Shown here: positions 1 through 64,000 of the stretch, piece by piece
How the letters are laid out: the number at the start of each line of letters is the position of its first letter
Position numbering within the stretch: the stretch's first letter is position 1
Assembly (NCBI RefSeq): GCF_005870035.1
Contig: NZ_SWJG01000012.1
Span: forward strand, 1-64,000
Direction: 5' to 3'
Origin: Spirosoma lacussanchae
GTDB taxonomy: Bacteria > Bacteroidota > Bacteroidia > Cytophagales > Spirosomataceae
Length of the DNA: 64,000 bases
Notes under the pieces: model-generated
Seen by the model: the letters and a program-made list of their open reading frames with translations, nothing else
What the model was told of the DNA's origin: nothing
Databases searched by the model: none
Position numbers and translations under genes: made by a program

Positions 1-93
1 CAAGGCGAATATGACTTTTCGGAAGGCACGTTACGAAATTTGGTCAGTCTAGAATTGGGTCAACTCTTAAAGGAGGAAGCAAAACCAGTTTGA
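1..93 (+). CDS. C-terminal end of an unidentified protein (partial)
   Basis: An open frame enters from the left edge and stops with TGA at 91-93, giving 30 residues ending LGQLLKEEAKPV. The composition looks protein-like (alternating charged and hydrophobic residues), but no family can be named from so little. It is convergent with the LanB gene and overlaps its last 34 bases. It could also be a chance frame; the sequence to the left of the window would decide. Confidence 0.35.
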   Translation, partial: QGEYDFSEGTLRNLVSLELGQLLKEEAKPV

Positions 94-3089
94 TGGAACA
101 TTTCGTACGAATGTGGGCAGCCCCCCAACGATTGAACCAGCTCAGAAAGCGGTGGTAATGCTTCATTGGGTTGTTCGTATGCTCCCCGAATCTGGTCAAT
201 GAGTACCCGCCAGTTTTCCTCCAACTGCAAGTTGGGCAACGTCCGTCCGTCAATCCGTTCCTGCCAGGCTCTATACCGAACGTTAAACTCTTTACGTAGC
301 GTTTGGCTGGGCGGGTTTTCCAGTTGAAAACGCAACTGAAGACCCACCATAAAACTTTGCTTCTCAGCGAAAGGGAAGCCAAAAGCATCCATAAACTGAT
401 CGGCTTGCTCACAGGCCACCCACCAAAGCATATCCTCGTCAAGCAGGGTATTCTGCTCAATCCAGTGCAGGTTCCAGATACTGTCCTGCCAGAAGAGCCG
501 TTCGATGAGGGGCATAGTCTGATGACCGTACCGTTCCAGTTCGCGCTGGTAGGTATCCACCACAACGGATTGCACAAGACCTTCGGCCTGCCACGATGCA
601 AGCTGCTCGACGAGTTCGTTCAATACCAAATGATACGTAGCTTCAGAACCGTGGAAACGCAGTCGGAGGTGAGGTTCAGGGTCGTAGTACCGAATAAAAA
701 ACCAGTGGTCGATCCATCCCTCTACCATTGCCTGCTCCACCAATGGTTTCACAACTTGCATCAACACGTCGTTGGCTGTCAGCTCGCCGACGTACACTTT
801 TACGTAGAGCCATTCGCTGCCCGGCCCGAAGGTACGTCTGACCAGCTCCCTTTGACCCGCAAACGGTGAAGGACGCGGTAACGGTAAAGAAGGAGCCTGA
901 GGAGTTGCGAAGGGGATTACCAATTCTGCCGTGTACCGTTGCCCGGTCCGATCTATCCAGCACTGATCAGGGCTTCCCAGCCATTCGACTACCTGAACGT
1001 TGCGCCGTTTACGTAACTCCGCCAACAACAACTCCTGACACGGAGGGCTGTTGAGATCAAGCAGTAGTTCGTGGTCGCCTTCTATCACTGCAATCAAGTG
1101 GGGCAGAGAAAGACGGTTTTGCAGGTCAGCTACCATCTCCTTAGTCGACGACCAGTTGGTTTGGTGCATCAGGGTCCACTGGGCGCGCGCCAGAACCAGG
1201 TGCTTGTACATCAGCCTGGGCAATCGGGATTGCCCGGACAAGCTGCCCCACGACCACCGCAGTGAAAAGCTTTCCTGCTGATGACTAAGGTCTGTTAGGA
1301 ACCGGTACACATCGTCGGACTGGTGGTAATTGTGGGCAGTTGTATTGCGCGGAATGACTTTACAATCACGCTTTTTCGACCACAATTCAACCGTCCTACC
1401 ATCCATCGACCTCACCCACAGATCGCTCAACGTAATTGCATAATCGCTTTCGACCGATGCGGGTGTAACGTAAGGAATCTCATAGGAACGAAGACGAGGT
1501 CGGCTTAGTACGTTGCCGACGCGACCAGCGGGCAAGTGGACAATCTCGGCCAGCAGTGCGTCCGGGTACTGATTAGCCTCCCAATCGGTCAAGTGCCGGA
1601 GTTGATCCGCCAGACCAGTATGGTGATCGCCGAAACGAGCCATCAGCGAAGCCCCCGAAGGTCCGGCCACACTCTTAACCAGAAACGTGTACTGGCCGGT
1701 ATCAATGGCCTGACTGCCGTTTCCGTAGAGTTCTCCCAACACGGCCCAGCTTTGCGCCAACGGTAGTTGCGGAGCCGACGACGCAACTTTCGCCAAATCG
1801 TCTTCCGTAATGGCCTGTACCTGTTCGCCGGTTGTCAGTAAGACCGTTAGCTTCTCTAACCGCAGCGCGTCTAAGCGATCTGGTTGCGGTAGGGGAGAAG
1901 CGGGCGGTTGAGTCAACCCGTTCAACAGCGACAACTGCCCGACCCGTGGTTCCGTCTCGCCGTATCCGACACCGGTTTCGTGGTCGAGTACGTGTAACAG
2001 CGGAACAGACGCTGTGCCGTGCCGGTCATACAGTCGCCGGGAGAATGCCTTTAGCGATGTTGATTGGCTGTCAGGACGCAACGGAGCCAGTTCCAGCAGT
2101 TCCTGACCAATCTGTTGAACGACGCTCTGTTTTAAGCGAATGGTTTCGGTGGGCCGAATCAGGTCTACCTGCATCAGGCTTTTGTCAGCATACCCTTCGC
2201 CGACCAGTGCCCGCATCCGGTTTTCAGTGTGTTGTGCTGCTATGGTGGTCAGAGAACCTGCTTGTAGCTGCTCCTGAATAGTACTGAGTTGCGACTTCCA
2301 AAATTGGGCAGATGGTATGTTCCCCAGTCGTCGTAGCAATTGCCCAAAGGCATTGTTCCCGGTAACGTTCGGTTCGAGTTCGCTGATCAGTAGATGGGCA
2401 TCAATCAGTTCATCCACCAGCCCCTGCGCGTCTTCATCACGTTCACCTGCCTGCTCAATCAGAAACGTAACGATGTCGTGTCCCCGTACGCCATCTTGTT
2501 GGTTCTGGACAAATGCCAGCACGGACTGTATGAGGTCATCACGCTCTACCGAATTAATATAAAACGCCCGCTGCCCGGATTCTATCGTGTAGTCTGAATA
2601 CCTGAATTGCTGCCCCAGCGTGTACAGGCTGTTGTTCACTGAATAACGTAGCTCTCTACGAATCTCCAGCTGACTGACCAGTTGGTCAACCAATGCCGAC
2701 AGCCACGCCATGTCCGGGCGGATCGTCGTTTGCCAGTTGTCCCCCTCAACGTACCCAACGGTCTCCTCACCCACGGTGGCCATGCTCACGCCCGCAAATA
2801 AGCCGAAGGGCGTACAACGGCTGCTCATACGCAACACGTACCGCCACATTGCCAATCGGGCATCTACGTTTGGTAATGTCTCTGGCTCCTCTTTCCAGTT
2901 TAACCATACCTGATATAAAGAGGTCGAAGCCACCTGTAAGGCCTGCTCTACTACGGGCCTGTTTAGCCACGACCGTAATACCGTATCAGCATTGTTAGTG
3001 GTTTTCGCCAATTGATCGACGAGTTCGTCAATCGGAAGCAGCGGGGAACGTAATAGGGCAAACGGTTGGGTAAGTAATGAAGAACGCAT
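60..3089 (-). CDS. Lantibiotic dehydratase, LanB type, with SpaB_C-like C-terminal domain
   Basis: This 1009-residue protein has the length and layout of full class I lantibiotic dehydratases. Such enzymes use glutamyl-tRNA to glutamylate Ser/Thr of a precursor peptide and then eliminate glutamate to give dehydroamino acids. The N-terminal part carries the family signature RCTPFGLFAGV (residues 91-101). The C-terminal elimination/thiopeptide-type domain carries FFIRYYDPEPHLRLRF (797-812). It is the last gene of a minus-strand run of secreted protein, histidine kinase, LytTR regulator and a possible small peptide, and a terminator lies just before it. No LanC cyclase or transporter is in view; they could lie to the left. 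Family assignment is firm; the product and substrate are unknown. Confidence 0.92.
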   Translation of the reverse strand: MRSSLLTQPFALLRSPLLPIDELVDQLAKTTNNADTVLRSWLNRPVVEQALQVASTSLYQVWLNWKEEPETLPNVDARLAMWRYVLRMSSRCTPFGLFAGVSMATVGEETVGYVEGDNWQTTIRPDMAWLSALVDQLVSQLEIRRELRYSVNNSLYTLGQQFRYSDYTIESGQRAFYINSVERDDLIQSVLAFVQNQQDGVRGHDIVTFLIEQAGERDEDAQGLVDELIDAHLLISELEPNVTGNNAFGQLLRRLGNIPSAQFWKSQLSTIQEQLQAGSLTTIAAQHTENRMRALVGEGYADKSLMQVDLIRPTETIRLKQSVVQQIGQELLELAPLRPDSQSTSLKAFSRRLYDRHGTASVPLLHVLDHETGVGYGETEPRVGQLSLLNGLTQPPASPLPQPDRLDALRLEKLTVLLTTGEQVQAITEDDLAKVASSAPQLPLAQSWAVLGELYGNGSQAIDTGQYTFLVKSVAGPSGASLMARFGDHHTGLADQLRHLTDWEANQYPDALLAEIVHLPAGRVGNVLSRPRLRSYEIPYVTPASVESDYAITLSDLWVRSMDGRTVELWSKKRDCKVIPRNTTAHNYHQSDDVYRFLTDLSHQQESFSLRWSWGSLSGQSRLPRLMYKHLVLARAQWTLMHQTNWSSTKEMVADLQNRLSLPHLIAVIEGDHELLLDLNSPPCQELLLAELRKRRNVQVVEWLGSPDQCWIDRTGQRYTAELVIPFATPQAPSLPLPRPSPFAGQRELVRRTFGPGSEWLYVKVYVGELTANDVLMQVVKPLVEQAMVEGWIDHWFFIRYYDPEPHLRLRFHGSEATYHLVLNELVEQLASWQAEGLVQSVVVDTYQRELERYGHQTMPLIERLFWQDSIWNLHWIEQNTLLDEDMLWWVACEQADQFMDAFGFPFAEKQSFMVGLQLRFQLENPPSQTLRKEFNVRYRAWQERIDGRTLPNLQLEENWRVLIDQIRGAYEQPNEALPPLSELVQSLGGCPHSYEMFHQTGFASSFKS

Positions 3090-3101
3090 ACGAAGTCTGC
3101 T

Positions 3102-3134
3102 AAAAAAAGGCCCGTCAGATGCGTTCCGACGGGC
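3102..3134 (-). terminator. Rho-independent terminator between small ORF and lanB
   Basis: On the minus strand GCCCGTC (3134-3128) pairs with GACGGGC (3116-3110) and is followed directly by a run of seven T (3109-3103). It sits after the stop of the 39-codon ORF and about 20 bases before the LanB start, so it would partly uncouple LanB from upstream genes. A precursor, leaky terminator, modification-enzyme order is common in lanthipeptide loci. Confidence 0.7.
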
Positions 3135-3143
3135 TAAACCTGA

Positions 3144-3263
3144 TTAGTAGGTGAAGATGATGGTTAGATCAATCGTGGTTGGGTACTTGACGGGCCGGGG
3201 GTTTGCTACAGGCATCCGGGTTCCAACTGCCTTCGTTTTCAGGCGCTTTACAGAAGTTGACAT
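3144..3263 (-). CDS. Possible 39-residue peptide, candidate LanB substrate
   Basis: An ATG at 3263 opens a 39-codon frame ending TAA at 3144. It begins MSTSVKRLKTKAVGTRM and ends IDLTIIFTY. It has eight Ser/Thr (two Ser, six Thr) and no Cys, so it could be dehydrated but could not form lanthionine rings by itself. It lies between the LytTR regulator and LanB, 50 bases after the regulator stop and just before a terminator, where a precursor gene would be expected. No leader motif of known families and no strong ribosome site was recognised. It could be a chance frame; position is the main argument. Confidence 0.35.
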   Translation of the reverse strand: MSTSVKRLKTKAVGTRMPVANPRPVKYPTTIDLTIIFTY

Positions 3264-3312
3264 GGGTAAAAAAATTGAAATGGAACATTATAGAAAACTG
3301 GTACTCGCTTCG

Positions 3313-4050
3313 TTAAAGGGCCGTTCGGATGATGCTGCTGACTACAGACCGGTATGTTGTTCCCACCGGGACGCGCTGACCGCTTTGCATCTCGATCTGC
3401 TGACCATCCGTCTGCCGGATTTTAGTCGTATTGATAATGAATGACCGGTTGACCCGCACGAACAGGGGTGCCGGCAACATCTTTTCCAGGGCTGATACCC
3501 GCTGATGGCTCACCAGTACACGGTCGGGCAGGGTAATTTTGACGTAGTCACTCATGGCCTCGACCAGAATGATGTCCTGACAGGCCACATTGACCATCGT
3601 CTTCCCATCCTTGATAGCCAGTTGGTTGGATGGCACGTTGCCCGCCGTTACACTACCAACCGCAGAGCCGACTGCATCCAGTGCCTGCACCCGCTCCTGC
3701 ACTTTGGTAATGGCCCGGACGAAGCGGCTGAAGACGACCGGCTTCAGCAAAAAATCCACGACGTTATTCTCAAATCCCTCAAAGGCAAATTCCTGATAGC
3801 CCGAAATGACAATCACCCAGGGAGCTTTACCCGGTAGGCTGCCGAGCAGCTCATATCCGTTCATCCGGGGTAGGTTTATGTCCAGCAGAAGCAGGTCCGG
3901 TTTGAGGGTTTGATAGAGTTCAATGGCTTGTAAGGCATTACTGGCCACGCCAACTATGTCCAGACTGTGTAGCTGGGCCACATGGTCGAGCAGTAGTTCC
4001 TGCGCCAGTGGTTCGTCGTCAATCAGTAAACAGCGTAGGGGCGTATTCAT
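3313..4050 (-). CDS. LytTR-family response regulator
   Basis: The 245-residue protein has an N-terminal receiver domain with acidic pair D11-D12, phosphoacceptor D57 in LLLLDINLPRMNG and conserved K103 in LLKPV. From about residue 150 it has a LytTR DNA-binding domain (ending VNRSFIINTTKI... and TYRSVVSSII). It would bind promoter DNA as a dimer after phosphorylation. Its start overlaps the 3' end of the histidine kinase gene by 32 bases, so the two are translationally coupled. Placement upstream of the peptide/LanB region suggests it controls that locus; this is inference. Confidence 0.92.
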   Translation of the reverse strand: MNTPLRCLLIDDEPLAQELLLDHVAQLHSLDIVGVASNALQAIELYQTLKPDLLLLDINLPRMNGYELLGSLPGKAPWVIVISGYQEFAFEGFENNVVDFLLKPVVFSRFVRAITKVQERVQALDAVGSAVGSVTAGNVPSNQLAIKDGKTMVNVACQDIILVEAMSDYVKITLPDRVLVSHQRVSALEKMLPAPLFVRVNRSFIINTTKIRQTDGQQIEMQSGQRVPVGTTYRSVVSSIIRTAL

Positions 4051-5281
4051 GGGTTAGTATAGTTTCGCTCTTTGGGCGAAGCGGGATAGTCAGCCGAACA
4101 TAGAATTGCTCAGACTGATCCTGTATGACCAATTCGTATTGTTGCTTTGGGTAGAGCAGAGCTAATCGGCGTTTTGCATTCTCCAGGCCAATACCGCCAT
4201 CTACCGTGGGTTGGGATGGTGCATCACCTTTGTTATTAGCCACGGTAAACGTCAGCGTACCCACATTCTCCGACAAGTTTATCTCCAGCGTAGTGAGTAC
4301 CCATCCACCTTCATAGACAGCGTTCAGCCCATGTTTAAAGGCATTTTCGACGAACGTAACCAGCAACAGAGGTGGAACCAGCCACTGGTCCATGTGCTCA
4401 TCGGGTTCAGGCAGCGAACAGGTTATCGCGTCGGGCAAGGCGTGCCGGATGCGTTCCAAGTCGATGTAGCCTTTGAGAAAGCGTAACTCGTCAGACAGTG
4501 GCACAAACTCGTGACTGGTACGATAGAGCGTATACCGCATCAGCGTAGAAAGATTGGCCAGCGTGTCAGCGGCCCGGTTATCCCGTCGGTGAATCAGGGT
4601 ATAGATATTGTTGAACGCATTAAGCAAAAAGTGCGGGTTGATCTGCTGTCGCAAAAACTGCAAATCCTTCGTTGTATTCTCTTTTTCCAGTAACAGGTTA
4701 TCTAATTCAAGCTGCTGACGTTGCTTTTCCACGGCCAGTTGTGCCTGATTCCGGGCATACCCGTCCCTGACCGCTTTAATCAACAGCGGTATCAGGATAT
4801 AGGAAATGAATTGCCCGAAGACAAAGAATCCAATCGACGGATTGATGAAGTACTCGTACCAAGGAGCCTGCACGAAAACATCCAGTCGCCGACTCAGGTA
4901 GGCAGGCAGGGGTGCATACCAAGCTTCGGTAAATACCAGCAGCGCATACGTATTCAGGCACATCAAAACGTAGTATGCGATTACCGTTCCCACTGCCAGT
5001 AGTAATCGTTGCGAAGTGCGTTGTGGCCGATAAAGAATGCGCGGTATGAACACGTACCCCAGCAGCCCAAAAGAAAGCAGCGTGGTCAACAGGTGATGGG
5101 TGTTGACCACATAGAGCAGCTCGTCATTCGGCTTATCCGAAAAGGCCCGTCGAAACTGGCTCAGCGTCAGCACGTAGCTGAGACCCCAGAAAACGATATG
5201 CCAAGTGAGCCGCTGCCACGTAACTGGTCGCCGAAAGGCAATAGCTGTCCCGGTATCTTTCTGTAGAGAAGACACAAACAA
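4019..5281 (-). CDS. LytS-type sensor histidine kinase (His_kinase family)
   Basis: The 420-residue membrane kinase has about four hydrophobic segments in the first 170 residues, a coiled coil (about 175-208), the His_kinase motif QQINPHFLLNAFN with phosphoacceptor H217, an N box VENAFKHG (N313) and a glycine-rich GGIGLENAKRRL lid. Kinases of this type pair with LytTR regulators, and the overlapping downstream gene is one. There is no extracytoplasmic sensor domain of note, so the signal may be sensed in the membrane or through the secreted protein encoded just upstream (24-base gap). Confidence 0.92.
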   Translation of the reverse strand: MFVSSLQKDTGTAIAFRRPVTWQRLTWHIVFWGLSYVLTLSQFRRAFSDKPNDELLYVVNTHHLLTTLLSFGLLGYVFIPRILYRPQRTSQRLLLAVGTVIAYYVLMCLNTYALLVFTEAWYAPLPAYLSRRLDVFVQAPWYEYFINPSIGFFVFGQFISYILIPLLIKAVRDGYARNQAQLAVEKQRQQLELDNLLLEKENTTKDLQFLRQQINPHFLLNAFNNIYTLIHRRDNRAADTLANLSTLMRYTLYRTSHEFVPLSDELRFLKGYIDLERIRHALPDAITCSLPEPDEHMDQWLVPPLLLVTFVENAFKHGLNAVYEGGWVLTTLEINLSENVGTLTFTVANNKGDAPSQPTVDGGIGLENAKRRLALLYPKQQYELVIQDQSEQFYVRLTIPLRPKSETILTHEYAPTLFTD

Positions 5282-5304
5282 TAAAACTGTTCTTGTTGAA
5301 GAAT

Positions 5305-5751
5305 TTAGTTTACGCGGCCTACCCGTTTGATGCCTACCGATAGAATAGCCTGAACACCGATTTCACTGTTTTTAGGGCCTGGTGCGGCTGTTGCCCGAAG
5401 CACGATCCGCTCAGGCTGCTTACAGTTGATTTCCCGCTTCACGTAGATGCTCCAGCTCTTGTCAGGACCAGCAATCCAGTCGGCCCCCTGTTCGGTGCCC
5501 TCTACGGGAAACGCACTGACCAACGATAATGAATGATTCAGGTACGTGTATCCCTCAGGAATAGATACCTCTTTCTCGATTACCACCGTCGGTAGTCGAT
5601 CTTTGTTAACCACCTCAATCGGGATAGTCAGCGTTGAATCCGGGGCGGTTTTGTCTCCTGAAGCAGGGGAGGGAGCTAGCGTGGTAAGACTGGCAAACGC
5701 TAAAACACTAACTGGCATTGCCAGTGAACCAAAAAGGGAAAAAAAGGACAT
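5305..5751 (-). CDS. Secreted protein of unknown function upstream of the two-component system
   Basis: I take the ATG at 5751, giving about 148 residues. An upstream in-frame ATG at 5820 would put an operator-like palindrome inside the coding sequence. The chosen start begins MSFFSLFGSLAMPVSVLAF, a signal peptide with likely cleavage after a small-residue stretch. The mature part is rich in beta-forming residues (IPIEVVNKDRLPTVVIEKEV), has a single Cys and no recognised domain. It is first in the operon with the histidine kinase, so it may supply or modulate the signal. Function unknown. Confidence 0.6.
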   Translation of the reverse strand: MSFFSLFGSLAMPVSVLAFASLTTLAPSPASGDKTAPDSTLTIPIEVVNKDRLPTVVIEKEVSIPEGYTYLNHSLSLVSAFPVEGTEQGADWIAGPDKSWSIYVKREINCKQPERIVLRATAAPGPKNSEIGVQAILSVGIKRVGRVN

Positions 5752-5763
5752 AGACACAGAGGG

Positions 5764-5801
5764 CGTTACTCTATTTTGTTTACCCACATGATAGAGTAAC
5801 G
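5764..5801. promoter_or_regulatory. 11-bp inverted repeat with iteron-like half sites
   Basis: CGTTACTCTAT (5764-5774) and ATAGAGTAACG (5791-5801) are perfect inverted repeats separated by 16 bases, directly upstream of the ATG at 5751. The half site contains ATAGAGTA, close to the ATTAGAGTA core of the plasmid iterons 1.2 kb away. It is a plausible operator for the kinase/LanB operon and may be bound by Rep or by a dimeric regulator such as LytTR. Confidence 0.5.
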
Positions 5802-5896
5802 TCACGTATCGGTCGTACATTGTCTATATTTAGATAATTTTTTATCTATTTTTTGATTATACTGATTATTAACGATTTGTATTATAGTATGATTGA

Positions 5897-6778
5897 CTAA
5901 TCGAATAATGTCTTGGGAAAGTCCTGTTTCGATTCCTCCTGTTTTGACTCAGGTGTATCTGGCTTCTTCGCAAGTTCTTCATCAATCGGTTCTGGTGGCT
6001 TTGGTCGGGCATATAACTGCTGCTTACCTGTTTGCGTAACCAGATTAAAATTATTCAGAAAGTTTTCGATCTCTTTGTGCTGGTGCGGATGTTCCCGGCT
6101 GATTTCTCGTGTGTCCACGAAGATGAGATTATATCGTTGCTGCGTGATGACACCCTGCCCGTCTCGTTGTGGGTTTAGCAGATGTTCCTGGGCGTTTGCA
6201 TATTCCTGCTCCGACGTGCGATACTTATAGTTTAACGTAACGTAGTGGTAGTCGCGCCGGTAATTGGAAACGGCAAAATCGTATTGATCCAGATTACGCA
6301 ACACCTCCTGCCAGGTTTTAACCTCTTGTTCCATCATACCGATCTGCCCCTTTTCATCGGAGAGTGCCGCTCCTGACAGTTTTTCAATTTTATCGAGCTT
6401 GATAGCTTGTTTCACGGTTAGTTCATTGATGTAGTTGGATATGCGTTGCTCCTTTTCTTCGCGGCTAAGGTCATTGTTTTTAAGAAGTATGTACTTGTGC
6501 TTCTTAAAAAACGTCAATCGGGTAGCCGGTCGGCCGTAATTTACCAATTTGATGGTTCGACAGTCGAAGTCGGCGTAGTCGGCGAACAGAGACTGATCAC
6601 GGGCATCGACAAAGTAAATCACCCCTGTGCCGTTCCACTCCCCCTCAATGTCCCAGGCATTACGATCCGGCTGAATCTTGTTGACGACTTTCATGAGCTG
6701 AATTAATCCCCGTAGTCGGAGGGCATAGTCAGTAGGGTTATACGATTTTCGTTTGCGAGAGGGTCGTTCGGTAGCCAT
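5897..6778 (-). CDS. Conserved-looking protein of unknown function next to the replication origin
   Basis: The 293-residue protein is basic at the N terminus (MATERPSRKRKSYNPTDYAL), followed by a mixed alpha/beta region (WDIEGEWNGTGVIYFVDARD, TIKLVNYGRPATRLTFFKKHKYILL), a charged helical segment (about 103-165) and a Pro/Glu-rich, probably disordered tail. It has no signal peptide or membrane segment. It is transcribed away from the iteron origin, divergent from rep, a typical place for a replication accessory or copy-control gene. No family was recognised. Confidence 0.7.
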   Translation of the reverse strand: MATERPSRKRKSYNPTDYALRLRGLIQLMKVVNKIQPDRNAWDIEGEWNGTGVIYFVDARDQSLFADYADFDCRTIKLVNYGRPATRLTFFKKHKYILLKNNDLSREEKEQRISNYINELTVKQAIKLDKIEKLSGAALSDEKGQIGMMEQEVKTWQEVLRNLDQYDFAVSNYRRDYHYVTLNYKYRTSEQEYANAQEHLLNPQRDGQGVITQQRYNLIFVDTREISREHPHQHKEIENFLNNFNLVTQTGKQQLYARPKPPEPIDEELAKKPDTPESKQEESKQDFPKTLFD

Positions 6779-6963
6779 AAGTAGTATAGAGGGCAGGTGT
6801 TTTTTAAGTTTACTTTAAAAGTAAACTTAATTTGTCCTTTTTGCCAAACATATTTGATAGCTCCGCACAATTTATTGATTCTTTTAGCAGAAAACTCTCA
6901 ATGCCGAAACTCAAAAGTCAAGTATTGTATTTTAAAAATTGTTCTGATATTGATAATAGTAGC

Positions 6964-7017
6964 TGTGGATAAAACGATACTAACTATCTGAATCACAGCG
7001 ATTAGTAATGTGGATAA
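6964..7017 (-). promoter_or_regulatory. Two perfect DnaA boxes
   Basis: TGTGGATAA occurs at 6964-6972 and 7009-7017; its complement is TTATCCACA, the consensus DnaA box. The copies are 45 bases apart, in the same orientation, and the second ends 10 bases before the first iteron. Confidence 0.8.
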
Positions 7018-7026
7018 CTAGCTGTT

Positions 7027-7187
7027 GGGCAATGAATTAGAGTAGAAGGGCAATAGATTAGAGTAGAAGGGCAATGAATATAAGTCAACATTGGTAACTA
7101 AAGGCAAGAAATTTAAGTAAGAAGGGCAATAGATCAGAGTAGAAAAGGCAATAGATTAGAGTAAAAGGGCAATGAAATAGAGTAATA
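7027..7187 (+). repeat. Seven iterons of about 21 bp (Rep binding sites)
   Basis: Direct repeats start at 7027, 7048, 7069, 7102, 7124, 7146 and 7167, with core GGCAATRRATTAGAGTA. Copies 1, 2, 5, 6 and 7 are nearly identical; copies 3 and 4 are diverged (ending TATAAGTCA or TTTAAGTAA). Most spacings are 21-22 bases, two helical turns, so bound initiators would line up on one face of the DNA. They sit immediately upstream of an AT-rich block and the rep gene. Confidence 0.88.
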
Positions 7188-7418
7188 CGTTTACCTCCCT
7201 ACTCTCAAGGTGGCCATTGCTTTGTATTGGCAAGAAAAAATCGGAAAAAATATTAAATTTTTTACACATACTTAATTTTAAAATTAACTGAAAAGACAGG
7301 CACTTATGAATTAAAAGCAAGATATTTAAGTCATTTAGCCAGCCTTTGCGAGCTGTCCATTGGCAAGATGCGTTTCTTAAAAATTGCTTTTTTGCTTTGC
7401 TTCTTTGTATTTAGGCCT

Positions 7419-8420
7419 ATGAACGATGAAATTGTTATCCGGGAACCCCTAACACTCTTATTGGGTCGGTCAGAATTTTCGTTACACGAACGTCGTCTGT
7501 ACTGGAATATTCTCAAAGCATTGAAGGCGGAGCAGACCTTTGACGTGAAGTCGTACCGGGTAGAGGATCGGCAGTTTCGAATTCATTACTCGGATGTCTT
7601 TGTGGGCGAAAACTCCCATGCTCAGACCAACGTCATTCTAAAAATTCTGGACCGGGTTACCTCGCGGAAGATCAAAATATTCGATCAGGACCGGGGCAAA
7701 TACACCTTCATCGTGCCCATCCCGTACATTCATTACGAGTCGCACAAGGGTTACTTTGATATCGTTGTCAACTCGATGGTCCTGCCTTACTTTATAGATT
7801 TGAGCAAGGGCTACTCGCAGTATGAACTGAACGCAGCCGTTTCCCTCAGTAGCGAGTACTCCCAGCTATTGTTTCCGCGCCTAACGCGGTTCATCGACAC
7901 GGGGCTATGGCGGGTGGAGGTTACGGAACTGCGCGAATTGCTGAACGCTCAGAAGTACGTTCGCTATTCTAATCTTAAACAGATGGTGCTCTCCAACGCG
8001 ATTTCGGAGATTAATCGGAAAACGTATTTAGACATTACCATCACGGAGCAGAAAGAGGGACGGGCGGTGAAGTGGCTTAATTTCATTATCCGTCGGAAGG
8101 GCAAAACCAGTCCCAAAGCCGTTTACTTTGAGTTGGTCAACAAAGACTTGAAGAAAGCCAGCGAACTGTCGTTGGCCGACAAGCAGAAAAAAGCGGCTGA
8201 GTTTCTCTACAATTATCAGTTTACTGACAGTCAGAAGCGCACCATTCTGGAGAGTGAACAATATCTGAACGAGTTTCTGCGGTTGGACAGCATGGTGACC
8301 CATGGCGCGGTTACGGTGGCCACTACACCCACCCGTTACATCGCCGGCATTTTGTTTAAAGATGCTTCCGGCCCTAAGTCGTCGAAAGCCAAACGAGTTT
8401 CTGGTTCTGGTAAAAGCTAA
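7419..8420 (+). CDS. Plasmid replication initiator, Rep_3 family
   Basis: I take the ATG at 7419 (333 residues; MNDEIVIREPLTLLLGRSEF). An upstream start at 7368 would add a hydrophobic stretch unlike the family. The protein has the two winged-helix layout of Rep_3 initiators: an N-terminal part with FSLHERRLYWNILKAL and a central part with ELNAAVSLSSEYSQLLFPRLTRF and WRVEVTELRELLNAQKYVRYSNLKQ. The tail is basic. Monomers bind iterons and open the origin; dimers usually repress rep. The iterons and DnaA boxes lie directly upstream. Its stop overlaps the convergent gene by 4 bases. Confidence 0.92.
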   Translation: MNDEIVIREPLTLLLGRSEFSLHERRLYWNILKALKAEQTFDVKSYRVEDRQFRIHYSDVFVGENSHAQTNVILKILDRVTSRKIKIFDQDRGKYTFIVPIPYIHYESHKGYFDIVVNSMVLPYFIDLSKGYSQYELNAAVSLSSEYSQLLFPRLTRFIDTGLWRVEVTELRELLNAQKYVRYSNLKQMVLSNAISEINRKTYLDITITEQKEGRAVKWLNFIIRRKGKTSPKAVYFELVNKDLKKASELSLADKQKKAAEFLYNYQFTDSQKRTILESEQYLNEFLRLDSMVTHGAVTVATTPTRYIAGILFKDASGPKSSKAKRVSGSGKS

Positions 8421-8773
8421 TCCTCTATTGCTTCCAGAATCTGCCTGAACTCGGTTACAGTGATAGGCTTCCAGTCAGGATTACCGGCGGACGTTCCATC
8501 CCAGGTAAAGGTCACCAGGTCAAATGATTCACCGTAGGGTTTGGGCCGCTGACTCTCCGGGTAATGTTCAACGAACAGCATCCGGGCAGGGTCGATGCTG
8601 AATCGGCGAACGACTTCGGTAGCAATGACTTCGGCGGCATTCGTGACGCTCATACCTATCCCTGTTTCGGAAGCAATGACTAACGGAATGCGCCGATAGA
8701 TGGTGATCGCACAGCTACTGTGAATCCGGTTCGGTGCCCGGTAGTCGAGTGTGTAGTGTTCTGAATTCTTCAC
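8417..8773 (-). CDS. Hypothetical protein convergent with rep
   Basis: The 118-residue protein has no signal peptide, no membrane segment and no recognised domain. Its N-terminal third is beta-rich (CAITIYRRIPLVIASET) and the rest includes VRRFSIDPARMLFVEHYPES and a C-terminal helix EFRQILEAIED. It is transcribed toward rep and overlaps its stop by 4 bases. It is divergent from the gene at 8921 across a palindromic regulatory region, so the pair may share control. Confidence 0.6.
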   Translation of the reverse strand: MKNSEHYTLDYRAPNRIHSSCAITIYRRIPLVIASETGIGMSVTNAAEVIATEVVRRFSIDPARMLFVEHYPESQRPKPYGESFDLVTFTWDGTSAGNPDWKPITVTEFRQILEAIED

Positions 8774-8843
8774 AACTGATAATGGATGCGCTTTACAACT
8801 GTAGCTACAATATAGGCAGGATAAGATAAAATCGCAAGCATAA

Positions 8844-8895
8844 TTACGTCCGATAAATAAACCTTATCGGACGTAACTGATTTTGTGTATTTTTG
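8844..8895 (+). promoter_or_regulatory. 13-bp palindrome and TAnnTTTG promoter
   Basis: TTACGTCCGATAA (8844-8856) and its exact complement TTATCGGACGTAA (8864-8876) flank a 7-base spacer. Twelve bases further, TATTTTTG (8888-8895) fits the Bacteroidota -7 box. The palindrome covers the expected -33 area, so it looks like an operator controlling the gene starting at 8921. It also makes a start at 8885 unlikely, because that codon lies within the promoter. Confidence 0.6.
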
Positions 8896-8920
8896 CAAAA
8901 CTAAAAAACCTGGCACCCTG

Positions 8921-9265
8921 ATGATTGACTGCGAGCCGCACTTTGTCTGGTCTCCAGCGGCCCGGCTGACCTTCGAGCGGATGCCCGCCGACGTGCAGGC
9001 CGCGTTGCTCAAGGAACTGCCCCGCATGGCCGAACGATACCGACCGATCTACCATCACAGCCGACCCGCGCACCTCAACAGCGTAGGAACGGTCAGTCAT
9101 TTTAAACTACCCGATTGGAACATCTGGCTGCGGATGGATACGGGCTATCTGGAAGATGAAGGAGAGCCAGTCTTGTTTATCAACGAACTCGATGAACTCA
9201 CCCAGGCCGAGGTCGAAGCATCGGTGGCCGCTGCCCGCGCCAACCCGAATCGCATCAATCAGTAA
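8921..9265 (+). CDS. Hypothetical protein before the recombinase
   Basis: Starting at the ATG at 8921 (MIDCEPHFVWSPAARLTFER) gives 114 residues. The N-terminal helix-rich part (ERMPADVQAALLKELPRMAERYRP) and following beta strands (WNIWLRMDTGYLEDEGEPVLFINELD) faintly recall RelE/ParE-like folds, but no catalytic pattern can be confirmed. It is 28 bases upstream of the tyrosine recombinase, likely in one transcript under the palindromic promoter. Confidence 0.6.
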   Translation: MIDCEPHFVWSPAARLTFERMPADVQAALLKELPRMAERYRPIYHHSRPAHLNSVGTVSHFKLPDWNIWLRMDTGYLEDEGEPVLFINELDELTQAEVEASVAAARANPNRINQ

Positions 9266-9293
9266 ACGAATATCCCGGAACGACGATTCTACT

Positions 9294-10262
9294 ATGGACG
9301 CTCACCTTGTTACAGCCAACACGGAATCGGCATCGGTTCGGCTACGTACCAGCCCGGAAGAGCTGGTTGCCCAGACAGCCGCTTACTTTCAGAGGGGTGT
9401 CGAAGGAGCCAAGAATACTCGTAAAGCGTATGGCTCGGATATTGCCGGACTGGAAACCTGGCTGGCCGAGAACGGCATGGGTACGTTACCCATTGGCCCG
9501 GCAACGCTGGCGGCTTACCTGTCTGATCTGGCCGGGCATCAGAAATGGGCGACCCTGACGCGCAAGCTGGCAGCCATCCGCAAGTGGCACCGTCTGCGAA
9601 AACACCCCGATCCCGGCCACGACGAAGCGGTGCGGCTGGTGCTGGAGGGCATCAAACGCAGCATTGGCACCGAACCGCAGCAGGCTCCCGCCTTCGAGAT
9701 TGATGAGTACAAGCGCGTTATTCGGTCTATACCTGCAACGCCCACGGGCCTGCGCGACCGGGCTATGCTGCTGGTTTGCTTCGCCGGTGCTTTCCGACGG
9801 TCTGAACTCGTCGCGCTGGATGTCGAGGGGGTACAGTTTACCCGACAAGGGGCTATTCTGAGCTACCGGGGCAGTAAAACTAATCAATACGGCCGCTCGG
9901 AGCAGAAGGCTCTATTCTTCAGCCCTGACCCAGATACCTGCCCGGTACGGGCCCTACAGGATTACATGGCACTGCTCAACCTTACGACCGGACCGTTGTT
10001 TGTTCGCATCCGAAAAGGCGAGCAGATTACGGATGAACGACTGTCGGATAAGCAGGTAGCCCGCGCCACGAAACAATATCTCGGCGACGACTACTCGGCG
10101 CACTCACATCGGGCCTCGTTTGTGACCATCGCCAAACTCAACGGGGCTGACGATTCGCAGATCATGCAGCAGACTAAACACAAAACCCGCACGATGATCG
10201 ACCGCTATACCCGTGTACAGGAAGTGGTCAAGCACAACGCGGCCATGAAGTTAGGGCTGTAG
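9294..10262 (+). CDS. Tyrosine recombinase / integrase
   Basis: The 322-residue protein has an N-terminal SAM-like core-binding domain (about 25-115, including AYGSDIAGLETWLAENG) and a C-terminal catalytic domain. Visible catalytic residues are R168 in GAFRRSELVAL, H270 and R273 in HSHRASF, H296 in KHKTRTM and the nucleophile Y305 in MIDRYTR. It may resolve plasmid multimers or have moved the adjacent accessory island; no attachment site was recognised. An in-frame start at 9156 is rejected because it overlaps the upstream gene. Confidence 0.9.
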   Translation: MDAHLVTANTESASVRLRTSPEELVAQTAAYFQRGVEGAKNTRKAYGSDIAGLETWLAENGMGTLPIGPATLAAYLSDLAGHQKWATLTRKLAAIRKWHRLRKHPDPGHDEAVRLVLEGIKRSIGTEPQQAPAFEIDEYKRVIRSIPATPTGLRDRAMLLVCFAGAFRRSELVALDVEGVQFTRQGAILSYRGSKTNQYGRSEQKALFFSPDPDTCPVRALQDYMALLNLTTGPLFVRIRKGEQITDERLSDKQVARATKQYLGDDYSAHSHRASFVTIAKLNGADDSQIMQQTKHKTRTMIDRYTRVQEVVKHNAAMKLGL

Positions 10263-10268
10263 CTTTCG

Positions 10269-10688
10269 ATGCTTTTTAGCAATATGACAATCACCCGAAC
10301 GCCGAACCGCGCCGAATCAGCATTACCTGATCTGTTACGGCAGATGGTCGAGGATCTTAAAAATCCTGATTGCTACTACTGGCTGCGCTCAAATTACTTC
10401 GACATATTGCCTCCTACTGATCGCACAATAACACAGTGGTGGCAGGCTCCGCTATTCCTTGATTACGATGCGCTATGGAAACCAGCTTTTGAGGAAGACG
10501 CGTTGCTGATCGACGTAATCCTACGCAACCAGCTACCAGCAGTTTACGAACGCATTCGTATTCAGTACAATCAAATCTGGTCGCTGGAACGGTTTTACAA
10601 AAGTCAAACAACCTCAACTGAGGCAGAGCGCGTAATTTATCATGACTCGGATAGACTGCGGATGCCTCCTGTACACAACGAAGACTAA
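10269..10688 (+). CDS. Hypothetical protein
   Basis: The 139-residue protein follows the recombinase by 6 bases, and its TAA overlaps the next gene's ATG (TAATG). It is rich in aromatic residues (CYYWLRSNYFDILPP, TQWWQAPLFLDYDALW) and has no signal peptide or clear motif. An alternative ATG lies at 10284. It probably acts together with the following gene; function unknown. Confidence 0.6.
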   Translation: MLFSNMTITRTPNRAESALPDLLRQMVEDLKNPDCYYWLRSNYFDILPPTDRTITQWWQAPLFLDYDALWKPAFEEDALLIDVILRNQLPAVYERIRIQYNQIWSLERFYKSQTTSTEAERVIYHDSDRLRMPPVHNED

Positions 10689-11146
10689 TGCGCCACCCTA
10701 TCGAGAAATACAATCAAATACAGGCCGAGCAATTAGCCAATTTCGCTCCGGAAGAGCGTGAGTTCTGGGCGCGGCAGTACCGGATTGGCAACGCTGCTTA
10801 CTGTTATCAATATCAATTCAACGACGTGGCGGGCTTGACGAATCGTGAAACCGCCAACGTACCGGAAGATTTGGTCGAATGGCTTGCACAACGCTTAACG
10901 ACCAAACAGGAAAATAAATCAGCCAACGAATTACTTCAAATTTACTTCGAGGAATATCTGGCGGGTTTACCTAATGAGCGGGTTCGTGAGGGCGAACGAG
11001 CCAGAGGGTTAGAAGAAGCTAAACGAAGCTGGCCGTTTCGTCGCTACGTGTTAGAACGCAACGACTTCGGGATGGATGAGTTTATGCGGCTTAATTTGAG
11101 TGAAACTGATTATGCCTATTATAAATGGTCCAGCGAACCGCTTTGA
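10688..11146 (+). CDS. Hypothetical protein, coupled to the preceding gene
   Basis: The 152-residue protein starts inside the stop codon of the upstream gene. It is strongly helical and charged (ANFAPEEREFWARQYRIGNAAYCYQYQF, ERVREGERARGLEEAKRSWPFRRYVLERNDFGMDEFMRL) with no membrane segment. No family was recognised. Tight coupling to the 139-residue gene suggests a two-protein module that precedes the restriction-like gene. Confidence 0.6.
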   Translation: MRHPIEKYNQIQAEQLANFAPEEREFWARQYRIGNAAYCYQYQFNDVAGLTNRETANVPEDLVEWLAQRLTTKQENKSANELLQIYFEEYLAGLPNERVREGERARGLEEAKRSWPFRRYVLERNDFGMDEFMRLNLSETDYAYYKWSSEPL

Positions 11147-11197
11147 GACACTACTAAGACAGTTGAGTTTTCTGAAACCCGTGATGCTGCAAGTATC

Positions 11198-11205
11198 TAC
11201 TTTTG
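11198..11205 (+). promoter_or_regulatory. Candidate -7 box for the MmeI-like gene
   Basis: TACTTTTG matches the Bacteroidota TAnnTTTG -7 element and lies 38 bases before the ATG at 11244, in a 97-base intergenic gap. No convincing -33 box was found. Confidence 0.4.
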
Positions 11206-11243
11206 CTATTTTGGCTTTTTAAATAATTACCCCCTGCTCACTG

Positions 11244-13100
11244 ATGGCCCTTAGCTGGACTGAGATTAAAGACCGTGCCTTGCGCTTTGCCAACGAATGG
11301 AAGACTGAAGCCTCGGAAGATGCCGAAGCCAAATCGTTTTGGGATGATTTCTTCAACGTATTCGGGGTCTCGCGCAGACGGTTGGCCCAATTTGAAAGAG
11401 CCGTCGAGCGACCGGGTCGGAGCAGAGGTTTTGTCGATCTGTTCTGGCCGGGTACGTTGGTCGTCGAACACAAGTCGCGGGGACGCAGCTTAGACGATGC
11501 CTACAAACAGGCAGTCGATTATTTCGTCGGACTGAAAGACCACGAATTGCCCCGCTACGTGCTGGTATCCGACTTCGCCCGCTTCCGGCTCTACGATCTG
11601 GAGGAGAAAGATGGGGAACGTTCTTATCACGAAATTCCGCTGGCCGAGTTGCACCAACACGTCAAGGAGTTCGGCTTCATGCTTGGCTACCAGAAACGTA
11701 CCTATAAAGAAGAGGACCCGGTCAACATTAGGGCGGCTCAGATGATGGGTGGCCTACACGACAAACTGAAAGAAGTCGGCTATGAGGGTCATTCGCTCGA
11801 AGTGTACCTGGTCCGGCTGCTGTTCTGCCTGTTTGCCGATGATACCAGCATTTTCGACAAGGGCATTTTTCAGGACTACCTAACGCAGAACACCCGTGAA
11901 GACGGCTTCGATTTGGGGCAGCAGATGGCAATGCTGTTTCAGGTACTCAACACACCCGCCGACAAACGACCCAAGAACTTAGACGATGCGCTGGCGCAGT
12001 TTCCGTATGTGAACGGGAAGCTGTTTGCCGAAAATCTGATGATCCCGACCTTCGACCGGGCGATGCGACAAATCCTGCTCGACTGTTGCGGACTGGATTG
12101 GGGCCGCATCTCCCCGGCTATTTTCGGATCGTTGTTCCAGTCGGTCATGAACCCGGTCGAACGGCGCAACTTAGGGGCGCATTACACCTCGGAAAAGAAC
12201 ATTCTCAAGGTTATCAAACCGCTGTTTCTGGATGAACTGTGGCAGGAATTCCGAAGCTTACAACCTGATCGCAAGAAGCTGACTGCCTTCCACAAAAAGC
12301 TGTCGGGCCTGCGGTTTCTGGACCCGGCCTGTGGCTGCGGTAACTTCCTCATCATTACGTACCGGGAACTGCGGCTGCTGGAGATTGAAGTCATCAAGGC
12401 GTTGCAGAAAGGGCAGCAGTACGTAACGGTCAACGACCTGGTGCTGGTGGACGTGGACCGGTTCTATGGCATCGAATACGAGGAGTTCCCGGCGCAAATC
12501 GCGCAGGTAGCCATGTGGCTCATCGACCACCAGATGAATATGCGGATTTCGGAGGAGTTCGGGCAATACTACGTCCGGTTGCCACTCCGTAAGTCGGCTA
12601 CCATCGTACACGGCAACGCCCTCCGCACCGACTGGCAATCGCTTCTGCCCGACCCAAAAGAAGAAGAGCCAACCCGTTATAGCTACATCGTCGGCAATCC
12701 ACCGTTCATTGGCTCGAAGATGATGTCGATTCAACAACGCGAAGACATCAAATCAGTCTTTGGGGCTGTCGAAGGAGTTGGCATCCTCGACTACGTGTCT
12801 GGCTGGTACGTGAAAGCGGCCCACTATATGCGTGAAAATCCAGCCACGAGAAGTGCGTTCGTTTCGACCAACTCGATTACGCAAGGCGAACAGGTAAGCG
12901 CGTTATGGAGTGAGATGTTCCGGCAACGAGCGGCAATATTTTTCGCGCACCAAACGTTCCGCTGGAGCAACGAAGCGCGTGGTAACGCTGCTGTTTACTG
13001 TGTTATCATTGGTTATCCCAATGATAACACAGTAAACAGCAGCGTTACCACGAAGGCTATTCGAGTACGATACCGTCCGCTCGGAACCTCACGAGCGTGA
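11244..13100 (+). CDS. MmeI-like restriction-methylation protein, N-terminal part (frameshifted)
   Basis: The 618-codon frame encodes the first two thirds of a single-chain type IIL/IIG enzyme. It has a PD-(D/E)XK-like nuclease (D65, E75, K77 in VVEHKSRG), a helical linker, and an N6-adenine methyltransferase with motif I DPACGCGNF (360-368) and motif IV NPPF (485-488). After FRWSNEARGNAAVYCVIIG (572-590) the frame runs through a perfect inverted repeat, loses register near 13060 and ends RVRYRPLGTSRA. The expected continuation (FEYDTVRSEPHEREV) lies in the +1 frame. Both catalytic domains are intact, but the target recognition part is separated, so activity is doubtful unless frameshifting or a sequence error applies. 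Confidence 0.85.
   Translation: MALSWTEIKDRALRFANEWKTEASEDAEAKSFWDDFFNVFGVSRRRLAQFERAVERPGRSRGFVDLFWPGTLVVEHKSRGRSLDDAYKQAVDYFVGLKDHELPRYVLVSDFARFRLYDLEEKDGERSYHEIPLAELHQHVKEFGFMLGYQKRTYKEEDPVNIRAAQMMGGLHDKLKEVGYEGHSLEVYLVRLLFCLFADDTSIFDKGIFQDYLTQNTREDGFDLGQQMAMLFQVLNTPADKRPKNLDDALAQFPYVNGKLFAENLMIPTFDRAMRQILLDCCGLDWGRISPAIFGSLFQSVMNPVERRNLGAHYTSEKNILKVIKPLFLDELWQEFRSLQPDRKKLTAFHKKLSGLRFLDPACGCGNFLIITYRELRLLEIEVIKALQKGQQYVTVNDLVLVDVDRFYGIEYEEFPAQIAQVAMWLIDHQMNMRISEEFGQYYVRLPLRKSATIVHGNALRTDWQSLLPDPKEEEPTRYSYIVGNPPFIGSKMMSIQQREDIKSVFGAVEGVGILDYVSGWYVKAAHYMRENPATRSAFVSTNSITQGEQVSALWSEMFRQRAAIFFAHQTFRWSNEARGNAAVYCVIIGYPNDNTVNSSVTTKAIRVRYRPLGTSRA
12978..13052. repeat. Perfect 35-bp inverted repeat with 5-base loop inside the MmeI-like gene
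   Basis: Arms at 12978-13012 and 13018-13052 are exact complements and the loop is TTATC. It covers codons 579-603 of the N-terminal fragment. The left arm codes the conserved NEARGNAAVYCVIIG segment; the right arm is simply its complement and gives unfamiliar residues (NDNTVNSSVTT). This fits a template-switch (foldback) mutation or an assembly artefact. The frameshift lies about 8 bases beyond. Confidence 0.9.
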
Positions 13101-13104
13101 AGTC

Positions 13105-14067
13105 GTGACCATCAACCCTTATCTCGTAGAGGGTAGAAACACGGTTGTCGTAAGCCGACAAAAACCACTTTGCCAAGTGCCACAAATCGGCATTGGCAAC
13201 AAGCCGATAGATGGAGGCCACTATCTGTTCACTACCGACGAAAAGCAAGCCTTTATAGCCCAAGAGCCGCGTTCGGAGAAATGGTTTCGGCGTTGGTTAG
13301 GCTCGGATGAGTTCATCAACGGCTACGAGCGTTGGTGCCTCTGGTTAGGCGATTGCCCACCCGCTGAACTACGGCTAATGCCTGAAGCCCTGAAGCGCGT
13401 TCAGGCAGTCAAGCAAACTCGTTTGGCAAGCGTTAGCCCACCGACAAGAAAACTGGCAGAAACGCCAACGCGGTTCCACGTCGAGAATATGCCCAAAAGC
13501 AGCTACCTGATTGTTCCTGAAGTTTCTTCTGAGCGTCGGCGTTATATTCCGATTGGCTACGAAGGTCCTGAAACACTGTCAAGTAATCTGGTTAAAATCG
13601 TACCGAATGCCAGTCTATTTCATTTCGGTGTACTGACCTCAGAGATGCACATGACGTGGGTACGTTACGTATGTGGTCGGCTAAAAAGCGATTACCGATA
13701 CTCAAAAGACATCGTTTACAATAACTTCCCGTGGCCACCGTCGCCGACCGAAAAACAGGTTAAGGACGTAGAAGTAGCTGCTCAGAAAGTACTCGACGTG
13801 CGGGCCTCGTTCGTTGGCAGTAGCCTGGCCGACCTATACGATCCACTGACGATGCCGCCCGCGTTGGTCAAGGCGCATCAGGACCTCGACCGGGCTGTCG
13901 ACCAATGCTACCGCAAGCAAGCCTTCGCCAACGAGACGCGCAGGATCGAGTACCTGTTCGAGTTGTACGAGCAGTACACGGCTCCGCTTATTGGAGCAGG
14001 ATTAGCTTCAAACAGGAGAAAGAGAAAACAGTCAACCGAGAACCCTACTAATCCACAGAAGCCATGA
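13105..14067 (+). CDS. MmeI-like protein, C-terminal part (target recognition and tail)
   Basis: This 320-codon frame is the +1 continuation of the preceding gene. It begins TINPYLVEGRNTVVVSRQKP and contains RRYIPIGYEG, ASLFHFGVLTSEMHMTWVRYVCGRLKSDYRYS and NFPWPPSPTEKQ, typical of the target recognition domain and C-terminal helices of MmeI-family enzymes. The nominal GTG at 13105 has no ribosome site of its own, so it is probably not made separately. The last codons overlap the next gene's ATG (ATGA). Confidence 0.8.
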   Translation: MTINPYLVEGRNTVVVSRQKPLCQVPQIGIGNKPIDGGHYLFTTDEKQAFIAQEPRSEKWFRRWLGSDEFINGYERWCLWLGDCPPAELRLMPEALKRVQAVKQTRLASVSPPTRKLAETPTRFHVENMPKSSYLIVPEVSSERRRYIPIGYEGPETLSSNLVKIVPNASLFHFGVLTSEMHMTWVRYVCGRLKSDYRYSKDIVYNNFPWPPSPTEKQVKDVEVAAQKVLDVRASFVGSSLADLYDPLTMPPALVKAHQDLDRAVDQCYRKQAFANETRRIEYLFELYEQYTAPLIGAGLASNRRKRKQSTENPTNPQKP

Positions 14068-14972
14068 TCTTTGAACCTAAATATTTTTATCAGACGTACC
14101 TGAAAAATTATCACCGTATAAAAGCCTTATATCTCAAACAGTTGCTGGACAATCCGGCCAGCATTGAGCCGGACCCGTTTCACGTAGGGTATGGCGAACG
14201 TAATAATGACGAAATCAGCCTAACGCTCAGGAGCGATCTGCGACAAACGTACTTCCACGCCATCGAGACGTTTTTCGAGGTTTTCTTGGCTCTTAAACCG
14301 CAAGGAACTACCCTGATTGACGATACGGAGCTAATGGTTCGGCTGACCAATGCCAAGTGGCAAGAAAACTATAAAGCTATTAGCTGTATCGCTGAAGACG
14401 ATCAGGCATTAGCCTTTTTAGACAACCTCGTCACTTTTTCAGGACGACAGATAAGCGTAGCCAATTATCTATTCTATCCAATTGTACTGCCTGACGGTTC
14501 ATTCCCTAAGCAGGTCTTGAATGACGTTGCCAATAGCATTGAGGCTATCAAGTACGGCATTAGAACGATTGCTATTGATTTTACCGACCGCGAAGAATAC
14601 AACGCTTATAAACATGGGTTAAGGCTCATTCAGGCCTCCAGTAAACTGGCCTTAGCGAACCCTGACAGTTTAGAGGTGCATATTGAGTGGGACATTAGCC
14701 AGTCGATGTCTTACTACACCCGGACGAAAACACCTGGTGAAATACAGATTATTACGAAATTATTCGACTCCGAACGTGACTTCAAAATGACACTATTTTG
14801 CTCCAATCTCATTCATAGTATGATTTATTATCGGCAACTTATGATGTACAGAGCTAAAGAGCCTGATGCCCAAGTAGCCATTCGGTTTTTCGGTCGAGAT
14901 GAAATTGAGGATTGCGATAAGGTCAACGTACCAATTCAAAACCTGGTCTACTCGTTCTACCCGATTAATTAA
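14064..14972 (+). CDS. Hypothetical protein coupled to the MmeI-like gene
   Basis: The 302-residue soluble protein has an ATG overlapping the stop of the restriction gene, so it belongs to that operon. It is mainly helical with repeated aromatic patches (YFYQTYLKNYHRIKALYLKQLL, QTYFHAIETFFEVFLAL, LIHSMIYYRQLMMY). It contains DREEYNAYKHGLRL, which recalls abortive-infection or HEPN-like helical proteins, but no R-x4-6-H pair can be asserted. Function unknown; association with the restriction gene suggests a defence role. Confidence 0.65.
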   Translation: MIFEPKYFYQTYLKNYHRIKALYLKQLLDNPASIEPDPFHVGYGERNNDEISLTLRSDLRQTYFHAIETFFEVFLALKPQGTTLIDDTELMVRLTNAKWQENYKAISCIAEDDQALAFLDNLVTFSGRQISVANYLFYPIVLPDGSFPKQVLNDVANSIEAIKYGIRTIAIDFTDREEYNAYKHGLRLIQASSKLALANPDSLEVHIEWDISQSMSYYTRTKTPGEIQIITKLFDSERDFKMTLFCSNLIHSMIYYRQLMMYRAKEPDAQVAIRFFGRDEIEDCDKVNVPIQNLVYSFYPIN

Positions 14973-14995
14973 CCGTCAAACATCCCGTAACTTTC

Positions 14996-15400
14996 ATGCC
15001 TACAAAAAAAACAATTTTAGATGGTCTTTTCGGCCTGATTCTGGGTCAAGCCGAAGACAAAGCGCGGTCCGTTTCCGATGAGTACTTGGTAACGGGTCGG
15101 CGGGGGCGTTCGACTACGTTAAAAATTCGGCATTCAGTCGAAGCCATCCTGGAAAAGCACCGGTACGCCAAGATTGGAAAGACTGTGCAACCCGCCAAAC
15201 GCCTGCAAGCTACAGACTACCGGGACTATCAGACGATGTATCTGGTATATAAGACCAGCAGCGACGCCTTCATCTGCCACTACGAATCGTACTTCATCCG
15301 GGCATTCGCCAAGCGGCTCGATAACAAGCACGAAAATAGCACTGGTCGCCTGGCAATGGTCGAAGACATGAACTATTTGTATGTCGTAGTTGCAGATTAA
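14996..15400 (+). CDS. Small protein with possible GIY-YIG/T5orf172-like fold
   Basis: The 134-residue protein contains YAKIGKTVQPAKRLQATDYR followed by a YLVYKTSS strand and HYESYFIRAF. This resembles the core of GIY-YIG/T5orf172 nucleases (IGKT followed by R-L and a later conserved E, here in YESYFI). A clear GIY tripeptide is not visible, so catalysis is uncertain. It lies between the restriction-associated gene and the CoiA-like gene, in the same direction and with short gaps. Confidence 0.55.
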   Translation: MPTKKTILDGLFGLILGQAEDKARSVSDEYLVTGRRGRSTTLKIRHSVEAILEKHRYAKIGKTVQPAKRLQATDYRDYQTMYLVYKTSSDAFICHYESYFIRAFAKRLDNKHENSTGRLAMVEDMNYLYVVVAD

Positions 15401-15409
15401 CGCGCGTTA

Positions 15410-17029
15410 TTGATGATACAGAAACAACGAGAGGAAACGCAGTACGCCAAAAACATTCAGGGCGAAGAGTTTCATATTTCGGAAGTAGAGCGTGGAAAGA
15501 AGGGCTACTATTGTATTGATTGTGAGCAGGAAATGGTTGCCTGCCAAAGTGAGTTGGACAGAAGCTGGTATTTCAGACACCATGTTACCGATGTCAAAAT
15601 TGAGCGAAAATGCACGTTCTCGAATGAAACCTATCGGCACAAAATCGCCAAAGATGCCCTCCAGCGCATCAAGCAAATCAAAGTGCCAGCCGTTGACAAA
15701 TACGCGCCCAAAGGCACGGACGGCTTGACCCGACTGAGGGAAGCACAGGTAATCCATGCCTATACCGTCGGCATAGAATATCAATTTTATGAAGATGAAG
15801 CCGGACAGATTCGATGGATGAGCAAACCGGATTGGGAAAGAATCGAGCCATCTGGGAAGAAACGTCACATCATCCAACCCGACGTAACTTTCTTCGATCA
15901 GCTTGGCCAGCCTATCCTGTTCATTGAAATCGTCGCCACGCACAAACCCGATGAGGATAAGTTGTTGAAACTGGAGCGGCTGTGCATCGACACCGTTTCC
16001 GTTACCATCCCGAAGGAGTCGGCCACGGCCATTGAGCAAATTTTTTACCATACTGACCGCACCAAATGGCTTTACAACCATGAAGAAAGAACAGCCCGAT
16101 ACGTACCAGTTTCCGGTAGAAATTCAAAAGAGGTTTTACCGATTGATCAACTCCAAAGACGACTTCTTGAGGAATCTGTCAACTGCCGAGCGACGGAAAT
16201 TGGAAACCTTATACGCGCAATTGAACGCTGCCTGGAAAGCGAACAATACCGATCAGTTGAGCAGCACCTTAACGCGGAAGTATCACGAGTTACGGACATC
16301 GCAGCACGAGCTGAACAACAACTGCTCGGCCTTCAGGCATCACACCAGAAGCGGCTTGAAAAAGCAGTTCGTGGCCGCATACTCCCACTTGCAAAAGCGG
16401 CAAGAAGAGTGTCATCGACGGAGCGTGCAGTTAAAGCAAGACGTAAAGACCTGGAAGGACGATATTATAAGAAGAGACACGAACTGGTCCGTGCAGAAGC
16501 AGAATATCGACCGGACTACCAGGACGAAATTGAGCGAATTGCAACGAATCTCATCGAACTTGGAGCAGGAGACGGCTCGATACCAGAACGCCAAGAACAG
16601 CTTGCAGCAGAAACAGCAAGAACTGACGAGCGAATTGGAGAAGCAAAGCGAACAACAGCAGATATTCAACGACGAACAGAAGCGTTGCCAGATGAATTCC
16701 GACAAGCTGAGGGCAGAATGGTCCAAACGTATCGCCAGCAAAAAAAGGCTGTCGGAGCAGATTTTAGACGACAAGCGCAGGCAGATGAAGAAGCTGACGG
16801 ACGAGTACGAACGGAGCTTAGAGAACGACACGAAGGCTATCGAAGAGCAGTGGCTCAAGCAGTTACGCGAGCAGATGGCGAACGAACTGAGCGACTGTCA
16901 CCCCGAATTGTTGAGCTGGTTAAAGCAAGGGGACTTATCGTCGATACATCGCCGAAGTACGCTGCTTTCCAAAGAATCCGAACAGCTTACGAAACTTTTA
17001 AATCAGGGGCTTATAAGAGTTGGCCTTAG
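15410..17029 (+). CDS. CoiA-like nuclease-domain protein with coiled-coil tail (tail overlaps another frame)
   Basis: The 539-codon frame starts ATG at 15410. Residues 1-190 resemble CoiA-type proteins: a small zinc-finger-like part (C35, C38 in YYCIDCEQEM, then HH and C68) and a PD-(D/E)XK-like core (D158 in QPDVTFF, E173 in FIEIVATH). From about residue 225 the frame continues as an Arg/Ala/Glu-rich coiled coil ending AFQRIRTAYETFKSGAYKSW. That second half shares DNA with a different open frame (16080-17084). Codon choice over the shared part favours the other frame, so either both are coding or only the first 225 codons of this one matter. The N-terminal half is confident; the tail is not. 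Confidence 0.65.
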   Translation: MMIQKQREETQYAKNIQGEEFHISEVERGKKGYYCIDCEQEMVACQSELDRSWYFRHHVTDVKIERKCTFSNETYRHKIAKDALQRIKQIKVPAVDKYAPKGTDGLTRLREAQVIHAYTVGIEYQFYEDEAGQIRWMSKPDWERIEPSGKKRHIIQPDVTFFDQLGQPILFIEIVATHKPDEDKLLKLERLCIDTVSVTIPKESATAIEQIFYHTDRTKWLYNHEERTARYVPVSGRNSKEVLPIDQLQRRLLEESVNCRATEIGNLIRAIERCLESEQYRSVEQHLNAEVSRVTDIAARAEQQLLGLQASHQKRLEKAVRGRILPLAKAARRVSSTERAVKARRKDLEGRYYKKRHELVRAEAEYRPDYQDEIERIATNLIELGAGDGSIPERQEQLAAETARTDERIGEAKRTTADIQRRTEALPDEFRQAEGRMVQTYRQQKKAVGADFRRQAQADEEADGRVRTELRERHEGYRRAVAQAVTRADGERTERLSPRIVELVKARGLIVDTSPKYAAFQRIRTAYETFKSGAYKSWP

Positions 17030-17084
17030 TCTGGATGGTTTTTTAGCCAAGTCCGATGTTCACCAGCCCGTTTCAGGTTCGTAA
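16080..17084 (+). CDS. Coiled-coil protein encoded in a second frame over the CoiA-like gene
   Basis: Starting at ATG 16080 (MKKEQPDTYQFPVEIQKRF) gives 334 residues of almost continuous coiled coil (ERRKLETLYAQLNAAW, NSLQQKQQELTSELEKQSEQ), ending in a short globular piece (LLNQGLIRVGLSLDGFL). Codon use looks native: in a sample at 16440-16562 about two thirds of third positions are G or C, against about 40% for the overlapping frame. Of 32 codons ending in T before 17029, only the last (CTT-AGT) is followed by a codon beginning AA, AG or GA, and that pair forms the stop of the other frame. Avoiding stops this way is strong evidence that both frames are, or recently were, maintained. Function unknown. 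Confidence 0.65.
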   Translation: MKKEQPDTYQFPVEIQKRFYRLINSKDDFLRNLSTAERRKLETLYAQLNAAWKANNTDQLSSTLTRKYHELRTSQHELNNNCSAFRHHTRSGLKKQFVAAYSHLQKRQEECHRRSVQLKQDVKTWKDDIIRRDTNWSVQKQNIDRTTRTKLSELQRISSNLEQETARYQNAKNSLQQKQQELTSELEKQSEQQQIFNDEQKRCQMNSDKLRAEWSKRIASKKRLSEQILDDKRRQMKKLTDEYERSLENDTKAIEEQWLKQLREQMANELSDCHPELLSWLKQGDLSSIHRRSTLLSKESEQLTKLLNQGLIRVGLSLDGFLAKSDVHQPVSGS

Positions 17085-17272
17085 GCTGTACTCATCTTTA
17101 TACTTCAGAGTCTTACCCCGAACGTCAAACCAGAGGTTTATAGGGTACGTTATTTCCCGACCTTGAAAAGCCCCTGTGCGGGCAGGTAACTACTGAACTG
17201 ATTGATTTTTGTTGATTTCAAGCAGCATACCAGTGCGACGTTGAATACTCGCCAGTACCATCAACCCGATTA

Positions 17273-17301
17273 CCCTACTCTATTAACAATAGGGAGTTTT
17301 T
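17273..17301 (+). terminator. Terminator after the overlapping genes
   Basis: CTCTATT-AAC-AATAGGGAG forms a 7-bp stem (one T-G pair) followed by seven T. It ends the plus-strand accessory genes and faces the convergent CBASS operon. The rest of the 217-base gap (17085-17272) shows no gene. Confidence 0.5.
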
Positions 17302-18225
17302 TTACATCACATTACCTGTATCCTGGCTTGTGAGTTGCTGTTGAGCTTCTGCTATCATAATCTCGGCTGAACGGTTCATCAGGTCTTCGTCCTTGTCCCG
17401 AAGCCGATTGTAGAAAAAATCAAGTATAACGGGGCTTTTACTGCGATGTTCAAAAATTTCATCCTGTAGCCGACGTGCGTTTTCAAACGCGTAGATTTCA
17501 TCACGATTGAATGCAGAACTCCACACGCACTTTGCGTAATTTGCTAATTCATTAAGCCGTTGAGCTGCTTCCCGTTGTTCGGTATACTGTTTCATACAAA
17601 ACTGAAAAAAAGGGGACAGTATACTCGCCACCAGCACAATATTTATAACACTCAAATTAGCTATTACTCCAATCACAATAATCAGTACCGTAACGACGAT
17701 GCCAGCCGTTCGCATATAGCTTGAATACCGCTCACGTAGCCGCGAATCCCACCAACAATTGCTCCGCTGGCAAATTAGCCGACCAATGCCCAAGGGTAAT
17801 GAGCCAATTGAAACCGGATACCAGTCTTTTATTTTCTCAATGTTGGTCGGTATCTTCCGGTGAGCGTCGTAATATGTCAACACCTCTTCGACAGTAATAT
17901 CATCTACCGTTTTTAAAGGCGAAGCTGGAAGCTCAAACACATCGCAATCGAATAACTCCTGAATTTTGGCGGCTTTTGCGCGTTTCTTTTTAATAGCTGG
18001 CTCCAGCACAACAAGGTCAAAAAACAGAACCAATAACCCGAACGCAGCCGCGAAAGGGGCCGTAGCAGTCCATATAATAGCTGCTACTGAAAGGATTATG
18101 GGAGCTATCACGCTCAGGGTGATTTGCCAACCGTGATACACCTTCGCGGCTGAATACAATTCACGTTGAGCCGCGAGCCGCTCCAACTGCTTTTGTTCGT
18201 TTTGTCGAATTGGTATATGGTTCAT
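17302..18225 (-). CDS. S-4TM membrane effector of a CBASS pair
   Basis: I take the ATG at 18225, which overlaps the upstream TGA (ATGA), giving 307 residues. There are two pairs of hydrophobic segments (WQITLSVIAPIILSVAAIIW, FGLLVLFFDLVVL; then GIVVTVLIIVIGVIANL, INIVLVASIL). Family hallmarks are LFDCDVFELP, DWYP and CQRSNCWWDSRLRERY. S-4TM (SMODS-associating 4TM) proteins are predicted to damage the inner membrane when the nucleotide signal binds. It is last in a four-gene minus-strand operon after the CD-NTase. Confidence 0.88.
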   Translation of the reverse strand: MNHIPIRQNEQKQLERLAAQRELYSAAKVYHGWQITLSVIAPIILSVAAIIWTATAPFAAAFGLLVLFFDLVVLEPAIKKKRAKAAKIQELFDCDVFELPASPLKTVDDITVEEVLTYYDAHRKIPTNIEKIKDWYPVSIGSLPLGIGRLICQRSNCWWDSRLRERYSSYMRTAGIVVTVLIIVIGVIANLSVINIVLVASILSPFFQFCMKQYTEQREAAQRLNELANYAKCVWSSAFNRDEIYAFENARRLQDEIFEHRSKSPVILDFFYNRLRDKDEDLMNRSAEIMIAEAQQQLTSQDTGNVM

Positions 18226-19091
18226 CGGCATGGAAAATTTCCGTCGAATAGTAAATCCCAATAGTAGAAAGCGTTGTCAACATTCCCTTTGGTCTCGTAC
18301 TCGCGGGCTTTGTTTGACCGGCCAACAGCCGTGCTTAGCTTTGAGTAAGCGTCTCCCCATTTTGCAAACGTGTCGCAAGGTTCGATAACACCCGAAATAC
18401 CCATTGGATCGGTAATGTCCGGGAGGCCCTCTTTCAGCAGTTTTGTCAGAACGCTATCGACATCCATCGCATAAATAATTGATGATTCATTCTGCGCGAA
18501 TCGCGTTACGTATAATTCGAGGTAAAATGATCGGATAGGCACTGATTTGTAATACTTCCAGGCCTTGATGAGCCGAATCAGTGGTTTAACTCGATAGTTG
18601 AGTCTCACATCCTGCTCCCGAACATATTTATTGTGTGCGTCTGGACTGGATACCATCCAACCGCCCGCTCCGTTGGCGATGTGATAGGAGCGGAAATTGT
18701 TGATTAGCCCGTTAAAACAGCAGGGTGTCACTTCCATATCCTCTGAGCGGTACGTTCCGAACGGAATACACACAGCCGGGCTGTTAACAGCGATTCCGGT
18801 TGTGGCCCAGAACGTATCCTGAAGCTTTTCCTTAATTACGCGTAATGAGGTGGCCGAGTTGTCATACAACCGACGGGAAGGGATTACAGCAAAGTAGTCG
18901 GTATCACTTCTGTGGCGTACACCTGTACCGTTTCCGAATGAACCGGTCTCGAAAAAATTAGTACACTCGAACTTGTTAATCAGGCAACGTTCTACAGATG
19001 ATCTGTGGGACGTGGCTTTGGCATGTTCTCCTGCCAACGGGCATAGTCGTGTTAAGAAGGTGTCAAAACCCTCTGCTACCGTCTTGGGCAT
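18222..19091 (-). CDS. CD-NTase (SMODS nucleotidyltransferase) of CBASS
   Basis: The 289-residue protein has the nucleotidyltransferase core: G50-S51 in TGSFGNGTGVRHRSDTDYF, the acidic pair D63 and D65, and a likely third acid in the SEDMEV segment (D118/E120). A helical C-terminal domain (KPLIRLIKAWKYY, AFYYWDLLF) follows. Such enzymes make cyclic oligonucleotides on phage infection that switch on the partner effector, here the coupled S-4TM protein. No Cap2/Cap3 or HORMA/TRIP13 genes are adjacent, so this is a minimal (type I-like) CBASS. It follows the subtilase gene by 38 bases. Confidence 0.9.
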   Translation of the reverse strand: MPKTVAEGFDTFLTRLCPLAGEHAKATSHRSSVERCLINKFECTNFFETGSFGNGTGVRHRSDTDYFAVIPSRRLYDNSATSLRVIKEKLQDTFWATTGIAVNSPAVCIPFGTYRSEDMEVTPCCFNGLINNFRSYHIANGAGGWMVSSPDAHNKYVREQDVRLNYRVKPLIRLIKAWKYYKSVPIRSFYLELYVTRFAQNESSIIYAMDVDSVLTKLLKEGLPDITDPMGISGVIEPCDTFAKWGDAYSKLSTAVGRSNKAREYETKGNVDNAFYYWDLLFDGNFPCR

Positions 19092-19129
19092 GGTATGGCT
19101 CTAAAAGTTATACAACTACAATGCACTCA

Positions 19130-21505
19130 CTACTTTCCATCTCGCAGACCATTCGTGCGATTGCTAACGTTGATGGTCACTTCGTTGCGTAGTTGAATAT
19201 TGGTATGCTGAAAATTATTGATGGTCAGATTGCGAGTAACCGCGCTATACACGTCATGCCGCTTCATCGGGTCTCGAATCGTGATGATTAAGCAAAAATC
19301 CTGCGACAGAACTTCCCCAGTTTGTAATGAAGTGCTTTCTGCTGCATGAGAAAACAGCCCTTTCAACTCCAAATACCACTTCTTGGGAGCAGTCAGGCTA
19401 CGTACTCGGTTAGCCTCTGTCATTTCCTGTAGGTTGACGGCGTACTTCTTCACCGGATGAAATTTGCCCAAATCGTCGCGAAGCTGCCGTTCCGGTGTAA
19501 ACGGGTGATCAATGTAACGCTGGAACCGGGCTGCGTACATATTTGGTAAAAGCACGTTGTTCGGATTCAGCCGACCAAGCGGGTTAAATATTGTTCTTTT
19601 CGTCGTGTCCCGGCGCTTTACCTGCTCATACGTTCCGAACGACACCGCAATATCTGACTGGCAATACTCGGCCCCCTGATTACTTTCCAGCCTGGGATCA
19701 GTAACCAGTGTTACTGTTATTTCGCCGTAGTATTGCCCAACCTCGTTTACCAGTAAGTCAGGAAATGGGAAGTCGAGTATCTCAATGTACCCTCCACGCA
19801 AAATGTTGTCCTGTAGGATGAGTGTGCTCTCGTAAGGCGTATTGTAAATAATATCGCCAACTGAGCTTGGTAGTCCGAACCCCATTTCTTTCAGCCGCTC
19901 TGCTGGAGAAAGATTCAACTCAGGATGGTACTTGGCTGAGTGAATCGCCAACGCTTTCAGAAGTAGCGGGTCGAACTCGCCATCGACCCGGTGGTGTAAG
20001 CCCGCCAGCAAGGCAGACACGCGTGGGGTCGAAAAACTGGTACCGACGTGCTTAACCACACCACCTGCGACCGAAAAGGAGTTAACCCCTGTTAACGTCA
20101 GCTCTCCAGTCTTCTTTACCCCGGCGTTACCGCCGTAATGGGCTAATTCCGGCTTAATCAATTTATTTGGGCCAAAGCCAATCCTGGAGAAGGGCGACGG
20201 ATACCCTTCCGACACTAAATCGCCTTCCTGCTGGGCATGGGCAATACTCCCAACTACGAGGGATAGCACCGAGTCGGCTGAAATAGGAATTCTACGCTTG
20301 GGTAATGACGACTTAAAATTGTCGCAGTTACCAGCCGACTTACAAATGACGATACCATACTGTTTCTGGAGATCATCTAACGCTTTTCCGAAGTCGGAGA
20401 AATCACGGCTACCACATTCCGTCATTCCGCCCCCCGATAGATTCCACAGCTTTACATCCGGATAGGCACGAATGGCGTTCTGAATGTTTTCCAGTAGCTC
20501 GTCCTCGTCTATACGAACACCGCGTTTAGGAAATACAGTAGCATCCAATAGTTTGAACTCCCCGCCACCTACCCAGTCCTGCCCTTCTAATTCATCACCA
20601 TACAGCAAAACCCCAGCAACAAAGGTGCCGTGTGATCGATCAACCTCGCTTTCATCATAGGCCGTGTACCGGCGTTCATCCAACCAAGGCTTCAGGTGAG
20701 GTATCAGAGCAATACCCGAATCGAGAACTCCTACCGTCAGATATTCTTTTCCGCTGACGGGATTCTTCACCGGCAATGATGCAGTAGGGGTAAGCTCATC
20801 CAGCGTTACCTGATAAGAAGGCATTGGGTCGATTGAGTACAGAGCCTCAAACTCCTGAATTAGTTCCAGTGCGTCAGGACGAACCTGTTCAACCTTGTAA
20901 ACTGTCAGGCCAAACGCATAAGTCGTCTTCTTAAACGAAGTATCATTTGCCCGTAACGTTTCCTCAAATGACTGCTCGATACGTTCGTTGACACGCCGGT
21001 TCGGGAAATTTATAAGCTTAACTTTCAAGGGCGTGGCCTTATCATCTGGCAAATCAATTCGAGGCTGAAAGGGTTTAATAACATCAATGGCAGATAACGC
21101 TACAGGGAATGATATGGGACGCTGTAAATTTTGATCAATGAATTTGACCTGTTCGGTAGAGTCCACCTTAACCAGCAAATCGAGATCATCAGAAAGGCCA
21201 ATCAGGTTGTACTCCTCTTTTCGATTGAACAATTTGGCCACCTCTCTCCGATGCGACTTCGCAACGGCTTCTTCACGTACCGTTACTTCAAGAACTGCTG
21301 GTATGAATTGTCGATCTGGTTGGCGGTCAATCAAAAGCAAGGCGGTCGTATTCATTACATCCCTGAACACTTCTGATTTGGCTTCCAGAAGAGCAGGTGG
21401 GAGCACCCATGAGGGCAGGTCATTACCGCCCCCTCCCTCTGTGCGTCGTTCGTCTTGCGTACCACGTTTGCTGAACAGCTTGATGGGCAGATTCTTAGGT
21501 TCCAT
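19130..21505 (-). CDS. ietS: Subtilisin-like serine protease (IetS-like)
   Basis: The 791-residue S8 protease has the catalytic triad D262 (GVLDSGIALIPH), H292 (DRSHGTFVAG) and S490 (GTSFSTPRVSALLAGL), with the oxyanion Asn in SAGN (N393). There is no signal peptide, so it acts in the cytoplasm. About 250 N-terminal residues and 290 C-terminal residues extend beyond the core. The gene sits 3 bases after an AAA ATPase, the arrangement of IetAS, an ATPase-protease pair reported as anti-phage and earlier tied to plasmid segregation/incompatibility. The symbol rests on domain content and order, not on a sequence comparison. Confidence 0.85.
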   Translation of the reverse strand: MEPKNLPIKLFSKRGTQDERRTEGGGGNDLPSWVLPPALLEAKSEVFRDVMNTTALLLIDRQPDRQFIPAVLEVTVREEAVAKSHRREVAKLFNRKEEYNLIGLSDDLDLLVKVDSTEQVKFIDQNLQRPISFPVALSAIDVIKPFQPRIDLPDDKATPLKVKLINFPNRRVNERIEQSFEETLRANDTSFKKTTYAFGLTVYKVEQVRPDALELIQEFEALYSIDPMPSYQVTLDELTPTASLPVKNPVSGKEYLTVGVLDSGIALIPHLKPWLDERRYTAYDESEVDRSHGTFVAGVLLYGDELEGQDWVGGGEFKLLDATVFPKRGVRIDEDELLENIQNAIRAYPDVKLWNLSGGGMTECGSRDFSDFGKALDDLQKQYGIVICKSAGNCDNFKSSLPKRRIPISADSVLSLVVGSIAHAQQEGDLVSEGYPSPFSRIGFGPNKLIKPELAHYGGNAGVKKTGELTLTGVNSFSVAGGVVKHVGTSFSTPRVSALLAGLHHRVDGEFDPLLLKALAIHSAKYHPELNLSPAERLKEMGFGLPSSVGDIIYNTPYESTLILQDNILRGGYIEILDFPFPDLLVNEVGQYYGEITVTLVTDPRLESNQGAEYCQSDIAVSFGTYEQVKRRDTTKRTIFNPLGRLNPNNVLLPNMYAARFQRYIDHPFTPERQLRDDLGKFHPVKKYAVNLQEMTEANRVRSLTAPKKWYLELKGLFSHAAESTSLQTGEVLSQDFCLIITIRDPMKRHDVYSAVTRNLTINNFQHTNIQLRNEVTINVSNRTNGLRDGK

Positions 21506-21508
21506 CGG

Positions 21509-22606
21509 TTAGGATTTTTGGTTAAAAAAGTTTCTGACTTGCCGGAGTGACGTGTCCAGTATCTCGGCAATGGCCGCCTGCGAAACGCCATTTTCATTCA
21601 GGAAGCCCATCAAAGCTTCCTGAGAAGTTGAATTATGGTGTCGATAGTAGTAGTATTGGAGTAGAAGTTCTTCATGGTCAAGCACCGACTTCTTACGTAG
21701 CACATTCTGGGCAATTGCATTTTGGCAAATCGCCTTAATATCGGCAGGACTGCTACCATTCAGTAGCCTGGCTAATGCTTCCCCTCTCTTGCCTTGTAGC
21801 TCAAAATTTAGCTGAGCCGTTTTCAGAAATAGTTTCAGTAGCTCCAGAACTTCGGCTTCACCAGGAAGAGCTATCTCCACAATACTATTGAACCGTCGCC
21901 AAATAGCCTTGTCTAACAGTTCATGATGGTTTGTGGCCGCGATTAGAATGTTCGATTCCAAATACTCATCGATATTCTGCAACAGGCTATTTACTACTCG
22001 CTTCAGTTCACCCAACTCATGCTGGTCGTCCCGCGCTTTAGCGATAGCGTCAAACTCGTCTAAGAAAAGGACACAAGGTTGTCGGCTGGCAAACTCAAAA
22101 ATTTTACGAATATTCTTGGCCGTATTGCCCAACAAAGAGGATACCAGCGAGTCCAATCGTGCTACCACCAACGGAAGTTGCATATGGTGGGCTATATAGT
22201 GGGCTAAGGTAGTCTTACCACAGCCTGGGGGGCCGTACAACAATAGCGAAGCTTGAGGGTCGATACCTGCGGCCTGAAGTTCACTCCGGTGTTGAATCCT
22301 TCCAATAAAGCCGTCGAGTTTCTGGCGCAGATTCTCCGACAGTATCACTGGAATTTGCTGGTCGGGTTGAGGAATAACCAAGTCCGCAATGTTCATTCGT
22401 GTCTCCTGGTCCACCGGTGCCGTGAATAGTTGATCCATGAAGACCGGCTGGGCTTGCTTACTCTGTAATGCACGAACAATCCGTTCAGCGCCTTTCCTGT
22501 CGCCGGACTTGCTAAGATTTTCAGCCAACAGCCGCGCATAGTTTAGCACCTTGTGCGGGTCTTTGCTTAAACCTCCTTCAATAATCTTTATGATCTCTGT
22601 AATCAT
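21509..22606 (-). CDS. ietA: AAA ATPase partner of the subtilase (IetA-like)
   Basis: I use ATG 22606 (365 residues). The longer TTG start at 22627 falls inside the predicted -7 box. After a helical N-terminal region come Walker A GPPGCGKT (125-132), Walker B LFLDEFD (180-186), a sensor Asn in ATNHHELLDKAIWRRF with following arginines, and a C-terminal helix-turn-helix-like end (GVSQAAIAEILDTSLRQVRNFF). It probably recognises a trigger and controls the protease encoded 3 bases downstream. It is first in the operon ATPase, protease, CD-NTase, S-4TM. Confidence 0.85.
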   Translation of the reverse strand: MITEIIKIIEGGLSKDPHKVLNYARLLAENLSKSGDRKGAERIVRALQSKQAQPVFMDQLFTAPVDQETRMNIADLVIPQPDQQIPVILSENLRQKLDGFIGRIQHRSELQAAGIDPQASLLLYGPPGCGKTTLAHYIAHHMQLPLVVARLDSLVSSLLGNTAKNIRKIFEFASRQPCVLFLDEFDAIAKARDDQHELGELKRVVNSLLQNIDEYLESNILIAATNHHELLDKAIWRRFNSIVEIALPGEAEVLELLKLFLKTAQLNFELQGKRGEALARLLNGSSPADIKAICQNAIAQNVLRKKSVLDHEELLLQYYYYRHHNSTSQEALMGFLNENGVSQAAIAEILDTSLRQVRNFFNQKS

Positions 22607-22624
22607 GCTTGTTAATTTCGTTTT

Positions 22625-22668
22625 CAAAATTACAGTATTCGTACTTAAAATTAATTTATTCGTACTTA
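22625..22668 (-). promoter_or_regulatory. Promoter and direct repeats ahead of the ATPase gene
   Basis: On the minus strand TAATTTTG (22632-22625) matches the TAnnTTTG -7 box. Upstream, ATTCGTACTTA (plus-strand reading) occurs at 22637-22647 and 22658-22668, exactly 21 bases apart, so a regulator could bind both on one DNA face. This would control the whole four-gene defence operon. Confidence 0.5.
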
Positions 22669-22780
22669 TTTTTTATAAAAACGTTTTCAGGACTTTCAAA
22701 GACAGCTACGGCTTACTGAATTGATCAGGGGCTTATTGTACGCACTACTCTCTTATTAAGTGCTAGTATATGAATCTCAT

Positions 22781-23599
22781 ATGCTTCCAAATTTTGGCAA
22801 AAACTACCTATATTTGCCAAAATTTGGAAAGAAGCTATTGTCGCAAGAAACTATTCATACGGCCCTACGTAAGCAGTTTGGTAAGCAGGAGGTCATTCCC
22901 AAACTCGCGCTGATCGACTTTCTCAGGAAACACGCTGGCGAAGCCAAAACCTCTACGCTCGCCTGGCGGCTGCATGAGTTAACGCAGGAAGGGGTTTTAG
23001 TTCGAACCGGGTATGGTCAGTATCGACTGAATGATCGCCCGACTTACCAGCCTGACCTTTCGCCGACGCTTCGCAAAATCAGCGACCGCGTTAGAGCAGC
23101 ACTGCCCTTTACGACTTGCTGTGTTTGGGATACACGGGTATTGGCCGATTTCATGATTCAACAGCCAATCAGCTTTCTGCAACTGGTCGAGGTCGAACGG
23201 GAAGCCGTTTCGTCGGTGTACCAACGCTTGCAGGAACAGCCCGTGCGCATTGACCGAAAAAGTCCGGCCCTGTATCGCTACGACGATTGGTTGCTCCTTA
23301 GTCAGCGCGGCTTACCGGCTGCCACACCGGTTATTGTTAAACCGCTGCTTACAGAGGCACCGGTGCAGCAGCAGGACGGGTATGTGGTAGCTTCTTTGGA
23401 AAAGATTCTGGTGGACCTGCTGGCCGATGACGACCTGTTCTTTGCCTATCAGGAAGAACTGCCTTACATCTTCCAAGCGGCCTTTGCCAAATTCACCATT
23501 AATCGCGATAAGCTCAGGCGCTACGCCCGGCGACGGAACCGAACCGAGCCGGTTGAACAGCTATTGCGTCAGATACCATCCTACCATACACAACCATGA
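22781..23599 (+). CDS. abiEi: AbiEi-like antitoxin of a type IV toxin-antitoxin pair
   Basis: The protein is about 272 residues from ATG 22781, with other in-frame starts at 22760 (GTG) and 22838 (TTG). The N-terminal winged-helix (LALIDFLRKHAGEAKTSTLAWRLHELTQEGVLVRTGYGQYRL) fits AbiEi-type transcriptional repressor-antitoxins. The C-terminal part (YVVASLEKILVDLLADDDLFFAYQEELPYIF) is also typical. Its 3' end overlaps the toxin gene ATG by 4 bases. A 17-bp palindrome with a TATATTTG promoter box lies across the first codons, which suggests the true start is the TTG at 22838 or that translation begins within the operator. Confidence 0.75.
   Translation: MLPNFGKNYLYLPKFGKKLLSQETIHTALRKQFGKQEVIPKLALIDFLRKHAGEAKTSTLAWRLHELTQEGVLVRTGYGQYRLNDRPTYQPDLSPTLRKISDRVRAALPFTTCCVWDTRVLADFMIQQPISFLQLVEVEREAVSSVYQRLQEQPVRIDRKSPALYRYDDWLLLSQRGLPAATPVIVKPLLTEAPVQQQDGYVVASLEKILVDLLADDDLFFAYQEELPYIFQAAFAKFTINRDKLRRYARRRNRTEPVEQLLRQIPSYHTQP
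22785..22829 (+). promoter_or_regulatory. 17-bp palindromic operator with embedded promoter box
   Basis: TTCCAAATTTTGGCAAA (22785-22801) and its exact complement (22813-22829) flank 11 bases. TATATTTG (22809-22816), a perfect TAnnTTTG -7 box, overlaps the spacer and right arm. This is the expected site for autorepression by the AbiEi-like protein. Confidence 0.65.
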
Positions 23600-24639
23600 T
23601 TCTCCCTGAAACTTTTACCCGCGACTGGCTGGTGGCCGTTGGCAAGCGTTTTCCTAAGCCGGTCAATCTGAAACTACTGGAAAAGGTAGTTTGGGCGTTG
23701 AGGTTGCTGGAGCAGCTACAAATATATGACCTGTCCTTTGTTTTCAAAGGGGGTACGTCGCTCGTTCTGCATTACGAACAACCCCGCCGATTCTCGATTG
23801 ATGTGGACATCATCATGCCCCAACGTCCGGTAAACCTCACCGAGTGTTTCGACGCGATTGTAGAAGCGGGGGCTTTTGTACGTTGGGAAGATGACTCTCT
23901 ACGGGCATCTCATGCGGGGGTGCCAGTCGGCCACTTCAAGTTCTTTTACACGAGCGCGGTTGACCCGCAACACCCACTCGAACCCATTCTTCTGGATATT
24001 CTCTTTGCCGAGGTCAAGTATCCTCACGTCATTCAAAAAGCCATTCGGCATCCCTGGATTCGCACGGAGGAACCTTTAGTCTCCGTCAGGCTACCTGATA
24101 CCGATAGCTTACTGGGCGATAAACTAACGGCGTTTGCTCCTAATACCACCGGTATATTATACACCAAACAACGCCCGGCTGAAATTATCAAACAACTCTT
24201 CGATGTGGCTCAGTTGTTCGACGCGGTGGCCGACCTGAGCGTTGTCGGGCAGGCGTTCCTGCACATGGCTCAGGAGGAAATTGCGTATCGCCGTTTACCT
24301 ATCACCCCCGCCGACGTACTGACCGACGTGGTGAATACGGCGTTGCTGATCACGCGACGGGATGATAAAGACCCATACTTTACGCAGCTACAGGAAGGGA
24401 TTCGGCGACTGGCCTCTTTTGCCATTGGTCCGTTCACCATCGAAGGGGCCATTTTGGCCAGTGCTAAAGCTGCTTATCTAAGCCGACTACTGACCGAAAG
24501 TGCCACAACCTTTCGTCGCTATGCACAACCTGCCGAAATCGCGGACTGGCAGCTAAACGACCCCACGGTAAACCGACTCAACAAGTTGAAGAAGTCGCAA
24601 CCCGAAGCGTTCTTTTACTGGTATCTGGCCATTCATTAA
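23596..24639 (+). CDS. abiEii: AbiEii-like nucleotidyltransferase toxin
   Basis: The 347-residue protein has the AbiEii/AbiGii nucleotidyltransferase motif FKGGTSLVLHY (K51-GGTS 52-55) followed by RFSIDVDIIM (D69, D71). A downstream LPDTDSLLGDKLTAFAP segment carries the second conserved block of the family. These toxins transfer nucleotides to targets such as tRNA and arrest growth; the paired AbiEi protein counteracts them by repression. The start overlaps the antitoxin stop, so the two are coupled. On a plasmid the pair would stabilise inheritance as well as block phage. Confidence 0.88.
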   Translation: MILPETFTRDWLVAVGKRFPKPVNLKLLEKVVWALRLLEQLQIYDLSFVFKGGTSLVLHYEQPRRFSIDVDIIMPQRPVNLTECFDAIVEAGAFVRWEDDSLRASHAGVPVGHFKFFYTSAVDPQHPLEPILLDILFAEVKYPHVIQKAIRHPWIRTEEPLVSVRLPDTDSLLGDKLTAFAPNTTGILYTKQRPAEIIKQLFDVAQLFDAVADLSVVGQAFLHMAQEEIAYRRLPITPADVLTDVVNTALLITRRDDKDPYFTQLQEGIRRLASFAIGPFTIEGAILASAKAAYLSRLLTESATTFRRYAQPAEIADWQLNDPTVNRLNKLKKSQPEAFFYWYLAIH

Positions 24640-24914
24640 GCCCGCCCCTTCATATACGCTTCCAAAGCCTCGCGCACGATGTCTCGAATCTCGATGTCGT
24701 CCTCGACTGAAATCCGGCGGATAGCTTTGTGGAGGGCTTTCGGGACTTTGACGTTCAATTGCACGAGGTCATCGACCGTGGCAGCATTGGCTTTGGCCGT
24801 CGGCTTAGGTTCGGGTTGTGCTACCGGGTTGACTTCCTGAATAGGAGCTTTGGGAGGTTCGTTCTTTAGTTTTTCGGCCAGCCGGGCCTGACGTTCTTTA
24901 AGGGACTCTGCCAT
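24636..24914 (-). CDS. Ribbon-helix-helix partition partner of ParA
   Basis: The 92-residue protein has a charged, Pro-rich N-terminal half and a C-terminal ribbon-helix-helix (VQLNVKVPKALHKAIRRISV followed by IRDIVREALEAYM). It follows ParA by 12 bases on the same strand, the layout of small plasmid partition operons in which an RHH protein binds the centromere and the operator. Its 3' end overlaps the convergent AbiEii gene by 4 bases. Confidence 0.8.
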   Translation of the reverse strand: MAESLKERQARLAEKLKNEPPKAPIQEVNPVAQPEPKPTAKANAATVDDLVQLNVKVPKALHKAIRRISVEDDIEIRDIVREALEAYMKGRA

Positions 24915-24926
24915 CGTGTCGCGGGG

Positions 24927-25523
24927 TTAGAGTTGTTCAATGATTTCATCGGCCAGGTCGGCCATTTCTTCCTGTGCTTTCTGGTCTTCCAACTGCACAA
25001 TGCCGCCCGCAATCACGGAGCGAATGTAGCTAACCCGTTCATGAACGCGGGTTTTTAACGTCGGAATCGGATAAGCATCCAGAATATCCTGAATCTCGCG
25101 GTTCATGGAGGTACGGGGCTTGACCATGTTCAGCACGATGCCGGCGCGTAAGTTGGGGTAAGCCTGCTGTGTTTCCTGGAGCAGGGCCATCGTTGCTTTC
25201 AGGGCCATCGCATCGAGATAGCTGACTTTGGTAGGCACCAACACAAAGTCCGACACGGAAAACAACTCCGACAGTTTGCTCGTCAGGTACGGGGGCGTGT
25301 CGATCAGAAGCACGTCCAGCTCGGGATAGGTACCTTCCTGAAGGGCTTCGTAGCTGACCAGCGTAATGCCATCGAGCAGTGAATCCAGCCCCTGAACACT
25401 CCCCTGCAAATCGGTATCGACAATTCCCACCCGCTTGATGTCTTTGAGGTAGAAAGCCAGGTTGAGCGCGAGCGTTGTTTTGCCAACCCCGCCTTTCTGG
25501 TGCGCTACAGTAATAATTTTCAT
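24927..25523 (-). CDS. parA: ParA partition ATPase
   Basis: From ATG 25523 (198 residues; MKIITVAHQKGGVGKTT) the deviant Walker A KGGVGKTT starts at K10. An earlier start at 25553 adds ten residues without support. DTDLQGS and LLIDTPPYLTSKL supply the other nucleotide-binding motifs. It is a short type Ib-like ParA without an N-terminal DNA-binding domain and pairs with the RHH protein downstream. A palindrome about 80 bases upstream may be the centromere or operator. Confidence 0.9.
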   Translation of the reverse strand: MKIITVAHQKGGVGKTTLALNLAFYLKDIKRVGIVDTDLQGSVQGLDSLLDGITLVSYEALQEGTYPELDVLLIDTPPYLTSKLSELFSVSDFVLVPTKVSYLDAMALKATMALLQETQQAYPNLRAGIVLNMVKPRTSMNREIQDILDAYPIPTLKTRVHERVSYIRSVIAGGIVQLEDQKAQEEMADLADEIIEQL

Positions 25524-25600
25524 GTTGGGTTTGCTGGTCAGTTCCGCCCGCAAAAATGAGCAAAAAGCTGGAATAGACAGCTATTGAAATAGCTAAATAG

Positions 25601-25634
25601 CAATTGGATAGCCAAATAGTTGACTATCCAATTG
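25601..25634. promoter_or_regulatory. 11-bp inverted repeat upstream of parA, possible partition site
   Basis: CAATTGGATAG (25601-25611) and CTATCCAATTG (25624-25634) are exact complements around a 12-base spacer, inside a stretch rich in ATAGC/AATAG words (25573-25634). No T-run follows on either strand, so an operator/centromere fits better than a terminator. Confidence 0.5.
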
Positions 25635-25674
25635 GAAACCACCATAACAAGAAGCTACAGCAGATGTTTGGCAG

Positions 25675-26271
25675 CTAATTAGCCAGGACAGCAGACCGCT
25701 CGACGGTGAAGATGCCCACCACGCGCTGAGTGGTCGAGAAGATGTCGGTTGCCTTTACAGGGGTGTACTGCCCGGCTCTCGGCGTACCGGCTATAAACTG
25801 ATACAACGTAATCGGAAACGTGTAGGTGATTTGCTTACCACCGGCCCCGCCGACAGTGCGGTCGATCACCGTTACGGCATTGTAATCGTTCAGAATGTCC
25901 TTCTTAATGGTGAAGTAGCCACGGGTAGCATCGACGGTCCGGGCATCTATTGCATACGTACCCAAGTCGAGTTGATCGTAGCGCCCGGCAGTGCCATCGC
26001 CCGTCAGGGCAAACTGTGCTGAATCGCCTTTCGCCTGAACCCGAACGGTATAGCCACTGCCTTTGAGTTGCCCCCGGCCCTCCACGTACCCGTTATCGAG
26101 CTGAAGCCGGATACAGGCGTAGTTACCACTAAGCCGAACGGCGGGGTTTACCGACTGCTCCTGCTGCGCGTCAGCCGCTACCGGCGCATCGCTGGGTGAA
26201 CAGGCTTGCAGTGAAAAGAGGAAGGCACCAATCAAAAGCGGGTAGATGTAGCGGTTTAATAGAGTAAACAT
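25675..26271 (-). CDS. Putative lipoprotein of unknown function
   Basis: ATG 26271 is chosen because it gives a proper lipoprotein signal, MFTLLNRYIYPLLIGAFLF then SLQAC, with Cys as the first mature residue; the longer frame to 26406 does not. The mature part (about 175 residues) looks like a beta sandwich (YACIRLQLDNGYVEGRGQLK, YTVRVQAKGDSAQFAL). It is divergent from the tra operon. It could be an entry-exclusion or surface lipoprotein, but nothing in the sequence proves this. Confidence 0.65.
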   Translation of the reverse strand: MFTLLNRYIYPLLIGAFLFSLQACSPSDAPVAADAQQEQSVNPAVRLSGNYACIRLQLDNGYVEGRGQLKGSGYTVRVQAKGDSAQFALTGDGTAGRYDQLDLGTYAIDARTVDATRGYFTIKKDILNDYNAVTVIDRTVGGAGGKQITYTFPITLYQFIAGTPRAGQYTPVKATDIFSTTQRVVGIFTVERSAVLAN

Positions 26272-26519
26272 AGCGAACAAGCAGGATAAAGCTTTTCTCA
26301 AAGATAATGCGCTTCGTAGCCTACATCCAAGCAACGAGGGCCTACCAGCATCTGGGTTCAACTGCTTAATCAATTGGGCAAAAAATAGTCTGCTGATTAT
26401 CAACATATATCAAACATATTAAATAATTTTTTATTTTATTATATTTAATTTTTTAAACATTTATATAATCTTTGTGAAGTCATCTGGCCGGAGACCAAAA
26501 CAACTAACACAAACTTTAG

Positions 26520-26858
26520 ATGAACCGATTTACTGCTTTGGGGCGCGGGCTGTTGCTGGCCGCCCTGACAACAACTACTACTACGTTTGCCCAATCCGTT
26601 GACCAAACCAAAGGCATCGGGGCCGGGGTGCAGGTACTCACCCAGACGACCCGCGACTTACAGGACTACTTCCGGCCAATGACCACCGTCATGTACGTCA
26701 TTGCGGCCATCGTCGGCATTTTCGGTGCCTTCCGCATCTACTCAAAGATGCAGGCGGGCGATCAGGACGTGCAGAAGTCAGCCGTCAACTGGGGTGGTTC
26801 GGTACTGTTCCTGCTGGCTTTTGCGGCCATTCTGCAAGCCGTATTCTTCCAAAACTGA
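26520..26858 (+). CDS. traE: TraE-like (DUF4134) pilin-like protein, copy 1
   Basis: The 112-residue protein has a signal peptide (MNRFTALGRGLLLAALT, then FAQ) and two hydrophobic segments flanking FRIYSKMQAGDQD. This is the Bacteroidota TraE/DUF4134 pattern, comparable to VirB2 in type IV secretion. It opens the mating-pair operon; a loosely promoter-like TATAATCTTTG lies about 50 bases upstream. Two related proteins follow at once. Confidence 0.85.
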   Translation: MNRFTALGRGLLLAALTTTTTTFAQSVDQTKGIGAGVQVLTQTTRDLQDYFRPMTTVMYVIAAIVGIFGAFRIYSKMQAGDQDVQKSAVNWGGSVLFLLAFAAILQAVFFQN

Positions 26859-26864
26859 TCTGTC

Positions 26865-27398
26865 ATGTTTCAGACCCGAACGCTTTTGCTGCTGGGTGGC
26901 TGTCTGCTGACCTTCGCGGGCATAGCGCAGGACGTAAACCTGGACGGCAACGCAGCCGCACACGTCGGCATCGACGGGCAGTTTACCAACCCCATCCTGA
27001 GCCGGATGCCTACGTTTCTCAAGTTTGTCTGGGCGGTGTGCGGGCTGATGGCCCTCATTGGCGGGTTACGTATCTACGCACGGGTACAGGCCGGTACGGG
27101 CGACTTCGCGCTGGAAACGTGGCGGCTGGCCTCGGCGGTGATTAGCGTAGGTATCGTGGCCGTGTTTCTGCAAGGGTGGGTAAGCTACCGGATGCCGAGC
27201 GTTACAGCCGCCCGTTTCGGCACCGACAAGCTGCTGTTTCGGGGAGCAGAAGACAATTCGGCAATAGCTGACCCATCACCGGGTGCGGTGGGGGCCACAC
27301 CCTACCAGCCCGGTGGCGACGCCCGCGTCGATTCGATTCGCAACTACTACCGTTCGGCATCGGACTCGCTGCGCGAACACACCCGACTGAACCGGTGA
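26865..27398 (+). CDS. TraE-like protein, copy 2
   Basis: The 177-residue protein has a signal peptide (LLLLGGCLLTFAGIAQ), then two hydrophobic helices around LIGGLRIYARVQAGTGD, matching the FRIYSKMQAGDQD block of copy 1, and a hydrophilic tail of about 65 residues (TPYQPGGDARVDSIRNYYRS). It starts 6 bases after copy 1. It is probably a second pilin-like subunit or an assembly partner. Confidence 0.7.
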   Translation: MFQTRTLLLLGGCLLTFAGIAQDVNLDGNAAAHVGIDGQFTNPILSRMPTFLKFVWAVCGLMALIGGLRIYARVQAGTGDFALETWRLASAVISVGIVAVFLQGWVSYRMPSVTAARFGTDKLLFRGAEDNSAIADPSPGAVGATPYQPGGDARVDSIRNYYRSASDSLREHTRLNR

Positions 27399-27847
27399 TC
27401 CTGCTCTACGACGAATTTCAGGCCTACGGACAAATCAAATCCATTGGGCTGTGGCTCTGCGCGCTGGCTGCCGTGATCGCCGGGTTCCGCATCTATCAGA
27501 ACTGGAACCGGGGCGAAGAGGTCGAAGGACCGCTGTTGCTGTGGCTGACCAGCATCGCTTTCTGTGGCGGAGTGGTTTTTGGCGTGGATCGCTTCATTCT
27601 GAGCGGGGCTTTCTCGTCGTCGTTCGGGGGAAGCGATTACTTAGCCCAGCAGTACACGCAGTCGATGGCTATCGAGGGCAACCGGGCGGCTCTGTTGCTG
27701 GGTATCGTGGTGGCAATTATTGGCCTTATCCGGGTCTTCCAGAAGTTTCGTCGGGGCGACGACGATCTGTACGAATTTATGTTCAAGTGGTTTGGCTCAT
27801 TGGCTTTTCTGTTCCTGATGAGTTCTATTATCTCAGCCATGTTATGA
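27395..27847 (+). CDS. TraE-like protein with an internal duplication, copy 3
   Basis: The 150-residue protein starts at GTG 27395, overlapping the previous stop by 4 bases. It contains the hydrophobic block plus basic-acidic linker twice: VIAGFRIYQNWNRGEE (about residues 27-42) and IIGLIRVFQKFRRGDDD (about 107-123), each followed by another membrane helix. It lacks a clear signal peptide. It overlaps the TraF-like gene by ATGA. Confidence 0.65.
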   Translation: MILLYDEFQAYGQIKSIGLWLCALAAVIAGFRIYQNWNRGEEVEGPLLLWLTSIAFCGGVVFGVDRFILSGAFSSSFGGSDYLAQQYTQSMAIEGNRAALLLGIVVAIIGLIRVFQKFRRGDDDLYEFMFKWFGSLAFLFLMSSIISAML

Positions 27848-28182
27848 AGTCCTACGTCATCCATCGCGGTGTCGATAACGAAATCGAGTTTCGGGGCCTG
27901 CGCGGCCTGTATTTCTACTACGCAGCCGGGGGCCTGATTGCCTCGGTTTTCCTGACGCTGTTCAGCTACATTCTGGGCCTGCCCATTCTGCTGGCAATTC
28001 TGCTGCTGGCAATAGGAGCCGGGGGTACATTGGCTTGGTGCTACACCCAAAACAGCCGCTACGGGCGGTGGGGCGCAGTTAAGCAACAGGTACAACGGCT
28101 CAAGCCATCGTACGTATGCCAGTACCAATCCTTCAACCGGCTGGTACCCGTGCGCCGGTCCACAACCCGAAGCCGACGATGA
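27844..28182 (+). CDS. traF: TraF-like (DUF4133) membrane protein
   Basis: The 112-residue protein (MKSYVIHRGVDNEIEFRGLR) has two adjacent hydrophobic helices (YFYYAAGGLIASVFLTLF and GLPILLAILLLAIGAGG) and a basic tail. This matches Bacteroidota TraF (DUF4133), comparable to VirB3. Both ends overlap neighbours by 4 bases (ATGA), showing tight coupling to the TraG ATPase. Confidence 0.8.
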   Translation: MKSYVIHRGVDNEIEFRGLRGLYFYYAAGGLIASVFLTLFSYILGLPILLAILLLAIGAGGTLAWCYTQNSRYGRWGAVKQQVQRLKPSYVCQYQSFNRLVPVRRSTTRSRR

Positions 28183-30767
28183 AGAAAAGCAAATCATTGG
28201 CCGACCTATTCCCGATTCTCTGCCTGGATGAGCCGACGGGCTGTATCGTCTCCAAAAATGCCGACATCACCCTGGCGTTCGAGGTGCAAGCCCCGGAGAT
28301 TTTTGCCGTGTCGGATGGTGAATACGACACTCTCCACGACGTGCTGGTGCGGGCTGCGAAGGTGCTGCCGGTTGGGTACATGGTTCACAAACAGGACCTG
28401 TTTATCGAAGACGTATATACACCAACGTTCGAGAGCGATTTTATGCGTTCATCCAACTACATGGTGTGGGAAAACGAGCGGCACTTTGCCGAGCGGCCCT
28501 ACCTGCGCCACCGCTGCTACCTGTACGTAACGCGCCCGGCCACCCCGCCCCTCAAGCGAATTACGACAAATTCCTCGTTGCTGAAGCGGCATCTGGTGCC
28601 AAAGGAAATGCAGGAAAGCCGCACCTGGGCGGAGTTTGGCGACGTAGTAAACCAGTTCGCAGCCATCGTGCAGGACTCCGGTAAGATGAAGCTCCACCGG
28701 CTGACACCCGCCGAGTTACTCGACAACGGCGAACAGACGGGGCTGTTTCAACGTTATTTCTCGCTGTCTCTCGACGACCCGACCCTGCACGACATCGACC
28801 TGCGGGACGGTCTGACCGTAGCCGGGCAACGTACCTATACCTACACCCTGTCGGAACTGGATGACTTTCCGAACGAGGTGTACAACTCCGCCCGGCTGGA
28901 ACAATTCTCGACCGACAGCAGCCACTTCCCCATTTCGACCGGTTCGGCTTTGGGGATGCTGCTGCCCTTCAACCACATCTACAATCAGGTGCTACTCGTC
29001 GAAGACGGCCACGCGCTGACGGGGCAATTGGTGAAAGAGGTAAAACGGCACACGTCGTTTGCGGCCTGGTCGAAAGAAAACGAGGTTAGCATCCGCTCAA
29101 AGGATGCGTTCATGGAAGAAGTGAAAGACCGCAATCGGCGGGTAGTGCGGGCGCACTACAACGTGCTGGTGTTTCACCGAGACCCCGACGTAGCTGATGC
29201 ATACCGGTCGCAGGCGGCTGCGGCTATCTCGAAGCTGGGCTTCAAACCGAAGATGGCCAGCCACGACGCGGAAACGCTGTACTGGTCGTGCATACCGGGT
29301 AACATCGCCGAGATTGGGGCCGATAACCTGGCGACGTGTTTCTTGGAAGAAGCGACCGCACTCTGGAACACGGAGACCAACTACCGCGACGACTTTTTTT
29401 GCAAAAACGGCCTGTTGCTGACCGACCGCTTTGGTCGCCCGTGCATGGTGGACCCGTTCTTCGGGCCGATGGAGCGGGGCATTATCGCCAACCGCAATTT
29501 CATGGTCGTTGGCCCATCGGGGTCGGGTAAGTCGTTCACGATGAACAACATGGTGTTTTACCTGCTCAGTCACGGGATGCACATTAGCTTAGTCGATGTG
29601 GGTGGCTCCTACAAACGGCTGTGTTCACTCATGGGTGGCCGGTACGTTACCTACGAACCCGACAACCCGATTGAGTTTAACCCGTTCTACAGCCGCGACC
29701 TGGACCCGGACGAAGAAACAAAGGACGCGCTGGCCAACCTACTCATGGCCCTCTGGAAAAAGGATGGCGAACCCGCTACCAAAGCCGAGGAGGTGACCAT
29801 TGCCAACATCGTACATGAGTACTACGGAGCCATGCGCCGGGCGCGGGAAGCGGGTGAGGAGCCGTTTACGTGCTTCGATAGCTTCTACGAGTTCACGCGG
29901 GACACGTACCCGGCCATTTTCGCCCGCAACATGGGTTCGGAGCGGGAGTTCAGCCTGAACAACTTTCTGTACGTACTGCGCCCATTTCACGCCGACAATC
30001 AGTACGGCTACCTGCTGAATTCGCGCCGGAACATCGACCTGATGGAGCTACCGTTTGTGGTGTACGAGCTGGACAACATCAAAGACCACCCGGTGCTGTT
30101 CCCAATCACCACCATCATGATTATGAATACCTACGTCCGTAAGCTGTTCAGCGTGAAGGGGGTCTTGAAAATGCTCATCATCGAAGAAGCGTGGAAGGCC
30201 CTGGCGAAAGAGAATTTTGCTCATTTCCTACGCTGGTGTTCGAAAACAGTACGGAAGCACTTGGGATCGTTGGGCGTGGTGACGCAGGAGGTGGACGATC
30301 TGGTGGGCAATGCCATCGTAAAGGATGCCATCATTAACAATTCGCCGATCAAGTTTCTGCTCGACCACCAGAACTACGAAAAGCGGTTCCCGGAGATCAT
30401 GCAAACGCTCTCGCTGTCGGAAAAACAGGCGAACATCATTCTGAGCATCAACAAGGGTAAAGACCCCAACCGGCCACCCTACAACGATCTGGCCCTATTG
30501 CTGGGCGACTACTGCAAGGTGTACGGGCTGGAAGTCAGCCGCACGGCCTACGGTACGTTCACGACGGAGCGGTCGGAGGTGGAGCAGATTACGGAACTGG
30601 CCGAAACGGCTTACGGCAATGATTTAGAGTCGGCGGTAAAAGCCTGGGCGCGGGGCGAACGGGCCGGGGGCTACCTGCCCGTCAACGCGCAGGGTGTACC
30701 GCTGTTGCACCCCAACAGGCGGGCACCCAAACCACTGAACGGCGCGAGTTACTATACAGTGCCGTAG
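28179..30767 (+). CDS. traG: TraG conjugation ATPase (VirB4-like)
   Basis: The ATG at 28179 overlaps the TraF stop and gives 862 residues, normal for the family. Walker A GPSGSGKS is at about 445-452; Walker B is in VLKMLIIEEAW (about 663-673); the GVVTQEVDDL segment follows. VirB4-type ATPases power pilus biogenesis and substrate transfer at the inner membrane. The order TraE-TraF-TraG is that of Bacteroidota conjugative elements. Confidence 0.93.
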   Translation: MKKSKSLADLFPILCLDEPTGCIVSKNADITLAFEVQAPEIFAVSDGEYDTLHDVLVRAAKVLPVGYMVHKQDLFIEDVYTPTFESDFMRSSNYMVWENERHFAERPYLRHRCYLYVTRPATPPLKRITTNSSLLKRHLVPKEMQESRTWAEFGDVVNQFAAIVQDSGKMKLHRLTPAELLDNGEQTGLFQRYFSLSLDDPTLHDIDLRDGLTVAGQRTYTYTLSELDDFPNEVYNSARLEQFSTDSSHFPISTGSALGMLLPFNHIYNQVLLVEDGHALTGQLVKEVKRHTSFAAWSKENEVSIRSKDAFMEEVKDRNRRVVRAHYNVLVFHRDPDVADAYRSQAAAAISKLGFKPKMASHDAETLYWSCIPGNIAEIGADNLATCFLEEATALWNTETNYRDDFFCKNGLLLTDRFGRPCMVDPFFGPMERGIIANRNFMVVGPSGSGKSFTMNNMVFYLLSHGMHISLVDVGGSYKRLCSLMGGRYVTYEPDNPIEFNPFYSRDLDPDEETKDALANLLMALWKKDGEPATKAEEVTIANIVHEYYGAMRRAREAGEEPFTCFDSFYEFTRDTYPAIFARNMGSEREFSLNNFLYVLRPFHADNQYGYLLNSRRNIDLMELPFVVYELDNIKDHPVLFPITTIMIMNTYVRKLFSVKGVLKMLIIEEAWKALAKENFAHFLRWCSKTVRKHLGSLGVVTQEVDDLVGNAIVKDAIINNSPIKFLLDHQNYEKRFPEIMQTLSLSEKQANIILSINKGKDPNRPPYNDLALLLGDYCKVYGLEVSRTAYGTFTTERSEVEQITELAETAYGNDLESAVKAWARGERAGGYLPVNAQGVPLLHPNRRAPKPLNGASYYTVP

Positions 30768-30800
30768 CCCGACACTTTACCAATTGTAAAAGACAAACCG

Positions 30801-31805
30801 ATGCAAACCAACCAATTCATACGGGTGGCCGGGCTACTGCTGTGCCTGTGCCTGGCCCCGCCCGCCCTGCAAGCGCAGTTCGTGGTCAGCGACCCCATCC
30901 ACACGGCGGTATCGAACCTGATGTCGCTGATTCAGAAGCCTTCTTTCAAAACGATGGTCGATGCCATCGAGAAACTAAAGAAGGTAAAAGGAGCCGTGCA
31001 GAGCTACCACCGGGGGCAGCAGCTTATCCAAACAGTACAGCAAACGACCCGCACCCTGCAAAGCATCTCGACGGTCATCAGCAAGGACGGGCACATCTAC
31101 CCGGCGGAGTACGCGCTGATTGCCGACGACCTGAGCGCGATGGGTACGCAGGCCAACGACATCCTGAAAGATATGCGGCAGGGATCGTCGCAAAACCTGT
31201 TCGAGATAAATGATCAGGGCCGGATCGAGTGGATTTTCCGGGCCTACGAAAGTGCCAGAAAGTTTCAGGGGCTGGTCAACAACTATTACTACCGGGTGCG
31301 TGGCTTGTCGCTGCGCCGGGTACGTTCGCAAAAAGACTGGCAGATGACCAGCCGACTATACGCAATGGCCGAGCCGACCCTGACCAAACAAGGCAGCTAC
31401 AACGAAGTGCAGTTTATGCTGGGTGAGAAGGGTTACGACGACGATTACACGGACCGCAGCAAGTCGGCCCTCGACGAGGAGGAAATTGCCAAGCAGCAGC
31501 GGCAGAAGCAGGCTGAGATCGACCGCAAAACAGCCCTGATGCAGGAATGCCAGGACCGGCTACAGATTGCCGACTTGCAGGGTGAGCAACAGGCATTTGC
31601 CGAGATGAAGTTTCTATACCCGCCGTACTTCGACCCGGAGAAGAAAGGAAAACCCAACGGGTACGTTGACCCGCACGACGGCCACATTATTTCCGATGAG
31701 GAGTTCGGCATTCTGGTACGTATTCGGGGCCGACAGATTGCCGCCGACAAACGGGCAGCCATTCAGCGCGAGTGTCAGGAAAAGATGAACAGCAGCGGGG
31801 GTTAA
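30801..31805 (+). CDS. TraI-like (DUF4141) periplasmic transfer protein
   Basis: The 334-residue protein has a signal peptide (VAGLLLCLCLAPPALQAQ) and long helices (TMVDAIEKLKKVKGAVQSYH, QQLIQTVQQTTRTLQSISTV), resembling VirB5-like DUF4141 proteins found between TraG and TraJ. The C-terminal half has a charged coiled coil (SALDEEEIAKQQRQKQAEID) and a His/Asp-rich GYVDPHDGHIISDEEF stretch. It probably acts in the periplasm during pilus assembly. Confidence 0.75.
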   Translation: MQTNQFIRVAGLLLCLCLAPPALQAQFVVSDPIHTAVSNLMSLIQKPSFKTMVDAIEKLKKVKGAVQSYHRGQQLIQTVQQTTRTLQSISTVISKDGHIYPAEYALIADDLSAMGTQANDILKDMRQGSSQNLFEINDQGRIEWIFRAYESARKFQGLVNNYYYRVRGLSLRRVRSQKDWQMTSRLYAMAEPTLTKQGSYNEVQFMLGEKGYDDDYTDRSKSALDEEEIAKQQRQKQAEIDRKTALMQECQDRLQIADLQGEQQAFAEMKFLYPPYFDPEKKGKPNGYVDPHDGHIISDEEFGILVRIRGRQIAADKRAAIQRECQEKMNSSGG

Positions 31806-31850
31806 CCCACTCATTACCAACTCACCGACGTACCAATCCGCTTACATCTT

Positions 31851-33146
31851 ATGCTGTTCGACGCTTACAAAACACTGCTGGGCCTGTATGCCGACATGAC
31901 GGCCTCCACGATGGACATCACGGCCCTGATCGAGTCCAAAATCCGGGCTGTGGCGGGCATTGGTGCCTTAGTTTACATCTTCTCCCGGCTGATTCCGCAA
32001 GTAATGCGCTCAGAGTCGATTGACTTTTTCCCGTACCTACGCCCGTTCATGCTCATGGTGCTGATTGGCCTATCGCCCCGGATTTGCAACGGCATCGACA
32101 AGTTGGGCGAAAGCATCCGCACTGCCGTAGAGCGGCAAAACGGTACGCTCTACGAGAAGATTGCCGAGCAGACCAAACTGCTTCAGCAGACCGTCGATGC
32201 CAAATGGCAGGAAATTGGCGAACACCCTGAACTGTTCCGGCAGGTGGACCCGACCTTCAACCCGGATGCGTTCGGGGCGGGGCTGAAACTTCAGTTTGCC
32301 GAGTACTCCGAGAAGTTCAAGTACGAATTGCTGTCCTACACGCAGGACATTCTGCTGGCCCTGATGCAACTGGCCGAGTGCATCCTGTTTCTTATCTCGT
32401 TCACCTACAGGCTGGTACTCAGGATGGGCGCACCCATCGCCATCGCGCTGGCGGTGTTTCCGGGCATGAGTAACAACATCGCCGAGTGGTTTGGCAAATA
32501 CATCAACTACACACTGCTGCCCACCGTCGCGGCTTTGTACTCGTCCATTGCCTTCAAGGTAACGCTCAAGTACCTGAGCTACTACGACCCGAAAACCATT
32601 GTGCTGGGCAATGCGGGCGGAGCCGAGGCCCACACGCCGGAGTACATGGGTCTGGCCTTCATCGGCATTCTGGTGATGTGCCTTATCGGCTACTGTCAGG
32701 TGCCGTCGATGACCAATATGCTCGTGACGGTTGGTGGTGTTGGCGCGATGGTGCAGGGGGCTACCAGTCTGGCCCGGTCAGGGGCGGGAACGGTCGCGGC
32801 TCCGGTGAGCAAACCCCTGAAAGCTGCCGGGCATACGGTCGCGGCCCGCATGGGCAACAGTGTAGCCAATAGTGTTACCAGCGTAGCGCGATTGGGGGGA
32901 AATATGGCGGCTGGGGTGGCCCGCTCACCGTTCACAATGGCCGCGCACGTGGCGGGGGGAGCAGCACGTGGTGCTCGTGCGGGAGCCGCTTCGGGCGGCA
33001 GTATGCTGGGCCGGGGCATCAAAGGCGTAGCGGGTGGTGTCGCTGGGGCGGTCGTCGGTACGGGGGCCGGAGCCGTAGCAGCCGCTCATGGAGCCACCGT
33101 AGGAGCGTACCGCAAGACATACCCGCCAAAGAAAAATCAACTCTGA
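31851..33146 (+). CDS. traJ: TraJ-like polytopic membrane protein (VirB6-like)
   Basis: The 431-residue protein has several membrane helices (AVAGIGALVYIFSRLIP, FMLMVLIGLSP, ILFLISFTYRLVL, PIAIALAVFPGM, GLAFIGILVMCLIGY), as in the TraJ/TrbL group that lines the inner-membrane channel. The last 130 residues are a Gly/Ala/Val-rich low-complexity tail (GGVAGAVVGTGAGAVAAAHG), longer than the core needs. It follows TraI by 45 bases. Confidence 0.85.
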   Translation: MLFDAYKTLLGLYADMTASTMDITALIESKIRAVAGIGALVYIFSRLIPQVMRSESIDFFPYLRPFMLMVLIGLSPRICNGIDKLGESIRTAVERQNGTLYEKIAEQTKLLQQTVDAKWQEIGEHPELFRQVDPTFNPDAFGAGLKLQFAEYSEKFKYELLSYTQDILLALMQLAECILFLISFTYRLVLRMGAPIAIALAVFPGMSNNIAEWFGKYINYTLLPTVAALYSSIAFKVTLKYLSYYDPKTIVLGNAGGAEAHTPEYMGLAFIGILVMCLIGYCQVPSMTNMLVTVGGVGAMVQGATSLARSGAGTVAAPVSKPLKAAGHTVAARMGNSVANSVTSVARLGGNMAAGVARSPFTMAAHVAGGAARGARAGAASGGSMLGRGIKGVAGGVAGAVVGTGAGAVAAAHGATVGAYRKTYPPKKNQL

Positions 33147-33201
33147 TTTATTGCCTTTCGGCTTGGCAAGCCCCTATTTCTTTTGACTTAAATCTATTGC
33201 C
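33141..33201 (-). repeat. Two iteron-like sequences after traJ
   Basis: Read on the minus strand, 33155-33141 gives GGCAATAAATCAGAG and 33201-33181 begins GGCAATAGATTTAAGTCA. They match iteron cores at the origin (GGCAATAGATCAGAG and GGCAATAGATT/TTTAAGT variants). They lie at and beyond the traJ stop, in the 73-base gap before the next gene, far from oriV. Confidence 0.6.
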
Positions 33202-33219
33202 TATAGCAATACAAACGAC

Positions 33220-33474
33220 ATGAAATACCATCAAAACAACCTGTTAGTCAGCCACAAACGCATGATGTGGTTGAGTGTCGGCGGCCTGACCTTCCTGACG
33301 GTCGCGCTGGTCTGGAGCATCATCTGGAGTTTTGCCCGCTATCGTCAGGCCACGCAGTACACCTACGTGTTTCACCGGAAGGGGGCGGCTATCGCTATTT
33401 ACGACCAACGTACCTACCCACCACTCGGCATTCCTGTAACGTCTGGTTTGAATCCCTACCGCCCGAACCGATGA
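33220..33474 (+). CDS. Small membrane protein between traJ and traK
   Basis: The 84-residue protein has one membrane helix (LSVGGLTFLTVALVWSIIW) and a hydrophilic C-terminal half (YVFHRKGAAIAIYDQRTYPP). Its stop overlaps the traK ATG. Its position suggests a mating-channel accessory; no family was recognised. Confidence 0.65.
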   Translation: MKYHQNNLLVSHKRMMWLSVGGLTFLTVALVWSIIWSFARYRQATQYTYVFHRKGAAIAIYDQRTYPPLGIPVTSGLNPYRPNR

Positions 33475-34085
33475 AAGAGCTACTGCAATTAGAAAAAGAC
33501 TTTCAGCGGGGCCGGTGGTTGCTGGTGGCCGCTTTCGGGTTCAGCCTGATTGTAGCCCTCACCGCCGTAGGGCTGGCCTTTAAGTACAGCAACGAATTCA
33601 GCAAACGCATCTACCTCGTCAACCGGGGCGAAGCCATCCAAGTGACGTGCGGCAGCGTAACGGACAATCGCCCGGCGGAACTGCGCCACCACGTGGGCCG
33701 CTTCCACGAACTCTTCTTTACCGTCTCACCCGACCCAAAATCCATCGACGATAACATCAGGCGCGCCCTATTCCTCTGCGACGAATCGGCCAAACGGCTC
33801 TACAACAACCTCGCCGAGCAGAACTTCTACCGCGACATGGTGCAGGGCAACGTAACGCAGCGGGTACAGGTCGATTCGGTCGTGACTGATTTGCGCCATT
33901 ACCCGTACCGGGCCGTAACCTACGCCCGGCTGGTGCAGGAGCGGGCAACGGCCACCGTCTACCGGAGCCTCGTCACTGAAACCACCTTAGTCGATGTGAA
34001 CCGAAGCGACAACTCACCCAACGGGCTGCTCATGCGCGACTTCCACATTCTCTCGTCACGCATCACGCAGGAATACAGCAAATAA
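33471..34085 (+). CDS. traK: TraK-like protein (VirB8-like)
   Basis: ATG 33471 overlaps the previous stop (ATGA), giving 204 residues. It has a short cytoplasmic N terminus, one membrane helix (WLLVAAFGFSLIVALTAVG) and a periplasmic domain (NRGEAIQVTCGSVTDNRPAE, DDNIRRALFLCDESAKRLY). This is the TraK layout of Bacteroidota elements, equivalent to VirB8, a bitopic scaffold protein. Confidence 0.88.
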   Translation: MKELLQLEKDFQRGRWLLVAAFGFSLIVALTAVGLAFKYSNEFSKRIYLVNRGEAIQVTCGSVTDNRPAELRHHVGRFHELFFTVSPDPKSIDDNIRRALFLCDESAKRLYNNLAEQNFYRDMVQGNVTQRVQVDSVVTDLRHYPYRAVTYARLVQERATATVYRSLVTETTLVDVNRSDNSPNGLLMRDFHILSSRITQEYSK

Positions 34086-34086
34086 T

Positions 34087-34326
34087 ATGGCTCTGTTTCG
34101 ATTCTGGACTTCGACGCAGCCGCAAAGAGAAGGCGATGCGCCCCAAAGTCACCCGGCTTTTCGGCTGGGTACACGTCTGGCGGAGGGAGTGACCCGGCTG
34201 GAACACCAATTGGCAAACCGGCTCAATCAGGAGCAGCACCGCATCGGCTTTCGCTGGCGAAACGTGCTTCTGGCACTCGTAGGGGCCTTTTTTCTACTCT
34301 ATTTCATTGCCTTACTGACCCAATGA
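34087..34326 (+). CDS. TraL-like small membrane protein
   Basis: The 79-residue protein has a soluble N-terminal part and one C-terminal membrane helix (WRNVLLALVGAFFLLYFIAL). Its place between traK and traM is that of TraL. The codons for FFLLYFIA form a near-exact iteron copy (34292-34311). It overlaps traM by 4 bases. Confidence 0.65.
   Translation: MALFRFWTSTQPQREGDAPQSHPAFRLGTRLAEGVTRLEHQLANRLNQEQHRIGFRWRNVLLALVGAFFLLYFIALLTQ
34292..34311 (-). repeat. Iteron-like sequence inside the traL-like gene
   Basis: On the minus strand this reads GGCAATGAAATAGAGTAGAA. It matches iteron 1 at 19 of 20 positions and iteron 7 over its first 17. It lies within codons for FFLLYFIA. Confidence 0.7.
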
Positions 34327-35849
34327 CACTTACAGAACAACCACAGACTGACCCTTTTTTTGCTACACCGGTTGAAGAAACGCCGGCTCCTGGTAGCGAA
34401 ACGGTTGCCAAAGGCAAGATTGGCCGTAAGCAGATTCTGCTGCTGTTTGGCGGGTTCGCCTTCCTGCTGGGTGTAGCGATTTTCGGCTTTCTGGGCGGTT
34501 TCATCGCTTCCGATACCGCACCCGCCGATGGTGGTGCTTCGTCGCTGGCTCCGCCCGAAGCCCGGCCCCACCACCTCGACGGCAAAGAGAAATACGATAA
34601 GTACGGTTTCGATGCCGGTTCGCTAAATCCTACCCCATCGGGAGCAATGGATCGGCAGGCGGCTGCGGGTACGCAACTGCTGACGGGTAAGGACCCTTCG
34701 TTAAGCCGGGGCACCAACGAGTCGCTAATGGATGCCGATCTGAACACCATCCGCACACAGGCCGGGCAAACAACCCAGCCTTACCAGACGGCCACCGAAC
34801 GCAAAAAGGCCCGCTACGGTCAGCTAAAGCGGCAGTTCGACAACCAGCAGGCCGAGCGTGATGCCATCTACCGCACCATGCACCGCTCCCCCAAAGGTCG
34901 GGAACAACTGGCCGAGGAACGTACCGCCAAACGGCAGCGCGACCTCGATCAGCAAACCGCCGATGTGCTGCTGCGGCAGATTGAAACGGCTAACCAGCGA
35001 ATGAGTTCGGGTACGTCTGCGGGTGGAGCAGCCCCGGCTACGCCTTCTCTGCACATGGCCGAGTACCGCGACCTGAAAGCAAAGTACGGCGGTGAACTGC
35101 CCCCCTCCTACCGCGCCCTGTTTGCGCGGGAAATAGCGGCTGAAGCTGGTAACAGTGAAGCCGGAACGGTGGGGCAAACAAACCCGGTGGGCGAATATGG
35201 TATAGCCCCGACTGAGCGAAAGGCAATGCCTGTAAGTAATTCGGGCTTCTACGGCTTAACTACATCGGGTGCTACGTCCACCGTTAACCGACCCGGCGGA
35301 ACGCCCTCCCCTACCGGCCCATCCATCCCGGCAGTGGTGCATGGCGACGGCGACGCGGTAACGGTGCAAAATGGCAGTACACTCAGCCTGCGCCTGCTGG
35401 AGGAGACAACCCTTCGGCTCAATGGCCGGTGGGTCAAGCTGCCCGCCCATACCCTGCTGGCGGGTACGTGCAGCATCGGTACCGACCGGGTCAATGTCGC
35501 CGTATCGAGTGTGCGGTTGGGCAACGAGATCTACCCTATTCGGCTCACTGTGTACGATTTAGATGGCCGGGCGGGTCTTTCGGTATCCAAACTGGCCGAT
35601 AAGAACCGGCTGGCGCAGGGCTTGGGAAACTCTGCCGGGCAGGCAGTTTCTTCGCCGTATTACTTCGTGCCGCAAGGGTCATTCGGCCAGCAGGTAGGTA
35701 GTCAGGTAGCCATGCAGGTGACCAATACCGCCTTTCAGGGGGTGCGCTCGTTGGTGCAGTCAAAACTGAACTCGGTCAAGGTTACCGTCAAACCCAACTA
35801 CCGCATCATCCTCCGTTCCGAGCAGGCCGCTGACGGATACACCAATTAA
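34323..35849 (+). CDS. traM: TraM conjugative transfer protein (VirB10-like)
   Basis: The 508-residue protein has a cytoplasmic N terminus, one membrane helix (ILLLFGGFAFLLGVAIFGF), a long Gln/Arg-rich linker and a C-terminal beta domain (LNGRWVKLPAHTLLAGTCSI, IYPIRLTVYDLDGRAGLSV, VTVKPNYRIIL). This is typical Bacteroidota TraM, the energy-transducing scaffold between inner and outer membranes. Confidence 0.9.
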   Translation: MTLTEQPQTDPFFATPVEETPAPGSETVAKGKIGRKQILLLFGGFAFLLGVAIFGFLGGFIASDTAPADGGASSLAPPEARPHHLDGKEKYDKYGFDAGSLNPTPSGAMDRQAAAGTQLLTGKDPSLSRGTNESLMDADLNTIRTQAGQTTQPYQTATERKKARYGQLKRQFDNQQAERDAIYRTMHRSPKGREQLAEERTAKRQRDLDQQTADVLLRQIETANQRMSSGTSAGGAAPATPSLHMAEYRDLKAKYGGELPPSYRALFAREIAAEAGNSEAGTVGQTNPVGEYGIAPTERKAMPVSNSGFYGLTTSGATSTVNRPGGTPSPTGPSIPAVVHGDGDAVTVQNGSTLSLRLLEETTLRLNGRWVKLPAHTLLAGTCSIGTDRVNVAVSSVRLGNEIYPIRLTVYDLDGRAGLSVSKLADKNRLAQGLGNSAGQAVSSPYYFVPQGSFGQQVGSQVAMQVTNTAFQGVRSLVQSKLNSVKVTVKPNYRIILRSEQAADGYTN

Positions 35850-35870
35850 ACTGTGCTGATAATCAAGTTC

Positions 35871-37052
35871 ATGAAAGCTACGTACCTACTCTATTTCATT
35901 GCCTTTACGCCCCTGATGGTGGCAGGGCAGGCGCACAAATCCACCGGCAAAGCCGCTCGAACAACCGCACTCGTCAGACCAATGCAGGGTAGAGCCATAG
36001 CCCGGCTAACGGCCCCTACACTTGCCCCCACAGGTACGTTGGCCATGATAACGTCCCCTTCTGTCAAATCGGTGGTCAACGGGCCGGTGGAACGCTCCAC
36101 GGTTAAGCAGGCTGCTACAAACAATCCCGGTGCCACCACTACGCCGGTACGGGTAGCCAATCCGGCGTTCGTCGAAAGTGTGCGGGCGAAGCCGTACCTG
36201 TTGCCCATCGACCGGGCCGCCGTGAAAGGGTCGTACCCGCTCGGCATCTCTGACCGCAAAACGACGCATATCATTTTTCCAGCCAAGATTAAGGAGTTCG
36301 ATGCCGGCACCGACTACGTGCTGGCGCAAATACCGGAAACCGTCACAAACGTACTGCGGGTGAAAGCAAACCCGAAAGCCACGGCGTTTTGCCAGGCCGA
36401 CTCCGGCAGAGAAACCAACATGACCGTCATTACCGAAGACGGTGGTTTCTTCTCGTTTCTGATCCGCTACCAGGAGGAGCCGGAGATTCTGAACATCAAC
36501 ATGGCCAACAACGTCACAGCAGACGATTACACCAGCCGGTCGCTGGGTATCAACCGGGCAACCGCCATCACGTTTGCACAAGCTAGTTCCACGACCGGAG
36601 GGTTGCCGATGGCGGAAAGCGACCTGTTGAACCACTGCGAGCGGGTGCTGGAACGGAAGCCATTTGTCCGAAACATCGGGGCTTCGTCCATGCGGCTCAC
36701 TCACCTGCTCACGGGCCTATACGCGGCTGACAAGGTGTTGTATCTGCAATTCAGTCTCCGCAACGACAGTCAGCTTGACTACGAAGTGGATTTTGTGAAG
36801 TTCTACGTGCGCGACAAAGAGAAGCTAAAACGCATGGCGGCTCAGGAAGTAGAACTAACGCCCTATGGCCGCTACCCCATCGAGTCGAAGCTACTCCGGG
36901 CGAAAACGGAACAAACGGTGGTGTACGCCCTGCCCATGACGACCCTGACCGAAGACAAGGTGCTGGATATCGAACTGTACGAAAGACAGGGTGGGCGGCA
37001 TCTCCGCTTTCAGGTAGAATCCGACGTACTGCTCTTAGCTAAACCCTTCTGA
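35871..37052 (+). CDS. traN: TraN conjugative transfer protein (DUF4138, VirB9-like)
   Basis: ATG 35871 gives 393 residues beginning MKATYLLYFIAFTPLMVAGQ, a signal peptide; the GTG at 35853 is less likely. After a Thr/Pro-rich linker the domain starts SYPLGISDRKTTHIIFPAKI and contains NVLRVKANPKA and VIDEDGGFF-like TVITEDGGFFSFLIRYQEEP, as in TraN. It likely forms the periplasmic part of the outer-membrane core. The signal-peptide codons hold an iteron-like sequence (35886-35903). Confidence 0.9.
   Translation: MKATYLLYFIAFTPLMVAGQAHKSTGKAARTTALVRPMQGRAIARLTAPTLAPTGTLAMITSPSVKSVVNGPVERSTVKQAATNNPGATTTPVRVANPAFVESVRAKPYLLPIDRAAVKGSYPLGISDRKTTHIIFPAKIKEFDAGTDYVLAQIPETVTNVLRVKANPKATAFCQADSGRETNMTVITEDGGFFSFLIRYQEEPEILNINMANNVTADDYTSRSLGINRATAITFAQASSTTGGLPMAESDLLNHCERVLERKPFVRNIGASSMRLTHLLTGLYAADKVLYLQFSLRNDSQLDYEVDFVKFYVRDKEKLKRMAAQEVELTPYGRYPIESKLLRAKTEQTVVYALPMTTLTEDKVLDIELYERQGGRHLRFQVESDVLLLAKPF
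35886..35903 (-). repeat. Iteron-like sequence inside the traN signal-peptide codons
   Basis: The minus strand reads GGCAATGAAATAGAGTAG. This 18-base word is identical to the start of the copy in the traL-like gene (34292-34311), and its first 17 bases match iteron 7. It codes LLYFIA in traN as it does in the traL-like gene. Confidence 0.7.
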
Positions 37053-37055
37053 ACC

Positions 37056-37628
37056 ATGTTGAAACCAATTATTCTATGGCTGGCCCTATGCCTCATGTCG
37101 GCCAGTACACTCGCCCAGACGCACCTGAAAGGGCAGCGGTTTATCGACGTGCAGGGGGGTGTGGTGGGTACGTCCTCGGCAAACCCAAACCAATTGGGTA
37201 TGAGCGGACTTATCAGCACCGGACGCTACAACCGGCAGTACAACGCCTGGAAACTGAGCTTCAGCTATGCACAAAACCGCGTTCAGGGAGCCGACTCCAC
37301 CGAACTGCGTACCCTCCGGCAGTTTACGGTGGGTTGGGGCTACGAGTTCAACTTGTGGCGCAACCCCTTCCGAACGCGGTTCATTCGAGCAACCGTGCAG
37401 CCCGTGGCCACGTATGAGTCGCTGCCTTCAATCACCATCCCGATGATGACCGATTCTACTTGCGCGTCTATGCCTTCTGGTGCCCGATTCCTGCTCGGTG
37501 CCGAAGCAGGGATTGAGTTTGAACTATCTCCGGTGGTGATCAGCCTCCGGCAACGCTGGTTGCCGAAGTCAGCAGTGCAGCCATTTTACACGTTGGTGAG
37601 CGTGGGGTGGCGGTGGCATGGGCGGTAG
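37056..37628 (+). CDS. traO: TraO-like outer-membrane protein
   Basis: The 190-residue protein has a signal peptide (LWLALCLMSASTLAQ), then alternating aromatic/polar strands (FIDVQGGVVGTSS, AWKLSFSYAQNRVQ, VISLRQRWLP) ending TLVSVGWRW, a typical beta-barrel C terminus. It matches TraO of Bacteroidota elements and ends the mating-pair operon, 3 bases after traN. Confidence 0.82.
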   Translation: MLKPIILWLALCLMSASTLAQTHLKGQRFIDVQGGVVGTSSANPNQLGMSGLISTGRYNRQYNAWKLSFSYAQNRVQGADSTELRTLRQFTVGWGYEFNLWRNPFRTRFIRATVQPVATYESLPSITIPMMTDSTCASMPSGARFLLGAEAGIEFELSPVVISLRQRWLPKSAVQPFYTLVSVGWRWHGR

Positions 37629-37632
37629 AAAT

Positions 37633-37727
37633 AAACGTTAGAAGAATCAAATTCTACATCGTACACAACCCTAATCAATCAACACGGACTATAGGTTGAG
37701 GTTACAGAGCTGTACATTCTAACGTTT
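37633..37727. terminator. Long-range inverted repeat between convergent operons
   Basis: AAACGTTAGAA (37633-37643) and TTCTAACGTTT (37717-37727) are exact complements 73 bases apart. A run of six T ends the right arm (37725-37730). They bracket the gap between traO and the convergent gene. Probably a weak terminator; the long loop makes this uncertain. Confidence 0.35.
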
Positions 37728-38729
37728 TTTCGGGTAAGGTATCGGTGCCGCTAAACCCACCCGTTCCACCGGCTGAAAGCCACCGGTCTTAGTGAACTTC
37801 ATGGTGTGGTTGAAGTTACGCATAGAGTCAGATGGATCAATGACTGCGAAATTTATACGCTCCAACGTAACCCGTGGCATGGCCGCCGAAACGAGAATAG
37901 GTTTTTCCAACAAACCTGTTGCTGAGTTCAGCGATTCGCCAATGGCGTGAACGACAACCTGACTGACAGGTAGGTGCGCCTGCACTTCGCGGGCTATTCT
38001 TAGTAAACAACTACAGACGTAGTCTTGATAAAGCTCATTGAATTTGCTGGCAGAGACTGCCTTTCGTGAGAGTTTACCGCTCGCCAATTGGGATACCGTA
38101 AAGTCGGGGATGACGTTGGCAGAATTTACGTGCAAATCCACTTCGATGTGGTCGCTGGTGAACGTAAACTCCAGCCGACTACCCAGTTGAGAAATGCTCT
38201 CAAACGGAGCAAAAGCGTCAATGACTTGCCCGTAAACATCACTGTCTTTAGCCAGCACCAACCGGGCTAACTCCTGCCGATCCTGCCAGTCCTCGTATTG
38301 CTTCTGATAGTCGGCCTGCCGGTCCTTAAATAGTTGCTCGTCTTGCTGTCGGGCTTTATAAACGGCTTCCTCCAGTCGCCTTATTTTTCCGGGGCCGAGC
38401 TTGAATAGCTTGTCCAGAAAAGAAGGTTGATACGTATCGAGTTTATGTTGTGCCGTCCGCTCCCGTTCGTCGGTGACTACCGGCGCTGTCGGTGGGTTCT
38501 CATGTTGCATGGCCGACCAATCAACTGGATCACTGCAATCGCAGTGAACAGTCTTCAGTACGCTCACGTACTCTTCATACTCCCGGACGGCCTGAGCCGC
38601 ATCCTGAATGGCCTGCTGCTTTTGCAACAACTTATACTGTTGAGCTGCGACACGAGCACGTCGTTGCTGATCGCGTTCGATGTGGCGGGCCGTTCGGTTG
38701 ATGGCGCATACTACTCCTCGAATACTCAT
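37719..38729 (-). CDS. Hypothetical protein paired with the DUF4041/T5orf172-like gene
   Basis: ATG 38729 gives 336 residues (MSIRGVVCAINRTARHIERD). The longer frame to 38948 runs into the upstream gene. A short hydrophobic start is followed by a coiled coil (about 15-50 and 95-145), a CDCSDP element and a C-terminal alpha/beta domain (HIEVDLHVNSANVIPDF, VCSCLLRIAREVQAHLPVSQ, ERINFAVIDPSDSMRNFNHT). No family was recognised. It follows the DUF4041-type gene by 43 bases, so the two probably form one unit. Confidence 0.65.
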   Translation of the reverse strand: MSIRGVVCAINRTARHIERDQQRRARVAAQQYKLLQKQQAIQDAAQAVREYEEYVSVLKTVHCDCSDPVDWSAMQHENPPTAPVVTDERERTAQHKLDTYQPSFLDKLFKLGPGKIRRLEEAVYKARQQDEQLFKDRQADYQKQYEDWQDRQELARLVLAKDSDVYGQVIDAFAPFESISQLGSRLEFTFTSDHIEVDLHVNSANVIPDFTVSQLASGKLSRKAVSASKFNELYQDYVCSCLLRIAREVQAHLPVSQVVVHAIGESLNSATGLLEKPILVSAAMPRVTLERINFAVIDPSDSMRNFNHTMKFTKTGGFQPVERVGLAAPIPYPKKR

Positions 38730-38772
38730 GACGGGACGTGGACAGAATGACGGATATGGACGTATGTATCGG

Positions 38773-40404
38773 CTATAATTCCTGCTCTTCAAATTCAGTC
38801 TCAACGGCTTCATTTTCCAGTTGAAACTTCTCCCATTCGGCGCGGTTGAGCGTGTTGTTAGCCAGGGCTTTTTCGACGGCCAGACTTTCCCGATACTGAC
38901 GGGCCTCCGCTGCCAGTGTCCACTTGGTTTCAATGCCCAAGCGTTCAATCTCCGTTTTGATGTCAGCCAGGCCCACCCGGAAGAACTCCTTACGCGGATT
39001 AACCTTATTGATTTGATTATTCAGAAATTGCCGATGGAGGCTCCGTTCCAGCGCGGGGGCATCATCACTGAACAAAAGCGCGTGAACGTCGAACTCAAAA
39101 GGCACTGAAGCATCACCTAATTCGCGTACCCGGTCGAGGGGTTCCAGTCGCCGGGTCATACCAATTTTATACACGTCGTCGCCGAACGAACCGATGTTCG
39201 AGATAATGTATACGTGACCGGATTTGGTCTGTTGCGCCATAGACAGCGCACGCTGATTTTTCTCCTGTGCAGCCTGTAGTTTGGCAGTCAACTCCTGAAG
39301 CTGTGCTTCAAAAACGGCTCGTTGCTCTTCCGATGCTTTAGCGGTCTGCTGCTGCACTTTGTCAATAGCCTTTTGGATGGCTTCCTCTTGTTTGGCCGCA
39401 TCGCGTTGCGCCTTCTCGTACTCACGACGGGCTTTTTCTTCCTCGCGAATCTGCTCCCGGATGAGCCGTTGCTCCTCGCGTTCCTTCAATTTCAGTTCAT
39501 GCGCGACCACGGCCCAGCGCAACTCTTCCAGTCGGGCTTGCAGGTATTCGGGCGTAATGCGAGCATCCTTGAAAGGCTTGCCAAGGATATTGACCAGCGC
39601 GTAAGCGTCCTTGATTTGCTGCGCCAGAGTACCGTAGTTATCATGTTTGACATTGGCTAAAATCGTATCAACCTTGCCGTTGAAGGCATCGGTTACGAAG
39701 TTTTCGGCACTGGTTTTACGAACCGCTTCTACGTAGTCGCAACCCGCAGCAGCCCGTGTCGTCATCAGAAGCCGGGTACGTTCACGGGCTTTTTTCAACT
39801 CAACCCCGGCTTCCGTAAAGCCAAACTCATCGGCCAGTTCATCCAACAGCGTGTAAGAAGGAAGCAGGTATTGGTCGCCGTAGCCATTTATGACGTTTTT
39901 CAGGGCCTGAATGGTCTTTTCCAGATCAGCCGCATTGCGGGTGGCCGCCAAAGCTTCGCCTGCGATTTCCTCGGCCCGCTGGTTGGCAATGTTCACGATA
40001 CGTTTGGCTTCCTGCGTAGCGTTCAGCAACACATTGTCGGCCTGCGTCTGAAGTGCACGAGCTTTCATCCCAGCTTGATCGCGAATCTCCTTGGCATTCG
40101 ACCGGGCCGCTCGTAGTTCTTCATCGGCCAAGAAGCGTAGCCGGTCAGCTTCCCGTTGGGCTTCTGCTACCACACGTGTCGCTTCAGCTTCGGCAGTTGT
40201 CCGAATCTCGCGAGCATACTGTTGAGCATCTACAATTACCCGGAACTCGCTCAACTGGTCAAGTTCTTGTTGCAACCGGCTTTCCTGCTCTTGGGCCACC
40301 TGCTTCGTCTGACTCAACTCCTGCTCTTTCTTCTTCAGTTTCTGGTTCTGGACGAACAGGTATATGAGAGAAATTACCAACAAGATTAATAAAAGTAAGG
40401 ACAT
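38773..40404 (-). CDS. DUF4041 protein with C-terminal T5orf172/GIY-YIG-like nuclease domain
   Basis: The 543-residue protein has an N-terminal membrane helix (SLLLLILLVISLIYLFV), a long coiled coil to about 170, a DUF4041-like middle (TIQALKNVINGYGDQYLLPS, FGFTEAGVELKKARERTR), a second coiled coil and a C-terminal GIY-YIG-related domain (GHVYIISNIGSFGDDVYKIG, MTRRLEPLDRVRELGDASVP, ALERSLHRQF). Proteins of this type occur on phages and mobile elements; their role is unclear. It interrupts the usual tra-to-mob order, suggesting a cargo cassette. Confidence 0.85.
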   Translation of the reverse strand: MSLLLLILLVISLIYLFVQNQKLKKKEQELSQTKQVAQEQESRLQQELDQLSEFRVIVDAQQYAREIRTTAEAEATRVVAEAQREADRLRFLADEELRAARSNAKEIRDQAGMKARALQTQADNVLLNATQEAKRIVNIANQRAEEIAGEALAATRNAADLEKTIQALKNVINGYGDQYLLPSYTLLDELADEFGFTEAGVELKKARERTRLLMTTRAAAGCDYVEAVRKTSAENFVTDAFNGKVDTILANVKHDNYGTLAQQIKDAYALVNILGKPFKDARITPEYLQARLEELRWAVVAHELKLKEREEQRLIREQIREEEKARREYEKAQRDAAKQEEAIQKAIDKVQQQTAKASEEQRAVFEAQLQELTAKLQAAQEKNQRALSMAQQTKSGHVYIISNIGSFGDDVYKIGMTRRLEPLDRVRELGDASVPFEFDVHALLFSDDAPALERSLHRQFLNNQINKVNPRKEFFRVGLADIKTEIERLGIETKWTLAAEARQYRESLAVEKALANNTLNRAEWEKFQLENEAVETEFEEQEL

Positions 40405-40565
40405 AGTAATAGGTTTAACGCATTGGCGTAACTAATTCTACAGTAGAGCAAGAGTAAGAAAAAGTTGCGTAATTGCCCAAGTTATCAACAGGATAATTGC
40501 CAAAGAAGGTAGCTTTATTAAGGCTATCATTTGATGCAGTCAATGGACTCTCCCTAAACACATAA

Positions 40566-40823
40566 TTACCCCTCCCACTCTGCCCCGCCATAATACTCAT
40601 CCAACGCCAGCATCTTCATGGCATCCTGCTCGGCGGCTGACCGGGCCTGGAATCGTTCGGGGTCGTCGATACCCTCGGCGATGACAATGCTGACGACTTC
40701 GCCTACGCTGTCTTTTACTTCGTACACCGAGACGGATTCCTGCTGTACCAATACAAACTCGACATCGTCGTTCTCACCTCCGTCGAGTACTCTTCTCACT
40801 GGCTCTCTTCCTGCATTGCTCAT
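40566..40823 (-). CDS. Small acidic hypothetical protein downstream of mob genes
   Basis: ATG 40823 (MSNAGREPVRRVLDGGENDD) gives 85 residues; a longer frame to 40877 overlaps the relaxase end. The beta-rich middle (VEFVLVQQESVSVYEVKD, VVSIVIAEGIDD) is followed by a helix. Function unknown. The 160 bases between it and the next gene (40405-40565) hold no convincing gene. Confidence 0.55.
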   Translation of the reverse strand: MSNAGREPVRRVLDGGENDDVEFVLVQQESVSVYEVKDSVGEVVSIVIAEGIDDPERFQARSAAEQDAMKMLALDEYYGGAEWEG

Positions 40824-40869
40824 GGCTATGTAAATAGTTGAATAGCCAAATATACTACTATTTCGTCCT

Positions 40870-41535
40870 TTACACACTTATCCGGTTGCGATTGGGTTTC
40901 AAACCAACATTCGTAGATACAACAGTAGGCAATACATCGGGTTTTACCATATCGGGAGTATTGTCCTTCTGGATACGATCTTTTTGCTTTCGGCTTTCCA
41001 GTGTCATCGGTACGCCCGGCAGCAGACCGTGCCGCTCCTCCATACTGCGGCAGAACCGGCCAACCTCCCGGTAGTTAAAGCTGGTTAGAGCGGTGTTCTT
41101 ACCCTCCATATCCACCCGGCTGGCGATGATGTGAAAGTGTTCATGCTCCCGATCCCGGTGCCGGAAGGCCACCATTGGGTTGTTTTCCATACCAAACGTC
41201 CGGGCGAACGACTGACAGATGCGGATCATCACATCAGCAGGGGGACTCTCACCGGGCGGGAACGAAAAGCTTTGGTGCCAGACGGGTTTACGTACCCGGT
41301 CGTTGAGGCTGGCAACGGTTTGCATGGCTTCGGCCATCAGTTCCAGACCCAACCGCGTTTTGTCTTCTGTCCGTAGCTTGGGGTCGGTAATGACTGTAAT
41401 ACTCAGGTGCTGCACAAAGAGCAGTTCGCCCCGGATGCGCGTGCGGTTGAGGCTGTGGTTGGCGCGGGTTTCGTAATAGCAGTACTGCATGGCCCCGAGA
41501 AAACTGCTGCCAAAACGGGCTACTTTACCAATCAT
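40870..41535 (-). CDS. mobA: Relaxase, MobA type (short)
   Basis: ATG 41535 overlaps the MobC stop (ATGA) and gives 221 residues. The metal-binding histidine triad H131-E-H133-F-H135 in REHEHFHIIASRV is clear. The likely catalytic Tyr lies in the N-terminal YCYYETRANHS. It nicks oriT and leads the strand into the recipient. It stops soon after the relaxase domain, whereas many family members carry a further 100-200 residues, so it is compact or truncated. Confidence 0.85.
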   Translation of the reverse strand: MIGKVARFGSSFLGAMQYCYYETRANHSLNRTRIRGELLFVQHLSITVITDPKLRTEDKTRLGLELMAEAMQTVASLNDRVRKPVWHQSFSFPPGESPPADVMIRICQSFARTFGMENNPMVAFRHRDREHEHFHIIASRVDMEGKNTALTSFNYREVGRFCRSMEERHGLLPGVPMTLESRKQKDRIQKDNTPDMVKPDVLPTVVSTNVGLKPNRNRISV

Positions 41536-42074
41536 GTCGCAACACCAGTTTGAAACGCATCCCGCAGCTCGCATAGGTTCAGTACCACCCCGTTCAACGT
41601 TGGCCTATTTTCTGGATTTAATATATCCAGGATCAGCTTGTCAAGCTGGGCGGTTGTTCCATACCGGGCCATGTTGGCTTGGCAAAACGCCCTAACCTCC
41701 GAAGCGATCCGGCCTGCTTCATATACTACCGTCCGAATGTCTTCGGCATAAACACTATCGTCCCCGGCTCGCTGACTGATGTACCACAAAGCCGAAGTGA
41801 GCCGGTCGAGCCGGGCTAATTGTGTGGCCACTTCAGCCGGCAGTTTGCGGAAGCGGGGAAGCTGATCGAGTTGTCCCAAGGCACCGGTTCTGAGCAGTTG
41901 GGAGACGCTTATTCCCGATTCTTTGCTAAGCTTTCGTAATTGCGTTTGCTCCGCTTCGGTGAGCCGGACGAAGATACCTTTTTCCCTTTTTTCGGAACGC
42001 CTGCGCCGGTTTTCATGCGGCTTTGTTTCGCCTGATTGACCCACTCTTCTTCCTATCTGTATATACAAAAACAT
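41532..42074 (-). CDS. mobC: MobC-type relaxosome accessory protein
   Basis: ATG 42074 is used (about 180 residues); one at 42092 is possible. A basic N terminus (HENRRRRSEKREKG) precedes a ribbon-helix-helix (IFVRLTEAEQTQLRKLSKES, GISVSQLLRTGALG) and a C-terminal helical domain with LDRLTSALWYIS, as in MobC/BmgB-type proteins that bind oriT and help the relaxase. It is directly upstream of, and coupled to, MobA. Confidence 0.85.
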   Translation of the reverse strand: MFLYIQIGRRVGQSGETKPHENRRRRSEKREKGIFVRLTEAEQTQLRKLSKESGISVSQLLRTGALGQLDQLPRFRKLPAEVATQLARLDRLTSALWYISQRAGDDSVYAEDIRTVVYEAGRIASEVRAFCQANMARYGTTAQLDKLILDILNPENRPTLNGVVLNLCELRDAFQTGVAT

Positions 42075-42312
42075 AGCTTGCTGCACACCCAAAGGGTGGT
42101 TGCTGCTGACAACGCGGATGCCGCCTACAAGCTGTACAACCCCGCCAACTCCGTTACTTCAGGTGTTTTATGCAACCTGTACACCTGCATTGCCATAATC
42201 AACCCCACCAACCAATACAACTTGTACAACCCGCACCACTCAGTTGAACGAGTTGCAAATATGTAATTAATTATTTTATTTCGTTTAAAATTTTACACAT
42301 AACTATTTCCTT
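42075..42312. other. Probable oriT region
   Basis: This 238-base gap separates divergent MobC and TraA. It contains CACCC-AAA-GGGTG (42086-42098) and three related words: CTGTACAACCCCGC (from 42132), CTGTACACCTGC (from 42178) and TTGTACAACCCGC (from 42222). The last 60 bases are AT-rich. oriT commonly lies here, beside MobC. The nick site cannot be fixed by reading. Confidence 0.5.
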
Positions 42313-43203
42313 ATGCCGGGAAAAATCATTGCCATCCATACGTCCAAAGGCGGTATGGGTAAGTCCACACTCACGGTTGTGCTGGCCTCGTACTTAGCCT
42401 ACGTCCATCAGAAGCGGGTCATCGTGTTCGACTGCGACCCGCCCCAACATTCCATTGCCGATTTGCGGGAGGAAGAAGAAACCACTCAGTCGCTGCTCCA
42501 CCAGACCTACCAATTGGTTTCGACAAACGACCTAGCTACCATGCCTCAGCCCTATACTTCGGCTAACGACCAAGCAGCATTTGAGCGGTATCGTCACAAC
42601 CGGCAAGTCGGCCTGACGGAAACGTACCCGGTTCATGCCTTACCGTTTTCGGCTTTGCAGGAACTGGATATGGACCGGATTCGCGACGACTTCGATTATA
42701 TCTTTCTGGATATGGGTGGCCAGTTTAACGCGGGCATTCTTCGGGCATTGGCGGAGACCGATATGTTGCTGGTACCCTTCACAACGCAGCAGGTGGATGT
42801 AACAGCGTCTATTCAATACGTCGGGGCGATTCTTGATTATGTGCTGAATAGACAGCTACCTGACTACCTGACTATCCGCTGCGTTTGGAACAAGTACAAG
42901 TTCACGTTTGCCCGCCGTGCCGACGCGCTGGAAGCGTATTTGGCCGGGGTATTCAAAAACGAGGTACTGCCCGTTGCCTTTCTGAAGACGCGGCTGAATG
43001 ATGCCGATGCTGGCTTCGACCGGGCCAAGATGCTGACGACCATCTCGTCGCCGGTGCTGCTGCCCGCTGGCCGCTACGTCCGTAAGCGATACGACTCGCA
43101 ACCTGCCGAATGGCGGGAAGCGCAATACCTCCAGGACATTGTGAATCTCATTGACGAAATCCGGGCATTACTACCTGATACCGTTTCCACGACCCGCCGA
43201 TGA
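42313..43203 (+). CDS. traA: TraA-type ParA-family ATPase
   Basis: The 296-residue ATPase starts MPGKIIAIHTSKGGMGKSTL with a deviant Walker A, followed by VFDCDPPQHS and YIFLDMGGQFN. In Bacteroidota conjugative elements a ParA-like TraA precedes a DUF3408 protein, exactly as here, and is linked to mobilisation rather than partition. A second, shorter ParA at 24.9 kb serves partition. It overlaps the next ATG by 4 bases. Confidence 0.85.
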   Translation: MPGKIIAIHTSKGGMGKSTLTVVLASYLAYVHQKRVIVFDCDPPQHSIADLREEEETTQSLLHQTYQLVSTNDLATMPQPYTSANDQAAFERYRHNRQVGLTETYPVHALPFSALQELDMDRIRDDFDYIFLDMGGQFNAGILRALAETDMLLVPFTTQQVDVTASIQYVGAILDYVLNRQLPDYLTIRCVWNKYKFTFARRADALEAYLAGVFKNEVLPVAFLKTRLNDADAGFDRAKMLTTISSPVLLPAGRYVRKRYDSQPAEWREAQYLQDIVNLIDEIRALLPDTVSTTRR

Positions 43204-43763
43204 ACTTAGATAAATACCGTCGAACCCCTCCCCAACAGGCCGGGCCTGATGGGCACTCGACAGCCTCAACAGAACCTCCCCCACCCGAAGCCCCAAACCT
43301 CGGCAGTATGACCGGTAGTCTCCGACAGAAAGCCAGCCGATACCGAACGTTCGTTCATGACGAAACACAGGTCCGCGTACCGACTGCCCCTGAACCACTG
43401 CCACCGGCTGAAGACCCGACACTCCTACCTGATTCGCCAACCGGAACCATACCTGCGAAAGGCAATAAATTTAAGTCGAAAGCGGACGTTTCCGCCCCCC
43501 GTAAACTGACCAATGGCCTACCAGCACCAGCGAAGAACCGGGAGCCGTCTCCGCTAACGGGCGTGAAGATTGTGTATCTGGATGAAACGATGAAGGCGGA
43601 GTATATTCAGATAGCTGGCTATCTCATGCTTCACTACCGCATCCGGCTGACCATGACCGCCTACTTCTGTTTCCTGCACGAGCAGGCCGTTACCAGTCAG
43701 TCCGACCCAGGCTTTCTCGACGCGCTGGTTCAATTCACCAAACGTACTACCGATACCCGCTAA
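43200..43763 (+). CDS. DUF3408-type TraB-like protein
   Basis: The 187-residue protein has a disordered Pro-rich first half (KYRRTPPQQAGPDGH...) and a C-terminal ribbon-helix-helix-like domain (IVYLDETMKAEYIQIAGYLM, LHYRIRLTMTAYFCFLHEQA), as in DUF3408 proteins coupled to TraA. It probably helps relaxosome or partition-like positioning. Confidence 0.75.
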   Translation: MNLDKYRRTPPQQAGPDGHSTASTEPPPPEAPNLGSMTGSLRQKASRYRTFVHDETQVRVPTAPEPLPPAEDPTLLPDSPTGTIPAKGNKFKSKADVSAPRKLTNGLPAPAKNREPSPLTGVKIVYLDETMKAEYIQIAGYLMLHYRIRLTMTAYFCFLHEQAVTSQSDPGFLDALVQFTKRTTDTR

Positions 43764-43766
43764 CTC

Positions 43767-44396
43767 ATGTTCCTTGTCATTACAACCAGCACCTTCCTGA
43801 TCCTGGCCACCGTCGTGCTGCTGCTGTGGGCCGGTGGTGTACTCTGGTTTACGGGCCGGGCAAAAGCCAAAAAAGCGGTTCGTCCCACCCCTACCCTCAT
43901 GTCCTTTTTCCAACCCATAGCCGGTAAAACCACCATCGACGTACCCGCCCCAATGGCTTCTTTTCGGCCAAATGAACTGATTACGACGGGTAGGGCCAAC
44001 CAGACGACTACTCCGGTAGAGGTGAAAAATGCCACTCCTCCCACGAATCAGCCTCCTGCCCCTGAGCCGTTGGACGATCCAACTTTTGCTACCGCCGAAC
44101 TGGTAGCCGTGCCCGTTGCCCCTACAACCGAACCCACGCAGCCCGTAGCCGATACGCCCCAACCTGTTGGCGGGTTTCAACTTTCCCTCGACCGTCAGTT
44201 ATTGAGTCGGCTACTGAGCGACGATACCCTTTGCGAAGCGTTTGAACAGGCACGGGCCACGACGCTCGAACGCCAACGCGAAACCGGTCGGTCCTACGCT
44301 ACGCTGTTTCGCGAAGTCATTGCTGACAAGCCCGCCGACGTGCAGGCAGTTCTGCTCAACCTCCTGACCGAAGATGAAGTCGAAGATTTTGTCTGA
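43767..44396 (+). CDS. Membrane-anchored protein after TraA/DUF3408
   Basis: The 209-residue protein has an N-terminal membrane helix (STFLILATVVLLLWAGGVLW), a Pro/Thr-rich linker (about 75-135) and a C-terminal helical domain (LDRQLLSRLLSDDTLCEAFE...VLLNLLTEDEVEDFV). It starts 3 bases after the DUF3408 gene and is likely part of the mobilisation operon; no named family was recognised. Confidence 0.65.
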   Translation: MFLVITTSTFLILATVVLLLWAGGVLWFTGRAKAKKAVRPTPTLMSFFQPIAGKTTIDVPAPMASFRPNELITTGRANQTTTPVEVKNATPPTNQPPAPEPLDDPTFATAELVAVPVAPTTEPTQPVADTPQPVGGFQLSLDRQLLSRLLSDDTLCEAFEQARATTLERQRETGRSYATLFREVIADKPADVQAVLLNLLTEDEVEDFV

Positions 44397-44461
44397 AAGC
44401 AGCCGACATCAGTTTGACTAGCTTTTTGTTGCCACATGATTTATTTATTGCCTTTCGATTT

Positions 44462-44599
44462 CCCCTTGATTAGCGCGGCAAAGGGCAGGGCATCGGGGTT
44501 CGACCGGCCACGTAGTGGTGAGGAAGAACCCCGATGTGCTGACCGACGCGCACGGCCTGAGATGGCCCGCAGGGCGTTCTCAGGCCGCACCCCTTGATT
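44462..44599 (+). repeat. Structured tandem element, copy 1
   Basis: It begins and ends with CCCCTTGATT. Stem 1 is CATCGGGGTTC (44491-44501) with GAACCCCGATG (44526-44536), enclosing a small hairpin CCAC-GTA-GTGG (44508-44518). Stem 2 is CGGCCTGAGA (44553-44562) with TCTCAGGCCG (44578-44587), closing the loop TGGCCCGCAGGGCGT. Copy 2 keeps this loop exactly but has different, still complementary stems. Could be a structured RNA, a single-strand DNA signal or a REP-like element. Confidence 0.7.
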
Positions 44600-44666
44600 A
44601 CCTTTTTTGTTCCCTGCTTTTTCTATTTGAATAGCTGACTACCTGTCTATTCTGCTACCTGATTAT

Positions 44667-44811
44667 CCCCTTTGATTCGAGCAGCACCAGGGCAGGGTCT
44701 TGCGGGGAGCAACCGACCGCGAAGCGGTGAGGGCGCGGACCGGAAGATGATGCCCGTCGCGCTCGTCGGAAGATGGCCCGCAGGGCGTTCTTCCGACGTA
44801 CCCCTTTGATT
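44667..44811 (+). repeat. Structured tandem element, copy 2
   Basis: It is flanked by CCCCTTTGATT on both sides. The small hairpin is ACCGC-GAA-GCGGT (44716-44728), and the strong stem is CGTCGGAAGA (44764-44773) with TCTTCCGACG (44789-44798) around the identical loop TGGCCCGCAGGGCGT (44774-44788). Compared with copy 1, both arms of the stem changed together, which is covariation. Outer stem 1 is only partly kept (TCTTGCGG opposite CCGGAAGA). Confidence 0.7.
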
Positions 44812-44855
44812 CTTCTCAACTGCGCCGATACCCGTAGGCACCGGCGCGGTTGGGG

Positions 44856-47800
44856 TTAGGCTACAAGTTCGGCGGTTGGCTCCGGTTCGCCTTCGGTTTC
44901 CATCCGGCATTTCAAGTCGGCAACTTCGGCTTCCAGGCGGTGCAAGTCGGTTTCCTGCCGAAAGGGTTGGGCCAATTTGCGGCTAAACTCCTGCTTGATG
45001 AGCCGGGCGCGTTCCAGTTCGCGGATGAGTTGGGCGGGGGCTTCGCTGGCACGGATAACGGCGGCTTTGAGCGATGAAAACAGCCCGTTCGATGAACCTA
45101 CCACACCCGAAAGACTCTGCCCCCAAACGTACCGTACTACGGCCTGACCGGGCAGAAACTCACCAATCAATTCCTGTGAGCGTTCGCCGGTCAAGGTCAA
45201 TGCAAGGCCGTTTACGGTTAACGTTCTCGCTTCCTCCACCCGGCGTTTTGCCAACCCTTTAACCTGCTCAATCAGGTGCTGTACAGCTTCGCCCCACTTT
45301 TCGCTGTAGGTCGTGCCGTTCACGGTTACGCTCGTTACCATGTAAGGCGTACCAAAGTGCTGCTGCAAACGGGCGGTTTCCTCTTCCAAACCGGCCAATA
45401 ACGGGCTGCTTTTCTGGATGAAGCGTTGGGCGTTTTCTACCTGCCATTGGGCATCCATTAACCCACGTTGCCAGTTCTTACGAGCCTGCTGCACCCGCGA
45501 AAGTTCAAGCTGGCGGGTCGTGTATAATAAAGCATACTGCGAACCGGATAGCGTCGCCATCATCTGGTCGAACGACATAGCGGCAAAATCATCGTCCGCG
45601 CTAATGTCTGTTATCTGGTCGTCGGCAATGTGGCCTTTTAGTACCTGATTGATAAACTTCTGCTTGATGGCTAACCGTCCGTAAGCCGTAGCGTCGAGCG
45701 TTTTTTCTACGCCGTAGGTCAATACCTCAACCGGAATGCCCCAAACGGCGTGTAAGTTTCCCTGCCGGATGAGCCGCCCGTTACGCTGCTCAAAGTCGGT
45801 CGGTCGGTTCGGCGCGTCCATGTGGTGAACGGCGGCTAACCGTTCCTGCACGTTCACGCCCACGCCCGCCCGTTCCGACGTGCCGAGCAATACCCGTACC
45901 TCGCCCGTTCTGACTTTGGCAAACAGGGGTTCGCGCTTGTCGGCTTCGGCGGGTACGATAGCAATTTCATAGGCGGGAACGCCCTGCTGAATCAGTTTAG
46001 CCCGTATGTCCTCAAACAGGTTGAAGCGTCGGTTTACCGGCTCGCCTGCTTCGTCTAACCACCCGCGAACGGCGGGGCTTTGGTAGGTGTCGGCAAAAAC
46101 CAATTGCGTACCCCGATACGTTGCCGATTCCTTGTAAATCCGCCAAACCTCGGCTACCAGTCGGTTACACTTCGACCCGGCTTCGTCGGGGTTGCTGGCA
46201 TCGAGCAACCGTAAATCAATAGTAGCTTTCCGGGCTTGCCCAAAGCACACTAACGGGACGTGTGAATTATCGCGCTTCTCGGCTCCGGTCAGATTTTCAA
46301 ACCAACGTAAGGTTGCTTTAATGCTGTTCAGTTCGTCGGCTACGCCCTCGGTCTGCGGTAGAATAATCCGGGTGTGTTGCCCATTTTTGAGGGTGGGTAA
46401 GGTCGCGTCGCGCTGGAACTCGATAACGTCTTCATTCAACACCACGTCCACATGAGCGCGGTACAGTTCCGAAAGTTGCTGCACGTTCACGAATTTGGCA
46501 AACCGCTCCACGGCTTTAAAGTTGCCCGTTGCCGTCAGTTCAAACGATTGTATCACGCTACCGAACGCTCCGGCGAACTGGTCAAACGTGGACAGCATGG
46601 CCCGGTTTAGCCGGTCAGGGGCAATAAAGCGTAAGGTCGTCCATGCTTCGGCCATGGTGTTGCTGATGGGCGTACCCGTTGCCAGCACCACCCGGCCCCG
46701 CCGTGCCTGCACCGTCCGGCACTTGAACAAGGCACTTAGCGCGTCCTCGCTGCCCGCCGAATCAATGCCTTTGACGTTCTGCCGGGCCGTGAAAAAGCCT
46801 AACCGTTTGTAGCGGTGGGCTTCATCCAGAAACAAGGCATCTATACCCAACTGGTCAAACGTCAGCATCTCGTCTTTCTTCCGGTCGGCCTGCCGGAATC
46901 GGCGGTTGGCCAGTCGTAGCTTTAATTCGTTCAGCCGCTTTACCGACATGGGTTTTTGTCGGCCCTGCCGCTCGGCTACGGCCAGGGTGTAGGCAATGCG
47001 CTCTATTTCTTCCTGAATAAATTCTTCTTCGCTGGCCGGGTCGTCGGGAATGAGTTTTAAAAAACTCTGCGGAATCAGCACACCGTCGAAGTTGTTGGTT
47101 GCGATGCGCTGCAAAAACCGTTTGCGGTTGGCAGCTTCCAGGTCGGCGGGCTGCGGTACGTAAATCAGGGCTGCGGGGTACAACCTCCGCCACGCATGGG
47201 CAAAGTCGTTGAGCGTCGAGTTCTGTACCACAATCATTGGTTTGTGGGCCAACCCCAACCGCTTCAACTCCATAGCCGCCGTTATCATGGTAAAGGTTTT
47301 GCCACTACCGACAGCATGGGCCAACAAAGTATCCTGCTCCTTGATGCGTTCTACGCCCCTGAACTGGTGCAAACGTAGCTGAACGTCCGGGGCCGCTCCG
47401 GGGTACTGCCGTAGGGCTGGCTCCCGATACGTTTTGTGTACGTAACTGTTGTACAATTCATTATAAACCGGTTCGATGGCCGCGCTATGGTGGTCGCGCA
47501 CGAAGTCAATAAACAGGTCGTTTAAGGCTTCCTGCGCCTGTACGGCCTGACTGGTGGCTTCCACGTCTTTTACCGTTCGTTCCTTGCCCTCCGGGTCGAT
47601 AATGGTTTTGGTGACGACAACGGTACGTTGCTGTAAGGCGGCTTCGATCAACTGTATGGCCGTTCGGCGCGACGTACCCAACGAGCGGTTTTGCACCGAT
47701 GAGACGTTACCCATGCCCTCTACGTCGTACTGCCCTACCCGGTGGTTATAGCGAACCGTTACGCAACTCGTCTGTAACGTCTGGCTAATAAACTCCTCAA

Positions 47801-50018
47801 TAATGCCCGTAGGAATCCAGACCGCACCCAACCGGAACGAAATAAGCGGGGCGGGAATGGTGGCCGGTACTACGGCGGCTAACGCCCGTTCATTCACGGC
47901 GTACTGTGCATCTACCTTAGCGGCTTCGCTGGCTGCGGCTAATTTCTTTCTGACGTTGCCCGATAGGTACGTATCACGGTCTTCCAACCGGCCCGACGTG
48001 GGGTTTACGTAGGCCAATTCCGACGTTACCAGCGATTGTTTAACCTCCTGCGGGGTCTGGTTTAGCCAACTGCTTATCTGTTCAGGGCTGACCCAACCAT
48101 ATAGCCCGATTGACAACCGTAGCGCGTCGGCCAACGATTCTACCCGCTCCGGGGTGTGGGTGGCCGGGTACACCCGTTGCCTGAAAATATCGGCTTTGGT
48201 GATGGTGTAGGAGGTGGCTGTTTTAGGGTTGCTGCGGTCTGGCTGTGTCCGGCTCACCACTTCTAATGCCTGAACGCTGGCAAACTGCGGGTCGTAGTCT
48301 TCCAGAAATGCTAAGGCCCGGTTTCGGTTGAGCGTCCCGAAATAGCGCGTAAATAAGGCGTATGATTGGTTTAACTCTACCCGTAGGTCGTCAGTCTCCA
48401 CCTCTCCCCTACCCTCTTGCTCGGCCTTTCTTAGCTGGTTGACTGCCCGCTTCACCCGCTCGTACTGAGTAATGATGAGCGTTTGACTGTAGCGTTTGCC
48501 CCGAATCGTTACAGATTCGGCAAACCGGTTATCGGCTCCGGCTGGCGCGTTGCTTCGTGCTGCGGCTTCGCCGGTATAGATGCCTTTCGGTAATTGGTCG
48601 AAGGCTTCGGCCAATTGCTGCGGCAAGGTGGCCGGGTCGGATAGGTGTAACGTTGGCTGGTCGGCCCGGTACAATCCACCTTTGTTTACCTCGTCGGCAA
48701 AACGCATTTCGCCCAGCATCATAGCGGGGTGGGCGTGGTAATATTCATTCACGGCCAACGTTCTTACCGTCTCCTCGTTGGTTGCATCGGCGCGAAGGGT
48801 TACGGTACGTTCAAACGGATAGGCCGCGAAGGGTCGCGCAGTGGGGGTACGTTTCCGTAAAAACAAAACGTCGGTCGTTACCTGCGTTCCGGCGTTGGCT
48901 TCAAACGCATTCGACGGTAAGCGGATGGCCCCCAACAGTTCGGCGTTGGCTTCGACGGTCAGAAATTGGCGGAACGCTGGCCCGGCTGCATCGAGCGTAC
49001 CCATCGACGTAATCAGGGCCACTACTCCGCCCGGCCTGACCAACTGCGCGGCCCGGCCAATGAAATAGTTATGAATGGCAAAGCTGTTCAGTTCGGGGTG
49101 CTGCCGGTCATACACCGTGTACGAGCCAAACGGTACGTTCCCAATTACCAAATCAAAGGTTTCCGGCGTAAACGCGGTTTCTTCCAGTCCGCAAACGTGG
49201 GTTTCTATCTCCGGGTATAGTTGTTGCAGGATGCTCCCCGATAGTCGGTCTTTCTCGACCGCTACCCACGCCGAACGCTCCCGCAAGGCCGGGGGCATCA
49301 GGCCGATAAAATAGCCGATACCTGCGGCTGGTTCCAGGATCCGCCCCCCTGAAAAGCCAAACCCTTCGATAGCCTGCCACATAGCCGCTACCACGTTCGG
49401 GGCTGTGTAAAAAGCGTTCAGGGTCGATACTTCGGCGGCTCGTTGCTCGGCGGTGGTCAGTAGTTCGGCCAATCGCTGGCGGGTACGTCCGTACTGGCTC
49501 CCCCACCGGTTTACCGATTCGTCGAGGGCTTTGGCCGGGTCGGTCTGGGCGGCACCCCGCTGTGCGTGTTGCCACTGCTCAAACAGTTCATTCTTCCATA
49601 GTGCCGACAACCCACCCCAACCCGTGTATAACGCCAACTGCTGCTGTTCCTCTGCTGTCGCCGGGCGGTTCGCTTCGGCAATCTGTTTCAGGGTTTCAAC
49701 GGCGGCAAGGTTCGCCCGTAGCTTGGCGGCTTGTCCGGCTGGTATTGTGAAAGCATCCGGGTTTAGGATGAACGGCGTTTGTGGGGCTATTTCTGTCCGG
49801 GCGGCAAGGGGCCTTAATTCGCTCTGCTCATCAATCGGCAATAGTCTTGCCGGTTGCGGTTTTGCGTTGCGCTCGTCCCGTGTGGGCGGCACTAAACCGG
49901 GCTGACCAAACAGCGCAAATTGATTGGCAACGACAACAAGGTTCCGGGCCGCCGCACCGGCGTACCGGCCGGGCCGGGTTTGTGAGGAGTGGGTACGCGG
50001 AGTTGAGTAACGCGACAT
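44856..50018 (-). CDS. Giant N6-methyltransferase/SF2 helicase fusion
   Basis: The 1720-residue protein has a methyltransferase domain (motif I EPAAGIG near 228, NVPF near 292, then GGVVALITS), a large spacer, and an SNF2/DEAD-like helicase (Walker A AVGSGKT near 903, DEAH box FLDEAHRYK near 1063, ATGTPISN, motif VI QRNGRLIRQG near 1409), ending in a coiled coil. Such proteins are common on conjugative elements and are thought to methylate incoming DNA or counter restriction; the helicase may translocate on DNA. The two-box module lies upstream of its start. Confidence 0.92.
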   Translation of the reverse strand: MSRYSTPRTHSSQTRPGRYAGAAARNLVVVANQFALFGQPGLVPPTRDERNAKPQPARLLPIDEQSELRPLAARTEIAPQTPFILNPDAFTIPAGQAAKLRANLAAVETLKQIAEANRPATAEEQQQLALYTGWGGLSALWKNELFEQWQHAQRGAAQTDPAKALDESVNRWGSQYGRTRQRLAELLTTAEQRAAEVSTLNAFYTAPNVVAAMWQAIEGFGFSGGRILEPAAGIGYFIGLMPPALRERSAWVAVEKDRLSGSILQQLYPEIETHVCGLEETAFTPETFDLVIGNVPFGSYTVYDRQHPELNSFAIHNYFIGRAAQLVRPGGVVALITSMGTLDAAGPAFRQFLTVEANAELLGAIRLPSNAFEANAGTQVTTDVLFLRKRTPTARPFAAYPFERTVTLRADATNEETVRTLAVNEYYHAHPAMMLGEMRFADEVNKGGLYRADQPTLHLSDPATLPQQLAEAFDQLPKGIYTGEAAARSNAPAGADNRFAESVTIRGKRYSQTLIITQYERVKRAVNQLRKAEQEGRGEVETDDLRVELNQSYALFTRYFGTLNRNRALAFLEDYDPQFASVQALEVVSRTQPDRSNPKTATSYTITKADIFRQRVYPATHTPERVESLADALRLSIGLYGWVSPEQISSWLNQTPQEVKQSLVTSELAYVNPTSGRLEDRDTYLSGNVRKKLAAASEAAKVDAQYAVNERALAAVVPATIPAPLISFRLGAVWIPTGIIEEFISQTLQTSCVTVRYNHRVGQYDVEGMGNVSSVQNRSLGTSRRTAIQLIEAALQQRTVVVTKTIIDPEGKERTVKDVEATSQAVQAQEALNDLFIDFVRDHHSAAIEPVYNELYNSYVHKTYREPALRQYPGAAPDVQLRLHQFRGVERIKEQDTLLAHAVGSGKTFTMITAAMELKRLGLAHKPMIVVQNSTLNDFAHAWRRLYPAALIYVPQPADLEAANRKRFLQRIATNNFDGVLIPQSFLKLIPDDPASEEEFIQEEIERIAYTLAVAERQGRQKPMSVKRLNELKLRLANRRFRQADRKKDEMLTFDQLGIDALFLDEAHRYKRLGFFTARQNVKGIDSAGSEDALSALFKCRTVQARRGRVVLATGTPISNTMAEAWTTLRFIAPDRLNRAMLSTFDQFAGAFGSVIQSFELTATGNFKAVERFAKFVNVQQLSELYRAHVDVVLNEDVIEFQRDATLPTLKNGQHTRIILPQTEGVADELNSIKATLRWFENLTGAEKRDNSHVPLVCFGQARKATIDLRLLDASNPDEAGSKCNRLVAEVWRIYKESATYRGTQLVFADTYQSPAVRGWLDEAGEPVNRRFNLFEDIRAKLIQQGVPAYEIAIVPAEADKREPLFAKVRTGEVRVLLGTSERAGVGVNVQERLAAVHHMDAPNRPTDFEQRNGRLIRQGNLHAVWGIPVEVLTYGVEKTLDATAYGRLAIKQKFINQVLKGHIADDQITDISADDDFAAMSFDQMMATLSGSQYALLYTTRQLELSRVQQARKNWQRGLMDAQWQVENAQRFIQKSSPLLAGLEEETARLQQHFGTPYMVTSVTVNGTTYSEKWGEAVQHLIEQVKGLAKRRVEEARTLTVNGLALTLTGERSQELIGEFLPGQAVVRYVWGQSLSGVVGSSNGLFSSLKAAVIRASEAPAQLIRELERARLIKQEFSRKLAQPFRQETDLHRLEAEVADLKCRMETEGEPEPTAELVA

Positions 50019-50147
50019 AAATAGCTGAATAGTTTGATACCATAAAGATAGCTAACTATTCACCTATATAAATACTCAACTAACTATCTATCAACCTTTT
50101 ACAACCCGCTTGATTCACCGTTTTCTTTAGTTACCCCTTTGATTCGT
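50019..50147 (-). promoter_or_regulatory. Upstream two-box module of the methylase-helicase gene
   Basis: Plus-strand AACCCGCTTGATT (50103-50115) and CCCCTTTGATT (50134-50144) lie upstream of the start at 50018. Between them and the start are AT-rich words of the ATAGTTAGCTATC type. The same pair in the same order occurs upstream of three other minus-strand genes. Confidence 0.6.
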
Positions 50148-50363
50148 TCAGACCAGCGTTACCTCGTTAGCGTACACTTTGAAAACGAGATCATGATTGG
50201 TGGCCGAAATAAACCGAAGCATGGGTTGGCCTGCCTCGTCGGTTTCTTCGGCACTCTGCGAAACCCAGCCCTCCCGGCCCGCCGGCATGAGCGGCCCCAA
50301 CGGTACGTTGAGTTTGGCCCGGCGATAGTTGCCTTCGGGTGGCGGTGGTTCCGTTCGTTTCAT
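50148..50363 (-). CDS. Small hypothetical protein
   Basis: The 71-residue protein (MKRTEPPPPEGNYRRAKLNV) has a Pro-rich start and a beta-rich end (LRFISATNHDLVFKVYANEV). It sits between the RecE-like gene and the methylase-helicase, same strand. The 3' end abuts box A of the downstream module. Function unknown. Confidence 0.55.
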   Translation of the reverse strand: MKRTEPPPPEGNYRRAKLNVPLGPLMPAGREGWVSQSAEETDEAGQPMLRFISATNHDLVFKVYANEVTLV

Positions 50364-50374
50364 GGCAAAGCAAT

Positions 50375-50408
50375 CAGATAGCTGAGTAGTTTTCTACTCA
50401 GCTATCTG
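50375..50408. terminator. Perfect 15-bp hairpin between two leading-region genes
   Basis: CAGATAGCTGAGTAG (50375-50389) pairs exactly with CTACTCAGCTATCTG (50394-50408) around TTTT. It follows the stop of the RecE-like gene and precedes the 71-residue gene. No T-run follows on the minus strand, so it may be an operator or processing site rather than a simple terminator. It shares the ATAGCTGA word with other hairpins nearby. Confidence 0.5.
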
Positions 50409-50417
50409 ACAAGTTAT

Positions 50418-51134
50418 TTAGATGGCTCTAAAGATAGGCTGATAGTTGAATGGCTGCGCCGGGTACGTGCGGGGTTGCGGCTTTCGACAATTAGCGGTTT
50501 CCTGCGGCCCCCACGACGAGGGCCGAAACCCTGATTTGCCCCACAATGTAAGCAACCGACAATACCGCTCCCGCCCCTCCTGAATAAACGCCTGCCCGAT
50601 GGCATCAGCGGTTGGTTCAAAATAAAAAACCTGAAATGGCTCCGCTTTCTGAACGCCGAGGAATACAAACCGTTTTGCCCCCAACCCATCCAGATAAAAG
50701 GCCGCCTGCCGGTCGTACTGGTACTGCTCGCAACACTCGATGAACTGTCGGTACGTGCGGGCACGGGTCGTTTTGATGTCCACAATCAGGCCGTGCCGCA
50801 AACGAAGGTCGGTTTGGCCTTTGCAAAGCAGCCCGGTGGCCCTATCGTGAAACAGGTGGGGCTTTTCTTTCTGCCCCCATTGCAACACCCATTTGCCAAA
50901 GCGGGTACTACGAACGGCCTTCGCCATCGCGGTCAGCCGTTCCCGGTCAATTGTCAGGTCGATTGGACGGGCGCAACGGGGTTCTAACAGTAATTGGTGA
51001 AAAGCGGCCCCTTCGGCAAAGGCTTTGACGGGTACTTTGTGGGATTCACCAAGTAAGAAGCGTTCAAACTCGCTGAGGTCGGAGTTGGAAATGGCCGGAT
51101 ACGAGCGGTAATATTCAGGACTTACAAGTTGCAT
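50418..51134 (-). CDS. RecE-like PD-(D/E)XK exonuclease
   Basis: The 238-residue protein starts in RecE/DUF3799 style (YYRSYPAISNSDLSEFERFLLG) and has the nuclease core D109 in GLLCKGQTDLR, D119-I-K121 in GLIVDIKTT, and QYQYDRQAAFYLDG. Such exonucleases resect double-stranded DNA for annealing-type recombination. In a conjugative plasmid it could help circularise or repair incoming DNA, perhaps with the neighbouring 219-residue protein. Confidence 0.85.
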   Translation of the reverse strand: MQLVSPEYYRSYPAISNSDLSEFERFLLGESHKVPVKAFAEGAAFHQLLLEPRCARPIDLTIDRERLTAMAKAVRSTRFGKWVLQWGQKEKPHLFHDRATGLLCKGQTDLRLRHGLIVDIKTTRARTYRQFIECCEQYQYDRQAAFYLDGLGAKRFVFLGVQKAEPFQVFYFEPTADAIGQAFIQEGRERYCRLLTLWGKSGFRPSSWGPQETANCRKPQPRTYPAQPFNYQPIFRAI

Positions 51135-51170
51135 AGAAAACTAAGCGGATAATCGGGTGAATAAATAGAC

Positions 51171-51209
51171 AAAAAAAGGTAGTCAGCTATTTGGATAGCT
51201 GACTACCTA
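51171..51209 (-). terminator. Rho-independent terminator after the 219-residue gene
   Basis: AGGTAGTCAGCTAT (51178-51191) pairs exactly with ATAGCTGACTACCT (51196-51209); on the minus strand the hairpin is followed by a run of T (51178-51172). It lies just past the stop at 51215. Confidence 0.75.
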
Positions 51210-51214
51210 AAAAT

Positions 51215-51874
51215 TTAAACAGTCTCAACTTCTTCCACCTCGGTAGGCGTAGATTCTCCCGAACTCAGCGAAAGAGAAACAACATCCGCCGAAGGCAGGG
51301 CAAACGTTTCCGAAAAGCTGAGGTAGCTGGCGGTCTGTTTGAGCGTGTCGCGCCGGTAGATGGGGCAGTCTGCCGCGTACTCGGCCAATTGCTGCACCGT
51401 AGCGGGGTCGGCTAATTGATAGCTGAACCGGCCAATAAACCACGATTTGGACGGGTCGTTTTTGCTGGTCAGTTTTTCCGGGCGTACCGTCAGCACCACG
51501 TCGCAGAGGTTCAACGGCTCGTTACCTTCATAGATGAGCTTCTTGATAACGCCCCGTAGCTCGGTCAGCGTCGTACCGTTGAACATGATACTCGACACAC
51601 AGTTGAGCGCGTCAACAAAGAAGAGTTCAGCCCACGGCTCCCGGTTGCGATTAAACAGTCCGTCCTCGAAAATGCGGTAAACGAACGGCTGAAACGTAAA
51701 CTCCTTGATGGGCTTTCCCGACTTATCCAGTACGGGCGTGTCTCCGTCGATGTTGAACTGCCCGGTTTGGGAGTTATAGCGGTACTGTTTCGGTTCGCCT
51801 TCGATGTAGCGGAAGATGTCCGAAATAAGGGTCTCACCATGTTTGTTGACGGTCTCTTGCTGATAGGATTTCAT
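51215..51874 (-). CDS. Hypothetical protein upstream of the RecE-like gene
   Basis: The 219-residue soluble protein (MKSYQQETVNKHGETLISDI) has a beta-rich N-terminal half, a central helical part (WAELFFVDALNCVSSIMFNG) and VLTVRPEKLTSKNDPSKSWF before an acidic C terminus (STPTEVEEVETV). An acidic tail and the neighbouring exonuclease recall single-strand binding or annealing proteins, but no such family can be confirmed. A two-box module lies upstream. Confidence 0.6.
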   Translation of the reverse strand: MKSYQQETVNKHGETLISDIFRYIEGEPKQYRYNSQTGQFNIDGDTPVLDKSGKPIKEFTFQPFVYRIFEDGLFNRNREPWAELFFVDALNCVSSIMFNGTTLTELRGVIKKLIYEGNEPLNLCDVVLTVRPEKLTSKNDPSKSWFIGRFSYQLADPATVQQLAEYAADCPIYRRDTLKQTASYLSFSETFALPSADVVSLSLSSGESTPTEVEEVETV

Positions 51875-52060
51875 ACCTGTATAGCGTAAAAAAGGGGTTG
51901 GTGCCTGGGCTTACACCGGCCAAGCGTTAGCGGTTTCAACACTACAAAGATAGCTAACTATCTGACTATTTAAGCATCAAACTATTGATATACAAGACTT
52001 TACAAACCCGTTTGATTCTATTTTCGGTCAGAAAAGCCAGTTCATAACCCCTTGATTAGA
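51875..52060 (-). promoter_or_regulatory. Upstream two-box module of the 219-residue gene
   Basis: AACCCGTTTGATT (52005-52017) and CCCCTTGATT (52048-52057), plus-strand reading, lie about 130-180 bases upstream of the start at 51874. Between them and the gene lie ATAGTTAGCTATC words and, on the minus strand, ATAGTTTG, a candidate -7 box. Spacing between box starts is 43 bases, against 30-36 in the other three modules. Confidence 0.6.
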
Positions 52061-52062
52061 AA

Positions 52063-52092
52063 AATAGCCGACTATGTAAATAGTCAGCTATT
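52063..52092 (-). terminator. Hairpin terminator after the 231-residue gene
   Basis: AATAGCCGACTAT (52063-52075) pairs with ATAGTCAGCTATT (52080-52092) with one mismatch; minus-strand T residues follow. It belongs to the ATAGCTGACTATT hairpin family of this region. Confidence 0.6.
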
Positions 52093-52120
52093 CTGTAATA
52101 GCTTTCATTCTTGGTGACGA

Positions 52121-52816
52121 TCAAGGACGGGTAGGGCGGGTTAACGCCTGTTCGCGGAGGTGTAGTTGATACTGCTGCTGGCGCGTATCGAGGATACTTT
52201 CCAGCCGCTGCAACTCCCCTTGAAACGAAGGTGATTGGTACAGCGAATCGGTACGAATCAGTAATCGTTGCAGCGGGACCGTTCTGGCAACGGCGGTTTG
52301 GGCTGTCACGTAACGATGTTGCCAATAACCGGCGGCATAGGTATCGCGCTGTTGTCGGGTTTGTAGCCAGGCAAAGACCAGCCCGCCGATGAGCAGACCA
52401 GCGACGACCATACCTCCCGTCAGGTACCGAACCAATTTGAGCAGGGCCGATCCGGGTTGTTCCACCTTGACTACTTTCGGAACCAGCTTGTCTAAATGCT
52501 GTTCAAGCGTTGGGCCAAGTGCAACAGGTATCTGCGGCAACCACTCCGTGAGCTGGCGTATCAGGTCATCCCGATGCGACTGCCCTATCTTTTCAATAGT
52601 TTCCACCAGCGCGGCAATCAAGTAGGGAGGAAGCGCATCAGTTGGTAAGACTGGTGGTGTCTCTTTTACAGATTGAGCAGGTTCTGGTTTAGCCGCCGCC
52701 GGCTTGTTGCTGCGTTGCCAATACGGATTTGAGGAATACAGCTTATTGGCTGGAGCCGCACCAGCCCGATCAGGGCCAAGCGTGTCCATGTCGGGGTGAG
52801 TAGGGGAGAGGTTCAT
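52121..52816 (-). CDS. Hypothetical membrane protein downstream of the primase
   Basis: The 231-residue protein has a disordered N-terminal 50 residues, an amphipathic region, one membrane helix (YLTGGMVVAGLLIGGLVFAW) and a C-terminal coiled coil (FQGELQRLESILDTRQQQYQ). The layout recalls mobilisation proteins of the MobB type and other membrane-tethered accessory proteins. No firm family. Confidence 0.6.
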   Translation of the reverse strand: MNLSPTHPDMDTLGPDRAGAAPANKLYSSNPYWQRSNKPAAAKPEPAQSVKETPPVLPTDALPPYLIAALVETIEKIGQSHRDDLIRQLTEWLPQIPVALGPTLEQHLDKLVPKVVKVEQPGSALLKLVRYLTGGMVVAGLLIGGLVFAWLQTRQQRDTYAAGYWQHRYVTAQTAVARTVPLQRLLIRTDSLYQSPSFQGELQRLESILDTRQQQYQLHLREQALTRPTRP

Positions 52817-52828
52817 CCGAAAAATGAG

Positions 52829-52861
52829 GTCAGGGCCGTCCGGTCGATGAACGGCCCTGAC
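52829..52861 (-). terminator. GC-rich hairpin between the primase and the 231-residue gene
   Basis: GTCAGGGCCGT (52829-52839) and ACGGCCCTGAC (52851-52861) are exact complements with an 11-base loop; a short T-run follows on the minus strand. It lies 10 bases past the primase stop and could limit expression of the next gene. Confidence 0.6.
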
Positions 52862-52870
52862 TGGTTAGCG

Positions 52871-55624
52871 TTATAATTTAGCTTTAAACGTGCGGGTGGG
52901 TTCGCTACCTACGGGTGCCATCTCCTGCCGGGCAACCTGCTCCGCTTTCAGTTCGGTGTGGTGCCTTATGCCGGGGGGAGGCCCCATCTTCAGCGGACTC
53001 GAATCGGGGAAGGGTTCGCCCTGCCGATTTTGCAAAATGTCATTGAGGTCTTTTTGCTGACGTGTAGGGCGAACTACGTGATACAACGGTTGCCCCTGCC
53101 GACCATTAATCTCATCGGTAAGCAGCGTAAGAGCTTTGACCAGCAGCCGCCCGTCGTTCGGGAAATGGATGCGGGTACGGGTTACAGCCTGCCCGCTGTC
53201 GGGGTCAACCAGCGTTTCGCGCTGAAACTCCTGTACCCGTTTCTCTTTATCATTGGGGTCGTTGTTGTAGTTGAACTGCTTCGTAAAGCGGTTCATCTCG
53301 TCGAGGAACCGGCCCAGAAAAGCCTCATTGCGTCCAGCGACACCTTCCCCTCCGATACCAGCCTGTTGAGGTTGCCGCAGTTCAAGTTCCAGCCGATTAA
53401 CGCCCGAATACAGGTCCTTCTCCAGCTTGGCATCTTTGTGGTGCTGGATGCGCTGCGCCATCTCGTCGGGCGAGATCATGGCCCGTTCCCGAGCCACCCG
53501 GAATTCGTTTCCTACCTTTCCCAGCATGTACTCCGAGTCGGCCAGTTTCTGCACCTCTTCGGGCAGGGGAATCCCATACGCCTTTGCGTAGGCAAACGCC
53601 GGAATAACCGACTGCACCATTTCGACGGACACCTTGACATAGTCGTCGGGCATAATTTCTTTAAAACGGGCCTGGTGGTTGATGGCCAGTTTGTGCCCTT
53701 CCGACAGGTTGCCATCCGGTACGTCGAACCGCTTCAGTACATCGCCAAATGTCTTTATATCTGGTTCGTAGGAAAACTTCGGTCCCAGTACGTTGGCGAG
53801 CGGATTCGGAGGCAGGTTGGGACCGGAATACGCGATTTCTGGCTTGACGCGCAGGGCCGGATCAGCAGCCGGATGTTGCAGGCCGAGGTAGTTGATCGCA
53901 AAGCGCAATCCGGCATTGTCGCCATCCTGAGCAATCACAAATTGCGCTTCGGGGTTACGATCCAGCACCTTCTGAATAAAGCCCATCTGTCGGCTCCCCG
54001 GCTGGCCACCCGTTGCCATGTAGAACCGCCGTTCGCCCTCAGCTTCGGGGTTAAGCTGCTTGAATGAGAGCGCGTCAATCGCCGACTCAGCCACCAGCAC
54101 CCGCTGGGCAGGTACTTCCCGGAAGGCAGAGCGGGCCGTTTCGAGCGGTAACTGCACCTGCTGCGGCTGCCCCTCCCGCACAAAGTTGAACGCCACCGTG
54201 TCAGCACTATGCCGGTACACCGTACCCACCGTGCCGGCAGGAAGGGCTGGTTTGTCGTGCATATCCAGGGGCAACTTCAATTCATAAAACCGATTGGAAT
54301 GCCATAGGGCTTCGCCCCGCTCACCGGAGGGGAACGACTTGAAGCGTTCGTTCCGAATATCCATCGAGACGAGGTGGCCGTCCTGGGCGTACATGGGGAA
54401 AGAGGTATTCCGATGGATCGTCCCCTTCTCACTCGTGTAGGCGATGTTGTGAATGCGCCCATCGAACTCCGGCGAGAACAGCACATTGCGGTGCAGCGAA
54501 CGGCCCTCCAAATAGCGCGTGTCCGTCAGCGGGGCGATGGCATAACGACTGTGCAGGTCTTTCTCCCGCAGTTTGGTATCGATCAGGCTCTCCTTGACGT
54601 GTTTGAGCGGGGCCGTAACGCTCTTCTGCAATACGTAGTCGGTCGAAGACATAATCCGGTCGACGGCTTTAAATACGTTGCGATAAATGCCGTTTTCAAC
54701 CCGTTCCAGAAACTTGATGACATCGCCCCGCCAGCCCCGCTGGTCGTTCATGTCCACGAACATCTTCTGTCCGTACTTGTCGCCAGTGTACACGGCCAGC
54801 CGTTCCTTGGCATTCTTCTCGCCCCGTTCGTAGATGAGCCACTCGTCGCCAGGCTTCGACTTCTTGGTATCAAGCGCAAAGCCATAGTCACGCAACACTA
54901 CCTCCAGATCCAGCTCACGCTTGATGGCATCGAAGTCACGCACCAGCTTTTCCCCACGGGGCCTGGGTGTTGGCTGCGGCTCTTGGGGGGTCTTTTCGGT
55001 CGATGCGGTGGTTGCATCTCGATTTGCTGGGGCGATTTTGGTAGCCTCCTGCGCCGTTTGCGTCGCCGACGGTAGCCTAACCGGGGTAAGGTCGATGCGG
55101 TGATCGTCGGCGTATTTTTCCAGCGTCTGAATGTTCCACGCCTTATGGTAGGCCGTGGAGTCCAGGACGTTCTGGTAGAGGTCGGGCACAGCTAATTGCC
55201 GGTATGCCACTGACCCATCTAATTTTCCCCGGTTGGTAATCAGAGCCGCCCGGTTCGTCTGCGCCCGCGTAAACAGTTCGCCAAACTGGTCCGGCCTAAA
55301 TCCGTTGATGGCAGGATACAGCCCGACCTTCTGCGGGCCGTCACCGAGCGTGAGCATCTTACGAGGCTGAGGGTTATCGGTCAGTTCGGGGTTAGTACGC
55401 GTAAGGACACGCGGGCCGTAGACCTCCTGAATGGCTTTGTTGAGTCGCTCGAAGTTGGCCTTTGTCGGCTCAATCCAGAGCTGTACGTTGCCAATGGCGC
55501 GGGCCGGGTCTATGGCGTTCATGGCGTAGTCGCCAAACGCTACATAACGTACCCCGGCTTTGTTCAGTTGGCGCAGAATGGCCAACTGCTCGCGGGTAGC
55601 GCGGTTTTGTGCTTTCTGTTTCAT
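52871..55624 (-). CDS. Plasmid primase-like protein with Toprim domain
   Basis: The 917-residue protein has an N-terminal nucleotidyltransferase-like region (VRYVAFGDYAMNAI), a linker, a DUF3991-like segment (LDLEVVLRDYGFALD, GDEWLIYERG) and a Toprim domain with VAESAIDALSF and QFVIAQDGDNAGLRFAINYL holding the acidic residues. The C-terminal part is helical. It probably primes the complementary strand in the recipient or at initiation. It is a typical leading-region gene and ends in one transcript unit with the two small upstream genes. Confidence 0.85.
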   Translation of the reverse strand: MKQKAQNRATREQLAILRQLNKAGVRYVAFGDYAMNAIDPARAIGNVQLWIEPTKANFERLNKAIQEVYGPRVLTRTNPELTDNPQPRKMLTLGDGPQKVGLYPAINGFRPDQFGELFTRAQTNRAALITNRGKLDGSVAYRQLAVPDLYQNVLDSTAYHKAWNIQTLEKYADDHRIDLTPVRLPSATQTAQEATKIAPANRDATTASTEKTPQEPQPTPRPRGEKLVRDFDAIKRELDLEVVLRDYGFALDTKKSKPGDEWLIYERGEKNAKERLAVYTGDKYGQKMFVDMNDQRGWRGDVIKFLERVENGIYRNVFKAVDRIMSSTDYVLQKSVTAPLKHVKESLIDTKLREKDLHSRYAIAPLTDTRYLEGRSLHRNVLFSPEFDGRIHNIAYTSEKGTIHRNTSFPMYAQDGHLVSMDIRNERFKSFPSGERGEALWHSNRFYELKLPLDMHDKPALPAGTVGTVYRHSADTVAFNFVREGQPQQVQLPLETARSAFREVPAQRVLVAESAIDALSFKQLNPEAEGERRFYMATGGQPGSRQMGFIQKVLDRNPEAQFVIAQDGDNAGLRFAINYLGLQHPAADPALRVKPEIAYSGPNLPPNPLANVLGPKFSYEPDIKTFGDVLKRFDVPDGNLSEGHKLAINHQARFKEIMPDDYVKVSVEMVQSVIPAFAYAKAYGIPLPEEVQKLADSEYMLGKVGNEFRVARERAMISPDEMAQRIQHHKDAKLEKDLYSGVNRLELELRQPQQAGIGGEGVAGRNEAFLGRFLDEMNRFTKQFNYNNDPNDKEKRVQEFQRETLVDPDSGQAVTRTRIHFPNDGRLLVKALTLLTDEINGRQGQPLYHVVRPTRQQKDLNDILQNRQGEPFPDSSPLKMGPPPGIRHHTELKAEQVARQEMAPVGSEPTRTFKAKL

Positions 55625-55914
55625 TGCGGGTCAGGGGCTGGGAGTTCAAAGCCACCCACTACAGGTTCCTGCACCCTGTGCAGGTCATGGGCTAACTCCG
55701 TCAGGTCATATTGCAGGTCCATGAAGGCCAGATAAAGCCGCTCCCGCTCGTCGGGGTTCAGGGCCTGCCAGAGATCGGGGTCGTTCACGGACGCATTCAG
55801 GACGGTAATCGGTGGGTCGCCGGGTTCCTCGCCATCACCAATGTATAGCGGCTGAATAGCCTGGTGAATCCGGTCTTTTCCCCACTGCTCTTCCAGGGTT
55901 ATCAGGTAGTGCAT
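55621..55914 (-). CDS. Small hypothetical protein upstream of the primase
   Basis: ATG 55914 (MHYLITLEEQWGKDRIHQAI) gives 97 residues; a longer frame overlaps the neighbouring gene. It is acidic and helical (RERLYLAFMDLQYDLTELAH) with a Pro-rich end. Its stop overlaps the primase ATG by 4 bases, so it is coupled to it. Confidence 0.6.
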   Translation of the reverse strand: MHYLITLEEQWGKDRIHQAIQPLYIGDGEEPGDPPITVLNASVNDPDLWQALNPDERERLYLAFMDLQYDLTELAHDLHRVQEPVVGGFELPAPDPQ

Positions 55915-55918
55915 GGCA

Positions 55919-56257
55919 TCAAAGCGTGGGTTTGGCAACGGGCATGAAGTCATCGGCCAGGGATTGCTGCGCCCGGCTAACCTGCGGTTGGAGGGGTGAG
56001 ACAGGCGGAGCAAGCAGGCTGAGCGATAGAGTAGGAGAGGGGTCTCCCGGCTTGAGGTGTGACTCGACGAGAACGGGGCCGAGTGCATGCACGACCTGCT
56101 GATGAATGTCTGTCAGCACCGGTTGCCAGATATACATCTGACCAGTGCCCGAAGTCGGCTGCTCCTGACAGGCATCGAACGATGGAGCGAAGAGTTGTAC
56201 CAATCGACTGGCCTGCTCGTGCGCTAACGGCATAATACCCTCATTGCTTTTTTTCAT
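55919..56257 (-). CDS. Hypothetical protein, first of the primase operon
   Basis: The 112-residue protein (MKKSNEGIMPLAHEQASRLV) lacks membrane segments and has a low-complexity Ser/Pro/Leu stretch (PSPTLSLSLLAPPVSPLQPQ). It ends 4 bases before the next ATG. It is divergent from the peptidase gene across an AT-rich 93-base promoter region. Function unknown. Confidence 0.55.
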   Translation of the reverse strand: MKKSNEGIMPLAHEQASRLVQLFAPSFDACQEQPTSGTGQMYIWQPVLTDIHQQVVHALGPVLVESHLKPGDPSPTLSLSLLAPPVSPLQPQVSRAQQSLADDFMPVAKPTL

Positions 56258-56350
56258 TGCTTTTATTTAATTTTTTATCTAAATTACTTTAATTAATTAA
56301 ATATTTGATGTTATCCAACTGTATTTTTGTCGCAAACAGCACAGTGGAGT

Positions 56351-57037
56351 ATGACAAAACGGTATTTAAAAAGCCTTTCGGGCGGGTTGATCTGGCTGAC
56401 AATGAGTGGTGTAGCCCCGCCAAAGGCAATGAATCAGAGTAATGTTGAATGTGGGAGATTGGCACAGGTCGAAACAGGGGGTGATCACGGAACCTCAGTT
56501 CAACAGTGGGTACATGAAGCCAGCCCGGAAGCGGTAGAGTCGGCCTTCAACCGGCTGTTTCTGCTCTCTCCCGACGAAGCCCAGCGTATTCCCTGCCTGC
56601 CCCCCTTAGGCGACTGGTCGGGCAATCATATTTCATCGGCTTTTGGAATGCGGAAACACCCGACGCTTCGAAGCGTTCGTCACCACGACGGTATCGACCT
56701 GGCCGGGCCGCACCAGTACGTTCGGTCGGCGGCAGCCGGGCGCGTCGTGGCCACTGGCCGCAGCACCAGCCTGGGGCAGTACGTCCGTATTGATCACGGC
56801 AATTCGTATCAGACCGTGTATGGGCATCTGGCCCTGACGACGGTGAAGCCGGGGCAATGGATTAGGCTCGGCGAACGGCTCGGCATTACGGGCCGTTCGG
56901 GCCGGGCTACGGGTGTGCATCTGCATTACAGTGTCCTGAAACAGGGCGTGGCCGTCAACCCGGCCCCCTACCTCACTCTGGCCATTCGCTTCGTGGCATA
57001 CTATCGGCAACAGAATCAATCAACCCTAATTCCTTAG
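56351..57037 (+). CDS. M23-family peptidase (LytM domain)
   Basis: ATG 56351, preceded by GGAG, gives 228 residues; the TTG at 56327 lies in a likely promoter box (TATTTTTG). After a hydrophobic N-terminal segment (SLSGGLIWLTMSGVA) comes the M23 domain: HHDGIDLAGP with the zinc H and D, a GHL turn, and VHLHYSVL with H-x-H. It likely opens peptidoglycan for the transfer apparatus, a role taken by VirB1 elsewhere. It is 6 bases upstream of the coupling protein. Confidence 0.85.
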   Translation: MTKRYLKSLSGGLIWLTMSGVAPPKAMNQSNVECGRLAQVETGGDHGTSVQQWVHEASPEAVESAFNRLFLLSPDEAQRIPCLPPLGDWSGNHISSAFGMRKHPTLRSVRHHDGIDLAGPHQYVRSAAAGRVVATGRSTSLGQYVRIDHGNSYQTVYGHLALTTVKPGQWIRLGERLGITGRSGRATGVHLHYSVLKQGVAVNPAPYLTLAIRFVAYYRQQNQSTLIP

Positions 57038-57043
57038 TGCATT

Positions 57044-59221
57044 ATGCCTGAAATGACCAACAAAGAGCGGGAGGGACATACCCAGACCGTCGAACTCTTC
57101 ATCATTGCCGCCATCGGTCTGCTTTTGCTACATAGCCTATGGTACTGCCACGAACTTATCTATTCGGATAGCTGGATAGTAGAATATTTGTATAGTACCC
57201 TATCCAACCTGAACAGCCGATTGGGCTTGTTTAGTAATCCGTTTATCAGCAAAGCACTGGTGCTGCTGCTCTTATTTCTGTACGCCATTGGCTCGAAGGG
57301 GAAGATTGACCCGTCTATCGGGCGCAACCAGGTACTGCATTACGGAGCGGTGGGGCTGCTGCTGTTTATTGGCTCTGTGCCGTTGCTGTACGCCAAAACG
57401 TGGGTAGCACCGGTGGCCATCGACATCCTCTACGCCGGGCTGACACTGGCCGGCACCATGCAGTTGATAAAAGGCGGGCAGTATCTTTCGCGTATCCTCT
57501 TCACCCGCAGTTCGAACGACATTTTCAACGACACCAACGAGGAATTCCCACAGAACGAGACGTTGGTGCAGAACGAGTTTTCGATTCACTTTCAAACGCT
57601 ATATGCCTACCGGGGCGCGTGGCGCAGGGGGCTGATCAACGTCGTCAACCCGTTCCGGTCGGTGATCGTGCTGGGGTTGCAGGGGTCGGGCAAGACGTTT
57701 GCGGTGCTGATTCAGGCACTCTGGCAAAGTTTGTACAAGGGGTACGTCACCTACGTGTACGATTTCAAGTTTCCCGACCTGACGCTGGAGGCTTACAACG
57801 CCTACCGCAAAACCATTGCCGAGAATACCTACGCCTGGACACCCGCCGACCAATTGGCCGACCGCAAACGCCGAAACGATCCGCTCATTCCGAAGTTTTA
57901 CGTCCTGAACTTCGACGACATCGAGTACTCGCACCGCTGTAATCCCATCGATGCCGACGGTATGACCGATGTGATGGATGCCTACGAAGCGGCTCAGACA
58001 GTGATGCTCAATCTGAACCGGACGTGGGCGCAGAAGCAGGGGGAGTTCTTCCCAGAATCGGCCATCAATTTCCTGACTTCGGTACTCTGGTATTTGCGGA
58101 CGGTCAGCCTGAAATACCGCGTCCTCCACGCTACCGAGCAGGCGAAGCCCGCCGATCAGCAACGCCCGGACATACTGGCCACCTACGCTCGGCTGGCGAG
58201 TTGCTGCACCTTTCCCCACACACTGGAATTCATCAACCGTCGCTACGATGAAACCTTCGCCCTGATGGAACGCTACCCGGAAGTAGAAATATACGTCCGG
58301 CCCTTCATTGATGCCCGCGACGGGGGCGCGATGGAGCAGTTGGAAGGGCAGATTTCGTCGGTGCGGATTCCGATGGCCCGGCTCTCCTCACCAACGCTGT
58401 ATTGGGTCATGACGGGTTCAGACTTTACACTCGACATCAACAACCCCGCAGACCCCAAAATTTTGTGTACGGGCAACAACCCCGAACGTACCGCCATATA
58501 CGGCACTGCGTTTTCGCTCTACACGGCCCGGCTCATGAAGCTGGTCAACCGGAAAGGGCGGCTCAAGTCGGCTCTGTTCTGGGATGAATTGCCGACCATG
58601 TTCCTCAAAGGGCTGGACATGCTCATCGCCACAGCCCGCTCGAATAAGGTAGCCACCTGGCTGGGCATCCAAGACTTTGAGCAGTTGACCCGTGACTACG
58701 GCGAGAAGGAAGCTAAGGTGATCATGAACCTCGGTGCCAATGTGTTTTCGGGTACGGTCGTGTACGAAACGGCGGAGAAGCTGTCGCGTCGGTTTGGTAA
58801 GACAAACCAAACCAAAGAGTCCATCACGTACTCGAAGCACGATACCACCATCAACGTATCGCAGCAGTTGATAGAGATGATTCCGGCGGCCAAAATTTCG
58901 CGGCTGAAGCAGGGTGAGTTTGTAGGGCAGTTCGTGGACAATTTCGGTGAGGAGTTCGACCTGAAAACGTTCAGGGCGTTCATCGGCGTAGAAACCGACC
59001 AAATGAAGAAACCTCACCAGCTACCGCCCATGCTCGACTTGGACGGTATTATCCGCGAGGTGTACAGGACCGACCCCATCGACCTAACTCCCGCCGACCG
59101 ACAGGCATTCAAAGCCCGCTTACTTCAGGACAACTACCACCGGGTGAAAGAAGACATTCAGCTACTGGTAGATTGCGAGGTAACGGAGTTCGGAATTGTG
59201 TTCAAGGAGCGGAAGGGTTGA
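57044..59221 (+). CDS. Type IV coupling protein (VirD4/TraG-like ATPase)
   Basis: The 725-residue protein has membrane helices in its first 160 residues (TVELFIIAAIGLLLLHSLWY, ALVLLLLFLYAIG, VGLLLFIGSVPLLYA), Walker A GLQGSGKT (211-218), Walker B-like SALFWDELPTMF and LGIQDFEQL. It links relaxosome to channel and pumps DNA. N-terminal features fit the YWFCY-type coupling proteins of Bacteroidota. A strong terminator follows. Confidence 0.9.
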   Translation: MPEMTNKEREGHTQTVELFIIAAIGLLLLHSLWYCHELIYSDSWIVEYLYSTLSNLNSRLGLFSNPFISKALVLLLLFLYAIGSKGKIDPSIGRNQVLHYGAVGLLLFIGSVPLLYAKTWVAPVAIDILYAGLTLAGTMQLIKGGQYLSRILFTRSSNDIFNDTNEEFPQNETLVQNEFSIHFQTLYAYRGAWRRGLINVVNPFRSVIVLGLQGSGKTFAVLIQALWQSLYKGYVTYVYDFKFPDLTLEAYNAYRKTIAENTYAWTPADQLADRKRRNDPLIPKFYVLNFDDIEYSHRCNPIDADGMTDVMDAYEAAQTVMLNLNRTWAQKQGEFFPESAINFLTSVLWYLRTVSLKYRVLHATEQAKPADQQRPDILATYARLASCCTFPHTLEFINRRYDETFALMERYPEVEIYVRPFIDARDGGAMEQLEGQISSVRIPMARLSSPTLYWVMTGSDFTLDINNPADPKILCTGNNPERTAIYGTAFSLYTARLMKLVNRKGRLKSALFWDELPTMFLKGLDMLIATARSNKVATWLGIQDFEQLTRDYGEKEAKVIMNLGANVFSGTVVYETAEKLSRRFGKTNQTKESITYSKHDTTINVSQQLIEMIPAAKISRLKQGEFVGQFVDNFGEEFDLKTFRAFIGVETDQMKKPHQLPPMLDLDGIIREVYRTDPIDLTPADRQAFKARLLQDNYHRVKEDIQLLVDCEVTEFGIVFKERKG

Positions 59222-59294
59222 GAAATTCGTTGAGTGAAAGCTATATAGAAAAGTAGTTGGTTATTTGAATAGTTACCTACCCCTTTGTTCTCTC

Positions 59295-59326
59295 CTGACT
59301 GCCCTTAAAGGCAGTCAGTTTTTTTT
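59295..59326 (+). terminator. Rho-independent terminator after the coupling protein gene
   Basis: CTGACTGCC (59295-59303) pairs exactly with GGCAGTCAG (59310-59318), followed by eight T (59319-59326). It reaches the stop of the convergent DUF932 gene. Confidence 0.85.
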
Positions 59327-60335
59327 ACAGCACGTAATGGGCGGTTATGGCGTGAAATGCCTTCTCGTCGAGGTCGTAGCGGGCCGGTAGGGTCAGACCC
59401 GAATTACCGTTAAACAGGGCGTGGTTTACGCCGTTGTACAACAACCAGGCGTTGGGGCCGCTACCCAAAATACATTCCTCGGTAGCCATGCGTTCCATAG
59501 CCGCATCAACCAGTTTTTGCGAAACGCCCACGTTACGAACCAGTTTGGCGGCTTCCTGCCGGTCGGTTACGGCCCGGTCCTGCATGATCGTAAATACGTC
59601 GTGCGTGGGGCTGGGGCAGTCCTGCGCGTAGCGCAGAAAGTCGCGCAGAAAATTGACCAGAAACGCCCGGAACTGATTGAGATTGATGCCCCGGTGCGTA
59701 AACATATGCTGGTAGGCCCGCAACGTCTCGGCACTCTCATACACCCATTCCAAACCCTTGACTTTGGCTTTCTCCGGTGTCTGGCCCGTCACGAGCCAAT
59801 CAAGATACTGGTCAAGGCTTACGAACTCATCGGCCCATCCCATCATGCCGTTAGAACAGATTTGGCGGAAGAACGCCACCCGTACTTTTTGCTCCCGTAC
59901 CCGCTTCATCTCCGTTCCCTGAATGGTAAACTGAGACTTACCTGTGTACGAATTGGTAAACGTGAGTTGCCGTTGAATCACGTCGTTAGGGCCTACGGTC
60001 GTTTCGTCGGGCAAAATGACATTGATGGCATACTCGCCGTTTCGGCTGTAGCGAATATGTACGGGCTGCTCGATGCCTGTTACCTCCGTAACGGCATCGC
60101 GGATAACCGAATTGGGGATGAGCGAATAGCGGGGCGACTGAGCCGCAAAAATCTGGCGTTCCTCGCTGGGCATATTGCCCACGATAAAATGCTGGCGGTC
60201 GGTCGGTATCATCCGGTAAGGGTTGGGCAAAATGTCGCGGGCGGGGACTGACTTAACGGGGAAGCAAATTGTGTCCCATGAATCGGTAGTAAGCAGTTGG
60301 TTGTTTACGTTGGCTTTGCGCATGGCAATCAGCAA
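59325..60335 (-). CDS. DUF932 protein
   Basis: The 336-residue protein shows the DUF932 hallmark CSNGMMGW and the preceding RQLTFTNSYTGKSQFTIQGT segment. DUF932 proteins occur on phages and plasmids; their role is not settled, and some are linked to protection of incoming DNA. It is monocistronic, with a terminator-like hairpin shared with the coupling protein at its 3' end and a two-box module upstream. Confidence 0.8.
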   Translation of the reverse strand: MLIAMRKANVNNQLLTTDSWDTICFPVKSVPARDILPNPYRMIPTDRQHFIVGNMPSEERQIFAAQSPRYSLIPNSVIRDAVTEVTGIEQPVHIRYSRNGEYAINVILPDETTVGPNDVIQRQLTFTNSYTGKSQFTIQGTEMKRVREQKVRVAFFRQICSNGMMGWADEFVSLDQYLDWLVTGQTPEKAKVKGLEWVYESAETLRAYQHMFTHRGINLNQFRAFLVNFLRDFLRYAQDCPSPTHDVFTIMQDRAVTDRQEAAKLVRNVGVSQKLVDAAMERMATEECILGSGPNAWLLYNGVNHALFNGNSGLTLPARYDLDEKAFHAITAHYVL

Positions 60336-60484
60336 GTTTTAAGATTTTTTCGGCCTGTCTTTCAGACCGTTTGCTGATATAAAAATAGCCAATTCAATAT
60401 AACATAACTAATTCATAATCAACAATATAAACCTTTATAAACCCGCTTGCTTACCGTATTTTCTAACTACCCCTTGATCCACAA
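60336..60484 (-). promoter_or_regulatory. Upstream two-box module of the DUF932 gene
   Basis: AACCCGCTTGCTT (60440-60452) and CCCCTTGAT (60470-60478), plus-strand reading, lie upstream of the start at 60335. Next to box B, CTTTATAA matches the equivalent place in the methylase-helicase module. The remaining 100 bases are AT-rich. Confidence 0.6.
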
Positions 60485-60506
60485 AGGGCCTTTGATGGCC
60501 CTTCAC

Positions 60507-60824
60507 TCAGGCATAAACGCGGGTCAATGACAACCGTAAGCCCGTCATTCGTTCAATCGTGGCGTGCAACTGACCTGCTTCTACCTGCTCAATGACTATT
60601 TCAGAGATAGTGGTTTTGGTCTCGGTTAGAAAGCACAGTTCGTACAGGTCAGCAGCGACATCATAGCGCACGGTAACGCTTTTGATCCGCGAGTTGGCAA
60701 TCTGCCAGCGTAGCGAGTGGGCTTTGTTGTCAACGCGAAAAGCTTTGGCCCCCATCATAAAAAAAGCCGTGCGGCCAATCTGGTCGTAAAGGGTTTGTAC
60801 GTAGGAGTTCATGGTTACTGCCAT
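60507..60824 (-). CDS. Hypothetical leading-region protein
   Basis: The 105-residue protein (MAVTMNSYVQTLYDQIGRTA) is alpha/beta with VTVRYDVAADLYELCFLTET and ATIERMTGLRLSLTRV. A later ATG (residue 5) is possible. It follows the 99-residue gene by 12 bases on the same strand; a GGGCC-type hairpin past its stop (60484-60500) may terminate it. Function unknown. Confidence 0.6.
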   Translation of the reverse strand: MAVTMNSYVQTLYDQIGRTAFFMMGAKAFRVDNKAHSLRWQIANSRIKSVTVRYDVAADLYELCFLTETKTTISEIVIEQVEAGQLHATIERMTGLRLSLTRVYA

Positions 60825-60836
60825 TGTATAGGGGAG

Positions 60837-61136
60837 TTATTGATTACACATTGTCTGAAGACTACGGGTATGAGTACGCTGGCTCATCCGCTGGGACTGA
60901 TAAAGCTGAAACAGGGTAACTTCAAGGGCTTTTCCCATCAGCCAATGGGCAACTTCCGGCGAACACATGAAGGCCGGGTTTTCTAAATCAACCTCGGCGA
61001 CGCTATGCCAGATAGGAAAGTCTTCGGGCGGGTTGCTGAATACAAATCCCTGCTCACGGGCTGTTGCGATGAGGTCGCGGTTGATGCGGCTGTCAATGGC
61101 TAACCGAATACGGGCAGGGCTACAAAAACAAGTCAT
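60837..61136 (-). CDS. Hypothetical leading-region protein
   Basis: The 99-residue protein (MTCFCSPARIRLAIDSRINR) has an N-terminal CFC motif and a helical C-terminal half (SPEVAHWLMGKALEVTLFQL). It is the first gene after a two-box module and probably co-transcribed with the 105-residue gene. Function unknown. Confidence 0.6.
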   Translation of the reverse strand: MTCFCSPARIRLAIDSRINRDLIATAREQGFVFSNPPEDFPIWHSVAEVDLENPAFMCSPEVAHWLMGKALEVTLFQLYQSQRMSQRTHTRSLQTMCNQ

Positions 61137-61293
61137 AAGGGCCGTAAAAGCAGCGGGGTTAGTATGTCGTTCGCTGATTCACTATTTAAATTTACGGCTT
61201 GCTCAATTTATATAAAACACTGATTTTCTGTTAGTTGAACTTTATACTCCCTCCTTGATTTATCGTTTTACCTTCGCTAATTCCCCTTTGATT
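61137..61293 (-). promoter_or_regulatory. Upstream two-box module of the 99-residue gene
   Basis: CTCCCTCCTTGATT (61247-61260), a diverged box B, and CCCCTTTGATT (61283-61293), box A, lie upstream of the start at 61136. TTTATA adjoins box B as in the other modules. Confidence 0.55.
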
Positions 61294-61309
61294 GTACCTC
61301 AATTGGCAT

Positions 61310-61333
61310 AAAAAAACCCGCTCCGGGCGGGTT
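61310..61333 (-). terminator. Rho-independent terminator after the XRE-like gene
   Basis: AACCCGC (61315-61321) pairs with GCGGGTT (61327-61333); on the minus strand the stem runs into seven T. It is 14 bases past the stop at 61347. Confidence 0.75.
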
Positions 61334-61346
61334 GTCAGCAGAACGT

Positions 61347-61628
61347 TTACGGAGTAGTTGGTTCGGGTAACGGCATGTTTTGTTGCTCGAGCCAGGCTCG
61401 TTTATAGACAGCGAAACAAAGGCTGAATACCTGTTCGGGTGGTAGTTCGAGGAACATGGCCAGTTCGCCTATTTCGTTGAGACTCAGATTACGCAGGTGA
61501 TTCTGTTTGGTTTTATACCAATTGTTGTAGGACATCTTCATAACCTCGGCGATTTTGCCTTGTTTGATGCCACGAAATTCAAAAAGGCCGTAGATGTCTT
61601 CGTAAAGAAGTTTGGGTTTCTGTTCCAT
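61347..61628 (-). CDS. Small XRE-like helix-turn-helix protein
   Basis: The 93-residue protein carries a helix-turn-helix pattern (YGLFEFRGIKQGKIAEVMKM, SYNNWYKTKQNHLRNLSLNE) like XRE regulators, followed by ELAMFLELPPEQVFSL. It could regulate the leading-region genes transcribed in the same direction; no target is proven. Confidence 0.7.
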   Translation of the reverse strand: MEQKPKLLYEDIYGLFEFRGIKQGKIAEVMKMSYNNWYKTKQNHLRNLSLNEIGELAMFLELPPEQVFSLCFAVYKRAWLEQQNMPLPEPTTP

Positions 61629-61721
61629 ACTTGCAGGGCAGAGGGCTTACTTATCAAGCCCCTGCGGTGCAAATAAGAGTATTTTCGACGGTTGTTACTA
61701 CTATATTGAATATTTTTTTGT

Positions 61722-62222
61722 TTAATTTTTTATGTATTTATCCTCGTCCCCTTTCGCAATTGGGAAACCTAAATCCTCCACCAACCGGCAGAAGCCGGGA
61801 GTGTAATAATGTTTCCCAGCGAATACAGCCCGGAGCAGCCGCACCATTTCCTCTTCGGAGTCAGTAGCGGAAGAGTACCCTGCCAGATCACTGTTGAAGG
61901 TGTGGATGAACTTTCCCAGGTCGGGCTGATCAAAGTAGACAACTGGGGCGAACAGAGGATTTTGCTCTCTGTACTGCCGAATCTGAAAGATGGTGTCATG
62001 CGTGAGGACACTTACATCCGCCAGCAACACCAGCCGCTTTGGCAGAATACAGCCTGTTTTACCGGCATTGCGCCTAAATGTTTCCCAATCGGCCACCTGA
62101 CGGAATCGCCATGCGCTGATATTTTGATCAGATTTAGTAAGAGGTATTGCAGGCCAAACAGCACTAATTGAAGGACCGACTAGCCAAGCATCCTGGGTAC
62201 GTGTAAATAAATTACTGCACAT
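61722..62222 (-). CDS. Degenerate receiver-like protein
   Basis: The 166-residue protein resembles a response-regulator receiver: RLVLLADVSVLTHDTIFQIR for the beta3/phosphorylation region, PLFAPVVYFDQPDLGKFIHT, and EEEMVRLLRAVFAGKHYYTP, the usual receiver end before a LuxR domain. The acidic cluster and the output domain are absent. It may be a decayed or phosphorylation-independent regulator. Confidence 0.55.
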   Translation of the reverse strand: MCSNLFTRTQDAWLVGPSISAVWPAIPLTKSDQNISAWRFRQVADWETFRRNAGKTGCILPKRLVLLADVSVLTHDTIFQIRQYREQNPLFAPVVYFDQPDLGKFIHTFNSDLAGYSSATDSEEEMVRLLRAVFAGKHYYTPGFCRLVEDLGFPIAKGDEDKYIKN

Positions 62223-62332
62223 GTTAGGGTAGTATGGCTGCGCTTTTTGACTTCACCCATCGGTTAGGCCGTGCATCCATATCTCAAAAAAACAGGCTGG
62301 AGCGGTGCCCCCCAACCTGAATTCGATTAACC

Positions 62333-62455
62333 CTATTGTGTTTTCGACCAATCGGCGAAGTTGCGTTCCTGTTCGGTGAGTTTGTGGGAGTGTTGTAAAT
62401 CCGGTTTACCAAGCGTACCGAAACAATTACTCCATTTTTTTAGGACGAGACACCG
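62333..62455 (-). pseudogene. Possible gene remnant
   Basis: A minus-strand frame without a start reads LKKWSNCFGTLGKPDLQHSH then KLTEQERNFADWSKTQ and stops at 62333. The composition looks like a true C terminus. An ATG lies in a neighbouring frame just upstream (AAAAAATGGAG), as if a one-base change had split it from the frame. Too short to assign. Confidence 0.3.
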
Positions 62456-62457
62456 CT

Positions 62458-63708
62458 TTACACCACTCGTGCAATTTTCTCCAGTACTCTATGATCGTCG
62501 CCAAAGCGACACAAGGCATCGCAGTGGGTGCGTAACTCGGACATCAATAGGTAGCGGATTGGCGTGTTGGTTTGCCTGATAGAAGGCCGGGTTAGCTGCA
62601 TCTCCACCTCTTTGCGTCGGCTGTCGGGAACGACCAGATAGAGCGTTGTGGCGTGGTCTGGCAGCGAACAGGTTAGATCGGTTAGGCGCAGGATACCTGA
62701 GTAAATCGACGTACTTTTTTCCACCTCAAAAGCGCATACCAGCCGACCAGTACCCTTCTCCAGCCAAACTACGTCAATCAGGGCAATGGTTTGGGCGGTT
62801 TCGGGCGCAACGGGCAGGGCGGGTAAGCTGGGCAAACTCACAAACGAAAAGGCGTGACCGTTGTACTGGCGAGACAAATCATTACGCGCCACGGCTACAT
62901 CATAGCCCAACGCCCGGCCAATCGTCAACAAATGGTGTTGCATCTCTGAGTGCGTTTGCTCTTCCTGCTGATCATAGACGACTTCCTTGTGCCGTTTCGA
63001 TAGTTGTTTTTGCACTTTCTCGCGTTCACTTTCCGGCTGTTCCCCAATGCCCGGAACCAATAGATTGCCCGCTCCAATCTCAAACAGTAACCCAGCCAAT
63101 GCGCCCAAATCGTTGGACAGCAATTGCCGGTATTCATGGTTGACGGCTATCATTTTCTCCCGGATCGCCAGATACTCCGACCACGAGCCGAGCTTTCTGC
63201 GCTCGCTGAACAATCGATTATACCCGTTTATGATCGCGGTATTGAATGGAGGCACCCAGGTCGGATGCAAAAAATAGAGGATGCTGGCTACGGCGGGGCC
63301 AAGCCCCTTGATTTTATAACTGTCTAATCGGCTAATCTCCGCGACCACGGTTTCGGGTTTAGTCGCTTTTAGACAGCACGCCAAAAACTGCCCGAAGTAT
63401 CGTTTATGGTCCTGATTTTCGTAAATATCAGGAATCCGCAGCTTGGGTTTCCAGTAAAACGGGTGCGATGCCCCCTCAAATACCTGTTTCTGCTCCGTGA
63501 TGCAGGTGAGCACAAATTCCAGCGAACTTCCCTTGAAATCATTCGGGAACGATCCGTCTTTGATATCACTAATCACCTGCAACACGCCCCGCCGAATGGA
63601 GCGAAACGCCTTCAGCCGATCCTCATTATGCAAAAACCAGGAGTGATACGTGAGGTCTGGATTTTGTTTGTACTCGTTAATCAGGTTTGTTAAGGTAGTT
63701 GTGTGCAT
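62458..63708 (-). CDS. Putative HhH and PD-(D/E)XK nuclease-like protein
   Basis: From ATG 63708 the protein has 416 residues (a start at 63744 adds 12). The N-terminal 170 residues contain a glycosylase-like helix-hairpin-helix (YKIKGLGPAVASILYFLHPT). The middle has a charged linker (QLSKRHKEVVYDQQEEQTHS), and the C-terminal domain has IALIDVVWLE and LVCAFEVEKSTSIYSGILRL, a PD-(D/E)XK-like D...E-x-E/K arrangement. It may be a restriction-type or defence nuclease; substrate unknown. Confidence 0.65.
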   Translation of the reverse strand: MHTTTLTNLINEYKQNPDLTYHSWFLHNEDRLKAFRSIRRGVLQVISDIKDGSFPNDFKGSSLEFVLTCITEQKQVFEGASHPFYWKPKLRIPDIYENQDHKRYFGQFLACCLKATKPETVVAEISRLDSYKIKGLGPAVASILYFLHPTWVPPFNTAIINGYNRLFSERRKLGSWSEYLAIREKMIAVNHEYRQLLSNDLGALAGLLFEIGAGNLLVPGIGEQPESEREKVQKQLSKRHKEVVYDQQEEQTHSEMQHHLLTIGRALGYDVAVARNDLSRQYNGHAFSFVSLPSLPALPVAPETAQTIALIDVVWLEKGTGRLVCAFEVEKSTSIYSGILRLTDLTCSLPDHATTLYLVVPDSRRKEVEMQLTRPSIRQTNTPIRYLLMSELRTHCDALCRFGDDHRVLEKIARVV

Positions 63709-63803
63709 ACGTTTGTTACCCTTAGAGCAGGGAGGATAAAGCATGGGCTAAAGTAACCCAAAAATTCTGTAAGGCAGACGAAGAATCTTGCAATAACCCC
63801 ATG

Positions 63804-63831
63804 TACTCTATTTTAGTTATAGAATAGAGTA
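63804..63831 (+). promoter_or_regulatory. 9-bp inverted repeat with iteron-like half sites
   Basis: TACTCTATT (63804-63812) and AATAGAGTA (63823-63831) are exact complements around 10 bases, about 50 bases upstream of the lipoprotein ATG. The half sites match the iteron-related palindrome at 5764-5801. Confidence 0.5.
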
Positions 63832-63878
63832 ACAGGTAACTACTCAACATTTACCGCTTCGGCGGTTCTATCAACGGA

Positions 63879-64000
63879 ATGAAAACAACCAACATCGAAA
63901 ATTTGGCGGTGACATTGTCCCGATCAACTGGATTAGCTATAGCGATTGGCCTCATCCTCAGCGGGTGCACCAACGACGATGGGCTTCAGCCGCAGGCCCA
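63879..64000 (+). CDS. Lipoprotein, N-terminal part (runs off the window)
   Basis: ATG 63879 starts MKTTNIENLAVTLSRSTGLA followed by IAIGLILSGC, a lipoprotein signal with lipobox LSGC and then acidic TNDDG. Forty residues are visible and the rest lies outside. Only an outer- or inner-membrane lipoprotein can be stated. Confidence 0.65.
   Translation, partial: MKTTNIENLAVTLSRSTGLAIAIGLILSGCTNDDGLQPQA

Follow-up and report, generated by a model that had tools for sequence, protein, structure and literature searches.

Can about 950 bases of a bacterial chromosome or plasmid encode two proteins in different frames, with both readings preserved by evolution, and what might such a pair of proteins do? 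The question is raised by one locus in the 64,000-nucleotide stretch of Spirosoma lacussanchae DNA that was analyzed as a whole and is called the window here. An earlier note, made from the letters of the window, described a CoiA-like gene (F1) and a second frame (F2) that are both open over the same bases, and suggested that they could be genuinely overprinted genes at a locus of defence type. Both open reading frames are present as described; their coordinates and those of the adjoining genes are collected in Table 1.

Table 1. The F1/F2 gene pair and its neighbours in the window
Feature	Coordinates	Strand	Remarks
MmeI-like type IIG restriction-modification gene, split	11244-13100 + 13105-14067	+	different frames
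Small gene, weakly MUG113-like, directly upstream of F1	14996-15400	+	
F1, CoiA-like	15413..17029	+	538 aa from ATG 15413; alternative TTG 15410 gives 539 aa
F1 residues 1-222			Cys/His-containing CoiA_N-like region and predicted PD-(D/E)XK-like nuclease domain, then coiled-coil arm
F1-only part (predicted nuclease)	15413..16078	+	control region without dual-coding signal
F2 translation initiation region	16060..16091	+	inside F1 codons W-L-Y-N-H-E
F2, nested gene	16080..17084	+	ATG start, 334 aa, +1 frame relative to F1
Dual-coding overlap of F1 and F2	16080..17026	+	947 nt
CBASS cyclase with S_4TM effector, and IetA/IetS	17302-22627	-	adjoining defence systems

The argument made at the outset against a chance opening was a codon count. 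Up to the F1 stop, F2 contains 33 codons ending in T rather than the 32 originally counted; exactly one of them, as had been said, precedes a codon beginning AA, AG or GA, and 36.5% of the F2 codons begin in one of these ways. The other sense frame contains 25 stops over the same overlap. When the synonymous codons of F2 were shuffled in the window, a mean of 11.7 F1 stops appeared across the overlap, and shuffling those of F1 produced a mean of 6.6 F2 stops; in neither direction was any of the 2000 shuffled sequences stop-free (0/2000), so the double opening is not a product of chance.

Homologues and distribution

F1 occurs in 9 of the 198 relative genomes searched, in 10 of the 222 family genomes (one as a fragment and one frameshifted) and in 5 of the 395 class genomes (one as a short N-terminal match only), the own genome being included in each count. 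Among 72,556 plasmid records, seven contained a match, which covered at least 80% of F1 in four; the remaining three were a full-length dual-coding locus of Hymenobacter DG25B (L021) and two distant relatives. F1 had no match in the phage records, and a pattern scan of viral contigs gave 27 pattern matches, none of which was confirmed. The same kind of scan in genome contigs led to 25 confirmed loci from 39 pattern matches, from Hymenobacter, Pontibacter, Rufibacter, Adhaeribacter, Algoriphagus, Dyadobacter, Larkinella, Arcicella, Jiulongibacter, Lewinella, Neolewinella, Saprospiraceae, Prolixibacteraceae, Sunxiuqinia, Paludibacter and other Bacteroidota; going by their record titles, we take all 25 to be from Bacteroidota. 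The occurrence of F1 is patchy and resembles that of mobile genes.

F2 accompanies F1. A protein search recognized it in all nine relative genomes that hold F1 (E values from 3.5e-6 to 2e-181 outside the own genome), and an F2 profile matched 4 of the 395 class genomes, all four of which also hold F1. A profile of the F1 N-terminus produced seven matches in 395 phylum genomes, among them three dual-coding loci that were already known (G000, G193 and G649) and a new one (L069), with 312 F2 codons inside F1. The other three matches, L071-L073, are CoiA-type relatives of 333-354 codons that are without the coiled-coil half, and their +1 frame contains 24-29 stops; two proteobacterial relatives, L022 and L023, likewise have neither this half nor F2.

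The set compared below consists of 32 distinct intact loci, the window included, with L069 as a later 33rd. Dropped from it were duplicates, judged by agreeing coordinates, identities or lengths (L003, L004, L005, L008, L009, L010, L011, L012 and L014), as well as frameshifted (L013, L019), truncated (L047), internally deleted (L048) and distant (L022, L023) copies, and L016, which is short and has one weak match. The earlier note had proposed asking of homologues whether both frames stay open and whether synonymous sites are suppressed. No intact full-length homologue is open in only one frame: the overlap is open in both frames in 32 of 32 loci and in the 33rd, which supports a true overprinted pair, and register is lost only in broken copies (L013 and L019). 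In these two (L013, in G252, at 530-2230, and L019 at 5776-7779), the deposited F1 frame continues into the C-terminal frame of F2, a shift in the sequence, as from an indel, that puts both frames out of register. L048 of Rufibacter sediminis (4782-5661) is missing F1 residues ~88-409, including the usual region of the F2 start, and the frames that remain are open. The deposited gene tables differ in what they list: F2 and not F1 for L021 (plasmid of Hymenobacter sp. DG25B, 6539-7585), and F1 only for the plasmid records L017, L018, L019 and L020.

Open frames and selection on each

Across the 32 loci, F2 is free of stops throughout the overlap, which measures 824-1016 nt, and ends 31-97 nt beyond the end of F1 (55 nt past the F1 stop in the window); the F1+2 frame contains 16-55 stops there. 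Measured as the fraction of the overlap that is open, the F1+1 frame has a median of 1.00 and the remaining four alternative frames have medians of 0.08-0.36, with an extreme of 0.98 in one antisense frame. In the F1-only part, the alternative frames have median open fractions of 0.13-0.31, with an extreme of 0.99. An antisense ORF of 224 codons (15407-16081, minus strand) spans this part of the window; it looks like a chance opening because the antisense medians there are only 0.21-0.31 over the 32 loci. Per-gene shuffling of the synonymous F1 codons introduced on average 4.7-9.4 stops into F2, which stayed open in no more than 2 of the 2000 shuffles at any one locus, and shuffling F2 introduced on average 7.3-18.9 stops into F1, which stayed open in 0 of 2000 at each of the 32 loci. 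Chance opening is ruled out by these codon-shuffle tests.

Both encoded sequences are also conserved beyond what the opposite frame dictates. At F1-aligned codons, the mean BLOSUM score between F2 proteins was 1.02, against 0.15 when shuffled (z 70.8 over 496 pairs; 97% of the pairs above z 3), and the reciprocal test of F1 given F2 gave 0.93 against -0.22 (z 75.5; 100% of the pairs above z 3). Relatedness does not explain this similarity, because the 239 pairs with <25% F1 identity still have a median z of 6.9, and the N-terminal part of F1, which serves as a control, remains close to zero (median z 0.16 over 496 pairs and 0.08 over the 94 pairs with <35% identity). Some similarity excess was also seen for the F1+2 frame in the overlap (median z 3.2), yet that frame is full of stops, and such an excess is expected if the nucleotides are constrained by two frames.

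The pattern of substitutions agrees with this constraint. Between L001 and L002, the changes at the first, second and third F1 codon positions number 14/11/82 over the 210 F1-only codons and 26/6/32 over the 316 codons of the overlap, a suppression at third positions of the kind that was to be checked; in every one of the 15 close pairs listed, third positions change at a lower rate in the overlap. Changes affecting both proteins at once fall below expectation in five of six close pairs (10 against 25.4 expected for L001/L002) and are not depleted in L034/L038 (17 against 16.6 expected). The correlation of codon usage with the flanking genes averages 0.18 (Spearman) for the F1 overlap and 0.13 for F2, F1 being the higher in 15 of 25 loci, a comparison that does not mark either frame as the older. 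Both frames are under purifying selection, each beyond what the other imposes.

The start of F2 and the two products

In 30 of the 32 loci, F2 starts at the same or a neighbouring codon within the F1 motif W-x-[YF]-N-x-E, with ATG in 28 and GTG in 2, and the F1 residue that carries the start varies (N, H, Y, C or R). Conditional on these F1 residues, start codons so placed have a joint probability of 10^-7.4 if the loci are treated as independent, which some (for example L001/L002/L017) are not. The start is displaced in L015 and L046, and the probability and the structure profile use the 30 other loci. The start context has A at -3 in 30 of the 32 loci, at -6 in 25 and at -15 in 30, and in the window at -3, -6 and -14 to -16; no Shine-Dalgarno motif was seen by eye at the F2 start of the window. 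According to a ribosome profiling study of Flavobacterium johnsoniae, initiation is favoured by A at -3, -6, -12 and -13 together with low structure, in a phylum described there as being without Shine-Dalgarno sequences (PMC6847099). Compared with the positions given in that study, the upstream A-rich stretch of F2 lies a few bases further out, and the A at -3 and -6 partly follow from the conservation of Tyr-Asn in F1. The mRNA structure around the F2 start is low (rank 7 of 79 positions) and is not lower than F1 imposes (17 of 30 loci in comparison with synonymous shuffles, p 0.24). The start context is compatible with initiation and is not independent evidence of it.

In an alignment of 24 sequences of the F1 family, C34, C37, H56, C67, P156-D157 and E172 are invariant. 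Eight of these members match Pfam CoiA_N (PF25164) at E<=0.01 (best 8.3e-10), and the F1 of the window matches DUF7830 only, at E 0.0095 and below the cut-off of that family. The AlphaFold2 model of F1 (mean pLDDT 78) has a mixed domain at residues 1-222 followed by helices at 256-275, 277-364, 370-382, 390-486 and 497-531. Foldseek matched the model to, among others, chains of DrdV, BstEII, RecU and YaeQ, which we take to belong to the restriction-endonuclease-like fold class, the top match being a proteasome chain and the best E value 0.09; for the modelled domain, these matches are consistent with a restriction-endonuclease-like fold. In its model (mean pLDDT 85.5, pTM 0.31), F2 forms a rod consisting of a 213-residue helix (57-269) flanked on either side by short helices. 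No Pfam family was found in 24 F2 members at E 0.01, the best Foldseek E value for F2 was 1.1, and a PDB sequence search with F1 and F2 gave matches of a generic coiled-coil kind.

That both products look like plausible coiled coils, as was first noticed by inspection, is borne out by their hydrophobic periodicity in the heptad range, which, in the overlap after F2 residue 75, exceeds the other-frame null for F2 in 30 and for F1 in 32 of the 32 loci. Because the periodicity exceeds that forced by the opposite frame, F1 and F2 are each under selection as a coiled coil. Hydrophobicity correlates between the frames at 0.49 in the real genes and at 0.50 (0.504) after shuffling, so a coiled coil in both frames comes easily to the code. 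The net charges of the F1 arm and of F2 are opposite in 22 of 32 loci (F1 negative and F2 positive in 19, the reverse in 3), a mild tendency that does not favour pairing of F1 with F2 over homomers.

It could be argued that F1 is the only real gene and that the openness and conservation of F2 are by-products of its purine-rich coiled-coil codons. The code does impose part of the pattern, as the hydrophobicity correlation shows, and even an antisense frame, with a median open fraction of 0.36, reaches 0.98 of the overlap in some locus; yet shuffles that preserve F1 disrupt F2, the similarity of F2 persists among the pairs with the least F1 identity, third-position change is suppressed in the overlap, and the F2 start codon is retained while the F1 residue changes. 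We give this reading, which the codon-shuffle tests contradict, next to no credence. The reciprocal account, in which F2 and the nuclease part of F1 are real but F1 continues beyond that part only as a passenger frame, matches the gene table of the Hymenobacter DG25B plasmid at this position, but F1 closes in every F2-conditional shuffle, its similarity far exceeds what F2 imposes, and its heptads surpass the null in every locus; with the F2-conditional tests contradicting it, this account appears vanishingly improbable. Taken together, the comparisons point to dual coding of F1 and F2 as almost certain. How F2 would be produced is a separate matter. Programmed +1 frameshifting from F1 would yield a nuclease-F2 fusion and no free F2 protein, and the F2 frame is indeed open at least 2 codons upstream of its start in each of the 32 loci; the shifted deposited sequences of L013 and L019, with F1 running into the F2 frame, also fit. 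The position of the start codon, kept while the F1 residue varies, and a context compatible with initiation speak against frameshifting, as does the lack of a conserved slippery motif recognizable by eye in the 32 contexts. Moreover, the F2 frame opens just 4-5 codons before the ATG in L069 and L030 and 2 codons before the start in L015, which leaves little room for a shift. We regard frameshifting as improbable and translation of F2 from its own start as very likely.

Genomic setting and a possible defence module

The description of the locus as defence-type is supported by the neighbouring anti-phage genes of the window: a type IIG restriction-modification gene in two ORFs, a CBASS cyclase with its 4TM effector, and IetAS. 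A related type IIG gene on the Fibrella plasmid L017 is also divided into two ORFs (2346-3851 and 3641-5170); the break point and the frame offset differ from those in the window. The small MUG113-like gene has a relative immediately upstream in L017 (84% identity) and a partial one at the L002 edge, and a search of the other loci found no further relative. With PADLOC at 1e-20, 82 neighbour proteins of 23 loci (L024-L046) matched 85 models, a number that counts redundant models and not distinct neighbour proteins, whereas 84 proteins from 18 arbitrary regions, drawn from three genomes only, matched 2; DRT, Iet, type IIG, LmuB, GajA, RmrA and CapP are among the matches listed. No cluster of neighbour genes occurs in more than 4 of the 32 loci, some of which have only ~1.5 kb of flank, and the F1-F2 pair therefore seems to be a module of its own. 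In PADLOC-DB 2.0, F1 had one match (E 0.0067) and F2 seven weak ones (E 0.0038-0.061) to known systems; membership in a PADLOC system was rejected because the core models were not matched.

We propose, with a probability of roughly 0.6, that this overprinted same-strand pair forms a compact two-protein nuclease defence module in which F2, translated from its own start, partners F1; such a module is most likely previously unrecognized. F1 would be a CoiA-type nuclease whose Cys/His-containing N-terminus and predicted PD-(D/E)XK-like core are borne by a long coiled-coil arm. F2 would be a coiled-coil rod made from its own ATG inside the F1 frame by Kozak-like initiation independent of Shine-Dalgarno signals, as in Bacteroidota. 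The rod would bind the F1 arm, perhaps already during the synthesis of both proteins on the same mRNA, and would scaffold or restrain the nuclease until triggered. Situated in defence islands, the module would most likely target phage or other foreign DNA. From sequence we infer the nuclease activity of F1, the anti-phage role, the translation of F2 and the binding of the two proteins; a defence role for the pair is probable, and for a physical F1-F2 complex, the odds appear about even.

Two other functions deserve consideration. In a toxin-antitoxin-like arrangement, F2 would inhibit the F1 nuclease and nesting would make the two inseparable, in keeping with the predicted nuclease-type domain of F1, the co-occurrence of F1 and F2, the several plasmid copies and the broken L013 and L019, which lose both frames together. 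As a long rod, however, F2 is unlike small antitoxins, and this arrangement, which we consider possible but rather doubtful, is hard to tell from the scaffold version by sequence alone. The CoiA_N similarity of F1 and, again, the plasmid copies could instead suggest a part in DNA uptake or in plasmid or mobile-element biology rather than in defence; set against this are the adjoining anti-phage systems of unrelated kinds, the absence of a neighbour common to more than a few loci and the patchy occurrence among relatives and across the class, and we consider such a role unlikely.

The proposed module differs from each of the known systems with which it was compared. In hepatitis B virus, the envelope ORF is described as nested in the replicase ORF (PMC5604429). 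Like F1/F2, viral overprinted pairs have a frame of ~1 kb nested in another with both products maintained, whereas F1/F2 are cellular, on chromosomes and plasmids, extend across a bacterial phylum and have overlapping parts that are both predicted coiled coils. The overlapping pairs nog1/citC and pop/ompA of Escherichia coli (PMC4683798, PMC7457138, PMC7103648) also have an alternative-frame ORF in an annotated gene, a kind excluded by annotation rules. Those pairs are antisense, nog1 having 101 residues and being argued to be recent and pop measuring 603 bp (PMC4683798, PMC7457138), whereas F1 and F2 share a strand, overlap by ~950 bp, have distant homologues and are constrained in each frame. 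An anti-phage system with a CoiA domain was reported from a defence screen in E. coli (PMC9519451); F1 resembles it in its predicted CoiA-type domain, and the defence link is that of the E. coli system. Unlike F1, five distant CoiA-type relatives (L022, L023 and L071-L073) are without the coiled-coil half and F2. F2 also has weak similarity to the SMC-like proteins of Lamassu and JetC (PADLOC LmuB and JetC, E 0.004-0.04), and some F1 members have weak NCBIfam SMC matches (best 7.3e-6), but the weak PADLOC matches look like generic coiled coil. No Pfam ATPase domain was found in F1 or F2, nor an ATPase head in the modelled F1 arm, and membership among SMC/Lamassu-type ATPases is ruled out by the absence of the ATPase domain.

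Very few prokaryotic overlapping gene pairs were known in 2015, according to one report (PMC4683798); a 2020 review mentions many putative same-strand overlaps in bacteria that were claimed not to be under selection (PMC7457138), and fully embedded genes are described as generally not considered significant outside viruses (PMC8665328). No earlier report of the F1/F2 pair was recognized in the literature searched, which was mainly open-access, with bioRxiv preprints outside its scope. The most far-reaching reading, which includes strongly supported, long and ancient same-strand dual coding in cellular genomes, is advanced only tentatively. Preservation of both readings by evolution has seldom been demonstrated outside viruses, and here distant homologues make it possible to test each frame against the other, the part of F1 outside the overlap being the internal control. 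The pair offers a natural model of how dual coding persists, the code passing the hydrophobic pattern of one coiled coil to the +1 frame, and of how a start codon is chosen without Shine-Dalgarno signals. It would also be a candidate anti-phage system that annotation has hidden, with F1 listed alone in four plasmid records and F2 alone in one.
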